From Pseudomonadota bacterium (GTDB taxonomy: Bacteria > Pseudomonadota > Gammaproteobacteria > Pseudomonadales > Moraxellaceae), in NCBI GenBank assembly GCA_021781515.1, contig JAJXWR010000018.1:1-37640 (forward strand): a stretch of 37,640 bases of DNA. The letters are read 5' to 3'. The notes under the pieces are model-generated. The model searched no databases, was not told where the DNA came from, and saw nothing but the letters and a program-made list of their open reading frames with translations. Shown here piece after piece: positions 1 to 37,640 of the stretch (within the stretch, counting starts at the first letter, position 1; every line of letters starts with the position of its first letter). The position numbers and the translations under genes were made by a program.

Positions 1-590
1 TCGGTTAACTGCGTATAAGTGCGCCACAATGTTGCTTCATCCCATGATAGTTCATTGGTACACAGGCAATAAACATCTGGGTGAGTCGCCCGAGTGTCTG
101 GGCGTAATGTCTTGATCCATTTTAGTACAGTAACATTTTTACTTTCATTATCAACGACCAGATCAACAGTGTAATGCTGACTGATTCCATGACTTTTTTC
201 TTTAAGGCGGCCGATGCGCAAGAGAATTTTATCATGATTTTTTCGCCATGCGGCCGTAGTAATCCGTCCGCCAATTTTTGCAAACCCTGTTCAAATTTCT
301 GGCAAAAACTCTCCATCATGGCGGATTCTTTGGCTTCACGCTCATTGAGAATGGCAATACAGGAAAATTTCCTGACCTTCTTCATCAAAGGTTATTTGTA
401 GCTTAACTTCTTAAGTTTTGCTGCGGCTGACTGTAATGTATCGATACCCGTCGTTTTTTAACCAGGTCACATTGTCTTCAATGGCATGCCTGCATCCATG
501 ACCACCAAGGCCACTGGGGCAGCACCTAAACCCGTCAACGTGGATTCAAGCGTCATGCCTTCACTAACATTACTGGAAACATTGACAGAT
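1..590 (-). pseudogene. IS1634-type transposase remnant, frameshifted and cut by the window edge
   Basis: Read on the minus strand from about 590 to 1, three frames together give a DDE transposase resembling the IS1634 family. The pieces are a segment with VVMDAGIA followed by NDGYRYITVSR, then LYCHS, REAKESAMMESFCQKFEQ, LADGL, RIGRLKEKS, QHYTVDLVV, THPDVYCL and DEATLWRTYTQL. The frame is lost just after LYCHSQ (about 352-360) and again after the HGEK segment (about 225-240), so it cannot make one protein. The C-terminal part would lie left of position 1. The N-terminal part is missing: coding similarity fades above about 590-600, shortly before the acyltransferase gene. This is a decayed insertion sequence marking the left side of an accessory region. 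The family assignment rests on recalled motifs. Confidence 0.7.
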
Positions 591-649
591 AAACAGAACA
601 TATATATTCTGCATCATATGTCACATAACAAACTGCCTTATCGATTTTT

Positions 650-2119
650 ATGTTATTTAATTCATTTGTATTTATCTTTGCTTATCTTCCTGCGGTTGTA
701 TTAATTTTTTTTATTCTAGGAAGGTACAAAAAGCAGTGGGCACTGGGTTGGCTGCTGATCGCTTCTTTGTTTTTCTACGGATGGTGGAATCCAAATTATG
801 TTCCAGTATTATTAGCATCTATTTGTTTTAATTACAGTATTGGTCGTTATCTGATCAGCCTGCATGGCCAACTTCGCCTTTGGCAACGCCGTGTAGTTTT
901 CATCATCGGAATCTCTGGCAATCTGGGTTTACTCACCCTTTACAAATATGGGAATTTTTTGGTGAGTAATGTCAACACCCTGCTAGGCTCTGCATGCCCA
1001 TTACCAATAATTACCTTACCGCTGGGTATTTCGTTTTTTACTTTTACGCAAATAGCCTTTCTTGTCGATGCCTATCGCAATGAAGTACGAGAATCCAGAA
1101 TTATTCATTATGGGTTGTTTGTTACTTATTTTCCGCATCTGATCGCTGGCCCCATATTGCATCATAAGGAAATGATGCCGCAATTTTCAAAACAGGAAAC
1201 CTTTGTCATAAATTGGCAATATTGTGCCACTGGAATAACATTGTTTGCTCTAGGACTTTTTAAAAAAGTGGTTGTTGCTGATAGTATGGCTCAATTTGCC
1301 AACACCATTTTCTCTGCCGCACAACAAGTGCATTTACATAGCTCAGATGCTTGGGGAGGAGCACTTGCCTATACCTTTCAGCTGTATTTTGATTTTTCCG
1401 GATATACGGATATGGCGTTGGGTATTTCAGGAATTTTTGGTATCAGGCTGCCACTGAATTTTAATTCACCGTACAAATCTCTTAATATCATTGAGTTCTG
1501 GCACCGTTGGCATATGACTTTATCACGCTTTCTCAGGGACTATCTTTACATTGCTCTTGGAGGAAACCGAAACGGTAAATTCAGACGCTACATCAATCTG
1601 TTGCTTACCATGGTATTGGGTGGGTTATGGCATGGTGCAGGTTGGACCTATGTGATATGGGGATTTTTACATGGAATTTACCTGATGATAAATCATGGGT
1701 GGCGTAATTTATTGAAAAACCATACTATGCAGATACCGTGCGCACGTGAGTTTGGTGTATTGGGAGGTGGACTGACTTTTGCTGTGGTAGTGTTGGCGTG
1801 GGTATTTTTCAGAGCCAATAATGTACATACGGCACTGGATTTTGTTTCCAGTATGTTACTGCTTCCGGGTACGGTTCCCGATAATCCTTCAGGCGAAATC
1901 CTGTTTTCTTTGCATAGCCCGGTATGGCGTTGGATAATCTGTCTACTGATTGTTTCATGGTGGGCACCCAATAGCCAGGAGATCATGAACCTCAGTGAAC
2001 ACGAGGGGATATTACGTTGGCAACCCAACAGAACCTGGATGCTTCTGACGATACTGATATTGCTTTATTCACTCACCCATATGGAAATTGTCAGTGAATT
2101 TCTCTACTTTCAGTTCTAA
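650..2119 (+). CDS. MBOAT family O-acyltransferase (AlgI-like)
   Basis: This 489-residue polytopic membrane protein is typical in length and layout of AlgI-type MBOAT proteins, which pass acyl (usually acetyl) groups across the inner membrane to a periplasmic SGNH partner for O-acetylation of an exopolysaccharide or other glycan. The N-terminus MLFNSFVFIFAYLPAV is the family's usual start, supporting ATG 650 although no good Shine-Dalgarno is visible. Family landmarks are PLGISFFTFTQIAFLVD (about 124-140), FPHLIAGPI (161-169), FWHRWHMTLSRFLRDYLY (283-300) and LGGLWHGAGW (323-332) with the expected catalytic His328. The next gene starts inside its 3' end in another frame, implying co-expression. 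No alginate biosynthesis genes are present, so the polymer is unknown. The stretch looks AT-richer than the secretion operon downstream. Confidence 0.88.
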   Translation: MLFNSFVFIFAYLPAVVLIFFILGRYKKQWALGWLLIASLFFYGWWNPNYVPVLLASICFNYSIGRYLISLHGQLRLWQRRVVFIIGISGNLGLLTLYKYGNFLVSNVNTLLGSACPLPIITLPLGISFFTFTQIAFLVDAYRNEVRESRIIHYGLFVTYFPHLIAGPILHHKEMMPQFSKQETFVINWQYCATGITLFALGLFKKVVVADSMAQFANTIFSAAQQVHLHSSDAWGGALAYTFQLYFDFSGYTDMALGISGIFGIRLPLNFNSPYKSLNIIEFWHRWHMTLSRFLRDYLYIALGGNRNGKFRRYINLLLTMVLGGLWHGAGWTYVIWGFLHGIYLMINHGWRNLLKNHTMQIPCAREFGVLGGGLTFAVVVLAWVFFRANNVHTALDFVSSMLLLPGTVPDNPSGEILFSLHSPVWRWIICLLIVSWWAPNSQEIMNLSEHEGILRWQPNRTWMLLTILILLYSLTHMEIVSEFLYFQF

Positions 2120-3191
2120 CACGTATCGCAATTATGTGCTCTGGATCCTAGTTTGTACCGGCGGTGTGATTGGGATTTTGTTTGCCATTGGCATTTACTT
2201 GCAACCATTGTTTGGGGATTTAACTCGTATTGGGTTTTATGCAGAACGTGATTTTGGCTGGCAGGGAACACAATATGTCTTTGCAGATCCTCGCTTGCAA
2301 CCAGATGCACCACTGGATTTCCATAGGAATAATCAGTTTCAAGGGCTCGATATTCTGGTTATCGGCGATTCATTTTCCCTGGCACGGCCTGAATATCAAT
2401 GGCAAAATTATTTGATAGCCCAGAATCATCTCTCTGTAATGACGATGGACATCAACCAAATGGATATCCGTACAGTTATCAATAGCCCAAGTTTTCTTCA
2501 GCATCCCCCCCGTGTGCTCATTGTAGAATCTGTTGAACGGGCATTACCCTGGCGAATCAAGGATATTGTACCTGTATGTTTGGTTTCACCTCGGCATCAT
2601 GCTGTCGTTTCCTTGGAGATGGGTCAAACCGTGGTGAAACACCCACCCATCGCTGTGTCAAGAATGGTTTCCTGGCGATTGATAAATATCAATTTTGTTA
2701 TGACATTTCTTGAACGCTCTTTTCGATGGCAGCAGCATGAGCCAAGTGTTTATGCGTTGCCTTTAAGCAATCCTCAGTTGTTTTCCAACCGTCGTTCCGG
2801 TACGTTGCTGGTGTATGGTGACGATGTGCGCAAACCAGAATGGAAAACCCAACAAATGAGTAGTCTTAACTGCCGCATCAATACGTTGCAATACTTGGTT
2901 GAAAGGCGTGGATCTACACGTTTTATACTGATGGTGGCACCAGACAAAATGACGGCTTATGCACCTTGGCTGGTTTCAGGGTACTTGCGAGAACACAGTG
3001 ACTTATTATCCAGGCTTTCAGCACTACATCCGGCAATTATGCCCCGTCTGGATATTGCCATGCGACAATCCATTAAAGCGGGCGTGCGTGATGTTTATTT
3101 TCCGGATGACACACACTGGGGTTGGCAAGGTCAGCAGATTGCCGCCACTACACTTATACGTTTTTTCAACATGAACAGGCAGAGTCATTAA
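2088..3191 (+). CDS. AlgX/AlgJ-like SGNH-type O-acetyltransferase partner
   Basis: This 367-residue protein has one N-terminal membrane anchor (about 15-38) followed by a periplasmic domain. The SGNH hydrolase-like signature is visible as VIGDSFS at 91-97 (nucleophile Ser95) and FPDDTHWGW near the C-terminus (Asp340, His343), the arrangement in AlgJ/AlgX acetyltransferases. It probably accepts the acyl group exported by the upstream MBOAT protein and transfers it to a glycan. The reading frame opens with TTG at 2088; GTG at 2094 is an alternative and is better spaced from the GGA at 2083-2085. Either start overlaps the MBOAT gene by 26-32 nt, suggesting translational coupling. The substrate cannot be told from sequence. 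Confidence 0.8.
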   Translation: MSVNFSTFSSNTYRNYVLWILVCTGGVIGILFAIGIYLQPLFGDLTRIGFYAERDFGWQGTQYVFADPRLQPDAPLDFHRNNQFQGLDILVIGDSFSLARPEYQWQNYLIAQNHLSVMTMDINQMDIRTVINSPSFLQHPPRVLIVESVERALPWRIKDIVPVCLVSPRHHAVVSLEMGQTVVKHPPIAVSRMVSWRLININFVMTFLERSFRWQQHEPSVYALPLSNPQLFSNRRSGTLLVYGDDVRKPEWKTQQMSSLNCRINTLQYLVERRGSTRFILMVAPDKMTAYAPWLVSGYLREHSDLLSRLSALHPAIMPRLDIAMRQSIKAGVRDVYFPDDTHWGWQGQQIAATTLIRFFNMNRQSH

Positions 3192-3780
3192 TCGCGAAAA
3201 TGCAGCGTCTTGGCGATAGCAATTTAGGTTCAGGCACAATCGCATGATTTTTTGCATCAACCCCGCAACGATTATCCGCCTGTCAAACCAGTGCCATCCA
3301 TTTCTGCAACTGGTTCACTGAAGGGTACCAGGCATGAGGTAATGGTCGCCACCTTCACAAAACGGCTTCGATATGCCAAAGTGGGAGTGCAATATTCCAA
3401 ATTGAAGAGATGGGTCGGAGTCCACTAAGAATCGGACAGACGAGTCTCCTTGTACACGGCTCCCCAACAGCGATTTTGAAGGCACCGGGCTGTCGTATAA
3501 ACGGCAACATTAAGAATAATAAATAACATGGACTTTAAATTCTTGATGCTATAAAAAGCGGATGGAAACAGACCATTTGATCACCACTAAAATTCTTGTG
3601 TTTTGATTCGCCCATTGGTGCATTGCCATAATCTGGCGTCCTGCGTCCTGGGCAATGCGCCAGGCGCGATAATTTCGTGGAACGAATGCCCGTCAGGATA
3701 ACGCTGTCGTCAAATTGTCATAAATGGAAATTATACTGTGCGTCGTCCAAGGATGGACGGAAGATATAGGGATTGTAGTC
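3192..3780 (+). other. Gene-free interval before the type IV secretion operon
   Basis: About 590 bases with no convincing protein gene on either strand; short open frames here have no recognisable motifs. The interval contains the interleaved inverted repeats at 3620-3663. A TATACT hexamer at 3732-3737 could serve as a -10 element, but no good -35 lies at 16-18 nt spacing. The promoter of the secretion operon is expected in this interval but cannot be fixed confidently. Confidence 0.5.
3620..3663 (+). promoter_or_regulatory. Interleaved inverted repeats, pseudoknot or alternative hairpins
   Basis: GCATTGCC (3620-3627) pairs perfectly with GGCAATGC (3651-3658). CTGGCG (3633-3638), lying inside that loop, pairs with CGCCAG (3658-3663) outside it. 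The two stems are therefore nested out of order: they form an H-type pseudoknot or compete. A tandem GCGTCCT repeat lies in the loop (3636-3649). It lies about 120 nt upstream of the first gene of the secretion operon and could be part of its leader, or an operator if it acts as DNA. Confidence 0.35.
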
Positions 3781-4386
3781 ATGCACAGGATGTCGCATGT
3801 GTTCCTCTGGGGATCGCTTGCTCTTGATTTTGCGGGTTGTTCTACTATACACCCGACGACCGAACTTGCGTCATTGCATGTTGATGTGATGCAGGATTTT
3901 TCTGCGACTTCAGATCATATACCCAAACTTTGCCTGTATGCGCCACATTCATTGGTTGCCTGTCCTTCCCGGACACTGATGCATTTGTCATTGCCGTCTG
4001 TTGCCATGAACAGTGCGGCACAACGTCGTCTTCTTCGTATGACTTTATATTTTTCCCAAGGTTCTGCGCAGCTTGACGATGTAGAGCGGCAAAAGTTCAG
4101 TCGAGTGGCAGGAATATATCCCTGGCAAAACTTTCGCATGGAGGTGTCTACCGATACCTTGGGTACTGCCCTGCAAAATGAGAAAGTGGCTCAGGAGCGA
4201 ATGCAAACGGTGCTACAGCAATTATTACTGAGACATGTTAATGCGGTGCCAGAGGTGGTGTGGCATACCCGGTGCTGTTTTGGCAGCCCCGGTATCGCTG
4301 TACCTATGGAACAGGATCGCTATGTGCAACTGGATGTTTTTAAGAGTGATAATCAAGGAAATAATCAAGGAGGAGTTACACCGTGA
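3781..4386 (+). CDS. OmpA-like lipoprotein at the head of the secretion operon
   Basis: With ATG 3781 the product is 201 residues, beginning with a short lipoprotein signal sequence whose lipobox is DFAGC; ATG 3790 would also keep the lipobox. The C-terminal half reads as a degenerate OmpA/MotB-type peptidoglycan-binding domain: LYFSQGSAQLDD, then MEVSTDTLGTALQNEKVAQERM (the usual G-TD--G-----N---S--R pattern) and finally DRYVQLDVF in place of NRRVEL. It is therefore likely an outer-membrane lipoprotein tethered to the cell wall. Its stop codon overlaps the GTG start of the pilin gene (GTGA). No standard F-plasmid tra gene corresponds to it. The OmpA reading is by motif only and the domain is diverged, so the exact function is open. 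Confidence 0.6.
   Translation: MHRMSHVFLWGSLALDFAGCSTIHPTTELASLHVDVMQDFSATSDHIPKLCLYAPHSLVACPSRTLMHLSLPSVAMNSAAQRRLLRMTLYFSQGSAQLDDVERQKFSRVAGIYPWQNFRMEVSTDTLGTALQNEKVAQERMQTVLQQLLLRHVNAVPEVVWHTRCCFGSPGIAVPMEQDRYVQLDVFKSDNQGNNQGGVTP
4351..4375 (+). promoter_or_regulatory. Duplicated AATCAAGGA motif at the pilin ribosome binding site
   Basis: AATCAAGGA occurs at 4351-4359 and again at 4363-4371, exactly 12 nt apart. The second copy runs into AAGGAGGAG (4367-4375), an excellent Shine-Dalgarno 7 nt before the GTG start of the pilin gene. Three GGA triplets in this short window, one inside the ribosome binding site, match the usual layout of CsrA/RsmA target leaders. The same bases encode the QGNNQGG end of the upstream lipoprotein. 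The Shine-Dalgarno role is clear; CsrA binding is inference. Confidence 0.5.
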
Positions 4387-4667
4387 CTAAAAGGAAATTC
4401 GGATTGTTATTGCTGTTGGTTCTGGCGACGCCTACGGTATGGGCAACCACCAACGATGTGTGGGCACAACAGGCGTATACCATGTTCTTGAATATGGCGA
4501 CCGGTTATGTGGGGCGTAGTATCTGTATTGTGGGCGGCATGCTGGGTATGTTGTGGGCGATGGGCTCAGGCAAGCTCACCATGGCACTTTTGGGTGTAGG
4601 AGGCGCTGTTTTTGGGGTGTTTTCACCGACGCTGATCAATGCATTATTTGGTGCGACTGTTATTTAG
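4383..4667 (+). CDS. traA: F-type conjugative pilin precursor (TraA-like)
   Basis: This 94-residue protein has a cleavable signal peptide (MTKRKFGLLLLLVLATPTVWA, cut expected after A21), leaving about 73 residues, close to mature F pilin. Two hydrophobic segments follow (about 42-58 and 65-92) separated by a short basic loop (GSGK), as in VirB2/TraA pilins. It would be inserted in the inner membrane and polymerised into the pilus. Start: GTG 4383 with a very strong Shine-Dalgarno, fitting a highly expressed subunit; it overlaps the preceding stop. It lies immediately before traL, the position of traA in F. An S26-type peptidase gene later in the operon may process it. Identification is by size, topology and position because pilin sequences are poorly conserved. 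Confidence 0.75.
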   Translation: MTKRKFGLLLLLVLATPTVWATTNDVWAQQAYTMFLNMATGYVGRSICIVGGMLGMLWAMGSGKLTMALLGVGGAVFGVFSPTLINALFGATVI

Positions 4668-4676
4668 ATGTGCTGT

Positions 4677-4707
4677 CTGCTCTGGTCAGGGTGGGCCAGG
4701 GGAGCAG
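4677..4707 (+). promoter_or_regulatory. Hairpin between pilin gene and traL
   Basis: CTGCTC (4677-4682) pairs with GAGCAG (4702-4707). The adjacent TGG (4683-4685) pairs with CCA (4696-4698) across a GGG bulge. It lies 10 nt after the pilin stop codon in the only sizeable gap (about 80 nt) of the operon and has no U-tract. It is therefore more likely an mRNA-stabilising or processing hairpin that raises pilin mRNA over downstream genes than a full terminator. This role is inference. Confidence 0.4.
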
Positions 4708-4748
4708 GTGATCGGTAATAATGGATTCTTGATGAGGAGTGCATGGTC

Positions 4749-5033
4749 ATGGAAGATCGTGTGGTTATTCCGCGTACGCTGGATGCGCCCTATCTGTTTC
4801 TTTTTGTAGAAGCAGATACGGCTACGGTTTTTCTGGTGCTGTTTTTTCTCGGTGCTTTATTCAATATTGTAGTGGCGATTCCCCTGTCCTGGTTGATTGT
4901 GCGTGTTTATGTGCGGCACAAGAATGTGGGGGCACGGGGATTACTGCTGCACCAGGCCTATTGGTGGACTCCATCCACCCTGTGGTTGTCCAGACTGGCC
5001 CGATCCAGTCGCCGAGAGTATGCCGGACGATGA
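4749..5033 (+). CDS. traL: Type IV secretion pilus assembly protein TraL
   Basis: A small inner-membrane protein of 94 residues from ATG 4749. It shows the TraL pattern: a short cytoplasmic N-terminus (IPRTLDAPYLFLFVEAD), a hydrophobic region of two closely spaced segments (about 25-55), then a basic end with LLLHQAYWWTP-TLW, matching the Y(W/Y)-P motif near the C-terminus of F TraL. TraL corresponds to VirB3 and is needed for pilus assembly. ATG 4743 is also in frame but sits only 3 nt from the Shine-Dalgarno AGGAG (4735-4739), whereas ATG 4749 is 9 nt away and is preferred. Its stop overlaps the traE start. Confidence 0.85.
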   Translation: MEDRVVIPRTLDAPYLFLFVEADTATVFLVLFFLGALFNIVVAIPLSWLIVRVYVRHKNVGARGLLLHQAYWWTPSTLWLSRLARSSRREYAGR

Positions 5034-5596
5034 ATCTTCAGACCTTGCAACATCTGCGGGAAATGGTACGTACTCGTAACGGCTTATGGATGGCAGTGAG
5101 CATGTTACTGTTGTTGGCCAATTTGGGATTAACGGGTCTGGCTTGGGTAGTCTCTGGTAAAGATCGGGTATTGTTGATTCCCAGTGAAATCTGTCATTCC
5201 TTCTGGGTGAGTGCCGATGACGTGGCTCCAGCCTATCTGGAACAGATGGCCGTCTATTTTACAGAGCGGTTGTTAACTTATAACCCGCAAAGTCTTGAGA
5301 CGCAATTGGCTGCAGTGTTGCCACTGATGGATCCTGGTTATTTTGGTGTATTGAAAAACCAGGTCAGTGAGGAAGTCAAAAAAGTCACTGCTCAGAAAAT
5401 ATCCAGTAGTTTTTTTATTCAACAGGTACGGGTGAATGGGCTGCAGGTGCATCTGGACGGCTCATTGATGTTGCAGATGGCTGGCGTGGTCGTATCACAG
5501 ACGCCCACCCAGGCCATTGTGACCTTCAGTAATCATCAAGGACGACTTTATGTGTCAGCGTTTCACACGCAGACAGGACAGGAGACGGGGTCATGA
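5030..5596 (+). CDS. traE: Type IV secretion pilus assembly protein TraE
   Basis: 188 residues from ATG 5030, the same length as F TraE. One N-terminal membrane anchor (about 19-40) is followed by a periplasmic domain of the VirB5/TraE-type, with landmarks SEICHSFWVSADDVAPAYLEQM and MDPGYFGVLKNQ, plus a C-terminal beta-rich stretch. TraE takes part in pilus assembly at the inner membrane. ATGA overlaps at both ends couple it to traL and traK. An upstream in-frame ATG exists but would read through traL in another frame, so it was not used. Confidence 0.9.
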   Translation: MNLQTLQHLREMVRTRNGLWMAVSMLLLLANLGLTGLAWVVSGKDRVLLIPSEICHSFWVSADDVAPAYLEQMAVYFTERLLTYNPQSLETQLAAVLPLMDPGYFGVLKNQVSEEVKKVTAQKISSSFFIQQVRVNGLQVHLDGSLMLQMAGVVVSQTPTQAIVTFSNHQGRLYVSAFHTQTGQETGS

Positions 5597-6303
5597 AATG
5601 GATTATCCGGGTCGGTTGCTTTTTGCTGGCAACCGGGGGAGCAGCGCAGGCCAAGCAACCTTTGCAGGTGGACAATGGCGGTAGTTATGAAGTCACTGTG
5701 TCGGATCATGAACCTACGCGGCTGGTCGTGCAGGGAGATCGTATTATCCGGATCTTTTCCACGAACGGGGCGCTGGAGCAGTTGGCCGACAAGGACTCCG
5801 GGGAAGTGTATATTACGCCCGTTGCTCCGGTACATGACACTGAAATTTATGTAAAATCACAGGACAGTGGTACGTTTACCCTGCATTTGCACATGGATAA
5901 TCGCCCAGGGGATACCTTGCAACTGATTCCATTGCAGCCTGGGATACTGAAACCGAAAGTGGCGGAAACAGGACGATCGTTACAGGTCGCTGGCCATGTT
6001 CAGCGTATCAAGGAATTAATCAAGCGTATGTTGCTGGAACAGGATCCGGCAGGTTCGCTGAAACGGGCCGATTATGCCAGACGCTGGAAAGAAGCGCAGC
6101 TTAAGCCGTTGCAATGGTATCAACAGGAGACCTTGAGAGGTGAAGTCTATCTGTTGAGCAATACCTCAAATGCGACGCTGAATATTCAGGAAGCCGAATT
6201 CGAGCAGTTGCAACCCCGGATTGCTGCCGTTGCACTGGAGGCGCATGAACTGGCACCGCAACAATCGACCCGGTTATTTCTGGTACGCGAGGAGGCACCA
6301 TGA
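5593..6303 (+). CDS. traK: Type IV secretion outer-membrane core protein TraK (secretin-like)
   Basis: 236 residues with a signal peptide (cleavage near AAQA, residue 20). TraK corresponds to VirB9 and forms, with lipoprotein TraV and TraB, the outer-membrane core of the secretion channel. The family's secretin-like N-terminal beta domain is visible (YEVTVSDHEPTRLVVQGDRI, then GEVYITPV and FTLHLHMDNRPGDTLQLIPL). The length is close to F TraK (242). Position between traE and traB, with ATGA overlaps on both sides, confirms the call. Confidence 0.9.
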   Translation: MKWIIRVGCFLLATGGAAQAKQPLQVDNGGSYEVTVSDHEPTRLVVQGDRIIRIFSTNGALEQLADKDSGEVYITPVAPVHDTEIYVKSQDSGTFTLHLHMDNRPGDTLQLIPLQPGILKPKVAETGRSLQVAGHVQRIKELIKRMLLEQDPAGSLKRADYARRWKEAQLKPLQWYQQETLRGEVYLLSNTSNATLNIQEAEFEQLQPRIAAVALEAHELAPQQSTRLFLVREEAP

Positions 6304-7619
6304 CTCCTGAACAGAAAACTCGTCGGCGTCAATGGATAATTGTGTTACTGGTGACACTGGTGTTGATGTTGCTGATTGTGTCAGGGCTGTATCTGACGGA
6401 TCACCGGCCCGCCGGAAAATCATTGGGAACACTGGGGCCCTCTGCGGCAAAACTTTATTCCATGCCGCTGGATAATTTACATCCGGATCAGGAATGGGTC
6501 AGTCAGGGTGAACAAAGACTCAGTCAGCTGGATGACCGTGAGAAAAAACTGGAACAGTTGATGAACAATCTCGCCGCCACTGGAGCAGGACATACGGCGC
6601 TTGCCTCTGCCGATGGAGCCACCGGGGGGGCGGGCGCACTTCCTATCCCCCGGATGGCATCACCGGCGGGCGGGCTGTTGCCGACTCCGTTGTCAGCACC
6701 ATTGTCTGCACCTTTGTCTGCAGGCGGGGCGGAGGCGCTGGCAGTGAGCAATGGCGCTTTCAATAGTCCCGGCACCCGAGGGGAGTCTGCGGCATCACTT
6801 GGTATTGCTGGAAATAATGAGGCAAATATGCCGGTCGCAAAAACGAGTCTGATGGCGGAGTTGGATGTTGAACCGGCAGCGGAGCATGCGCCGGCTGCTG
6901 GCGGCATGGATACATCCACCATGGCCACTGGGGCCCCGGTAGCGGCAGCATCCAGCGTACATACCGCCAAAAACTATTTGCCAGCAGGTTCCTTTGCCAC
7001 GGTGGTGCTGTTGTCCGGGTTTGATGCGCCCACCGGTGGACAGGCGAGTCAGAATGCGTTGCCGCTAGTGATGCGGGTGAAATCATTCATGCGCTTACCC
7101 AACCAGTTTAAAGCCAATATCCGCGAATGTTTTATTACGGGTTCCGGTTATGGCGATCTGGCGAGTGAACGGGCCTATATCCGTACGGAACGTTTGAGTT
7201 GTGTATTGAAAAACGGGCAGATTTTCGAGAAAAAAATCAAGGGCCATGTGTTGGGGGAAGATGCGTCGTTCGGTATGCGTGGCAAACTGGTGAGTAAACA
7301 GGGATCGCTGATTGCCAAATCCTTTGTGTCCGGCCTGTTTGCCGGCATAGGCAATAGCATTGCCGCACAATCACAGATGATTCAATCTTCGCCACTGGGT
7401 ACGGTGAGTACGATTGATCCGTCCAAGACGATGCAGGCCGGGATGGGGGGCGGATTGAGTACAACCAGTAACCGGATTGCTGATTTTTACCTGCAGCAGG
7501 CCAATCAGATTTTTCCAGTGATTGAAATTTCAGCATTGCGTATTGGCGAAGTGTTTTTATTGGAAGGGGTCGATTTTTCGACAGACACGGAGAGTCATGA
7601 AGATGTGGCCAAAGAATAG
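6300..7619 (+). CDS. traB: Type IV secretion core protein TraB (VirB10/TrbI-like)
   Basis: 439 residues, slightly shorter than F TraB (475). Order of parts: one inner-membrane anchor (about 12-32); a charged coiled-coil segment (around 66-92, LSQLDDREKKLEQL); a long Ala/Pro/Gly/Ser-rich periplasm-spanning region (about 95-220) with a small PLSAPLSAPLSA repeat; and a C-terminal VirB10-type beta-barrel domain (YLPAGSFATVVLLSGFDAPTG, RVKSFMRLPN, ISALRIGEVFLLEGV). It links the inner and outer membranes in the channel core. It starts at the traK stop (ATGA), and traV begins inside its last codons. Confidence 0.93.
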   Translation: MTPEQKTRRRQWIIVLLVTLVLMLLIVSGLYLTDHRPAGKSLGTLGPSAAKLYSMPLDNLHPDQEWVSQGEQRLSQLDDREKKLEQLMNNLAATGAGHTALASADGATGGAGALPIPRMASPAGGLLPTPLSAPLSAPLSAGGAEALAVSNGAFNSPGTRGESAASLGIAGNNEANMPVAKTSLMAELDVEPAAEHAPAAGGMDTSTMATGAPVAAASSVHTAKNYLPAGSFATVVLLSGFDAPTGGQASQNALPLVMRVKSFMRLPNQFKANIRECFITGSGYGDLASERAYIRTERLSCVLKNGQIFEKKIKGHVLGEDASFGMRGKLVSKQGSLIAKSFVSGLFAGIGNSIAAQSQMIQSSPLGTVSTIDPSKTMQAGMGGGLSTTSNRIADFYLQQANQIFPVIEISALRIGEVFLLEGVDFSTDTESHEDVAKE

Positions 7620-7995
7620 AGGGTATTGGGCGCTTGCCGGGCTTGCCGGGATGTTGTTGTGTCTGGGTGGTTGTGCGGCACATTACAGTTGTAGCCGATT
7701 TCCACAAAACCACTGTGAAAATATGTCCAGTATTTATGCGCAGACGGGTGCCAATTTTGTGGATTATCGTCAGAACAGCACGGTGGTGGATGATACCGTC
7801 CACGCCAAGGTCGCAACCACGGCTACGCCGGCGTCGGCACTGGTGTGGCAACCGGCTGCACCTGGAGATCCGGTATTGACCGCAGATCAGGTGATCCGGA
7901 TCTGGATCACTCCCTGGCAAGACCAGGAAGGTGATCTTGACGCAGATTATGTGTATTTGCATCTGCACTCAGCGGCATGGAGGATTAAACCATGA
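7603..7995 (+). CDS. traV: Type IV secretion outer-membrane lipoprotein TraV
   Basis: About 130 residues with a clear lipoprotein signal: basic start, hydrophobic core and lipobox LGGC. The mature part begins with a Cys-rich TraV-type motif (YSCSRFPQNHCENMSSIYAQT). TraV is the VirB7-like lipoprotein of the outer-membrane core and pairs with TraK. Two ATGs are possible: 7597 lies only 4 nt after GGAG (7589-7592), while 7603 lies 10 nt after it and is preferred. Either overlaps the end of traB. It is shorter than F TraV (171). Its stop overlaps the next start (ATGA). Confidence 0.85.
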   Translation: MWPKNRGYWALAGLAGMLLCLGGCAAHYSCSRFPQNHCENMSSIYAQTGANFVDYRQNSTVVDDTVHAKVATTATPASALVWQPAAPGDPVLTADQVIRIWITPWQDQEGDLDADYVYLHLHSAAWRIKP

Positions 7996-8888
7996 CCTCA
8001 TGGCAGGCATTGTTCCGCTCAGGGAATGACCTCGTCACTGCACAGGATTTTTATCGAGGGCATCGGCAGTGGTTACGGGAGATGCATTGGGCTGGATTAT
8101 TATTGCCGCAGGCGGTCGGTGCTGGTTATTTTGCTCGCTCAGACTGGCGTGCCTGTGTTTGGGAATCGGAGGGGGAGGAACGGCAAGACACCCGGCGTGA
8201 TGGCCAGTGTGATCATGAGGGTGTGACAGAGAATCTCCTTGATCACAACGTATTGCACCAGTGTTTGCAGGCCGGGTTTATGGTGCAGCAGTTGCGAATC
8301 CGTGGCGATTGGAACCGCACCCTGTGGGCGATTGCCGGCCGGGTCACCCCGGAAGCGGACATGATTCCCTGTCGTTCTACTTCCGCACGTCGGTTGTGGC
8401 AGGTGGAGCACTGGCTGGATTTTTATAGCCGTCTACTGCAATTACCCCGGAGTATCTCTTATGAACCGCAATGGTTGTTACCGCAGCACCTGCCTGTCGT
8501 TCATCTGGAAGATAAATCGACAGGGTTGCACTTACAGCACCGTTCAGGAACATTGCAGGTTCGGCATTTCATTCTTGATCCAGAGCACAGTGGACTGGAT
8601 CAAAGATTACATGATCAGGGGTTACATATAGACGCCAGGCACTGGTTTTCCTGTGAAGGCCGGTTCTGGGTCATGCGTTGTCTGAGCGTATTTACCGATA
8701 AACCGGTCACCCAGGTTCCTGGTGCATGGACGGAAGATCGCTTTTATCGTCCATTGCTATTGGCGGTCAATACGCCGATGGGGCTGGATTCATTGCGCTG
8801 TCAGGCGTTAGTGTCGATGCGCCGCTGTCGGCGCTGGACTTCTGGAAAAGTGCTATTTACTGGTTCTCACAGGGGCGCAACGGCATGA
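7992..8888 (+). CDS. Unrecognised protein encoded between traV and traC
   Basis: 298 residues, with no signal peptide, membrane segment or motif I recognise. The gene is embedded in the operon by ATGA overlaps on both sides (traV stop / its start at 7992; its stop / traC start at 8885), so it is surely translated as part of the secretion system. The sequence is rich in Trp, His, Arg and Leu, with an acidic low-complexity patch around 60-75 and a basic Arg/Cys-containing tail (MRRCRRWTSGK). A soluble cytoplasmic factor working with the TraC ATPase next door is a reasonable guess from position only. The F plasmid has different small genes in this interval (traR and others), none of which this resembles. 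Confidence 0.7.
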   Translation: MTSWQALFRSGNDLVTAQDFYRGHRQWLREMHWAGLLLPQAVGAGYFARSDWRACVWESEGEERQDTRRDGQCDHEGVTENLLDHNVLHQCLQAGFMVQQLRIRGDWNRTLWAIAGRVTPEADMIPCRSTSARRLWQVEHWLDFYSRLLQLPRSISYEPQWLLPQHLPVVHLEDKSTGLHLQHRSGTLQVRHFILDPEHSGLDQRLHDQGLHIDARHWFSCEGRFWVMRCLSVFTDKPVTQVPGAWTEDRFYRPLLLAVNTPMGLDSLRCQALVSMRRCRRWTSGKVLFTGSHRGATA

Positions 8889-11437
8889 ACAGGCATGAAC
8901 GTGTTCCCGTGACCTGGCAGGCAGAGGAGGCCTATGGCGCAAGTGAACGTTTGCAGCAGCAATTACTGCGGGCGCAGGCAGCACAATCGTCCATCAGTCA
9001 GTTGTTGCCCTATCGTTGGGCAGATGCTGAAGACCATCTGTTTATTTGCGAAGACAGTGTTGGATTTATCTTGTTATGTCAGCCAGCGACCGGGATTCGT
9101 TCGGATGAATTTCGTACACTGGAAGGTGTATTCAACGGGCCGTACCGTCCGGGAACCGCACTGCAGATTCAACTGTTGGCTCGCCCACAGGGGCGAGAGA
9201 TACTGCAACGTTGGCGGCAGGCACGTACCCAGGTGGTTAACAGGACAGGCATCAGTACGCCAGAGTCGGGGTTTTATCAGCAACTGGCCGATCAACGTTA
9301 TCGCTATCTGGGAAAAGGCGACTGGCAGAGCCTGTTTAGCGATGAAAGCGTTTTTTTACGCGATTATGTATTACTGGTGTCGTTATCCATTCCCCGTTCG
9401 CCTGAACCCGCCGTTAGCGTGACCCGTGAAGAGCGGCAACTGTTGCAGGGCTACCGGGATTATCTACGTTCGATTCTCCAGGCATCGCACATGCCAGGAG
9501 AACTGGTGCAGGCGTCATTGTTGGCGGACTTGTTGCAGGACTGGTTGATTCCGCATCGTATTTTAGGGGATACCCCGGTGCTGTGGTCGCTGGATGCTGA
9601 ACAGCCGTTACACGAGCAGATGATTCATGATGAAGCGCAAGTTCAGTTTACCACGGATCATGTGGCACTGAGTTGGCGTCAGCAGTGCGTGAACTGGGTA
9701 TCCCTGTCAGTCAAACAGTTTCCAGAGCAGTGGAGTGGTTTGGCCAACGGAGAATTGATTGGTGGTTTTTTCCAGACGCATCAGGCCATTCCCTGTCCAT
9801 TTTCTCTGATCATGAATGTGCTGGTTCCCGATCCATTGCAAGAAGAAACCCTGGCCAAAACCCGTCTGATGCGAGCCACGCAGATGCGTGACACCGAGGT
9901 AGGCAAGTACGTACCGGCCTGGGTTCAGCGTCAGACCGACTGGTTCCGGGTACAACAACAAATGGCTGAAGGAGCCAAAATGATGTTGATGTCCTGGCAG
10001 TTGGTCGCCTGGACCCAACCGGCTCGCCGGATACAGACCGTGCAGAGTATTCGTAGTTGTTTTGAGCGTTTAGGCTGGTCCTTGGTGCAGGATAAATACT
10101 GCTTGCCCTACCGCTTGTTGGCGGCATTGCCCTTGAGCATGGGTACCGAACTGCAGAAAGTTTCAACCCGGTTACGCTTTTGGAGTCGTATGACCTCTGT
10201 GTGTTGCGCACACCTGGCTCCCTGGATGGCCGAATGGAAAGGTAATGTGGGATTGCACCAGGAACCATTGCTGTTATTGGCGGGTCGGCGCGGGCAGTTG
10301 ATGTATCTGAATCCTTATCTGAACCGCAAAGGGAATTTCAACATTGCCGTGGCGGCAGCCTCCGGAGCCGGAAAAAGTTTTTTGACCCAGGACTATGTGC
10401 TGGCGCTGCTCAGTGCGGGTGGACGGGTTTTTATCATTGATTCAGGGGGGTCCTACCGTAACTTATGTGAACTGGTTCAGGGGCAATATTTGAGTTTCGA
10501 GCAGGGGGCTCCGGTCTCTCTGGATCCCTTTGCCTTGTTGCGTGAGGATGCTACGGCGACATTAGCCGTACAAATGCCGCTGTTAAAAACATTATTAGCC
10601 ACGATGGCCAGTCCCCGGGAGCCGTTGGGTGCCAAAGCTTGTGCATTACTGGAACAGGGGATACGTACCGCCTGGCAACAGCAGCCGGCAACGGTCAATC
10701 TGGACGTGGTCTGTTCGGTATTGGCCGAGTCCTCGCAGGAGACGGCCAGGGACGTGGCTCTCATGCTGCGGCCGTACACCTCCGAGGGAATGTATGGTCA
10801 CTATTTCAGTGGCGGCCAAGGAATGGATGCTGCGCAACCGCTGGTGGTTCTGGAACTGGATGCTTTAAGTGGTCAACCGGATCTGCAAAATATTATTCTG
10901 CTGATACTGATGCAGCGAATCACCCAGGCGATGTATCAGGGCGATCGGCAACAAAAAAAATTATGCATTATTGATGAGGCTTGGCGGTTATTGGGGCAGG
11001 GGCATGCCGGTGCCTTTATTGAAGAAGGTTATCGTACGGCACGTAAATTTGGCGGCGCTTTTATGACCATTACCCAGGGATTACCCGATTACTTCCGGAA
11101 TCAGACGACAATGGCCTGTTATGCCAATAGCGACTATGTCTTCATGTTGCGACAAAAACTGGAATCCGTGGCACAGGCCAAAGCGGAGGGGCATCTGATT
11201 ATCAGTGATTGGGAAGAGCGGCTCTTACGTTCGTTGACGACGGTCGCTGGTAAGTACTCCGAAGTTGCTATTCGCTCACCGGAAGGCTGGGCTGTGGGAC
11301 GTCTGATGGTGGATGCTTGGACGGAAAAATTGATGTCAACCCGGGCCGAGGACGTTGCCTTACTCCAGGAGTACTTGCGTCAGGGGATGAGCCGCAGTGA
11401 GGCAATCAGCAAACTGGCAGGAGAGACAAATGTATAA
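8885..11437 (+). CDS. traC: Type IV secretion ATPase TraC (VirB4-like)
   Basis: 850 residues from ATG 8885, near the 875 of F TraC. This cytoplasmic ATPase powers pilus assembly. Walker A is ASGAGKS (Lys497), followed by RVFIIDSGGSYRNLCE, a family hallmark. Walker B is LCIIDEAW (Asp697, Glu698), followed by the conserved GAFIEEGYRTARKFGG and ITQG segments. The frame is open further upstream, but ATG 8885 overlaps the preceding stop (ATGA) as elsewhere in the operon, so it is the sensible start. The next gene starts within its last codons. Confidence 0.96.
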   Translation: MNRHERVPVTWQAEEAYGASERLQQQLLRAQAAQSSISQLLPYRWADAEDHLFICEDSVGFILLCQPATGIRSDEFRTLEGVFNGPYRPGTALQIQLLARPQGREILQRWRQARTQVVNRTGISTPESGFYQQLADQRYRYLGKGDWQSLFSDESVFLRDYVLLVSLSIPRSPEPAVSVTREERQLLQGYRDYLRSILQASHMPGELVQASLLADLLQDWLIPHRILGDTPVLWSLDAEQPLHEQMIHDEAQVQFTTDHVALSWRQQCVNWVSLSVKQFPEQWSGLANGELIGGFFQTHQAIPCPFSLIMNVLVPDPLQEETLAKTRLMRATQMRDTEVGKYVPAWVQRQTDWFRVQQQMAEGAKMMLMSWQLVAWTQPARRIQTVQSIRSCFERLGWSLVQDKYCLPYRLLAALPLSMGTELQKVSTRLRFWSRMTSVCCAHLAPWMAEWKGNVGLHQEPLLLLAGRRGQLMYLNPYLNRKGNFNIAVAAASGAGKSFLTQDYVLALLSAGGRVFIIDSGGSYRNLCELVQGQYLSFEQGAPVSLDPFALLREDATATLAVQMPLLKTLLATMASPREPLGAKACALLEQGIRTAWQQQPATVNLDVVCSVLAESSQETARDVALMLRPYTSEGMYGHYFSGGQGMDAAQPLVVLELDALSGQPDLQNIILLILMQRITQAMYQGDRQQKKLCIIDEAWRLLGQGHAGAFIEEGYRTARKFGGAFMTITQGLPDYFRNQTTMACYANSDYVFMLRQKLESVAQAKAEGHLIISDWEERLLRSLTTVAGKYSEVAIRSPEGWAVGRLMVDAWTEKLMSTRAEDVALLQEYLRQGMSRSEAISKLAGETNV

Positions 11438-11780
11438 GATGGGGGTGGTGGTAGCACTGCTACTGGCTACAGGGAATACGGCATGGAATGTTTATACGGC
11501 GCAACGCAGTAAATCGACGGTGGCTGTGGTGGATCTGCAGCGATTGTTGCAGGAAGAAATTGATGCCGGGGCGAGGTTGCATCTGGAGGCGACTCAACGG
11601 CTGCAACGCGCCAGTGTGTTTAATAAAACGCTGGAACGTGCCCTGAATCAGTTACAGGCTGAAAATGCCGATGGAGTCGTTCTTGTTGCTCCGGCAGTGC
11701 TGAGTGGTGGGCGTGATTACACAGACTGGGTACGTCGACAGCTGAAAACCTTGAGTGGTGACGCCGGGGCGGCAGGATGA
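11430..11780 (+). CDS. trbI: TrbI-like type-F conjugation protein
   Basis: 116 residues with an N-terminal hydrophobic anchor (about 4-20), then VAVVDLQRLLQEE and a helical segment. This matches the TrbI-type pattern in which a short VA-(F/V)D--- motif follows the anchor. In F, trbI also lies between traC and traW, and TrbI (128 residues) influences pilus extension and retraction. ATG 11430 lies inside the end of traC, with AGGAG at 11418-11422 as ribosome binding site. The function is assigned mostly by position and general shape. Confidence 0.65.
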   Translation: MYKMGVVVALLLATGNTAWNVYTAQRSKSTVAVVDLQRLLQEEIDAGARLHLEATQRLQRASVFNKTLERALNQLQAENADGVVLVAPAVLSGGRDYTDWVRRQLKTLSGDAGAAG

Positions 11781-12283
11781 GTGGCGTAATGACGTCTGAG
11801 CAACGGCGCGTATTGAGATGGGTGGTGTGCTGCTGGGGGCTGGCGGGTGCCATTGCCATTGTGGGGCACGTTGTGGGTCGCTGGGTGTTTATTGGCATTC
11901 GTTTCAGTCCCAGTATTGCCGGGCATGTGTTTCTGGTTTTTCCCGGAGCACCGGTGCATCGCGGTGATTTGCTGGCATTTTGGCCACCCAGAACACCCTA
12001 TGCACCGCCAACGATGTGGTGGATGAAGTATGCCGTGGGCATGCCTGGGGATTTACTGCAAGTAGAGAATCGTCACCTCCGGGTGGCCGGTATCAACCGC
12101 GGTATCTGTGCCCAACGGGCGGTGCAGGATAATCATCCATTGCACTGTATGCACAGCACCCACATCCCACAGCAGCATTATTTTGTCTGGGGTTCGCATC
12201 CGAGGTCACTGGATTCTCGTTATCAGGAGATTGGTTTTGTGCAGGCTCATGCGGTTATTGGTCGTGGTATGCGTTTGTTCTAG
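11777..12283 (+). CDS. trhF: S26-family signal peptidase-like protein (TrhF/TraF type)
   Basis: 168 residues. An N-terminal membrane segment (about 15-38) is followed by the S26 fold. FSPSIAGHVFLVFPG carries the likely nucleophile Ser46 (Ser44 is the alternative), WWMKYAVGMPGD carries the general base Lys84, and GSHPRSLDSRYQEIGFV is the C-terminal conserved box. Such peptidases occur between traC and traW in SXT/R391-type and other F-like systems. The related TraF of RP4 matures, and there cyclises, the pilin. It may therefore process the pilin encoded at 4383-4667; that link is inference. It starts with an ATGA overlap and overlaps the traW start. Confidence 0.8.
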   Translation: MSGVMTSEQRRVLRWVVCCWGLAGAIAIVGHVVGRWVFIGIRFSPSIAGHVFLVFPGAPVHRGDLLAFWPPRTPYAPPTMWWMKYAVGMPGDLLQVENRHLRVAGINRGICAQRAVQDNHPLHCMHSTHIPQQHYFVWGSHPRSLDSRYQEIGFVQAHAVIGRGMRLF

Positions 12284-12866
12284 GGCGCAGGCCTGGACCG
12301 AGTTACTGGGAACTGTTGCCCCGGTGTCTACGGTTCTGGAACGGGATTTGGGGAAACAATGGCAAACCGAGGCGGCTGCCGCCTGGCAGCAGGGCCGTTC
12401 CCGGCACTGGCTACAGCGGCAAAAGGAGGTCTTGCATCAGTGGCTGGAACGGCCGGAGGGCATGAATCTGCCGACCACGACAGTGCATAACGTTTTTAGG
12501 GTAGATCCGGGCCTGCGACTGACGCAGGAGATCCGCGATCAGCGGGGCGTGCTGTGGTACCCGGCAGGAACCCGTGTTAATCCGTTGACTTATCTGCAGT
12601 ACCGCAAAGTGCTGTGTTTTATCAACGCAGATGAAGCGGCGCAATGGGAGTGGTTGCAACGTCGCTGCGCACAGCCGTTGGTTGATCGCTGGATTTTGGT
12701 GCAGGGCGCTTATATGCAGGCCAGTAATCAACATCAACATCGGTTGTATTTTGATCAATATGGCCGACTGGCACAACGCTTTGCCCTCAGATCAGTCCCC
12801 GCCCGGGTGTATCAGGTGGGTTCCAGTTGGCAGGTGGAGGAGGAGCCGGTGAATGCGGAGCCTTAA
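12249..12866 (+). CDS. traW: Type-F conjugation protein TraW
   Basis: 205 residues from ATG 12249, close to F TraW (210). The signal peptide is short (MRLLVVVCVCSRAQA, cleaved before WTE). Landmarks of the periplasmic protein are DPGLRLTQEIRDQRG, VLWYPAGTRVNPL, VLCFINADE, WILVQGAY, YFDQYGRLAQRFALRSVPA and the following RVYQ. The TraW-type C-terminal domain resembles the thioredoxin-like TrbC family. It is needed for pilus assembly with TraU and TrbC. The frame opens upstream, but the signal peptide fixes this start, which overlaps the peptidase gene by 35 nt. Confidence 0.88.
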   Translation: MRLLVVVCVCSRAQAWTELLGTVAPVSTVLERDLGKQWQTEAAAAWQQGRSRHWLQRQKEVLHQWLERPEGMNLPTTTVHNVFRVDPGLRLTQEIRDQRGVLWYPAGTRVNPLTYLQYRKVLCFINADEAAQWEWLQRRCAQPLVDRWILVQGAYMQASNQHQHRLYFDQYGRLAQRFALRSVPARVYQVGSSWQVEEEPVNAEP

Positions 12867-13869
12867 TTTTCGGTATAGGCGATGGGTGGCAAAGGCGCTG
12901 CTGGGTGTGGGGTATTGTGCCTCGGTATGGGCCGGTTGCACCGGCAAGATTCCCGATCCAGTCTCGGATTTGTGCTGGAACTGTTTTTTCCCCATAGAAA
13001 TGGGGGGAGCCACGATGGGGACGGGGCCTGACTCACCACCGAAAGCACCCGCTGTGTGTGCCTGTCCGGCACCGCCTCCGGTGTTTTTGCGACCGGGGAT
13101 CGGAATGAGCTATTGGTCACCTGACCGGGTGGCAGAAATGGTACGTACGCCCTTGTGCTCACCGACCTTAGGGGGCGTGGTGCTCGGGCACTTGCCAGTG
13201 TCTGATGGTGACGATGTCGGACGCCAGGGCAGTGGGGGCAACCGAAAATCCCAAGGGTCATTTTATCAGATGCACTGGATGGATATGCCGGTATTTGAGG
13301 AATTGGGAGTAGCGACGGCGGGAAGTCTGTGCATGAAAGATAGCGGTATCAGCAGTTTCGTCTGGCTCAGTGAACTGGATCCGTTGTGGGATGATGATCA
13401 ACTGGCCTTTGCACTGGCTCCGGAGGCCTTGCTTTTCGCTAATATTCCCGCGACGTTGGCGTGCACGGCGGATGCAGTAAAGGCTTCGGTCAGTGATTTT
13501 GGCTGGGATTCGCTGTTTTGGTGTTCAGGAGGTGAAGGCAGTGTCTATCCTTTGTCCGGGCATAAACAATATCACACGGGCGGGGTGGATACGGCCATGA
13601 ATTTAGTGCACCGCATTACTTACAGGCTGCATCGTACCGGGTTGTTATCCGATACGTCGACCGTGGCGGCCATGTGCCAGGATTTGCCGCAGCCGGTGTT
13701 GCGCAAGGGCCAATACAAGGTGCAGTTTATGTTTCCCTTGCCGGATGTATTGCAGGCGCACGGTTTTGGGGTGCCCAGTTCGTTGTTTGAAACGGGTAAG
13801 GAATACCCGGTGGCCGGTGAAGACTGGTCCATGTTGATATGGAGAAAACATTTATGTTGCGCCTTATAG
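12853..13869 (+). CDS. traU: Conjugative DNA-transfer/pilus protein TraU
   Basis: 338 residues (F TraU is 330) with a signal peptide ending near ASVWA. The mature protein is Cys-rich in the way typical of TraU: CTGKIPDP, LCWNCFFPIEMGG, CACPAPPP, then FLRPGIGMSYWSPDRVAEMVRTPLCSP, LDPLWDDDQLAF and SLFWCSGGEGSVYPLSGH. This periplasmic protein needs disulfide bonds and in F affects DNA transfer more than pilus formation. It has a strong ribosome binding site (GGAGGAGGAG at 12836-12845) and overlaps traW. Confidence 0.95.
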   Translation: MRSLNFRYRRWVAKALLGVGYCASVWAGCTGKIPDPVSDLCWNCFFPIEMGGATMGTGPDSPPKAPAVCACPAPPPVFLRPGIGMSYWSPDRVAEMVRTPLCSPTLGGVVLGHLPVSDGDDVGRQGSGGNRKSQGSFYQMHWMDMPVFEELGVATAGSLCMKDSGISSFVWLSELDPLWDDDQLAFALAPEALLFANIPATLACTADAVKASVSDFGWDSLFWCSGGEGSVYPLSGHKQYHTGGVDTAMNLVHRITYRLHRTGLLSDTSTVAAMCQDLPQPVLRKGQYKVQFMFPLPDVLQAHGFGVPSSLFETGKEYPVAGEDWSMLIWRKHLCCAL

Positions 13870-14447
13870 GGTTGGTGGGATGGTGTCTTAGTCAGGGGGT
13901 GTGGGCCGAAGACCCGGCGGTCTTGCAGGCGGCGCAGGGAGTGGATCCGGCATTGAGCGTTATGAGTGCCGATCGCCTGACACTGCCTGGGCAACCGCTG
14001 ATACGGCCTTCCCTACGTGTTGTTCCGGCGACCAGGACAGAAACTCAGGTGCAGGCAAAGCCCGAGCTATGGGTGTTGGTAAGTTTTTCCATGTCGGATG
14101 CCAGTTTAAAGAGCCTTTATCAGCAATTACGCCCACTGCAGGGGACGTTGGTGTTTCGCGGGATGCCAGCGGCCGGTCTGGCGGACATGCAGCAACGCTT
14201 AAAACGCTTGGGGATTCTTGCAGAAATTGATCCGTGGTGGTTCTCTCAGTATCAGGTGACGCAGGTGCCTGTTTTTATTCTGACGCTGCCGGTATTTCAT
14301 CGGGGCAATGAACATCCCGGTGATGCCGTTGTGCTTGCCGGACTGCTGGATGTGGAATCGGCACTGGAATACATGCAGCGCAACAGTGGACGGGCGGCGG
14401 TACAACAGGCGACTCACACACTGTTGCAGGAGTGGCCTCATGTATAG
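13854..14447 (+). CDS. trbC: Type-F conjugation protein TrbC
   Basis: 197 residues from ATG 13854 (F TrbC is 212). The signal peptide is MLRLIGLVGWCLSQGVWA. The thioredoxin-like TrbC domain shows LWVLVSFSMSDASLKSLYQQL, LVFRGMPA, a KRLGILAEIDPWWFSQY segment and QVPVFIL. It works with TraW in pilus assembly. ATG 13839 is also in frame, but 13854 is better placed (9 nt) from GGAG at 13841-13844 and leaves a clean signal peptide. It overlaps traU and traN. Confidence 0.88.
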   Translation: MLRLIGLVGWCLSQGVWAEDPAVLQAAQGVDPALSVMSADRLTLPGQPLIRPSLRVVPATRTETQVQAKPELWVLVSFSMSDASLKSLYQQLRPLQGTLVFRGMPAAGLADMQQRLKRLGILAEIDPWWFSQYQVTQVPVFILTLPVFHRGNEHPGDAVVLAGLLDVESALEYMQRNSGRAAVQQATHTLLQEWPHV

Positions 14448-15429
14448 ATTGCTGATTATGATTGTTTTTGCAGCCTTGATTGGACAAAAATCCGAGGCGC
14501 AGACATGGGATCAGGCACAGTGTAATGGGGGCAATTGCCTGCAGCAGGGGGTGATGGACGGGCAATCGACGCCGGGGCTGCAAGGCCTGGCGTCGCAAGT
14601 CAACAACCCGGCCTATCAGCCTTGCCTGGAAAATCCGGCACATCCGCTTTGTGCCGGGCAAGTGCCCGGGGCGTTTATGCCGGGGTCATTAAGCGCCAAT
14701 CCCGCACAGTGGGCGAATCAGGCGCGGAGTGGGCTGAGAAATTCTGCCGTTGCCTGGGCGACACAACCGGCCTCTCGTGCCTTAGGTGCCGATCAGGCCG
14801 TGTATCAAGGGGTGCAACAACAGGCTCAACAACTGGCGGCGCAGCAGAATCTTCCCTGTACGGGAGGTCAATGCTGGAAAAATCTGCTGCCTACCACCGT
14901 TGCCCCGGCGAAAGACCGACAGAACACGTTAACGGCGCTGGATATGTTGCAGGCCATGCAGACGCAGCGGGATCCGGCCGGACTGGCGGTCTTTCCCGGA
15001 AAATACGCCGACTGCGCCGATACCGGAACCCTCGTCGGATCCAGCAAATGCTGTTCGGGTGGCACTGGGGCTTTGCAGAGCTTCTGGCATCAGTCCTGTT
15101 CGGCGGCGGAACAACAGATTCAACAGGCGAAAAATTCCGGGAGCGCCAGCTATCTTGGCTCCTGGAGTAGTTGTGTCCGTAAAAGTCTGGGGGTGTGTTT
15201 GCGGCATGAGCAGCATTATGCATTCTGTCTCTGGCCAGGTAAATTGGCACGTCTTATTCAGGAACAAGGGCATGCACAGTGGGGTCAGGCACTTCCATGG
15301 ACCTGCGCCGGTCTGACACTCAGCCATCCGGATCAGTTGGCGCTCATTGATTTTAATAAACTTGATCTCAGCTCTTATATTCCCGCCTCGTTGTCCAGTA
15401 CCGGTACGGCGGCGCAGGTGTTGCCATGA
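14440..15429 (+). CDS. traN: Mating-pair stabilisation protein TraN, short form
   Basis: 329 residues from ATG 14440, with signal peptide MYRLLIMIVFAALIGQKSEA. TraN is a Cys-rich outer-membrane adhesin that stabilises contact with recipient cells. Typical parts are visible: the Cys pairs in CNGGNC and CTGGQC, SKCCSGGTGALQSF, and the C-terminal block VRKSLGVCLRHEQHYAF, LARLIQEQGHAQWGQ, CAGLTL and LALIDFNKLDLSSY. F TraN has 602 residues. This copy has a much shorter middle, the part that in F-like plasmids contacts recipient outer-membrane proteins. It overlaps trbC by 8 nt and ends in an ATGA overlap with traF. Confidence 0.9.
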   Translation: MYRLLIMIVFAALIGQKSEAQTWDQAQCNGGNCLQQGVMDGQSTPGLQGLASQVNNPAYQPCLENPAHPLCAGQVPGAFMPGSLSANPAQWANQARSGLRNSAVAWATQPASRALGADQAVYQGVQQQAQQLAAQQNLPCTGGQCWKNLLPTTVAPAKDRQNTLTALDMLQAMQTQRDPAGLAVFPGKYADCADTGTLVGSSKCCSGGTGALQSFWHQSCSAAEQQIQQAKNSGSASYLGSWSSCVRKSLGVCLRHEQHYAFCLWPGKLARLIQEQGHAQWGQALPWTCAGLTLSHPDQLALIDFNKLDLSSYIPASLSSTGTAAQVLP

Positions 15430-16259
15430 ACGGGCGAAAAAAAATAATGGCATGGGGACTGTGTTGTCTGTGTGCCAGCGCAGGGCAGGGGTGGGCGCAG
15501 GGAGGCTATTCCGGGGATCCTGATAGTTGGTTGTGGTACCACGAGGCACCAGTGATTCATGTTCAACCCAGGCGGGAGCCATTCAGTGCAGTACTCACTG
15601 CCCGGCAACAACTGAAGCAGATGGGGCAACTCATGGAAGAAAAAGAATCGCAGGCGATGCTGGACCCCACACCGGCGCATCTGCAGGCAGCCATCAGTGC
15701 ACGTCAGGCAGTCTTGCAGATGGCGCAACAGTATGCGGATGCCATGGAGCGTTTCGTCTGGGCGCATCCGCAGTTTGACTACAGTTTGAGCCATGCGCAA
15801 CGCAGCGATCGCTTGATGGCGGTTGCTGATCAACAAAAAACCCGAGTAGATCAGGCATTACGGCAAGCCGCTCAACAGGTGGGTCTGTTTTATGTGATGC
15901 GAAAAGATTGTCCGTACTGTCAGCGCTTCTCTCCCTTATTGCATGAATTTGCCAAGAATTTTGGATTTAAGGTCATTGCTTTCAGTCTGGATGGCGGCGG
16001 CCATCCGGATTTTCCGCACCCACTGACCGATGTTGGCTTATTGCGGCAGCATCAGATACAGCCAGAAGCGGTGCCCGCATTGTATGTGATACAACCTGGA
16101 AAAAATCAGGTAATGACCGTCGGTTTTGGTCTGTTGAATCTTATGGATTTGCGGCGACGCCTTGCAGTGGTGTTGGGCATTCCCCTGTATGACGGGACAG
16201 TGACCCACGTAATGGCACAGACACAGAACACTCAGGGAAATACCCCTTTATTACAGTGA
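15426..16259 (+). CDS. traF: Type-F pilus assembly protein TraF, with CPYC redox motif
   Basis: 277 residues with an N-terminal signal peptide (ends near GWAQG) and a C-terminal thioredoxin-like domain. FYVMRKDCPYCQRFSPLL carries a CPYC motif (Cys162, Cys165), and a cis-Pro-like VPALYVI segment follows. TraF of F has the thioredoxin fold but lacks the CxxC pair, relying on separate oxidoreductases such as TrbB. Here no TrbB/DsbC gene is seen in the operon, so this protein may itself form or isomerise disulfides in the Cys-rich TraU, TraN and TraH. It has ATGA/GTGA overlaps with traN and traH. Confidence 0.92.
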   Translation: MNGRKKIMAWGLCCLCASAGQGWAQGGYSGDPDSWLWYHEAPVIHVQPRREPFSAVLTARQQLKQMGQLMEEKESQAMLDPTPAHLQAAISARQAVLQMAQQYADAMERFVWAHPQFDYSLSHAQRSDRLMAVADQQKTRVDQALRQAAQQVGLFYVMRKDCPYCQRFSPLLHEFAKNFGFKVIAFSLDGGGHPDFPHPLTDVGLLRQHQIQPEAVPALYVIQPGKNQVMTVGFGLLNLMDLRRRLAVVLGIPLYDGTVTHVMAQTQNTQGNTPLLQ

Positions 16260-17785
16260 GAACCGCAAAAGTGAACCATAAAGCTGCAGTACAGTGTCTG
16301 TTTCTGATGTTGTTGTTGATACTGGCCCGAGGCAGTGACGCCGGGCTGCAGGCTGAACTCAACCAATGGATGGGGGCGGGAGGCTACAGTAATTACACCA
16401 ATGCCGGGGTTTATCACAATCAGTACGGTGGCTACTGGACGGGCGGTGCCTTGTCGGTACGTACACCCAATCGCCAGGTGGGGCAGTTGTTCAGCTACAC
16501 ACCGCCGCATTTTTCCGGGGGATGCAGTGGAATTGATATGGAACTGGGTGGTTTTAATTTTGTCAATAAAGATGAAATTGTTCAGCAATTACGCGCTATT
16601 GGACAAAATGCCAAAATGCTGGCCTATAACCTGGCGATCAAGTATGTTTCGGCTTTACTGGCCGATACCATGGACTGGGTCAAGGATAAGGCCGATTTTC
16701 TGAATCAGTTACAGATGGATTCCTGTACGGCGGCACAAAATGTGCTGAGTGCCGGGTTTTCAGCCGTGGGAATGCCGAGTTATCAACAAATCAACGATGC
16801 AGAAGACCGGGAAGTCTGCATTGATCGACAGGTGGTCAATGGTGGCATGACCCGGGATCAGGCACAGGCCAGTTGTGGCCGAGGAGGCAGTCGTCCGGGG
16901 GTTCTGGCCAGCGATCCTGAACATTTTACCCAGGGTAATCTTGCCTGGTATGTATTGATGCAATCCCCTGTATTTCAGAATGATCCGAAATTAGCAGAGT
17001 GGATCATGAATCTGACGGGGACTATCGTCTTGAACCGTGATCCTGCACTGGGGAGTGATGCCGCCGCAGAAGCTGCCTATTATCCGGGCATGTTGTATAC
17101 CGCCTGTGAAACCAGTCACAACTGCCTGAATGCAGACGGCAAAGCCTTATTGAATGCCCTGATCGGAACACCTTCTGCGGGGTCGGTCCCTGTTGCTCTC
17201 TGGAGTTGCCAGAATCTGCGTGCCAGTGCAGACGGATGTCAACTATTGTCAGCAGCACCGGTCCAGGTCAGTCTGCAAGCGTTGGCACAACATAATCTGG
17301 CACAGGTGTTGACCACGGAATTAGGCAGTATCATGCAGAAACTGTCCAATCCAAAAAGCACACTTAATAATCAGGAAAAAGCCTTGATTGAACAGTCGGC
17401 GATGCCCCTTTATCGCTACGTTCTGGCGTCTCAAACATTTTTTCACAGTCAGGACCCCGATCCCCAGGTGAAAAACTATTTACGCATGTTGGCTCAGCAT
17501 ATTGTGGCGAGCAATATAGAAGCATTGATTGGTCAGGCACGTCTGGTTTTTGGCCTCGGAAAAGTCAATCCTGCGGAGGATGCCAAGGTAAAAATGTACC
17601 TGGATCATCTGGAACATCTGGGAGCGGCGGTAGCCTCCTATGAAGTAGATGCGCAAACACAAATGCAGGCACAACTCAACCTGATGCATGATGCCCAGTT
17701 GTATGAACAGGCGCTGGTGGGACGCATCAGTAGTAATTTCATGGCCGCTGCATTATTTAATCATGGGGGTGCGAGTGGACTTTAG
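16256..17785 (+). CDS. traH: Type-F pilus assembly protein TraH
   Basis: 509 residues (F TraH 458), starting at GTG 16256 in a GTGA overlap with the traF stop. The signal peptide ends near GSDAG. TraH landmarks are SVRTPNRQVGQLFSYTPPHF, GCSGIDMELGGFNFVN and the C-terminal LGAAVASYEVDAQ region. The segment around 109-120 (NAKMLAYNLAIK) and the Cys residues at 148 and onwards fit the family. TraH is periplasmic and acts with TraF, TraW, TraU and TrbC in pilus assembly. The start of traG lies inside its final codons. Confidence 0.93.
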   Translation: MRTAKVNHKAAVQCLFLMLLLILARGSDAGLQAELNQWMGAGGYSNYTNAGVYHNQYGGYWTGGALSVRTPNRQVGQLFSYTPPHFSGGCSGIDMELGGFNFVNKDEIVQQLRAIGQNAKMLAYNLAIKYVSALLADTMDWVKDKADFLNQLQMDSCTAAQNVLSAGFSAVGMPSYQQINDAEDREVCIDRQVVNGGMTRDQAQASCGRGGSRPGVLASDPEHFTQGNLAWYVLMQSPVFQNDPKLAEWIMNLTGTIVLNRDPALGSDAAAEAAYYPGMLYTACETSHNCLNADGKALLNALIGTPSAGSVPVALWSCQNLRASADGCQLLSAAPVQVSLQALAQHNLAQVLTTELGSIMQKLSNPKSTLNNQEKALIEQSAMPLYRYVLASQTFFHSQDPDPQVKNYLRMLAQHIVASNIEALIGQARLVFGLGKVNPAEDAKVKMYLDHLEHLGAAVASYEVDAQTQMQAQLNLMHDAQLYEQALVGRISSNFMAAALFNHGGASGL

Positions 17786-20189
17786 TATTTTCTGTTTTGG
17801 TGATGGTGATTTTTTAACCAGTCTGTTTCGTGCGGTGGCCTCCATGACAGGCAGTGGGGATTTTCGCTTTGCCTTGATGCTGGTGGTGAGCTATGCCTTT
17901 TTGACTTTGCTCATGATGGGAATGTTGCGTGGCCAACTGCTCGATTTACGCTGGTTTTTTGGAGTCATGCTGATTTATAGCCTGTGTTTGTTACCCAGGG
18001 TAAACGTGAGTGTCGAGGATCGGCTACAAGGGGGCTGGGGTGGGGCACCGGTAGTGCATGTGGTGGGCAATGTGCCTATAGGGCTGGCATTTATCGCCAG
18101 TACCAGCAGTAAACTGGGAGACTGGTTGACAGAGACACTGGAAACTGTACTGAGTTTACCAGGGGGGTTGAACTATCTGGACAATGGGCCACTTTTTGCC
18201 AGTTCCGTGGTCTCCTCCATCAACCAGTTTCAGATCGCTAATCCGGATACGGCCTATGGACTGAACAATTTCTGGCATAACTGTGCTTTTTACGACATGG
18301 AACTGGGATTTTATAGTATGCAGGATCTGGCCGATGCCAGTGACCTGGAGGATTTTTTTCGTACCCGGTCTGCCGGGAATCGAGGGTTTGATTACGTGGA
18401 TACCCAAGGACAACATCAGATTGTTGACTGTAACAAAGCGTTCAGTGGGTATCTGGATCAGGACATTCAACTGGCAGTAACGGCCGGGCTTGGGGTACTG
18501 CCCTGGCAACAACAGGCAGTGGAAACCACGAAAGTCATCAGTACAGCGGCCAGTGCGTTGCCGATTGCTTTTCAGTATTTGTCGGGTCTGGCTCTTAGTG
18601 GGTCGCAAGCCCTGACCCAGGCGGCCATGATTAACAGTTTTTCTAATGGGTTACAGGGGTTTTCGGCAGAGGCCAATGCCTCGGCAGCAGTGACCGGTTA
18701 TGCACAGGCTGTTGCCGAGCAGCAACGCAGTATTGATTATGGTGTGCTGAGTAAAATTTCTGCAAAAACATTGCCGGTATTGCGTGATTTAATTGAAGGT
18801 TTTATTGATTGCCTGTTTCCGGTAGTGGCGATCTGGAGTCTGTTGCCAGGGGGGTATCGGGCACTGGGTAATTATTTTCGGGCACAGGTGTGGATTGCCC
18901 TCTGGCCACCGGTGTATTCCGTATTAAATTATGCCGTTACTTTTTTTTCGGCGATTGCCTCCCAAAAAGCCCTGCAAGTGTGCGCTGCCGGATACAACTG
19001 CGTCCCCTCCTATACCTTGGCGACCTTGCACGGATTTCAGCAGGAACTGCACTTGCATGCGACCATCGCCGGATTTTTGATGACCTCAATTCCCATGATT
19101 TCCTGGTTAATCGTCAGCCAGTCTGCTGCCATGCTCTCTGCCGTAGCCGGCCGGGTCATGGATGGTTATGCGCAGCCGGCGGCCCAAGCGGCGCATGCGC
19201 TGGCTACGGGCAATATCAGTCAGGGAACTTTGCAACTGGATAATATTCAAGCGTGGCATCAAAACAGTGCACCCGTCAACCAACAGGGATTTTTCAGTAC
19301 GGATTCTGGAAATTTCACCGTCCGCAGCACCGCGTCGGGGGCCGTGGCGCAACAACAATTGTCGCAACTGGCCATTGGTAATCAATGGGTTGACTCGATT
19401 GACCGATCCTACAGCCAGGCGCATGAACTGGCCAAAGCCCAGGTAGCACGGACTGAACAAGATTATTTGCAGAGTCAACAAAAACTGTATAGTCTGTTGA
19501 CTTCGACGGCGGATGCGGTTGACCGAAGTACTGCACACCACCAAGGTCATAGTACCACTAGAGATTCTGCTACAGAAACCATGCAGCACCACATGGACAA
19601 TGCACTGCGTGGTTTTTCCAAAAATGCCACGCATTCAGAGGATTTCAGCCATAATTTTCGCGTATCAGGTCAGTTTGGTCTGAATTTTTCCGCAGAGAAT
19701 GCCTCGAACCTGTCAGCAGAGGGATTGTCCTTCAAAGCCGGCTTAATGTATGACGCCGTCGCAAAAAATTCGGATCTGACACAGTCACAGCATCTGGATA
19801 ATTTTGTGCACAGTGATGAATATGCGAATGCCATCAAAGCCTCGGAACATGATCTCAGCACCCGCATTGATGAAACTGCCAGCAGTACCCTGCATCGGCA
19901 ATTGCATGAAGTACAGGCTCAGCAGCAACAGGTCGATAAAGAACAGACGCAATATACCGAGGCGGTGTCCAATGAACAGAAAACAGCGCAGCGTTGGCAG
20001 CAAGTACAGTCTCATCATGAGGAAATTCGCTACGCACTGGGCAATGCTTTACTGGAACAGATGCAGCAACAGGGAGTTGACTGGCAAAAAGGCCTGGATG
20101 ACCTCTCACGTCAGCACGCCAGTGTCGAGGCAGAGTCCATTCGCCATTGGTTGAATCAATTACTCGATCAGCAAAAAAATCAGCCCTGA
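17763..20189 (+). CDS. traG: Mating-pair formation protein TraG
   Basis: 808 residues from ATG 17763 (F TraG is 938). The N-terminal part is a polytopic inner-membrane domain: segments near 35-60, 68-90, 105-125 and 340-480, including LIEGFIDCLFPVVAIWSLLPGG. The C-terminal 330 residues are a polar, Gln/Ser/His-rich, coiled-coil-prone periplasmic region (HEVQAQQQQVDKEQTQY) as in TraG, whose C-terminus in F takes part in mating-pair stabilisation and entry exclusion. It starts within traH. It is the last gene of the operon: traS, traT, traD and traI do not follow, and its stop overlaps the convergent plsC stop by 10 nt. Confidence 0.9.
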   Translation: MGVRVDFSIFCFGDGDFLTSLFRAVASMTGSGDFRFALMLVVSYAFLTLLMMGMLRGQLLDLRWFFGVMLIYSLCLLPRVNVSVEDRLQGGWGGAPVVHVVGNVPIGLAFIASTSSKLGDWLTETLETVLSLPGGLNYLDNGPLFASSVVSSINQFQIANPDTAYGLNNFWHNCAFYDMELGFYSMQDLADASDLEDFFRTRSAGNRGFDYVDTQGQHQIVDCNKAFSGYLDQDIQLAVTAGLGVLPWQQQAVETTKVISTAASALPIAFQYLSGLALSGSQALTQAAMINSFSNGLQGFSAEANASAAVTGYAQAVAEQQRSIDYGVLSKISAKTLPVLRDLIEGFIDCLFPVVAIWSLLPGGYRALGNYFRAQVWIALWPPVYSVLNYAVTFFSAIASQKALQVCAAGYNCVPSYTLATLHGFQQELHLHATIAGFLMTSIPMISWLIVSQSAAMLSAVAGRVMDGYAQPAAQAAHALATGNISQGTLQLDNIQAWHQNSAPVNQQGFFSTDSGNFTVRSTASGAVAQQQLSQLAIGNQWVDSIDRSYSQAHELAKAQVARTEQDYLQSQQKLYSLLTSTADAVDRSTAHHQGHSTTRDSATETMQHHMDNALRGFSKNATHSEDFSHNFRVSGQFGLNFSAENASNLSAEGLSFKAGLMYDAVAKNSDLTQSQHLDNFVHSDEYANAIKASEHDLSTRIDETASSTLHRQLHEVQAQQQQVDKEQTQYTEAVSNEQKTAQRWQQVQSHHEEIRYALGNALLEQMQQQGVDWQKGLDDLSRQHASVEAESIRHWLNQLLDQQKNQP

Positions 20190-20914
20190 CCGAGTTCCCT
20201 GCGAATGGCTGTCTCGGCCTGAGCCACCAGTTGTTCTGCCGTGGCCGCCGGCAGCGCCGGCAGAACGGTCCAGCGAATCTGGAAAATTGTTCCTAGTGGA
20301 AAGTGGCGCAGACTGCCCATGCGCCAGGCACCGTCAATGGCGACGGGAATAACAACGGCATCCGGTGCGTTTTTCAGGAGCATTTTGACGCCAGCGGTTG
20401 CAAAGAGTTGTAACTGACCGTCACGTGCCCGGGTTCCCTCGGGAAAAATGACCGCCGCACGGGTTTCCTGTTGGATAAGTTTGCCAAGGCGGGCAATCTC
20501 CCTTAAAGATTGTCGGGGATCCTGACGATCAATCAAGGCGGCACCGCTGTGGCGTAAATTATAGGAAATGCTCGGCAAACCACGTCCCAGTTCTATTTTG
20601 GATACAAATACCGGATCCTGCTGACGAAAAAGCCACGAAATGCCAGAAATATCAATTTGATTCTGATGATTGGCAACAATAATCAACGGCTTGTCGGTGG
20701 GAGGCTTCTCTTTATAAATCAAGACGGGGCGAATGCCCAGCAGCCAGATGCAATGCAGAAGACACCAGTTCAGTGCCGATGCCATACGTCGCCGGGCCGA
20801 TTCCCCACGGCTATATAGGGCTGCCCACTGTAAAACATGAAAAACCAGTAATAACCCGGCCCACACCGTCAGGTAAAGCGGAGAAAGCAGCAATCCTGTG
20901 CAATAACGTAGCAT
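20180..20914 (-). CDS. plsC: 1-acyl-sn-glycerol-3-phosphate acyltransferase
   Basis: 244 residues, the size of E. coli PlsC (245). It transfers an acyl group to lysophosphatidic acid to make phosphatidic acid, the precursor of membrane phospholipids. Motifs are ANHQNQIDI (HX4D, His83/Asp88), SKIELGRGLPSISYNLRHSGAALIDR and FPEGTRARDG (157-166), with VVIPVAIDGAW near the end. An N-terminal membrane segment (about 7-28) anchors it to the inner membrane. It is convergent with traG and marks return to ordinary chromosomal genes. No strong Shine-Dalgarno is visible; AGGA lies rather far (about 13 nt) from the ATG. Confidence 0.93.
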   Translation of the reverse strand: MLRYCTGLLLSPLYLTVWAGLLLVFHVLQWAALYSRGESARRRMASALNWCLLHCIWLLGIRPVLIYKEKPPTDKPLIIVANHQNQIDISGISWLFRQQDPVFVSKIELGRGLPSISYNLRHSGAALIDRQDPRQSLREIARLGKLIQQETRAAVIFPEGTRARDGQLQLFATAGVKMLLKNAPDAVVIPVAIDGAWRMGSLRHFPLGTIFQIRWTVLPALPAATAEQLVAQAETAIRRELGQG

Positions 20915-21173
20915 AACGTCTGTTTATCCTGTGGGATATAGAAAAAATAGTGGCCACTAGGTTAGCATTTTCTATCAAGAAAATCTAAATCAGGTGATTG
21001 TGCCCACGTTTGGAGAAAACAGTTTTTGATTGCTATTGCTGTGGATAATTGATTTAACTTTCTGATTAGTCGAGCAGATCCACCAAGTAGACACGCCATG
21101 AACCAACGAGGTTATCAATGATTTAATGTTTTTGCTGAAGTAGCAGAGGTCAGTAGTTGATACCAGACAAATT

Positions 21174-21194
21174 AAAAAGGGCGGTTGCCCGCCC
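21174..21194 (-). terminator. Intrinsic terminator of small RNA copy 1
   Basis: Perfect 6-bp GC stem (GGGCGG 21179-21184 with CCGCCC 21189-21194, four-base loop) followed on the minus strand by a U-tract (plus-strand AAAAA 21174-21178). The same stem and loop end small RNA copy 2. Confidence 0.85.
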
Positions 21195-21335
21195 CGTTTA
21201 CTGGAGTGTCAGCATCCTGCCAACTTTCCGTAACGCCTCCTTGCCCTCATCCTTAAGTATCTCGCCATCCCGGCGATTTATCATCATCCCTGCATTCTAC
21301 AGTCCTTTGCATTTCCTGTCAGCATCCTGCCAACA
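21174..21335 (-). ncRNA. CsrB/RsmY/RsmZ-type CsrA-sequestering small RNA, copy 1
   Basis: On the minus strand an RNA of about 162 nt is predicted, from an extended -10 promoter (21341-21368) to an intrinsic terminator (21174-21194). It has no convincing open frame but carries nine GGA motifs (random expectation about 2-3). Several have the AGGA form, and the 5' end GGCAGGATGCTGACAGGA could place one between short complementary arms. That is the signature of RNAs that bind many CsrA/RsmA dimers. A perfect GacA-type box lies about 180 nt upstream of the start (21511-21532). The 5' end and terminator closely resemble copy 2. The exact 5' end is a prediction. It is a family-level call from architecture, as primary sequence in this class is not conserved. 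Confidence 0.75.
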
Positions 21336-21340
21336 CGTAT

Positions 21341-21368
21341 AGATTACCATAACAGGGCGTTAATGCAA
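21341..21368 (-). promoter_or_regulatory. Predicted promoter of small RNA copy 1
   Basis: On the minus strand, TTGCAT (21363-21368), a 16-nt spacer and TAATCT (21341-21346), preceded by TG one base away (extended -10, TGGTAATCT). Transcription is expected to start near 21334. Copy 2 has the same spacing and extended -10 layout. Confidence 0.5.
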
Positions 21369-21510
21369 GGGGGTTGCTTTGGACATGTTGTGCATGAGTT
21401 GATAAACAAAAACAAGAGTGCCAGATAACATTTCTTTAGAATCATTGAGTTAATGTGATTTATTCACTGATTTTCCTGAATAGGCCGCTGGCTGGCAGAT
21501 TGCTTATATC

Positions 21511-21532
21511 CGTGTAAGCAAATGCTTACACG
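21511..21532 (-). promoter_or_regulatory. GacA/LetA/UvrY box, perfect palindrome
   Basis: TGTAAGCAAATGCTTACA at 21513-21530 matches the GacA upstream activating consensus TGTAAG-N6-CTTACA at every fixed position. The palindrome extends to 10-bp arms (21511-21520 and 21523-21532). It lies about 180-195 bp upstream of the predicted start of small RNA copy 1; a long linker between this box and the promoter is known for Pseudomonas rsmZ. It implies control by a BarA/UvrY (GacS/GacA) two-component system. Confidence 0.8.
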
Positions 21533-21762
21533 AAATAAACGGACAAAAGATGAAAACGTGGGGTTGGTGTTTGAGAAGTATACGGCAAACCAGATAATTA
21601 CATAAAAAACCATGAATAATAATTGGAGTAATTTTGGTAAAGTTATTCGATAGGTAATAAACGGCAATAAACAGATGAATTAAATGTTTATTGATGATAA
21701 TCAATAAATTGCATTTATAAGTAGAGGGTATTGTTTGGCGGCACGGTGGGATATCAGCAAAT

Positions 21763-21783
21763 AAAAAGGGCGGTTGCCCGCCC
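21763..21783 (-). terminator. Intrinsic terminator of small RNA copy 2
   Basis: GGGCGG (21768-21773) pairs with CCGCCC (21778-21783) around a four-base loop. On the minus strand it is followed by a U-tract (plus-strand AAAAA 21763-21767). Stem and loop are identical to the terminator of copy 1. Confidence 0.85.
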
Positions 21784-21953
21784 TGTTTCAGAAATGAACA
21801 AATCCTTTATGTGCATACTGATGTTGCCTCCCTGCACTCCTCCTTAAGCTCAAGCCAGTCCGCTGTGCTCAATCAATTTCCTGAAGTCCTAATAAATTTT
21901 GCCGCTACCGATTTGCCAATCCATTGCAATCCCTGTCAGCTCCCTGCCGACAT
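21763..21953 (-). ncRNA. CsrB/RsmY/RsmZ-type CsrA-sequestering small RNA, copy 2
   Basis: Minus-strand RNA of about 191 nt between an extended -10 promoter (21959-21986) and a terminator (21763-21783). It has ten GGA motifs, including AAGGAGGAG and several AGGGA forms, and no coding potential that I can support. Its 5' part (GGCAGGGAGCTGACAGGGA) parallels copy 1, and a CTTAAGGA motif in the middle is also shared, so the two are diverged duplicates. A partial GacA box is found at 22111-22128. Its likely role is to titrate CsrA/RsmA redundantly with copy 1, as RsmY and RsmZ do. The 5' end is predicted, not measured. Confidence 0.72.
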
Positions 21954-21958
21954 CAATG

Positions 21959-21986
21959 ATTCTATCAGAGCATTATGATAAATCAA
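21959..21986 (-). promoter_or_regulatory. Predicted promoter of small RNA copy 2
   Basis: Minus strand TTGATT (21981-21986), 16-nt spacer, TAGAAT (21959-21964; five of six match to TATAAT) with the extended element TG one base upstream. Start expected near 21952. Confidence 0.6.
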
Positions 21987-22110
21987 TGACAGCCCACATT
22001 GATATAAAATGTATCTAATGATATGGATGTCAAGCTAATTAAATATTTTTATGATATTCAGCCAGTTGATTGACGTCAATTTAATTGATTAAGACAATTC
22101 CGACACGTCT

Positions 22111-22128
22111 TATCAGAAAATGCTTACA
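22111..22128 (-). promoter_or_regulatory. Partial GacA-type box upstream of small RNA copy 2
   Basis: TATCAG-AAAATG-CTTACA: one half-site is perfect, and the other matches four of six positions of TGTAAG. It lies about 160-175 bp upstream of the predicted start of copy 2, similar to the box-promoter distance of copy 1, which supports a real site. Confidence 0.5.
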
Positions 22129-22198
22129 AGGATTAACACTGTTGTGGCCGAATCAATCAAAGTGAGTGTGTTTAACTGAAGGAGAGGTACCAAGTGGT

Positions 22199-24055
22199 CT
22201 AGTGATCAGGTTCAGGGTCTGCTGCCGACGATGTACTGAACAGTAGATGCTGAGCTTTAATCTGTTTATGCAGTTCAATTTGTTGTTGCAGTAGTTGGGT
22301 TTGTCGTTGAACATTCGATTCTTCCTGCAAAGTGCGTGTCAGTATTTTTTTTTGTTCTTCGAGTTCAAGTAACTGCAGGCGGGCATTGAGAATTCTCAGG
22401 GTTTGCTCGGGATCCGGTTCCGACCCGGGGGATTGCTGATCCGCCAGATGCGCCAGGATTTCTCCGTTGGGGGTTTGATGCCATAACGCCAACAGGGCAG
22501 GCATTTGCAGGTCGGGATAGTGCTGCAGCATTTCAATGACTTCAGCCAGTAATACAAGACGCGGCTGAGCAGGATCTGTGAGGCGGGGAAGTTGAAGACG
22601 ACTGGCCAGTTGCGGGTTATGCAGAAGAAAACGTAAGGCATGGTCAATCAAGGTGTTTATGCCAGTGCGAGGGGTGAAAGTGCTTCTGGAGTTGATTCGG
22701 GGGGGCGTTCCGGAAGGGAGGCCAGACGCAGTCATCGGATTTTTTTTGTTGGCTGTGAAAGATATTCCGGTTGAACGATGGGGGAGTTCAAGGCCCGTCA
22801 GGCCGCTGACGGATTCGAGGCGTTGGGTGAGCAGATCTCGGTAAATGCCGGCAGGCATCTCGGCCAATAAGTGACGGATATTTTGCACCAGGGTTACTTT
22901 GTCTTCGAGAATCTCCAGGTTCAGTCCACTACTTTGTTGCCTGAAGATAAAATCAGAGAGACTTTCACTGTGCTCCAGTCGTTCAGCAAAACGTGCTGGG
23001 CCTTCACGACGTACCAGTGAATCCGGGTCTTCGTTGTCGGGCAGAAACACAAAACTGATTTTTTTACCTTCCTGTAATACTGGAATACAGGTTAATACGG
23101 CCTTCCAGGCGGCTTTTCTGCCCGCCGCATCGCCATCAAAACAAAAACAGATCCGATCGACGAGACGGAACATTTTCAGCAGATGTTGACTACTGGTGGC
23201 GGTTCCCAAGGTAGCAACGGCAAACCGGAGGTTATGTTGGGCCAGAGCAATGACATCCAAATACCCTTCCACCACGAGCAGCATCTCCAGTTTGCCGGCC
23301 TGCCGGGCTTCGTAGAGGCCATAAAGCTCCTGGCTTTTATAGAAAATAATGGATTCAGGAGAATTGAGGTATTTGGGTTTGTCCTTATTCAGTACGCGGC
23401 CGCCGAAGGCAATGACTTTTCCTTGCAGGTTGCGGATAGGAAATATTATCCGGTCGCGCAGTGCATCATAATGCCCTTCGCGATCTTTACGTTCGACCAG
23501 TAAGCCGGCAGCGACGAGACTGTCTCTGAATGCCGGGGGAAATTTTGCTGCGGCAAGGAAGTCCCATCCCGGTGGTGCATAACCTAAATGAAATTCTTTG
23601 GCGATCTGGCCAGTGACACCCCGATCCTGCAGGTATTTTATGGCGTTGTGCCGTGTCGGGTGATTTTTAAGCTGCTGGCGGTAGAGTTCATCAACCCAGG
23701 TGAGTGCGGTTATTAACGCCTGACTCTGTTCAAGGAGTGAACTTTGTTCCGGTGATTGTTCCGGAAGTACCAGTCCGGCACCCTGAGCCAGTTGCCGCAG
23801 TGCGTCCATAAAGCCGAGGTGCTGATGGTTCATGAGAAAACTGAGTGCATTGCCCGAGGCACCACAGCCAAAACAGTAGTAAAACTGTTTATCAGGATTG
23901 ACCGTAAAAGAAGGGGTTTTTTCCTGATGAAACGGGCAACAGGCGGTATAGTTTTTTCCGGTACGACGCAGCTTGACCTGACGATCCACCAGAATGACCA
24001 AATCAGTACGTTCAATCACCTGATTTATAAAGGACGAATCAATCCGTTGGGACAT
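22199..24055 (-). CDS. dnaG: DNA primase DnaG
   Basis: 618 residues from ATG 24055 (E. coli 581). It synthesises RNA primers at the replication fork. The N-terminal zinc-binding domain is clear (Cys40, His43, Cys61, Cys64 in ACCPFHQEKTPSF and YYCFGCGASG). The RNA polymerase core follows (GFGYAPP-like segment, FGGRVLNKDKPKYLNSPE), then the Toprim motifs LLVVEGYLDVIAL and CFDGDAAGRKAA. The C-terminal helicase-binding domain is longer and diverged. The frame extends five codons to a GTG at 24070, but ATG 24055 matches the family N-terminus. It is the last gene of the rpsU-yqeY-dnaG operon; rpoD, which often follows, is absent. Confidence 0.97.
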   Translation of the reverse strand: MSQRIDSSFINQVIERTDLVILVDRQVKLRRTGKNYTACCPFHQEKTPSFTVNPDKQFYYCFGCGASGNALSFLMNHQHLGFMDALRQLAQGAGLVLPEQSPEQSSLLEQSQALITALTWVDELYRQQLKNHPTRHNAIKYLQDRGVTGQIAKEFHLGYAPPGWDFLAAAKFPPAFRDSLVAAGLLVERKDREGHYDALRDRIIFPIRNLQGKVIAFGGRVLNKDKPKYLNSPESIIFYKSQELYGLYEARQAGKLEMLLVVEGYLDVIALAQHNLRFAVATLGTATSSQHLLKMFRLVDRICFCFDGDAAGRKAAWKAVLTCIPVLQEGKKISFVFLPDNEDPDSLVRREGPARFAERLEHSESLSDFIFRQQSSGLNLEILEDKVTLVQNIRHLLAEMPAGIYRDLLTQRLESVSGLTGLELPHRSTGISFTANKKNPMTASGLPSGTPPRINSRSTFTPRTGINTLIDHALRFLLHNPQLASRLQLPRLTDPAQPRLVLLAEVIEMLQHYPDLQMPALLALWHQTPNGEILAHLADQQSPGSEPDPEQTLRILNARLQLLELEEQKKILTRTLQEESNVQRQTQLLQQQIELHKQIKAQHLLFSTSSAADPEPDH

Positions 24056-24186
24056 ACAGCGAATTTCCACCCCCGAGGCGTTTCTGATTCAGCGAACACC
24101 TCAGAGACTGACTTCAGGCACAAGCACGATTCATTGGACGGGTAAAAATCTGTTCAATAAAACATTCATGCCTGAGGTCGCATTGC

Positions 24187-24636
24187 TTAACGGGTCAGGC
24201 GCTCTTTGACACGTAAAGAAACGGCCGTCATATCGGCTCGCCCGGCCAACAGTGGTCGAATAATATTCATTACCCTTCCCATGTCCCGTGCTGAAGTGGC
24301 ACCGGTTTCAGCAATAGCCGTAGAAATCAAGTGATCCAACTCAGCATCACTGGCCGGTTCAGGTAAAAAGCGTAGTAATATTTCCAGCTCAGCTTTTTCC
24401 TTGCCGGACAAATCCTCACGCCCGGCCTGATCAAAAGCACTAATGGACTCCCGTCGTTGCTTTACCTGTTTTTCAATGACTACCAGGCAGCGGGCATCAT
24501 CCAGTTCAATCCGTTCATCCACTTCAATCTGTTTAAAGGCGGCATTGAGCAGACGCAACGTGTCTATAGTGGTCTGTTCCCGCGCCTTCATGGCGGCTTT
24601 AAGGGCTTCCATGATGCTTGATTTAAGTGACGGCAC
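24187..24636 (-). CDS. yqeY: GatB/YqeY domain protein
   Basis: 149 residues, the normal length for YqeY. Recognisable from LKAAMKAREQTTIDTLRLLNAAFKQIEVDER (two parts of one helix-rich block), KQVKQRRESISAF, LPEPASDAELD and the GRVMNII segment. The domain is shared with the tail of GatB, suggesting a link to tRNA or aminoacylation, but the precise role is not established. It lies between rpsU and dnaG, a common gammaproteobacterial order, with 21 nt to the rpsU stop. Confidence 0.93.
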   Translation of the reverse strand: MPSLKSSIMEALKAAMKAREQTTIDTLRLLNAAFKQIEVDERIELDDARCLVVIEKQVKQRRESISAFDQAGREDLSGKEKAELEILLRFLPEPASDAELDHLISTAIAETGATSARDMGRVMNIIRPLLAGRADMTAVSLRVKERLTR

Positions 24637-24657
24637 CGAGAAATACTCCTGTACGGA

Positions 24658-24873
24658 TCAATACAAACGCTGGGTTCTTACTGCTTCACGGGCCACTTTT
24701 TTGGCATGGCGCTTGACTGCTGCTGCCTGCTTGCGTTTACGTTCCTGCGTGGGTTTTTCATAAAATTCACGTTTACGGACTTCAGCCAGAACCCCTGCTT
24801 TTTCACAGGACCGTTTAAAACGGCGCAGGGCTACATCAAAAGGTTCACCTTCTTTGACCTTCACAGCGGGCAT
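24658..24873 (-). CDS. rpsU: 30S ribosomal protein S21
   Basis: 71 residues from ATG 24873, the same length as E. coli S21. Nearly every block is conserved: [38 protein letters not shown] and AVKRHAKK. It is a small basic protein of the 30S subunit, needed for initiation. A longer in-frame start at 24900 exists, but the protein family begins at MPAVKVKEG, so 24873 is used. AGG in CACAGGTAGTTATT serves as ribosome binding site. First gene of the operon; promoter at 24941-24969. Confidence 0.97.
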
Positions 24874-24912
24874 AATAACTACCTGTGGTAATTGATTCAA
24901 TAAATAGGTATA

Positions 24913-24929
24913 AGGTCTGATTGAGACCT
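24913..24929 (-). promoter_or_regulatory. Hairpin in the rpsU leader
   Basis: AGGTCT (24913-24918) and AGACCT (24924-24929) form a perfect 6-bp stem with a 5-nt loop, just downstream of the predicted transcription start and about 40 nt before the rpsU start codon. There is no U-tract, so a translational control or stability role is more likely than termination. Confidence 0.4.
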
Positions 24930-24940
24930 AAGGGGCACAT

Positions 24941-24969
24941 AATCTAATGCTTTACTGCTTTTATTGCAA
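24941..24969 (-). promoter_or_regulatory. Predicted rpsU-yqeY-dnaG promoter
   Basis: Minus strand TTGCAA (24964-24969), 17-nt spacer, TAGATT (24941-24946). The start is expected near 24934, giving a leader of about 60 nt that contains the hairpin at 24913-24929. Confidence 0.5.
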
Positions 24970-25434
24970 GGTTTTTTCTGCAGGTTTTTTTGGGTTTTTT
25001 CAACTATTTGTTAATGGCAGGGTGAACGCTGCAAAAAACCTGAGTCACTTCACAGGAGTATACTGTTCTATTTTTCTTTGCAGATTTGCTGGGGCTTGAT
25101 GGGTCGGGATTTCCTTTGGCGAGTAAACAGAGTTGTGCTGCCGTAACCCTGCGATTTACCCATGAAACAAACATCTCCGTTTTTGATGAGCTGGCAGCTA
25201 TAACTTGAATTCAAGAAAAATCCGCCTTGATTAAAGTGGCTACTTTAGTGCGTGGAGTGCGGTATACTCCACGATGGTGACATTAAGCCGGCCACGATCA
25301 TTCTTGCGCTTGGGCATGTGTACGATGTGCGAAGGAACGTCGCACTGCAGCAGCCCGAAACGGACAAACAAGGAAGGCGAAGTCGTGTGATTTCCGTCGT
25401 TGCTGTTGCATCTCATTGAATAAAGGTGTGGTCG
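24970..25434. other. Divergent intergenic region between rpsU and tsaD
   Basis: About 460 bases without a supported gene. T-rich runs around 24970-25000 include CAGGTTTTTT (24981-24990), matched by its reverse complement AAAAAACCTG (25033-25042). On the tsaD side are two perfect hairpins: CGTGGAGT/ACTCCACG (25251-25273) and GTGCGA/TCGCAC (25327-25345). The tsaD promoter should be here, but I cannot choose one confidently. Confidence 0.5.
25251..25273 (+). promoter_or_regulatory. Inverted repeat upstream of tsaD
   Basis: CGTGGAGT (25251-25258) and ACTCCACG (25266-25273) are perfect 8-bp arms around a 7-nt centre containing GGTAT. It lies about 165 nt before tsaD. It could be an operator or an RNA hairpin. 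A second, smaller hairpin follows at 25327-25345. Confidence 0.4.
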
Positions 25435-26439
25435 ATGCTGGTGTTAGGTATTGAAACTTCGTGCGATGAAACCGGGGTCGCTCTTTATGACAGCGAACAG
25501 GGACTGCTCGGCCAGGAACTGTATTCTCAGACCGGCTTGCATGCGGATTATGGGGGTGTGGTGCCGGAACTGGCTTCTCGTGATCATGTGCGAAAATTGG
25601 TTCCCTTGCTGCGTCAACTATTGAGTCGTTGTGGCGTTAGTCAGGCGGATGGGGTGGCTTATACCGCAGGTCCCGGGCTGGCAGGAGCGTTGATGGTTGG
25701 TGCAATGCTGGGGCGGGCGCTGGCGATGGCCTGGGGTGTTCCAGCGATTGCTGTGCATCATATGGAAGGGCATTTGTTGGCACCGTTGATCGGTAAACAG
25801 GCCCCATTGTATCCTTGGCTGGTGTTGCTGGTATCAGGGGGACATACGCAGTTAATCAAGGTGAAGGCCTTTGGTCAGTATGAGTTATTGGGTGAGTCGC
25901 TGGATGATGCGGTGGGTGAGGCGTTTGACAAAGTCGCTAAAATGCTGGGGTTGGGGTATCCGGGCGGACCGGCAGTCGCTGAATTGGCGTTGCAGGGCAA
26001 CGCTGCCCGTTTTGCTCTGCCGTTGCCGATGCTGGATCAGCCGGGGCTGGATTTCAGTTTCTCAGGCCTGAAAACAGCGGTTCGCCTGGTGTGGGAACAA
26101 ACCCCTGCCTATCCTGGCCTGCAGGCCGACCTGTGTGCCTCGTTTGAAGCGGCTGCGGTGCAGGTGCTGGTGGCCAAAACCTGGCGAGCGGTACGGCAGA
26201 CGGGGATTGGCTGTCTGATTGTGGCCGGTGGGGTATCTGCCAATCAGCGTTTGCGGCAGGCCTTGCAGGCACAGGCCGGTGTGCAGGTCTATTATGCGCC
26301 GCTTGAGCATTGTACGGACAATGGGGCCATGATTGCCTATGCCGGTTGTCAACGGCTGTTGCGAGGGGAAACTCAATCGTTGGCGGTGGAGGTGAGGCCG
26401 CGCTGGCCTTTGGTGGATATTGGGAGCAGTCAGTCTTGA
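25435..26439 (+). CDS. tsaD: tRNA N6-adenosine threonylcarbamoyltransferase TsaD
   Basis: 334 residues from ATG 25435 (E. coli 337). It transfers threonylcarbamoyl to A37 of ANN-decoding tRNAs with TsaB and TsaE. The N-terminus [19 protein letters not shown] is canonical, which argues against the GTG nine bases upstream. The metal-binding HHMEGH motif is present, along with [18 protein letters not shown] and the C-terminal [20 protein letters not shown] (25422-25428) is the ribosome binding site. It is usually a stand-alone or rpsU-divergent gene, as here. Its stop TGA overlaps a TTG start of the efflux adaptor gene, so the two are likely co-transcribed. Confidence 0.96.
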
Positions 26440-27533
26440 ATTTCTGGCGATGGATGATGTTGTGTTTTGCGGTTGTGTTGTTGTTGCTGCTCTGGATTGG
26501 CCGGGCAGCACCCGCAAAACTGCAAGTGCCGTCAAAAATCAGAACGGTGCATGTGCATCCGGTTCGGCGGGGAGATTTTCAGTCAGGCATTGAAGCACTC
26601 GGGACGGTTACACCAGAACAGGTGGTGGTGATCCATACTCAGTTGGAAGCACAACCGCTGCTGGCGCTTGATTTTAAAGAAGGCGAGCAGGTACGGGCCG
26701 GCCAGCTGCTGGCACGGATTGATCCCCGGCCTTATCAGATCGCTGTGGATCAGGCCGAGGCGCAACTGAACCGGGATCGGCAATTGTTGGAAAATGCACA
26801 GGTTGATGCCGCACGCTATCGGCAGTTGATACAAAAACATGCGGTCAGTGACCAGACCTGGGTGACCCAGGAGGCCACGGTGCGGGTGGATTTGGCAACG
26901 GTAGCCGTTGACCAGGCCACTGTCGCTAATGCGCGACTGATGTTGTCTTATACGCGTATCACGTCGCCGCTGGACGGACGGGTCGGCATCCGGCAGGTTG
27001 ATCCGGGTAATCTGCTGCATATTGCCGATGTGAATGGCATTGTCAGCGTGACCCGGATGGATCCCATGGATGTGATATTTAGTATTCCTCAAGAAGACTG
27101 GCCGCAATTGCAGAACTGCAAGCATCCCGGGGTACAGATATGGAGCCGGGACAGGAGTCAACTGCTGGCTGAAGGTCTGTTGTTGAGTCATGACAATCAG
27201 ATTGATCTGACCACGGGAACCTTGAAGATCCGTGCGCAGTTTAATAATGCCAGGCAGAATCTGTTTCCCAACCAGTTTGTCAATGTACGTCTGGTGACCC
27301 GGCAGGTGCGTCAGGGATTGATCGTTCCCCGGCAGGCGCTGCTGGAGCGGGATGGACATTATCAGGTTGATCTGGTGGTTGCTGATAAAGTACTTGAACG
27401 TCCGGTGCAGGTGGAAGCGACTAACAGCCTGGAAGCATTGATCAGTGCTGGACTTCAGGAAGGGCAGTGGTTGATTACTGAAGGAACTGATCAGTTACGT
27501 GCTGGAATGCAGGTGCATGCCTTGCGTGATTGA
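26436..27533 (+). CDS. mdtA: RND efflux periplasmic adaptor, MdtA-like
   Basis: 365 residues if started at TTG 26436, which overlaps the tsaD stop (TTGA) and has GGGAG (26422-26426) 9 nt upstream; ATG 26454 is the alternative. It is a membrane-fusion protein: N-terminal anchor (about 6-22), then [21 protein letters not shown], lipoyl/hairpin region ([21 protein letters not shown]), [24 protein letters not shown], and beta-barrel end. It links the inner-membrane pump (MdtBC) to the outer-membrane factor. It is followed 48 nt later by mdtB in an operon resembling E. coli mdtABC. No local regulator gene is present. Confidence 0.9.
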
Positions 27534-27581
27534 TTTAATGATCCCGTCAGTCAGTATGGCGGCTGTCCTTGCGAGTATTCG

Positions 27582-30500
27582 ATGAAAGCGACACGAATTT
27601 TTATAGATCGGCCGGTGGCTACAACGTTGCTGATGTTGGCGATGGCGTTGTGCGGTCTGCTGGCGCTGCGTTTTTTACCCGTATCGGCGTTGCCGGATGT
27701 GGATTTTCCGACGATTCAGGTCGTTACTCTGTACCCGGGAGCCAGTCCTGATGTGATGGCCTCCAGTGTGACGGCGCCGCTAGAGAAACAGTTTGGTCAG
27801 ATGCCCGGACTGGACCAGATGAGTTCCACCAGTTCAGCCGGGGCGTCGATTATTGTTTTACGCTTTGTCTTGGGCCTGGGACTGGACGTTGCAGAGCAGG
27901 AAGTTCAGGAAGGCATCAATATGGCGGCACTGTTTTTGCCGACGGATTTGCCGATGCCCCCGGTGTATAACAAAGTCAATCCGGCGGATACACCGGTATT
28001 GACGTTAGCCGTTACCGCCACTCATTTACCGTTACCCGTGCTTGAAGATATGGTGGATACTCGGCTGGCGGCCCCATTGTCCCAGGTGAAGGGGGTGGGA
28101 CTGGTCAGTCTGCAGGGAGGTCAGCGGCCTGCAGTACGCTTGCAGGTGGATGCGGCGGCGTTAGCGGCACGGGGGCTAGGTTTTGAGGACGTACGCACTT
28201 TTATTCAGAATGCCAATGTCAATACGCCTAAAGGATTAATGGACGGTGTGGCGCAGGCGACGACACTGGATGTTAATGATCAACTGGCATCAGCGGCAGA
28301 ATATCGGGATCTGGTGCTGGCTTATCAGCACGGTGCACCTATCCGTCTGGCGGATGTGGCGCATCCGGTGGATGGTGCGGAAAACGTGCATTTGGCCGCC
28401 TGGGCGGGCAATCATCCGGCGTTGTTGTTATCGATCCAACGGCAGCCGGGTGCCAATGTACTGGCAACCGTCAATGCGCTGAATACCAAACTCCGCCAGT
28501 TGCACACAAACTTGCCAGAGGGTGTGCAGGTGCGGGTTATTTCCGACAGGACGGATTCGATACGTGCGTCGGTGCATGATGTCAGTGCGGAACTGCTTTT
28601 TGCTATTGTGCTGGTGGTGCTGGTTATTTTTCTTTTTTTGCGCAGTCTTCCAGCGACGGTGATTCCTGCTGTGGCGGTGCCTTTATCGCTATTGGGAACC
28701 GTGGCTGTCATGTACCTGTCAGGAATGTCAATCAATAATCTGACCTTGATGGCGATGACCGTGGCGACGGGGTTTGTGGTCGATGATGCGATTGTCATGG
28801 TAGAAAATATTGCTAGGTTGTGTGAAACCGGCTTGCCGCCTTTTCAGGCGGCGTTGCGCGGCGCTCGGCAAATGGGTTTTACCATTGTGTCGCTGACCGT
28901 ATCGTTGATTGCGGTTCTGATTCCCTTACTCTTTATGCAGGATGTTATTGGTCGGTTATTTCGGGAATTTTCTCTGACCTTGGTGATAGCCATCGTATTG
29001 TCCGCACTGATCTCACTCAGCCTCACCCCGATGTTGAGTGCCAGATTGTTAAAAACGGTGCCCAGAGTGCCGACCGCAGAAAGAGAAGCCGGGTTCTGGC
29101 TGCAGCTGTTGCGGGGGTATGAACGTCTGCTGATCCAGGCACTGGATCACCGGTATGAAGTGTTGGGGTTGCTTGGATTGAGTGTACTGGTGACGGCGGC
29201 ACTCTATGTCGATGTCAGCAAAGGTTTTTTCCCTGAGCAGGATGTGGGCGAGCTGACGGCGATGACCCAAGCCGATGCGAGTATTTCTTTTGCCGGGATG
29301 GCGGCGTTGCAGGAGCAACTGGTGGCGAAGCTGCAGAAAAATCCTTCAGTGGCACATATCGCCTCTACCGTGGGGATTGATGGCACCAACAGCGTATTGA
29401 GTCAGGGACGCCTGCTGATTACCCTGACGGACAAGGCGGATCGGCCTGCAATGCAAGTGGTTGAACATCAATTGCTGGATGCAGCAAAATCCGTGAACGG
29501 CATGCATCTGTTGCTCAAACCAGTGCAGGATGTATCGGTGGATGATGAGTTTAGCGCTTCGGCGTACCGGGTCTCCCTGTCGGAACTGGATGCTGATGAA
29601 CTGCATCAGGCAGCTGATGCGTTGTTACAGACAATGCAAGAGGATCCTCTCTTTACCGCCGTACATGCAGAACACAATCAGCGCATGCGGGCGTTGTTTA
29701 TCGAGGTGGATCGAGACACCGCCTCTCGCCTTGGGGTCAGCATGGCCGATGTGGACAACCTGTTGTACGATGCTTTTGGACAACGCCTGATTTCCACTAT
29801 CTTTACCCAGGCCAATCAGTACCGGGTGGTTCTGGAGCTAAAACCCACGGTATACCAGACACTGAACCCGGTACTGCAATCAGGCGGGCCGAGTCTGCAC
29901 GATCTTTATTTACAGACGAATCAGGGCATGATCCGATTGGATACACTGGCACACTGGCGGACACAATGGGTTGATGAGTCCATTGCACACGTGGGACAGT
30001 TTCCGGCAGTCACTCTGGGATTCAATCTAGCCACTGGAGTCTCGCTGGATCAGGCGATGCGGCATTTGCAGGGCGCTATTGCAGCCCGGCATTTTCCATT
30101 GCGTCTGAATGTTGCCTATCAGGGAGCCTTGCGGGCTTTTGTGGCGGCACTCAGTAATCAGCTCTGGCTGTTACTGGCGGCGGTCATTACCATGTACATT
30201 GTTCTGGGTGTGCTTTACGAAAGTTTTATCCATCCCTTAACCATATTATCGACCTTGCCGTCGGCGGCTATGGGAGCATTGGGGATATTGCTGATCACTC
30301 ACCAGGCACTGGATGTGCTGGGTATCATCGGCATTGTATTATTGATCGGTATCGTCAAAAAAAATGCCATTATGATGATCGATTTTGCGTTGGATGCAGA
30401 ACGTCATCGGCATTTAAGTCCTCGGGCCGCCATTCATGAAGCGTGCCTGTTGCGGTTTCGGCCGATTCTCATGACGACATTGTGCGCACTGGTCGGGGCT

Positions 30501-30686
30501 TTGCCGTTGCTCTGGGGACAAAGTATGGGGGCTGAGTTGCGTCAGCCGCTGGGATTGACTTTGGTGGGTGGCTTGCTGGTCAGTCAGTTGCTAACGCTGT
30601 TTACGACGCCGGTACTCTATTTGACGTTGGCGGAATGGGCACATCGTTCAACAGACGATACCGGTCAGGGATCAACGGTCTTATGA
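27582..30686 (+). CDS. mdtB: RND efflux pump permease MdtB
   Basis: 1034 residues, a full-length RND (AcrB-type) inner-membrane proton/drug antiporter. Strong likeness to E. coli MdtB is evident: FIDRPVATTLLMLA, PVSALPDVDFPTIQVVTLYP, GASPDVMASSVTAPLEKQFG, and EEYRDLVLAYQ-type blocks. The proton-relay pair Asp401-Asp402 in TGFVVDDAIVMVEN and the lysine in IVKKNAIMMIDF are kept. MdtB normally works as a heterotrimer with MdtC, encoded next. ATG 27582 has a weak ribosome binding site. Its stop overlaps the mdtC start (ATGA). Confidence 0.95.
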   Translation: MKATRIFIDRPVATTLLMLAMALCGLLALRFLPVSALPDVDFPTIQVVTLYPGASPDVMASSVTAPLEKQFGQMPGLDQMSSTSSAGASIIVLRFVLGLGLDVAEQEVQEGINMAALFLPTDLPMPPVYNKVNPADTPVLTLAVTATHLPLPVLEDMVDTRLAAPLSQVKGVGLVSLQGGQRPAVRLQVDAAALAARGLGFEDVRTFIQNANVNTPKGLMDGVAQATTLDVNDQLASAAEYRDLVLAYQHGAPIRLADVAHPVDGAENVHLAAWAGNHPALLLSIQRQPGANVLATVNALNTKLRQLHTNLPEGVQVRVISDRTDSIRASVHDVSAELLFAIVLVVLVIFLFLRSLPATVIPAVAVPLSLLGTVAVMYLSGMSINNLTLMAMTVATGFVVDDAIVMVENIARLCETGLPPFQAALRGARQMGFTIVSLTVSLIAVLIPLLFMQDVIGRLFREFSLTLVIAIVLSALISLSLTPMLSARLLKTVPRVPTAEREAGFWLQLLRGYERLLIQALDHRYEVLGLLGLSVLVTAALYVDVSKGFFPEQDVGELTAMTQADASISFAGMAALQEQLVAKLQKNPSVAHIASTVGIDGTNSVLSQGRLLITLTDKADRPAMQVVEHQLLDAAKSVNGMHLLLKPVQDVSVDDEFSASAYRVSLSELDADELHQAADALLQTMQEDPLFTAVHAEHNQRMRALFIEVDRDTASRLGVSMADVDNLLYDAFGQRLISTIFTQANQYRVVLELKPTVYQTLNPVLQSGGPSLHDLYLQTNQGMIRLDTLAHWRTQWVDESIAHVGQFPAVTLGFNLATGVSLDQAMRHLQGAIAARHFPLRLNVAYQGALRAFVAALSNQLWLLLAAVITMYIVLGVLYESFIHPLTILSTLPSAAMGALGILLITHQALDVLGIIGIVLLIGIVKKNAIMMIDFALDAERHRHLSPRAAIHEACLLRFRPILMTTLCALVGALPLLWGQSMGAELRQPLGLTLVGGLLVSQLLTLFTTPVLYLTLAEWAHRSTDDTGQGSTVL

Positions 30687-33600
30687 TCCGGATGTTTCTG
30701 CGTCGTCCGGTGGCGACTTTTTTGCTGACACTGGCCTTAGGACTGGTGGGAATCATCGGCTATTGGATGTTGCCCGTGTCTTCTTTACCGCAAGTGGATT
30801 TTCCCACCATTCGGGTACAGGCTTCGTTGCCCGGAGCCAGCCCGGAAGTGATGGCAGCGACGGTGGCAGCACCGCTTGAGCAGACGTTGGGCCGTATTGC
30901 CGGGGTCACGGAGATGACCTCACAAAGTTCCCTGGGCTCGACCAGTCTGGTGTTGCAGTTTGATCTGAATCGCAATATTGATGGTGCAGCGCGGGATGTG
31001 CAGGCCGGAATCAATGCGGCAAGAAGCCTGTTGCCTACGGGGATGCCGAGTAATCCCACGTGGCGTAAGGTCAACCCCTCGGATGCGCCGGTACTGATTC
31101 TGGTGTTGTCTTCCAAAACTGAAAATCCCGGACGCCTTTATGATCTGGCTTCAACAGTCATTGCCCAACGATTGGCACAACTGGAAGGGGTGGGCCAGGT
31201 GATTGTCGGAGGCAGTTCACTGCCGGCGGTGCGTATTGATGTCAACCCGGGGGCACTGGCCGCCCGGGGAATAAGCTGGGCGACGTTACGGCAGAGCATT
31301 CAGGCGGCTAATCAGAACAGGCCGAAAGGGATGCTGGAGAATCAGAACCGGCAATGGCTGCTGTTGACTAATGACCAGGCGAGGAAGGCGGCTGATTATC
31401 GGCCACTGATCATTGCCTGGCAACACCAGTCGCCAGTACGGTTAAAGGATGTAGCAGAGGTGCGTGATGACGTAGAGGATGCTCGTAATGCTGGCATTCT
31501 CAATGGGCATGCGGCGGTGGTGGTGCTGGTATTCCGTCAGCCAGGAGCCAATATCCTGAAAACTGCGGATACGATCAAGGCGGCCTTACCGGCATTACAG
31601 GATGCCTTGCCAACCACGACCACCTTACAGATGACCATTGATCGAACCCCGGTAATCCGTTCTTCCATGCATGATGTAAAGCAGAGTCTGCTGGTGTCGG
31701 TGTTTCTGGTGATTTTGGTGGTCTATTTTTTTCTCAGGGACTGGCATGCCACCATCATTCCGGGAATTACTATTCCGATCAGTTTATTGGCCACGTGTGC
31801 CGTATTGTTTCTCGGAGGCTACAGTATTGATATGCTGTCCTTGATGGCCATGACGGTGGCTTCCGGTTTTGTGGTTGATGATGCGATAGTTGTTCTGGAA
31901 AATATTGCCCGGCATCTGGATGCCGGGATGTCGCCACAACGGGCGGCCTTAAAAGGTGGGCAGGAAGTCATGTTTACCGTTGTGTCGATGACACTGTCGT
32001 TGATTGCGGTATTTATTCCAGTGCTTTTTATGGGGGGAATTCTTGGGCGGCTGTTTCATGAATTCGCCATTACCCTGTCAGCGGCTGTACTGATCTCGTT
32101 AGGCGTGTCACTGTCCACGATTCCGGTAATGGCTAGCCGCTGGTTGCGGCCTGGGCGTATGGTCAATCATAACGTGGGTGAACAGAATACCCCCGGACTG
32201 CAATTGTATCATCGAAGTTTGCGCCGGGCACTGCAGTACCGGGGCTGGCTGCTTTTTAGTCTGTTGCTGACCGTGCTTCTAACGGTTTATCTGTTTCGTC
32301 AGATCCCCAAGGGGTTTATGCCTGAACAGGATACCGGCCGATTATTCGGGGCGCTCCAGGCCGATCAGGATATTTCTTTTCAGGCCATGCGGCAGAAAAT
32401 GCAGCAAACGACGGCTATTCTTCTGCGCAATCCAGACGTTCGGGTCGTACTGAGTTTCACTGGAGGGAGTGGTGGCGACGCTCGAAACAGAGCTTCATTT
32501 TATATTGCATTGCGCAATAAACCGCAACGCCACCGTAGCATCTCGGCAGTGATGCAGTCACTACGCCCCGAACTGGCTGCCTTGCAAGGGGCTGAACTGG
32601 TATTACAACCCATTCAGGATTTACGTATGGGTGGGCGGGTCAGTGATGCGCTATACCAGTACACATTGGAAAGTAATGATTGGGCATTACTGCGTCATTG
32701 GGGGCCGCTGGTAGCCGCTGCAATGAAGAAATTGCCGCAGATCGTTGATGTGCGCTCGGACAGTCAGAACCGCGGACTAGCGACACAACTAGAAGTCAAT
32801 CGACCGTTACTCAGTAGTCTGGGTCTCAAAATGAGTGATGTGGATGACGTGCTCAACAGCAGTTATGCGCAACGTCAGTTTTCCGTGATTTACGGGCAAA
32901 AAAATCAGTACCATGTCATCATGGATTTACCCAATGGGTTACAGGCGTCGACGGCTGGCCTGCAGCAGCTTTTTCTACCCGGAACAACGAGTTCCGCCAT
33001 GTTGCCGCTGACGACAGTGCTGACTGTACATCAGGGTTATGATGCATTGACCGTGAATCATCAGGATCAGTTTGCAGCGACCACACTGTCGTTTAATTTA
33101 CGTGAAGGATATTCTTTATCGGTGGCCAGTCAGGCGATTGGCCAGTTGATAAAGCAACTGCACCTGCCGCTGGCGATACATGGCGGTTTTCAAGGGACAG
33201 CGAAGGCCTTTCATCAGGATTCTTCCAGCGAACCGCTGTTGATTATGACAGCCATTCTGATGGTGTATATTGTGCTTGGCATCCTTTATGAAAGCTTTAT
33301 TCATCCGTTGACCATATTGAGTACCTTGCCTTCGGCGGGGGTAGGTGCCTTGTTGGCTATGCGGATTTTTCATGTGGAACTGACCTTGATTTCGGTGATC
33401 GGGCTGATTCTTCTGATTGGGATTGTCAAAAAAAATGCCATTATGATGATTGACTTTGCCACTCAGGCCCGTCGCCGTGGGGCAGATCCGCAAACAGCCA
33501 TTGAACAGGCGTGTGTGCAACGGTTCCGTCCGATCATGATGACAACGTTGGCGGCTTTTTTTGGTGCCTTGCCATTGGCGCTGGGATGGGGCGAAGGCGG

Positions 33601-33733
33601 TGAATTGCGCCAGCCGCTGGGGATTTCGATCATGGGGGGATTGTTGATCAGCCAGATGTTGACGCTGTATACCACACCAGCGGTTTATCTGGCACTGGAA
33701 CGTTTTAACCGGCAAAAGGAGGTCTTGCATTGA
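30683..33733 (+). CDS. mdtC: RND efflux pump permease MdtC
   Basis: 1016 residues from ATG 30683 (E. coli MdtC is 1025). Conserved blocks are RPVATFLLTLALGLVG, LPQVDFPTIRVQASLPGASP, EQTLGRIAGVTEMTSQSSLG and NPSDAPVLILVLSS. The proton-relay pair Asp399-Asp400 lies in SGFVVDDAIVVLEN, and IVKKNAIMMIDFA occurs near the C-terminus. It is the second permease of the MdtBC heterotrimer. An upstream in-frame start at 30635 would overlap mdtB by 52 nt and adds non-conserved residues, so the ATGA overlap start is preferred. Its stop overlaps the TTG start of the outer-membrane factor gene. Confidence 0.95.
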   Translation: MIRMFLRRPVATFLLTLALGLVGIIGYWMLPVSSLPQVDFPTIRVQASLPGASPEVMAATVAAPLEQTLGRIAGVTEMTSQSSLGSTSLVLQFDLNRNIDGAARDVQAGINAARSLLPTGMPSNPTWRKVNPSDAPVLILVLSSKTENPGRLYDLASTVIAQRLAQLEGVGQVIVGGSSLPAVRIDVNPGALAARGISWATLRQSIQAANQNRPKGMLENQNRQWLLLTNDQARKAADYRPLIIAWQHQSPVRLKDVAEVRDDVEDARNAGILNGHAAVVVLVFRQPGANILKTADTIKAALPALQDALPTTTTLQMTIDRTPVIRSSMHDVKQSLLVSVFLVILVVYFFLRDWHATIIPGITIPISLLATCAVLFLGGYSIDMLSLMAMTVASGFVVDDAIVVLENIARHLDAGMSPQRAALKGGQEVMFTVVSMTLSLIAVFIPVLFMGGILGRLFHEFAITLSAAVLISLGVSLSTIPVMASRWLRPGRMVNHNVGEQNTPGLQLYHRSLRRALQYRGWLLFSLLLTVLLTVYLFRQIPKGFMPEQDTGRLFGALQADQDISFQAMRQKMQQTTAILLRNPDVRVVLSFTGGSGGDARNRASFYIALRNKPQRHRSISAVMQSLRPELAALQGAELVLQPIQDLRMGGRVSDALYQYTLESNDWALLRHWGPLVAAAMKKLPQIVDVRSDSQNRGLATQLEVNRPLLSSLGLKMSDVDDVLNSSYAQRQFSVIYGQKNQYHVIMDLPNGLQASTAGLQQLFLPGTTSSAMLPLTTVLTVHQGYDALTVNHQDQFAATTLSFNLREGYSLSVASQAIGQLIKQLHLPLAIHGGFQGTAKAFHQDSSSEPLLIMTAILMVYIVLGILYESFIHPLTILSTLPSAGVGALLAMRIFHVELTLISVIGLILLIGIVKKNAIMMIDFATQARRRGADPQTAIEQACVQRFRPIMMTTLAAFFGALPLALGWGEGGELRQPLGISIMGGLLISQMLTLYTTPAVYLALERFNRQKEVLH

Positions 33734-35139
33734 TCAAAAAACAGTGGATCGGTGTGGGGGGGGCGGTGCTATTGCTCGGGGGCTGCGCTGTGGGGCCGGA
33801 TTATCAGCGGCCTTTGGCTTATGTTCCAGAACGATTCCAGGGAAAAACTGAAGTAGCAGCAAAGGATCAACATCAATGGCGTCAGGCTACACCCCAGGAT
33901 CATCAGGAGCGAGGCCAATGGTGGCAGATTTTTCAGGATGCAGAACTGGATCGTCTGGAACAGTTGGCCCTGAAAAATAATTATTCGCTGGCGGTTGCAC
34001 TGGCGCAACGGGATCAGGCGCAAGCGGGTCTGGAGTCAGCAAAATCCGGGTTCTGGCCGACCGTGGGTCTGAGCGCACAGCAGTCCCGTAGTCGCAGCTA
34101 TATGTTCGGATCCGTAGATCACAGTCTGGGCGCACAAGCCAGTTGGGAACCGGATCTTTGGGGCAGCGTGCGACGTGCCGTAGAACAACAGGGAGCGTTA
34201 GAGCAAGCCGCAGAAGCGCAGATGGCCAATGTCAGACTGAGCGTCAGTGCCCAGGTTGCACAGGGTTATTTCAGTTTGCTGAATTTGCAGTTAAAACAAG
34301 GTATTGATGAAAATAACGTACAAATCAATCAAGCTTTGCTGGATCTGACGCATCAGCAGGAACAATCGGGTACGATCAACCATGCAGGTGTTTTACAAAT
34401 CCGTGCACAACTGGAAAGTGCCGAAGCGCAATTGCAACAGGACCGCTGGCAACTGGAACCGTTGCGACATGCACTGGCCGTTTTGTGTGCCCAACCCGCC
34501 GGCCAGTTCCAGGTGCATCTCGCCAGTACCTGGCCGCAACTGCCAGAAATCCCTCTCGGATTGCCTTCATCGCTATTGCAACGACGGCCGGATATTGCCA
34601 ATGCAGAACGGGCGATGGCGGCTGCCAATGCGGGTATTGGTCTTGCCGTTGCCGCCTGGTATCCCAGTTTGACGCTATCGGCGAATGTGGCCTGGGAAGC
34701 GAATCGTTGGGGAGACTGGTTAAGTTCACCCTATCGCTACTGGTCTATGGGTCCATCACTGGCTGAGGTATTGTTTGACGGGGGTAAACGTCGGGCCGCC
34801 AAGGCGTCTGCAGAAGCAGGCTATCGGCAGACGGTGGCCAGTTATCAGGGGCAAGTAGTGACCGCATTACAGGAAGTAGAGGATGATCTGAGTGCTATTC
34901 AGGGATTGAAGCAGCAGTACACACTGACACATGCCGCTGTTAAGGATGCGCAGGCGGCATGGGAAATTACCCAAGCCCAGTATCAGGCCGGTACCCTTAC
35001 TTACCTGGATGTCTTGAATAGCGAAATCATCATGAATGCTGATCGGCTAACGGATCTTGCAGTACAGGGTCAACGGTACAGTAATTGTGTATTACTCATT
35101 CAGGCATTGGGTGGTGGCTGGTCGCCGCATTCGGGATAG
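33730..35139 (+). CDS. NodT/OprM-type outer-membrane efflux lipoprotein
   Basis: 469 residues. Signal sequence with lipobox LLGGC (Cys about 19), followed by AVGPDYQRP, the standard NodT/OprM beginning. GQWWQIFQDAELDRLEQLA, FWPTVGLSAQ, SWEPDLWG, LLQRRPDIANAER and VLFDGGKRRA complete the family pattern. It forms the outer-membrane duct of the tripartite pump with the MdtABC-like proteins. Start TTG 33730 overlaps the mdtC stop and has a near-perfect AAGGAGGT (33716-33723) 6 nt upstream, so the rare start codon is believable. E. coli mdtABC lacks its own outer-membrane gene at this place; here the system is complete. Confidence 0.92.
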   Translation: MIKKQWIGVGGAVLLLGGCAVGPDYQRPLAYVPERFQGKTEVAAKDQHQWRQATPQDHQERGQWWQIFQDAELDRLEQLALKNNYSLAVALAQRDQAQAGLESAKSGFWPTVGLSAQQSRSRSYMFGSVDHSLGAQASWEPDLWGSVRRAVEQQGALEQAAEAQMANVRLSVSAQVAQGYFSLLNLQLKQGIDENNVQINQALLDLTHQQEQSGTINHAGVLQIRAQLESAEAQLQQDRWQLEPLRHALAVLCAQPAGQFQVHLASTWPQLPEIPLGLPSSLLQRRPDIANAERAMAAANAGIGLAVAAWYPSLTLSANVAWEANRWGDWLSSPYRYWSMGPSLAEVLFDGGKRRAAKASAEAGYRQTVASYQGQVVTALQEVEDDLSAIQGLKQQYTLTHAAVKDAQAAWEITQAQYQAGTLTYLDVLNSEIIMNADRLTDLAVQGQRYSNCVLLIQALGGGWSPHSG

Positions 35140-35169
35140 CGCAACGGCTCGGCGATTGGAGGTATCAAA

Positions 35170-35640
35170 GCGCAGAATTGCTTCAATGATTGGCAGCAGG
35201 CACTGAATTCGCTGATAGAATGGTTGGCAGATGACAGTCTGCGTCCGTTGCGACAAACCTTTGCGGTGTGGATTTCGCAGTTGCTCAAAGAGAAGATGTC
35301 GGGGGAGTTCGTCAAAGAACTCCATGAATTACAGGAGATTAAAGATATGCTTGCCGAAAACATCGATAGCTGGTTTGCGGAGCATGAGAAGAAAGGTCTG
35401 GAGAAAGGTCTTCAACAAGGGTTGCAACAAGGCTGGGAGAAGGGAGTACAACAAGGACTGCAACAAGGCGAGATGAATGGCGAAATGAGGGCGCTAAAAC
35501 TGATGTTGTGTCGGCGCTTTGGTGTCATTCCTTCTGAAATTGAAACAAAAATCGGCCAGGCATCGGCGCAACAGATTGAAAACTGGTTGTTGGCTACCAT
35601 GAATGCTGAACGGTTATCGGATGTTTTTGCCGAGCAATAA
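35170..35640 (+). pseudogene. 5'-truncated rpn gene (C-terminal part only)
   Basis: This stretch aligns almost base for base with 36488-36910, the 3' part of the intact rpn gene. It begins at CAGAATTGCTTC, directly after the efflux gene, so the N-terminal nuclease domain is missing. An open frame from ATG 35224 remains (138 residues) and keeps the helical part and DUF4351-like end (LMLCRRFGVIPSEIE). The Gly-Leu-Gln-Gln repeat region is longer here than in the intact gene by 16 residues (48 nt), showing repeat slippage between copies. It is probably a relic. A 60-bp flank after the stop is also shared with sequence after the intact copy. Confidence 0.8.
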
Positions 35641-35641
35641 G

Positions 35642-35701
35642 ACAGCAGTTCTTGGTACTCGCTAAGGATTCATTGTTGGTTTCAGGCGCAGGTTCGTGGC
35701 C
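35642..35701 (+). repeat. 60-bp flank repeat, copy 1
   Basis: Matches 37501-37560 with about 57 of 60 identities, starting ACAGCAGTTCTTGG. It lies directly after the truncated rpn. It shows that the duplicated unit comprises the rpn gene plus its downstream flank. Confidence 0.85.
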
Positions 35702-35929
35702 CCCCTTCCGGATCTACGGGCCGCACCGCCTTCACCACTGGATTTGTGGCATTGCTCAATGAGTGGGCCATTCCTTTTTGTATCAATCCCAGGCTTGCTC
35801 GCTGTCTCAAAAGTCAGTATTATTGTCAGGGTCTTTTGACGATGCTTATTGCTGTTACGGACAACTGTATGCACTCGCATTACATTCAATAGTGCCAGAT
35901 AAAAGTGACATGAAAAATGGAATTTTCTT
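35702..35929. other. Short intergenic region before intact rpn
   Basis: No supported gene. A minus-strand open frame (35889-35662) overlaps the 60-bp repeat but has no motif I recognise. Weak ribosome binding site GGA (35918-35920) precedes the rpn ATG. Confidence 0.4.
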
Positions 35930-36910
35930 ATGCGCCATGATTATGATTCGTATTATAAAAAACTGTTTTCTCATCCGCAGATGGTGCGGGATTTATTGCT
36001 GGAGTTTGTGCCGGGGGACTGGGTTAACGAGGTCGATTTTTCAACATTGACCCCGGTAAAATGCAGTTTTGTGACCGAGGGAGTGCCTTTACAGCAGCGG
36101 CATGGCGATCTACTCTGGAAAATAAGACTAAAAAACAGCCAGTGGGTTTATGTTTACCTGATGCTGGAGTTTCAGTCGAGCATTGATAAGTTTATGTCGC
36201 TGCGCATGTTGAGTTATCTGGTATTATTGTATGAGGACTTACTCCGCCGTAAGGAACTGGATGCGCAGGGCGTCTTACCGGCGGTATTGCCGATCGTGCT
36301 GTATAACGGATCCGCCCGCTGGTCAGCACCGTTAGCATTGCAAGATTTGATTGCTGCAGCACCTGCGGGGCTGGAACTGGACGTTTACGTGCCGAACTTT
36401 CACTATCTGATTATTGATGAAAGAACGTATGGCCCCGAGGCACTGAATGCCCTGCATAATCTGGTGGCAGCCATGTTTCGTCTGGAGACGCAGAATTGCT
36501 TCAGTGATTGGCAGCAGGCACTGAATTCGCTGATAGAATGGTTGGCAGATGACAGTCTGCGTCAATTGCGACAAACCTTTGCGGTGTGGATTTCGCAGTT
36601 ACTCAAAGAGAAAATGCCCGGGGAGTTCGTCAAAGAACTCCATGAATTACAGGAGATTAAAGATATGCTTGCCGAGAACATCGATAGCTGGTTTGCGGAG
36701 CATGAGAAGAAAGGTCTGGAGAAAGGTCTACAACAAGGCGAGATGAATGGCGAAGTGAAGGCGCTAAAACTGATGTTGTGTCGGCGTTTTGGTGTTGTTC
36801 CTGCTGAAATTGAAACAAAAATCAGCCAGGCATCGGTGCAACAGATTGAAAACTGGTTGTTGGCTACCATGAATGCTGAACGGTTATCGGATGTTTTTGC
36901 CGAGCACTAA
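35930..36910 (+). CDS. Rpn-family recombination-promoting nuclease (PD-(D/E)XK)
   Basis: 326 residues. The N-terminal domain is the transposase-31/Rpn type: DSYYKKLFSHPQMVRDLL, VPLQQRHGDLLWKI (Asp60) and YVYLMLEFQSS (Glu80-Phe-Gln82), giving the D...ExQ core of a PD-(D/E)XK nuclease. SLRMLSYLVLLYEDL, VLPAVLPIVLYNG and the helical LIEWLADD region follow. The C-terminus holds a Gly-Leu-Glu-Lys-Gly/GLQQG repeat and a DUF4351-like end. E. coli RpnA-type proteins promote RecA-independent recombination. These genes often multiply in genomes, as here (second, truncated copy upstream). An IS200-type element lies directly after its stop codon. Confidence 0.88.
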   Translation: MRHDYDSYYKKLFSHPQMVRDLLLEFVPGDWVNEVDFSTLTPVKCSFVTEGVPLQQRHGDLLWKIRLKNSQWVYVYLMLEFQSSIDKFMSLRMLSYLVLLYEDLLRRKELDAQGVLPAVLPIVLYNGSARWSAPLALQDLIAAAPAGLELDVYVPNFHYLIIDERTYGPEALNALHNLVAAMFRLETQNCFSDWQQALNSLIEWLADDSLRQLRQTFAVWISQLLKEKMPGEFVKELHELQEIKDMLAENIDSWFAEHEKKGLEKGLQQGEMNGEVKALKLMLCRRFGVVPAEIETKISQASVQQIENWLLATMNAERLSDVFAEH

Positions 36911-37498
36911 ACAACCACCAGCTGAAGCTGGTGGGTTTGTTTTACGGACTGAAAGTCCGGATACGCGTCGACTAAACGACGCGTCTTATGGTTCCATTTT
37001 GAATTGATCGTTCGAATTAGGTTCAACATGATGCTCTAGGTACTGTTTTATCATTTCCTCCGTCATCTGACCTACCGTCGCACAAAAATAGCCTCGCGCC
37101 CAGAAATGTTGCCCCCAGTACTTTTTGCGTAAATTCGGATACTCCTCAAACAGCCTGCTCGACGTCGAACCTTTAATCCTTCTCATAATTTCGCTTGGAG
37201 CCAGTGCGGCCGGACAACTCACCAAGATATGCACATGATCCTTACTCACTACCCCTTGCACAATTCTGATTTCAAAAGCGGCACATGTCTGCCTTACAAG
37301 CTCTCTCACTCGCTCTGCTACTTCCCCAGTCAATACCTTATAGCGATATTTTGTTACCCACACAAAATGATACTCAATCTGAAATACCGTGTGACTACCG
37401 TATCTATAATCCATGCGGCTTCTCCAACCAGGCAGCACATTATCGCCGCTAAAGCTGACCGACTAAAGTCGGTGGTTTTAACCTTTTATATAGAAATA
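36911..37498 (-). mobile_element. IS200/IS605-type insertion sequence, tnpA only
   Basis: About 588 bp between the intact rpn stop and the second copy of the 60-bp flank. Comparison with the upstream truncated copy, where the flank follows the rpn stop directly, defines the insertion. There are no terminal inverted repeats. Instead there are subterminal hairpins typical of this group: right end (low coordinates) CCACCAGCT/AGCTGGTGG at 36915-36934, CGGACT/AGTCCG at 36945-36959 and ACGCGTCG/CGACGCGT at 36963-36984; left end CCGACT/AGTCGG at 37459-37472. The exact ends are uncertain by a few bases. The transposase looks intact, so the element may be active. Confidence 0.85.
36986..37414 (-). CDS. 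tnpA: IS200/IS605 family transposase TnpA (HUH/Y1)
   Basis: 142 residues from ATG 37414. This single-strand DNA transposase shows YGSHTVFQIEYHFVWVTKYR at the start, the HUH metal-binding motif His60-Val-His62 in KDHVHILVS, and the catalytic tyrosine Tyr125 in MIKQYLEHH. FWARGYFCATVG is also typical. It acts as a dimer on the subterminal hairpins, cutting and joining single strands. A GTG at 37438 is in frame, but ATG 37414 has GGAG 7 nt upstream (CTCC at 37422-37425 on the plus strand) and matches the family N-terminus. No accompanying tnpB is present. Confidence 0.93.
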   Translation of the reverse strand: MDYRYGSHTVFQIEYHFVWVTKYRYKVLTGEVAERVRELVRQTCAAFEIRIVQGVVSKDHVHILVSCPAALAPSEIMRRIKGSTSSRLFEEYPNLRKKYWGQHFWARGYFCATVGQMTEEMIKQYLEHHVEPNSNDQFKMEP

Positions 37499-37500
37499 AA

Positions 37501-37560
37501 ACAGCAGTTCTTGGTACTGGCTAAGGATTCATTGTTGGTTTCATGCGCAGGTTCCTGGCC
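37501..37560 (+). repeat. 60-bp flank repeat, copy 2
   Basis: Second copy of the sequence at 35642-35701, here separated from its rpn gene by the IS200-type element. The remaining 80 bases to the window end hold nothing I can identify, though the minus strand is open there in part. Confidence 0.85.
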
Positions 37561-37640
37561 CAGGAATGGTTTCCCAAGCACAGCGAAACAAACTAGCGTA
37601 GACAATTCGTTGATGCGCATAGGCCACCTCCCTGAATTCT

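Follow-up and report, generated by a model that had tools for sequence, protein, structure and literature searches.

A probable tandem pair of RsmZ-type CsrA-sequestering small RNAs between dnaG and a plsC-like gene in a Moraxellaceae genome

Two GGA-rich units between dnaG and a plsC-like gene

Two units on the minus strand of the window, the whole stretch of 37,640 nucleotides that was analysed, are very likely (probability about 0.9) GacA-activated, CsrA-sequestering small RNAs of the RsmZ type, and would form an old, diverging tandem pair. Decoy RNAs that sequester CsrA are a well-known kind of regulator. The preliminary description gave the units as 191 and 162 nt long with ten and nine GGA motifs; re-measured, they come to 189 and 161 nt with 10 and 9 GGA. 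In the order of transcription expected on the minus strand, the features of the locus are as follows.

22199..24070, minus strand: dnaG (DNA primase), upstream neighbour (TIGR01391, 439 bits, above the cut-off)
22111..22128, minus strand: GacA-type site, degenerate, TGTAAGCATTTTCTGATA, 2 mismatches, centre 168 nt before sRNA1
21959..21986, minus strand: sRNA1 promoter, TTGATT-N16-(TGA)TAGAAT, extended -10
21763..21951, minus strand: sRNA1, candidate 189-nt GGA-rich RNA with 10 GGA, upstream member of the pair
21767..21784, minus strand: sRNA1 intrinsic terminator stem, followed by a T-run (terminator scan)
21513..21530, minus strand: GacA/UvrY-type upstream activating site, perfect, TGTAAGCATTTGCTTACA, centre 187 nt before sRNA2
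21341..21368, minus strand: sRNA2 promoter, TTGCAT-N16-(TGG)TAATCT, extended -10 (direct reading)
21174..21334, minus strand: sRNA2, candidate 161-nt GGA-rich RNA with 9 GGA, downstream member of the pair
21178..21195, minus strand: sRNA2 intrinsic terminator stem, followed by a T-run (terminator scan)
20180..20914, minus strand: plsC-like 1-acylglycerol-3-phosphate acyltransferase gene, downstream neighbour (TIGR00530, 64.4 bits, below the cut-off of 102.95)

Judged by sequence, each unit is short and non-coding, with its own promoter and intrinsic terminator. The terminator stem core GGGCGGGCAACCGCCC and the T-run behind it are common to sRNA1 and sRNA2, and in both promoters a spacer of 16 nt was read, with TGN preceding the -10. 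The identical terminator stems, the like promoter layout and the related 5' ends, all of which had been pointed out before, were found again, the 5' ends matching as previously quoted. The promoter scan listed the promoter of sRNA1 and not that of sRNA2, and its total of 6 hits is close to the 4.2 that shuffles gave on average.

GacA-type sites and the Csr/Gac genes of the genome

The strongest evidence is the perfect GacA-type site upstream of sRNA2, which was absent from the preliminary description. For TGTAAG-N6-CTTACA, which we take to be the consensus of the GacA/UvrY site, the draft genome of 2.79 Mb has two exact matches, TGTAAGCATTTGCTTACA among them, and the reversed control gave none at zero mismatches. 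When one mismatch was allowed, there were 2 places for the pattern and 3 for the reversed control in the draft genome. In the whole window the only matches with up to two mismatches were the sites of sRNA1 and sRNA2, and with up to three mismatches 6 were counted against 10.6 expected by chance, that is, fewer. The pattern as such is therefore not enriched, and it is the position and conservation of the sites, not their number, that argue for them. A site with at most two mismatches was present at -168 to -190 in seven of eight upstream regions, two of them from the window (perfect for sRNA2, two mismatches for sRNA1) and five from homologues in related genomes, where it lies at -180 to -190. 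The eighth region, ahead of the first-position unit (G002a) of genome G002, contained no recognisable GacA site. The spacer between site and promoter is just 32-48% identical between genera and 42-58% within genus g5. The Pseudomonas rsmY and rsmZ sites given in the available part of PMC4353343, TGTAAGCATTCTCTTACA and TGTAAGCATTCGCTTACT, each differ from the perfect window site at 2 of 18 bases.

The genes required for such a pathway were identified by homology, so that CsrA, GacA/UvrY and GacS/BarA are all found in one genome. The lack of a csrA gene, which the preliminary description had named as a result that would count against its reading, was not encountered: one csrA was found, encoding a protein near-identical to solved CsrA proteins over residues 1-57. 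The GacA/UvrY homologue shares 53% identity with E. coli UvrY, as against 31% for the next hit, and its gene lies directly upstream of uvrC, and a BarA/GacS-like kinase was found as a BarA homologue aligned over residues 6-892. In genome G021, a GacA-like site with one mismatch was noticed by eye upstream of the apparent gacA (L111; G021:C50:25509), possibly reflecting autoregulation or chance.

From the sequence we infer transcription, GacA dependence, CsrA binding and the release of CsrA targets in the following manner. The BarA/GacS-type kinase would phosphorylate GacA, which, to judge from the site and its position, would bind the palindrome about 170-190 nt upstream. Each RNA would then be made from its extended -10 promoter and end at its own terminator, and its exposed GGA hairpins would bind several CsrA dimers, freeing the mRNAs targeted by CsrA. 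The downstream RNA would act with a perfect site and conserved hairpins, and the upstream one with a weakened site and altered hairpins.

Homologues, predicted folding and the relation of the two copies

A DNA search of 58 genomes matched seven including the genome itself, with homologues in G002, which belongs to the same genus as the window genome, and in G004, G006, G021 and G031. The match in G045 (L010) was confined to the spacer that separates the two RNAs and was discarded as a chance hit, and a DNA search of phage records gave no match. The genus was represented by a third genome, G001, whose assembly contains neither dnaG nor the RNAs. Alignment of the seven RNAs gave 60 invariant columns, which fall, among other places, in the terminator, in the GGA core and in the hairpin at the 5' end that has GGA in its loop. 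For a structure of 24 pairs, which is the consensus of this same alignment, 95.2% of cells were paired and 5 pairs showed two-sided changes; each of these values was equalled in 2 of 500 shuffles. Further pair types in the alignment were not above shuffles (116/500). A model, R1, was built from the seven RNAs, and a second, R2, from 13 sequences (those seven and six of genus g13).

In the predicted fold of sRNA2, the hairpin GUUGGC-AGGAU-GCUGAC at the 5' end, found again near the 3' end, and the middle hairpin CGCC-GGGAU-GGCG carry GGA in their loops. An intact CGCC-GGGAU-GGCG and the 3' GGA hairpin, both present in homologues, are missing from sRNA1. The folding energies of the two RNAs, computed for stretches with ends within one base of theirs, had z-scores of -1.90 and -2.14, a gain of some two standard deviations over shuffles. 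Mean unpaired probability of GGA was 0.83 for sRNA2 and 0.68 for sRNA1, and exceeded the mean of dinucleotide shuffles in all seven RNAs (the two of the window and the five homologues); the observed accessibility was matched by 8 of 200 shuffles for sRNA1, 1 of 200 for sRNA2 and 0-6 of 200 for the homologues. Minimum-energy hairpin loops held 4 of the 9 GGA of sRNA2 and only 2 of the 10 of sRNA1. Both RNAs have several GGA, many of them exposed in predicted loops or single strands, and burial of the motifs in stems, an objection considered in the preliminary description, was not what folding gave, as most GGA are predicted to be unpaired.

The state of sRNA1 raises the question of whether both copies work. 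It is conceivable, though on balance unlikely, that sRNA2 is the only working CsrA sponge and that sRNA1, a copy in decay, persists by chance, as would fit the loss of its central and 3' GGA hairpins, the two mismatches in its GacA site and the even further altered first-position unit of G002. However, a promoter, a terminator and the GGA hairpin at the 5' end are retained in sRNA1, its 10 GGA are more accessible than in shuffles, and its identity to the five homologues remains 55-63%. Under the preferred reading, that both units are sponge RNAs, the weakened site and altered hairpins suggest that sRNA1 is probably a weaker or differently timed copy.

The two RNAs are adjacent copies on the same strand, each with a promoter, a GacA site (degenerate in copy 1) and a terminator. 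They are 62% identical with 428 bp between them, and their global alignment had a z-score of 11.6 against mononucleotide shuffles. Between sRNA2 and the second RNA of G002 identity rises to 74%. The first-position unit of G002, which follows dnaG, has little similarity left: R1 gave it 16.9 bits, R2 25.4 bits compared with 25.2 for a reverse-strand match at the second RNA, and the match to Rfam clan CL00106 was at 29.1 bits. In trees of the eight RNAs, sRNA1 (W1) grouped with G002a (0.76, 0.86, 72%) and sRNA2 (W2) with the second RNA, G002b (0.78, 0.885, 48%), a support too weak for firm dating of the duplication. Since G002 also has a drifted first-position unit, the duplication probably predates the split of the window genome and G002, the first copy having drifted in both. 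The pair is probably an old, diverging tandem duplication. The origin by duplication proposed in the preliminary description was supported for the tandem pair and corrected in that the event looks old and sRNA1 is the more altered copy.

Tandem duplicated Rsm RNAs are already published, and the window pair is a fresh, unannotated example. According to the accessible part of PMC7911923, rsmX-1 and rsmX-2 of Pseudomonas brassicacearum are tandem duplicates of about 110 nt and 75% identity; expression of rsmX-2 is 8-fold lower, which its authors suggest may be explained by a few mutations in the GacA site. Judged from that part of the source, the two cases are alike in having tandem Rsm RNA copies, one with a mutated GacA site, and differ in that those are of the RsmX type and 75% identical, whereas the window pair is RsmZ-like, 62% identical and 428 bp apart. 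The pair adds a case of duplicated sponge RNAs in which the activator site of one copy has drifted.

Class assignment was approached with Rfam, as the preliminary description had proposed; no family reached its cut-off in the whole window. At a lax threshold the best match of sRNA2 was CsrB (RF00018) at 20.2 bits (E 0.0031), the cut-off being 71, and sRNA1 had no match of clan CL00106 even at E <=10. PrrB_RsmZ (RF00166, cut-off 44) was not among the matches listed for the window. In all five homologue loci the best Rfam match was in CL00106, always below cut-off (26.8-33.6 bits): CsrB in three (29.9-33.2 bits) and PrrB_RsmZ in two (26.8-33.6 bits, under 44). R1 gave 143.2 bits for sRNA1 and 154.3 for sRNA2, both training sequences; the window RNAs were part of the input to R1 and to R2, so that what these models score in the window follows from how they were made.

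The R1 search of the family matched 12 of 99 genomes in 15 rows, the genomes being the six of the training set and six of the nine sampled from genus g13; rows L054 and L055 were judged false by eye. All six g13 RNAs adjoin, by eye, an FdxA-type ferredoxin ORF, and the available part of PMC4353343 places Pseudomonas rsmZ next to an FdxA-type ferredoxin gene. Five of the six have a variant palindrome (e.g. TGTGAGATATATCGCACA) at -166 to -183, with 3-4 mismatches from the consensus, and only one of the six loci gave a clan match in Rfam at E <=0.1 (23.4 bits). The R2 search of the order matched 26 of 145 genomes with 27 new loci, of which 19 were given to Rfam; three of these scored 86-101 bits as PrrB_RsmZ, and all three belong to family f21 of the same order and have a GacA site at -176 to -202. 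On visual inspection, loci L077, L085 and L073 seem genuine too. Many R2 rows at 21-37 bits had low GGA counts and look like other sequences with a similar terminator, and were set aside.

Like RsmZ/PrrB of Pseudomonas (RF00166), the window RNAs have GGA hairpins, a GC-rich terminator and a GacA site, in RsmZ about 180-200 nt upstream, and R2, which includes them, recovers the three Rfam RsmZ loci. Unlike it, they are longer (161-189 nt against a model of 133 positions), lie between dnaG and plsC and fall below the Rfam cut-off. With CsrB/RsmB (RF00018) they share the class of mechanism, and CsrB is the best sub-threshold match of sRNA2 and of three homologue loci, but they are much shorter than its model of 356 positions and far under its cut-off of 71.

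The number of GGA motifs was assessed separately. sRNA1 and sRNA2 have the top two GGA densities on the minus strand of the window, and some stretches of the plus strand are about as dense. When the intergenic strand was simulated 2000 times with a first-order Markov model, 13 simulations had a 165-nt stretch with at least nine GGA. Markov simulations with the RNAs' own composition reached the two RNAs' counts in 272 and 926 of 5000 cases, and dinucleotide shuffles in 4 and 34 of 200. GGA counts alone are thus moderately unusual, and less striking against the RNAs' own composition. It is therefore how the motifs are arranged and conserved that makes the case for sponges, rather than how many there are. 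Counts that are not extreme, and the lack of an Rfam call at cut-off, would also suit Hfq-type base-pairing small RNAs or fragments of 3'UTRs or leaders, with GGA purine-rich or Shine-Dalgarno-like by chance. This explanation is nevertheless very improbable, as conserved hairpin loops hold GGA across homologues whereas the upstream spacer diverges, the GacA-type site is at a near-fixed distance, and there is a link to the Rfam RsmZ loci. That the units code for small proteins can hardly be the case: short ORFs occur (e.g. 21198-21287 minus, 29 aa; 21754-21837 minus, 27 aa), but they are unlike between the two units, and length changes among homologues, by eye, are not in threes. The CsrA-sponge reading put forward in the preliminary description is supported by csrA, the predicted-unpaired GGA, the perfect GacA site, the GacA/BarA pair and the homologous RNAs.

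Related units in the family and the surroundings of the locus

Exact GacA sites were found in 9 of 11 chosen genomes at 12 places, and the reversed control gave none. By eye, a GGA-rich unit follows at 10 of the 12. Four of these units are the RsmZ-type ones of the window and of G031 and the RsmZ and RsmY of G217; the other six, also judged by eye, are compact (L099, L100, L101, L103, L104 and L106, from genera g9, g6, g3, g10 and g8). None of the six compact units was listed by Rfam at E <=0.05; in L105, Rfam gave RsmY at 92.7 bits. These results suggest unrecognised sponge RNAs across the family, the compact ones by eye, and the exact GacA site offers a simple handle to locate CsrA antagonists in this bacterial family. 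In a pattern scan of named genomes, a Ruegeria contig, one of six contigs, was dismissed.

The two remaining places were L098 (genus g15), with few GGA, and the second exact site of the window's own genome (C101:8296-8313; L122, 1490-1521). The latter was considered as a third sponge gene and rejected because it lies in the middle of a 14-pair stem or inverted repeat, a scan of the stretch behind it gave no terminator, and the downstream GGA precede a 130-aa ORF, as in a GGA-rich leader. Unfiltered, R2 found nothing at this site, the sole match in the locus (4.3 bits) being about 600 nt off. Against the rejection, a crude count of at most 6 GGA per 130 nt downstream is equal to that at some accepted sites.

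An RsmY-type partner was looked for at sites with at most one mismatch in 8 genomes; in G000 (the window genome) and G001 the pattern yielded no more places than its reversed control. Immediately behind GacA-type sites, compact GGA-rich units resembling RsmY were observed at L119 (G031:C24), L101 (G004:C137) and L108 (G019:C274), and by eye these would be a second sponge type in sister genera. After such sites no RsmY-like unit was seen in G000, G001, G002, G006 and G021. Since G006 and G021 are among these, such a lack is not confined to the genus of the window genome, and it may result from drifted sites or draft assemblies. As a tentative joint reading, to which we give somewhat less than even odds, the usual pair of an RsmZ-type and an RsmY-type RNA could have been replaced in this uncultured genus by an RsmZ-type tandem whose GacA sites are graded, so that one decoy would be strong and the other weak, or one early and the other late, with GacA-driven sponges unseen by Rfam in other genera of the family. 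Those other genera may be related to Psychrobacter and Moraxella, as the family is probably Moraxellaceae and the window genome probably that of an uncultured relative of Acinetobacter. The draft genome yielded no 16S gene, and among 8 genomes G093 (genus g15) alone reached the cut-off of the AdeK model, which NCBI names after a pump of Acinetobacter.

Csr RNAs of Acinetobacter ADP1 were reportedly predicted by Kulkarni in 2006. The accessible part of PMC5568370 lists computationally predicted CsrA-regulating small RNAs of this strain at ACIAD0018/0019 and ACIAD2750/2751 (Table 2). As far as that part of the source goes, these are likewise computational predictions, probably from the same family as the window genome, at loci that differ from dnaG-plsC, the comparison being one of locus. 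A drawn model in the available part of PMC12442408 includes a CsrB-like RNA credited to Kulkarni 2006. No named Csr RNA was found in the accessible part of a review of A. baumannii regulation (PMC5295007), and in a term search of the text available for a paper on A. baumannii CsrA (PMC8567240) the terms sRNA, small RNA, RsmX, CsrB and GacA were all absent. In the accessible portions of the Acinetobacter and Moraxellaceae literature only computational predictions of Csr RNAs were found, and an experimental case may exist in subscription papers. Reading of the raw sequence can reveal regulatory RNAs missed by protein-centred annotation and by Rfam cut-offs.

On the plus strand, positions 4739-20189 of the window hold an F-type conjugation cluster, with TraE, TrbI-like, TraC, TraU, TraH and TraG among the ORFs scanned. 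The small-RNA locus is thus next to this cluster, the final ORF of which shares 10 bases with the end of the plsC-like gene. A second plus-strand region, 27582-35139, contains an MdtB/MuxB-like RND efflux permease (27582-30686), another ORF of about that size (30635-33733) and a NodT-type outer membrane channel (33730-35139). At the end of the window (35930-37438) lie a YhgA-like Transposase_31/DUF4351 protein on the plus strand and an IS200-like transposase on the minus strand.
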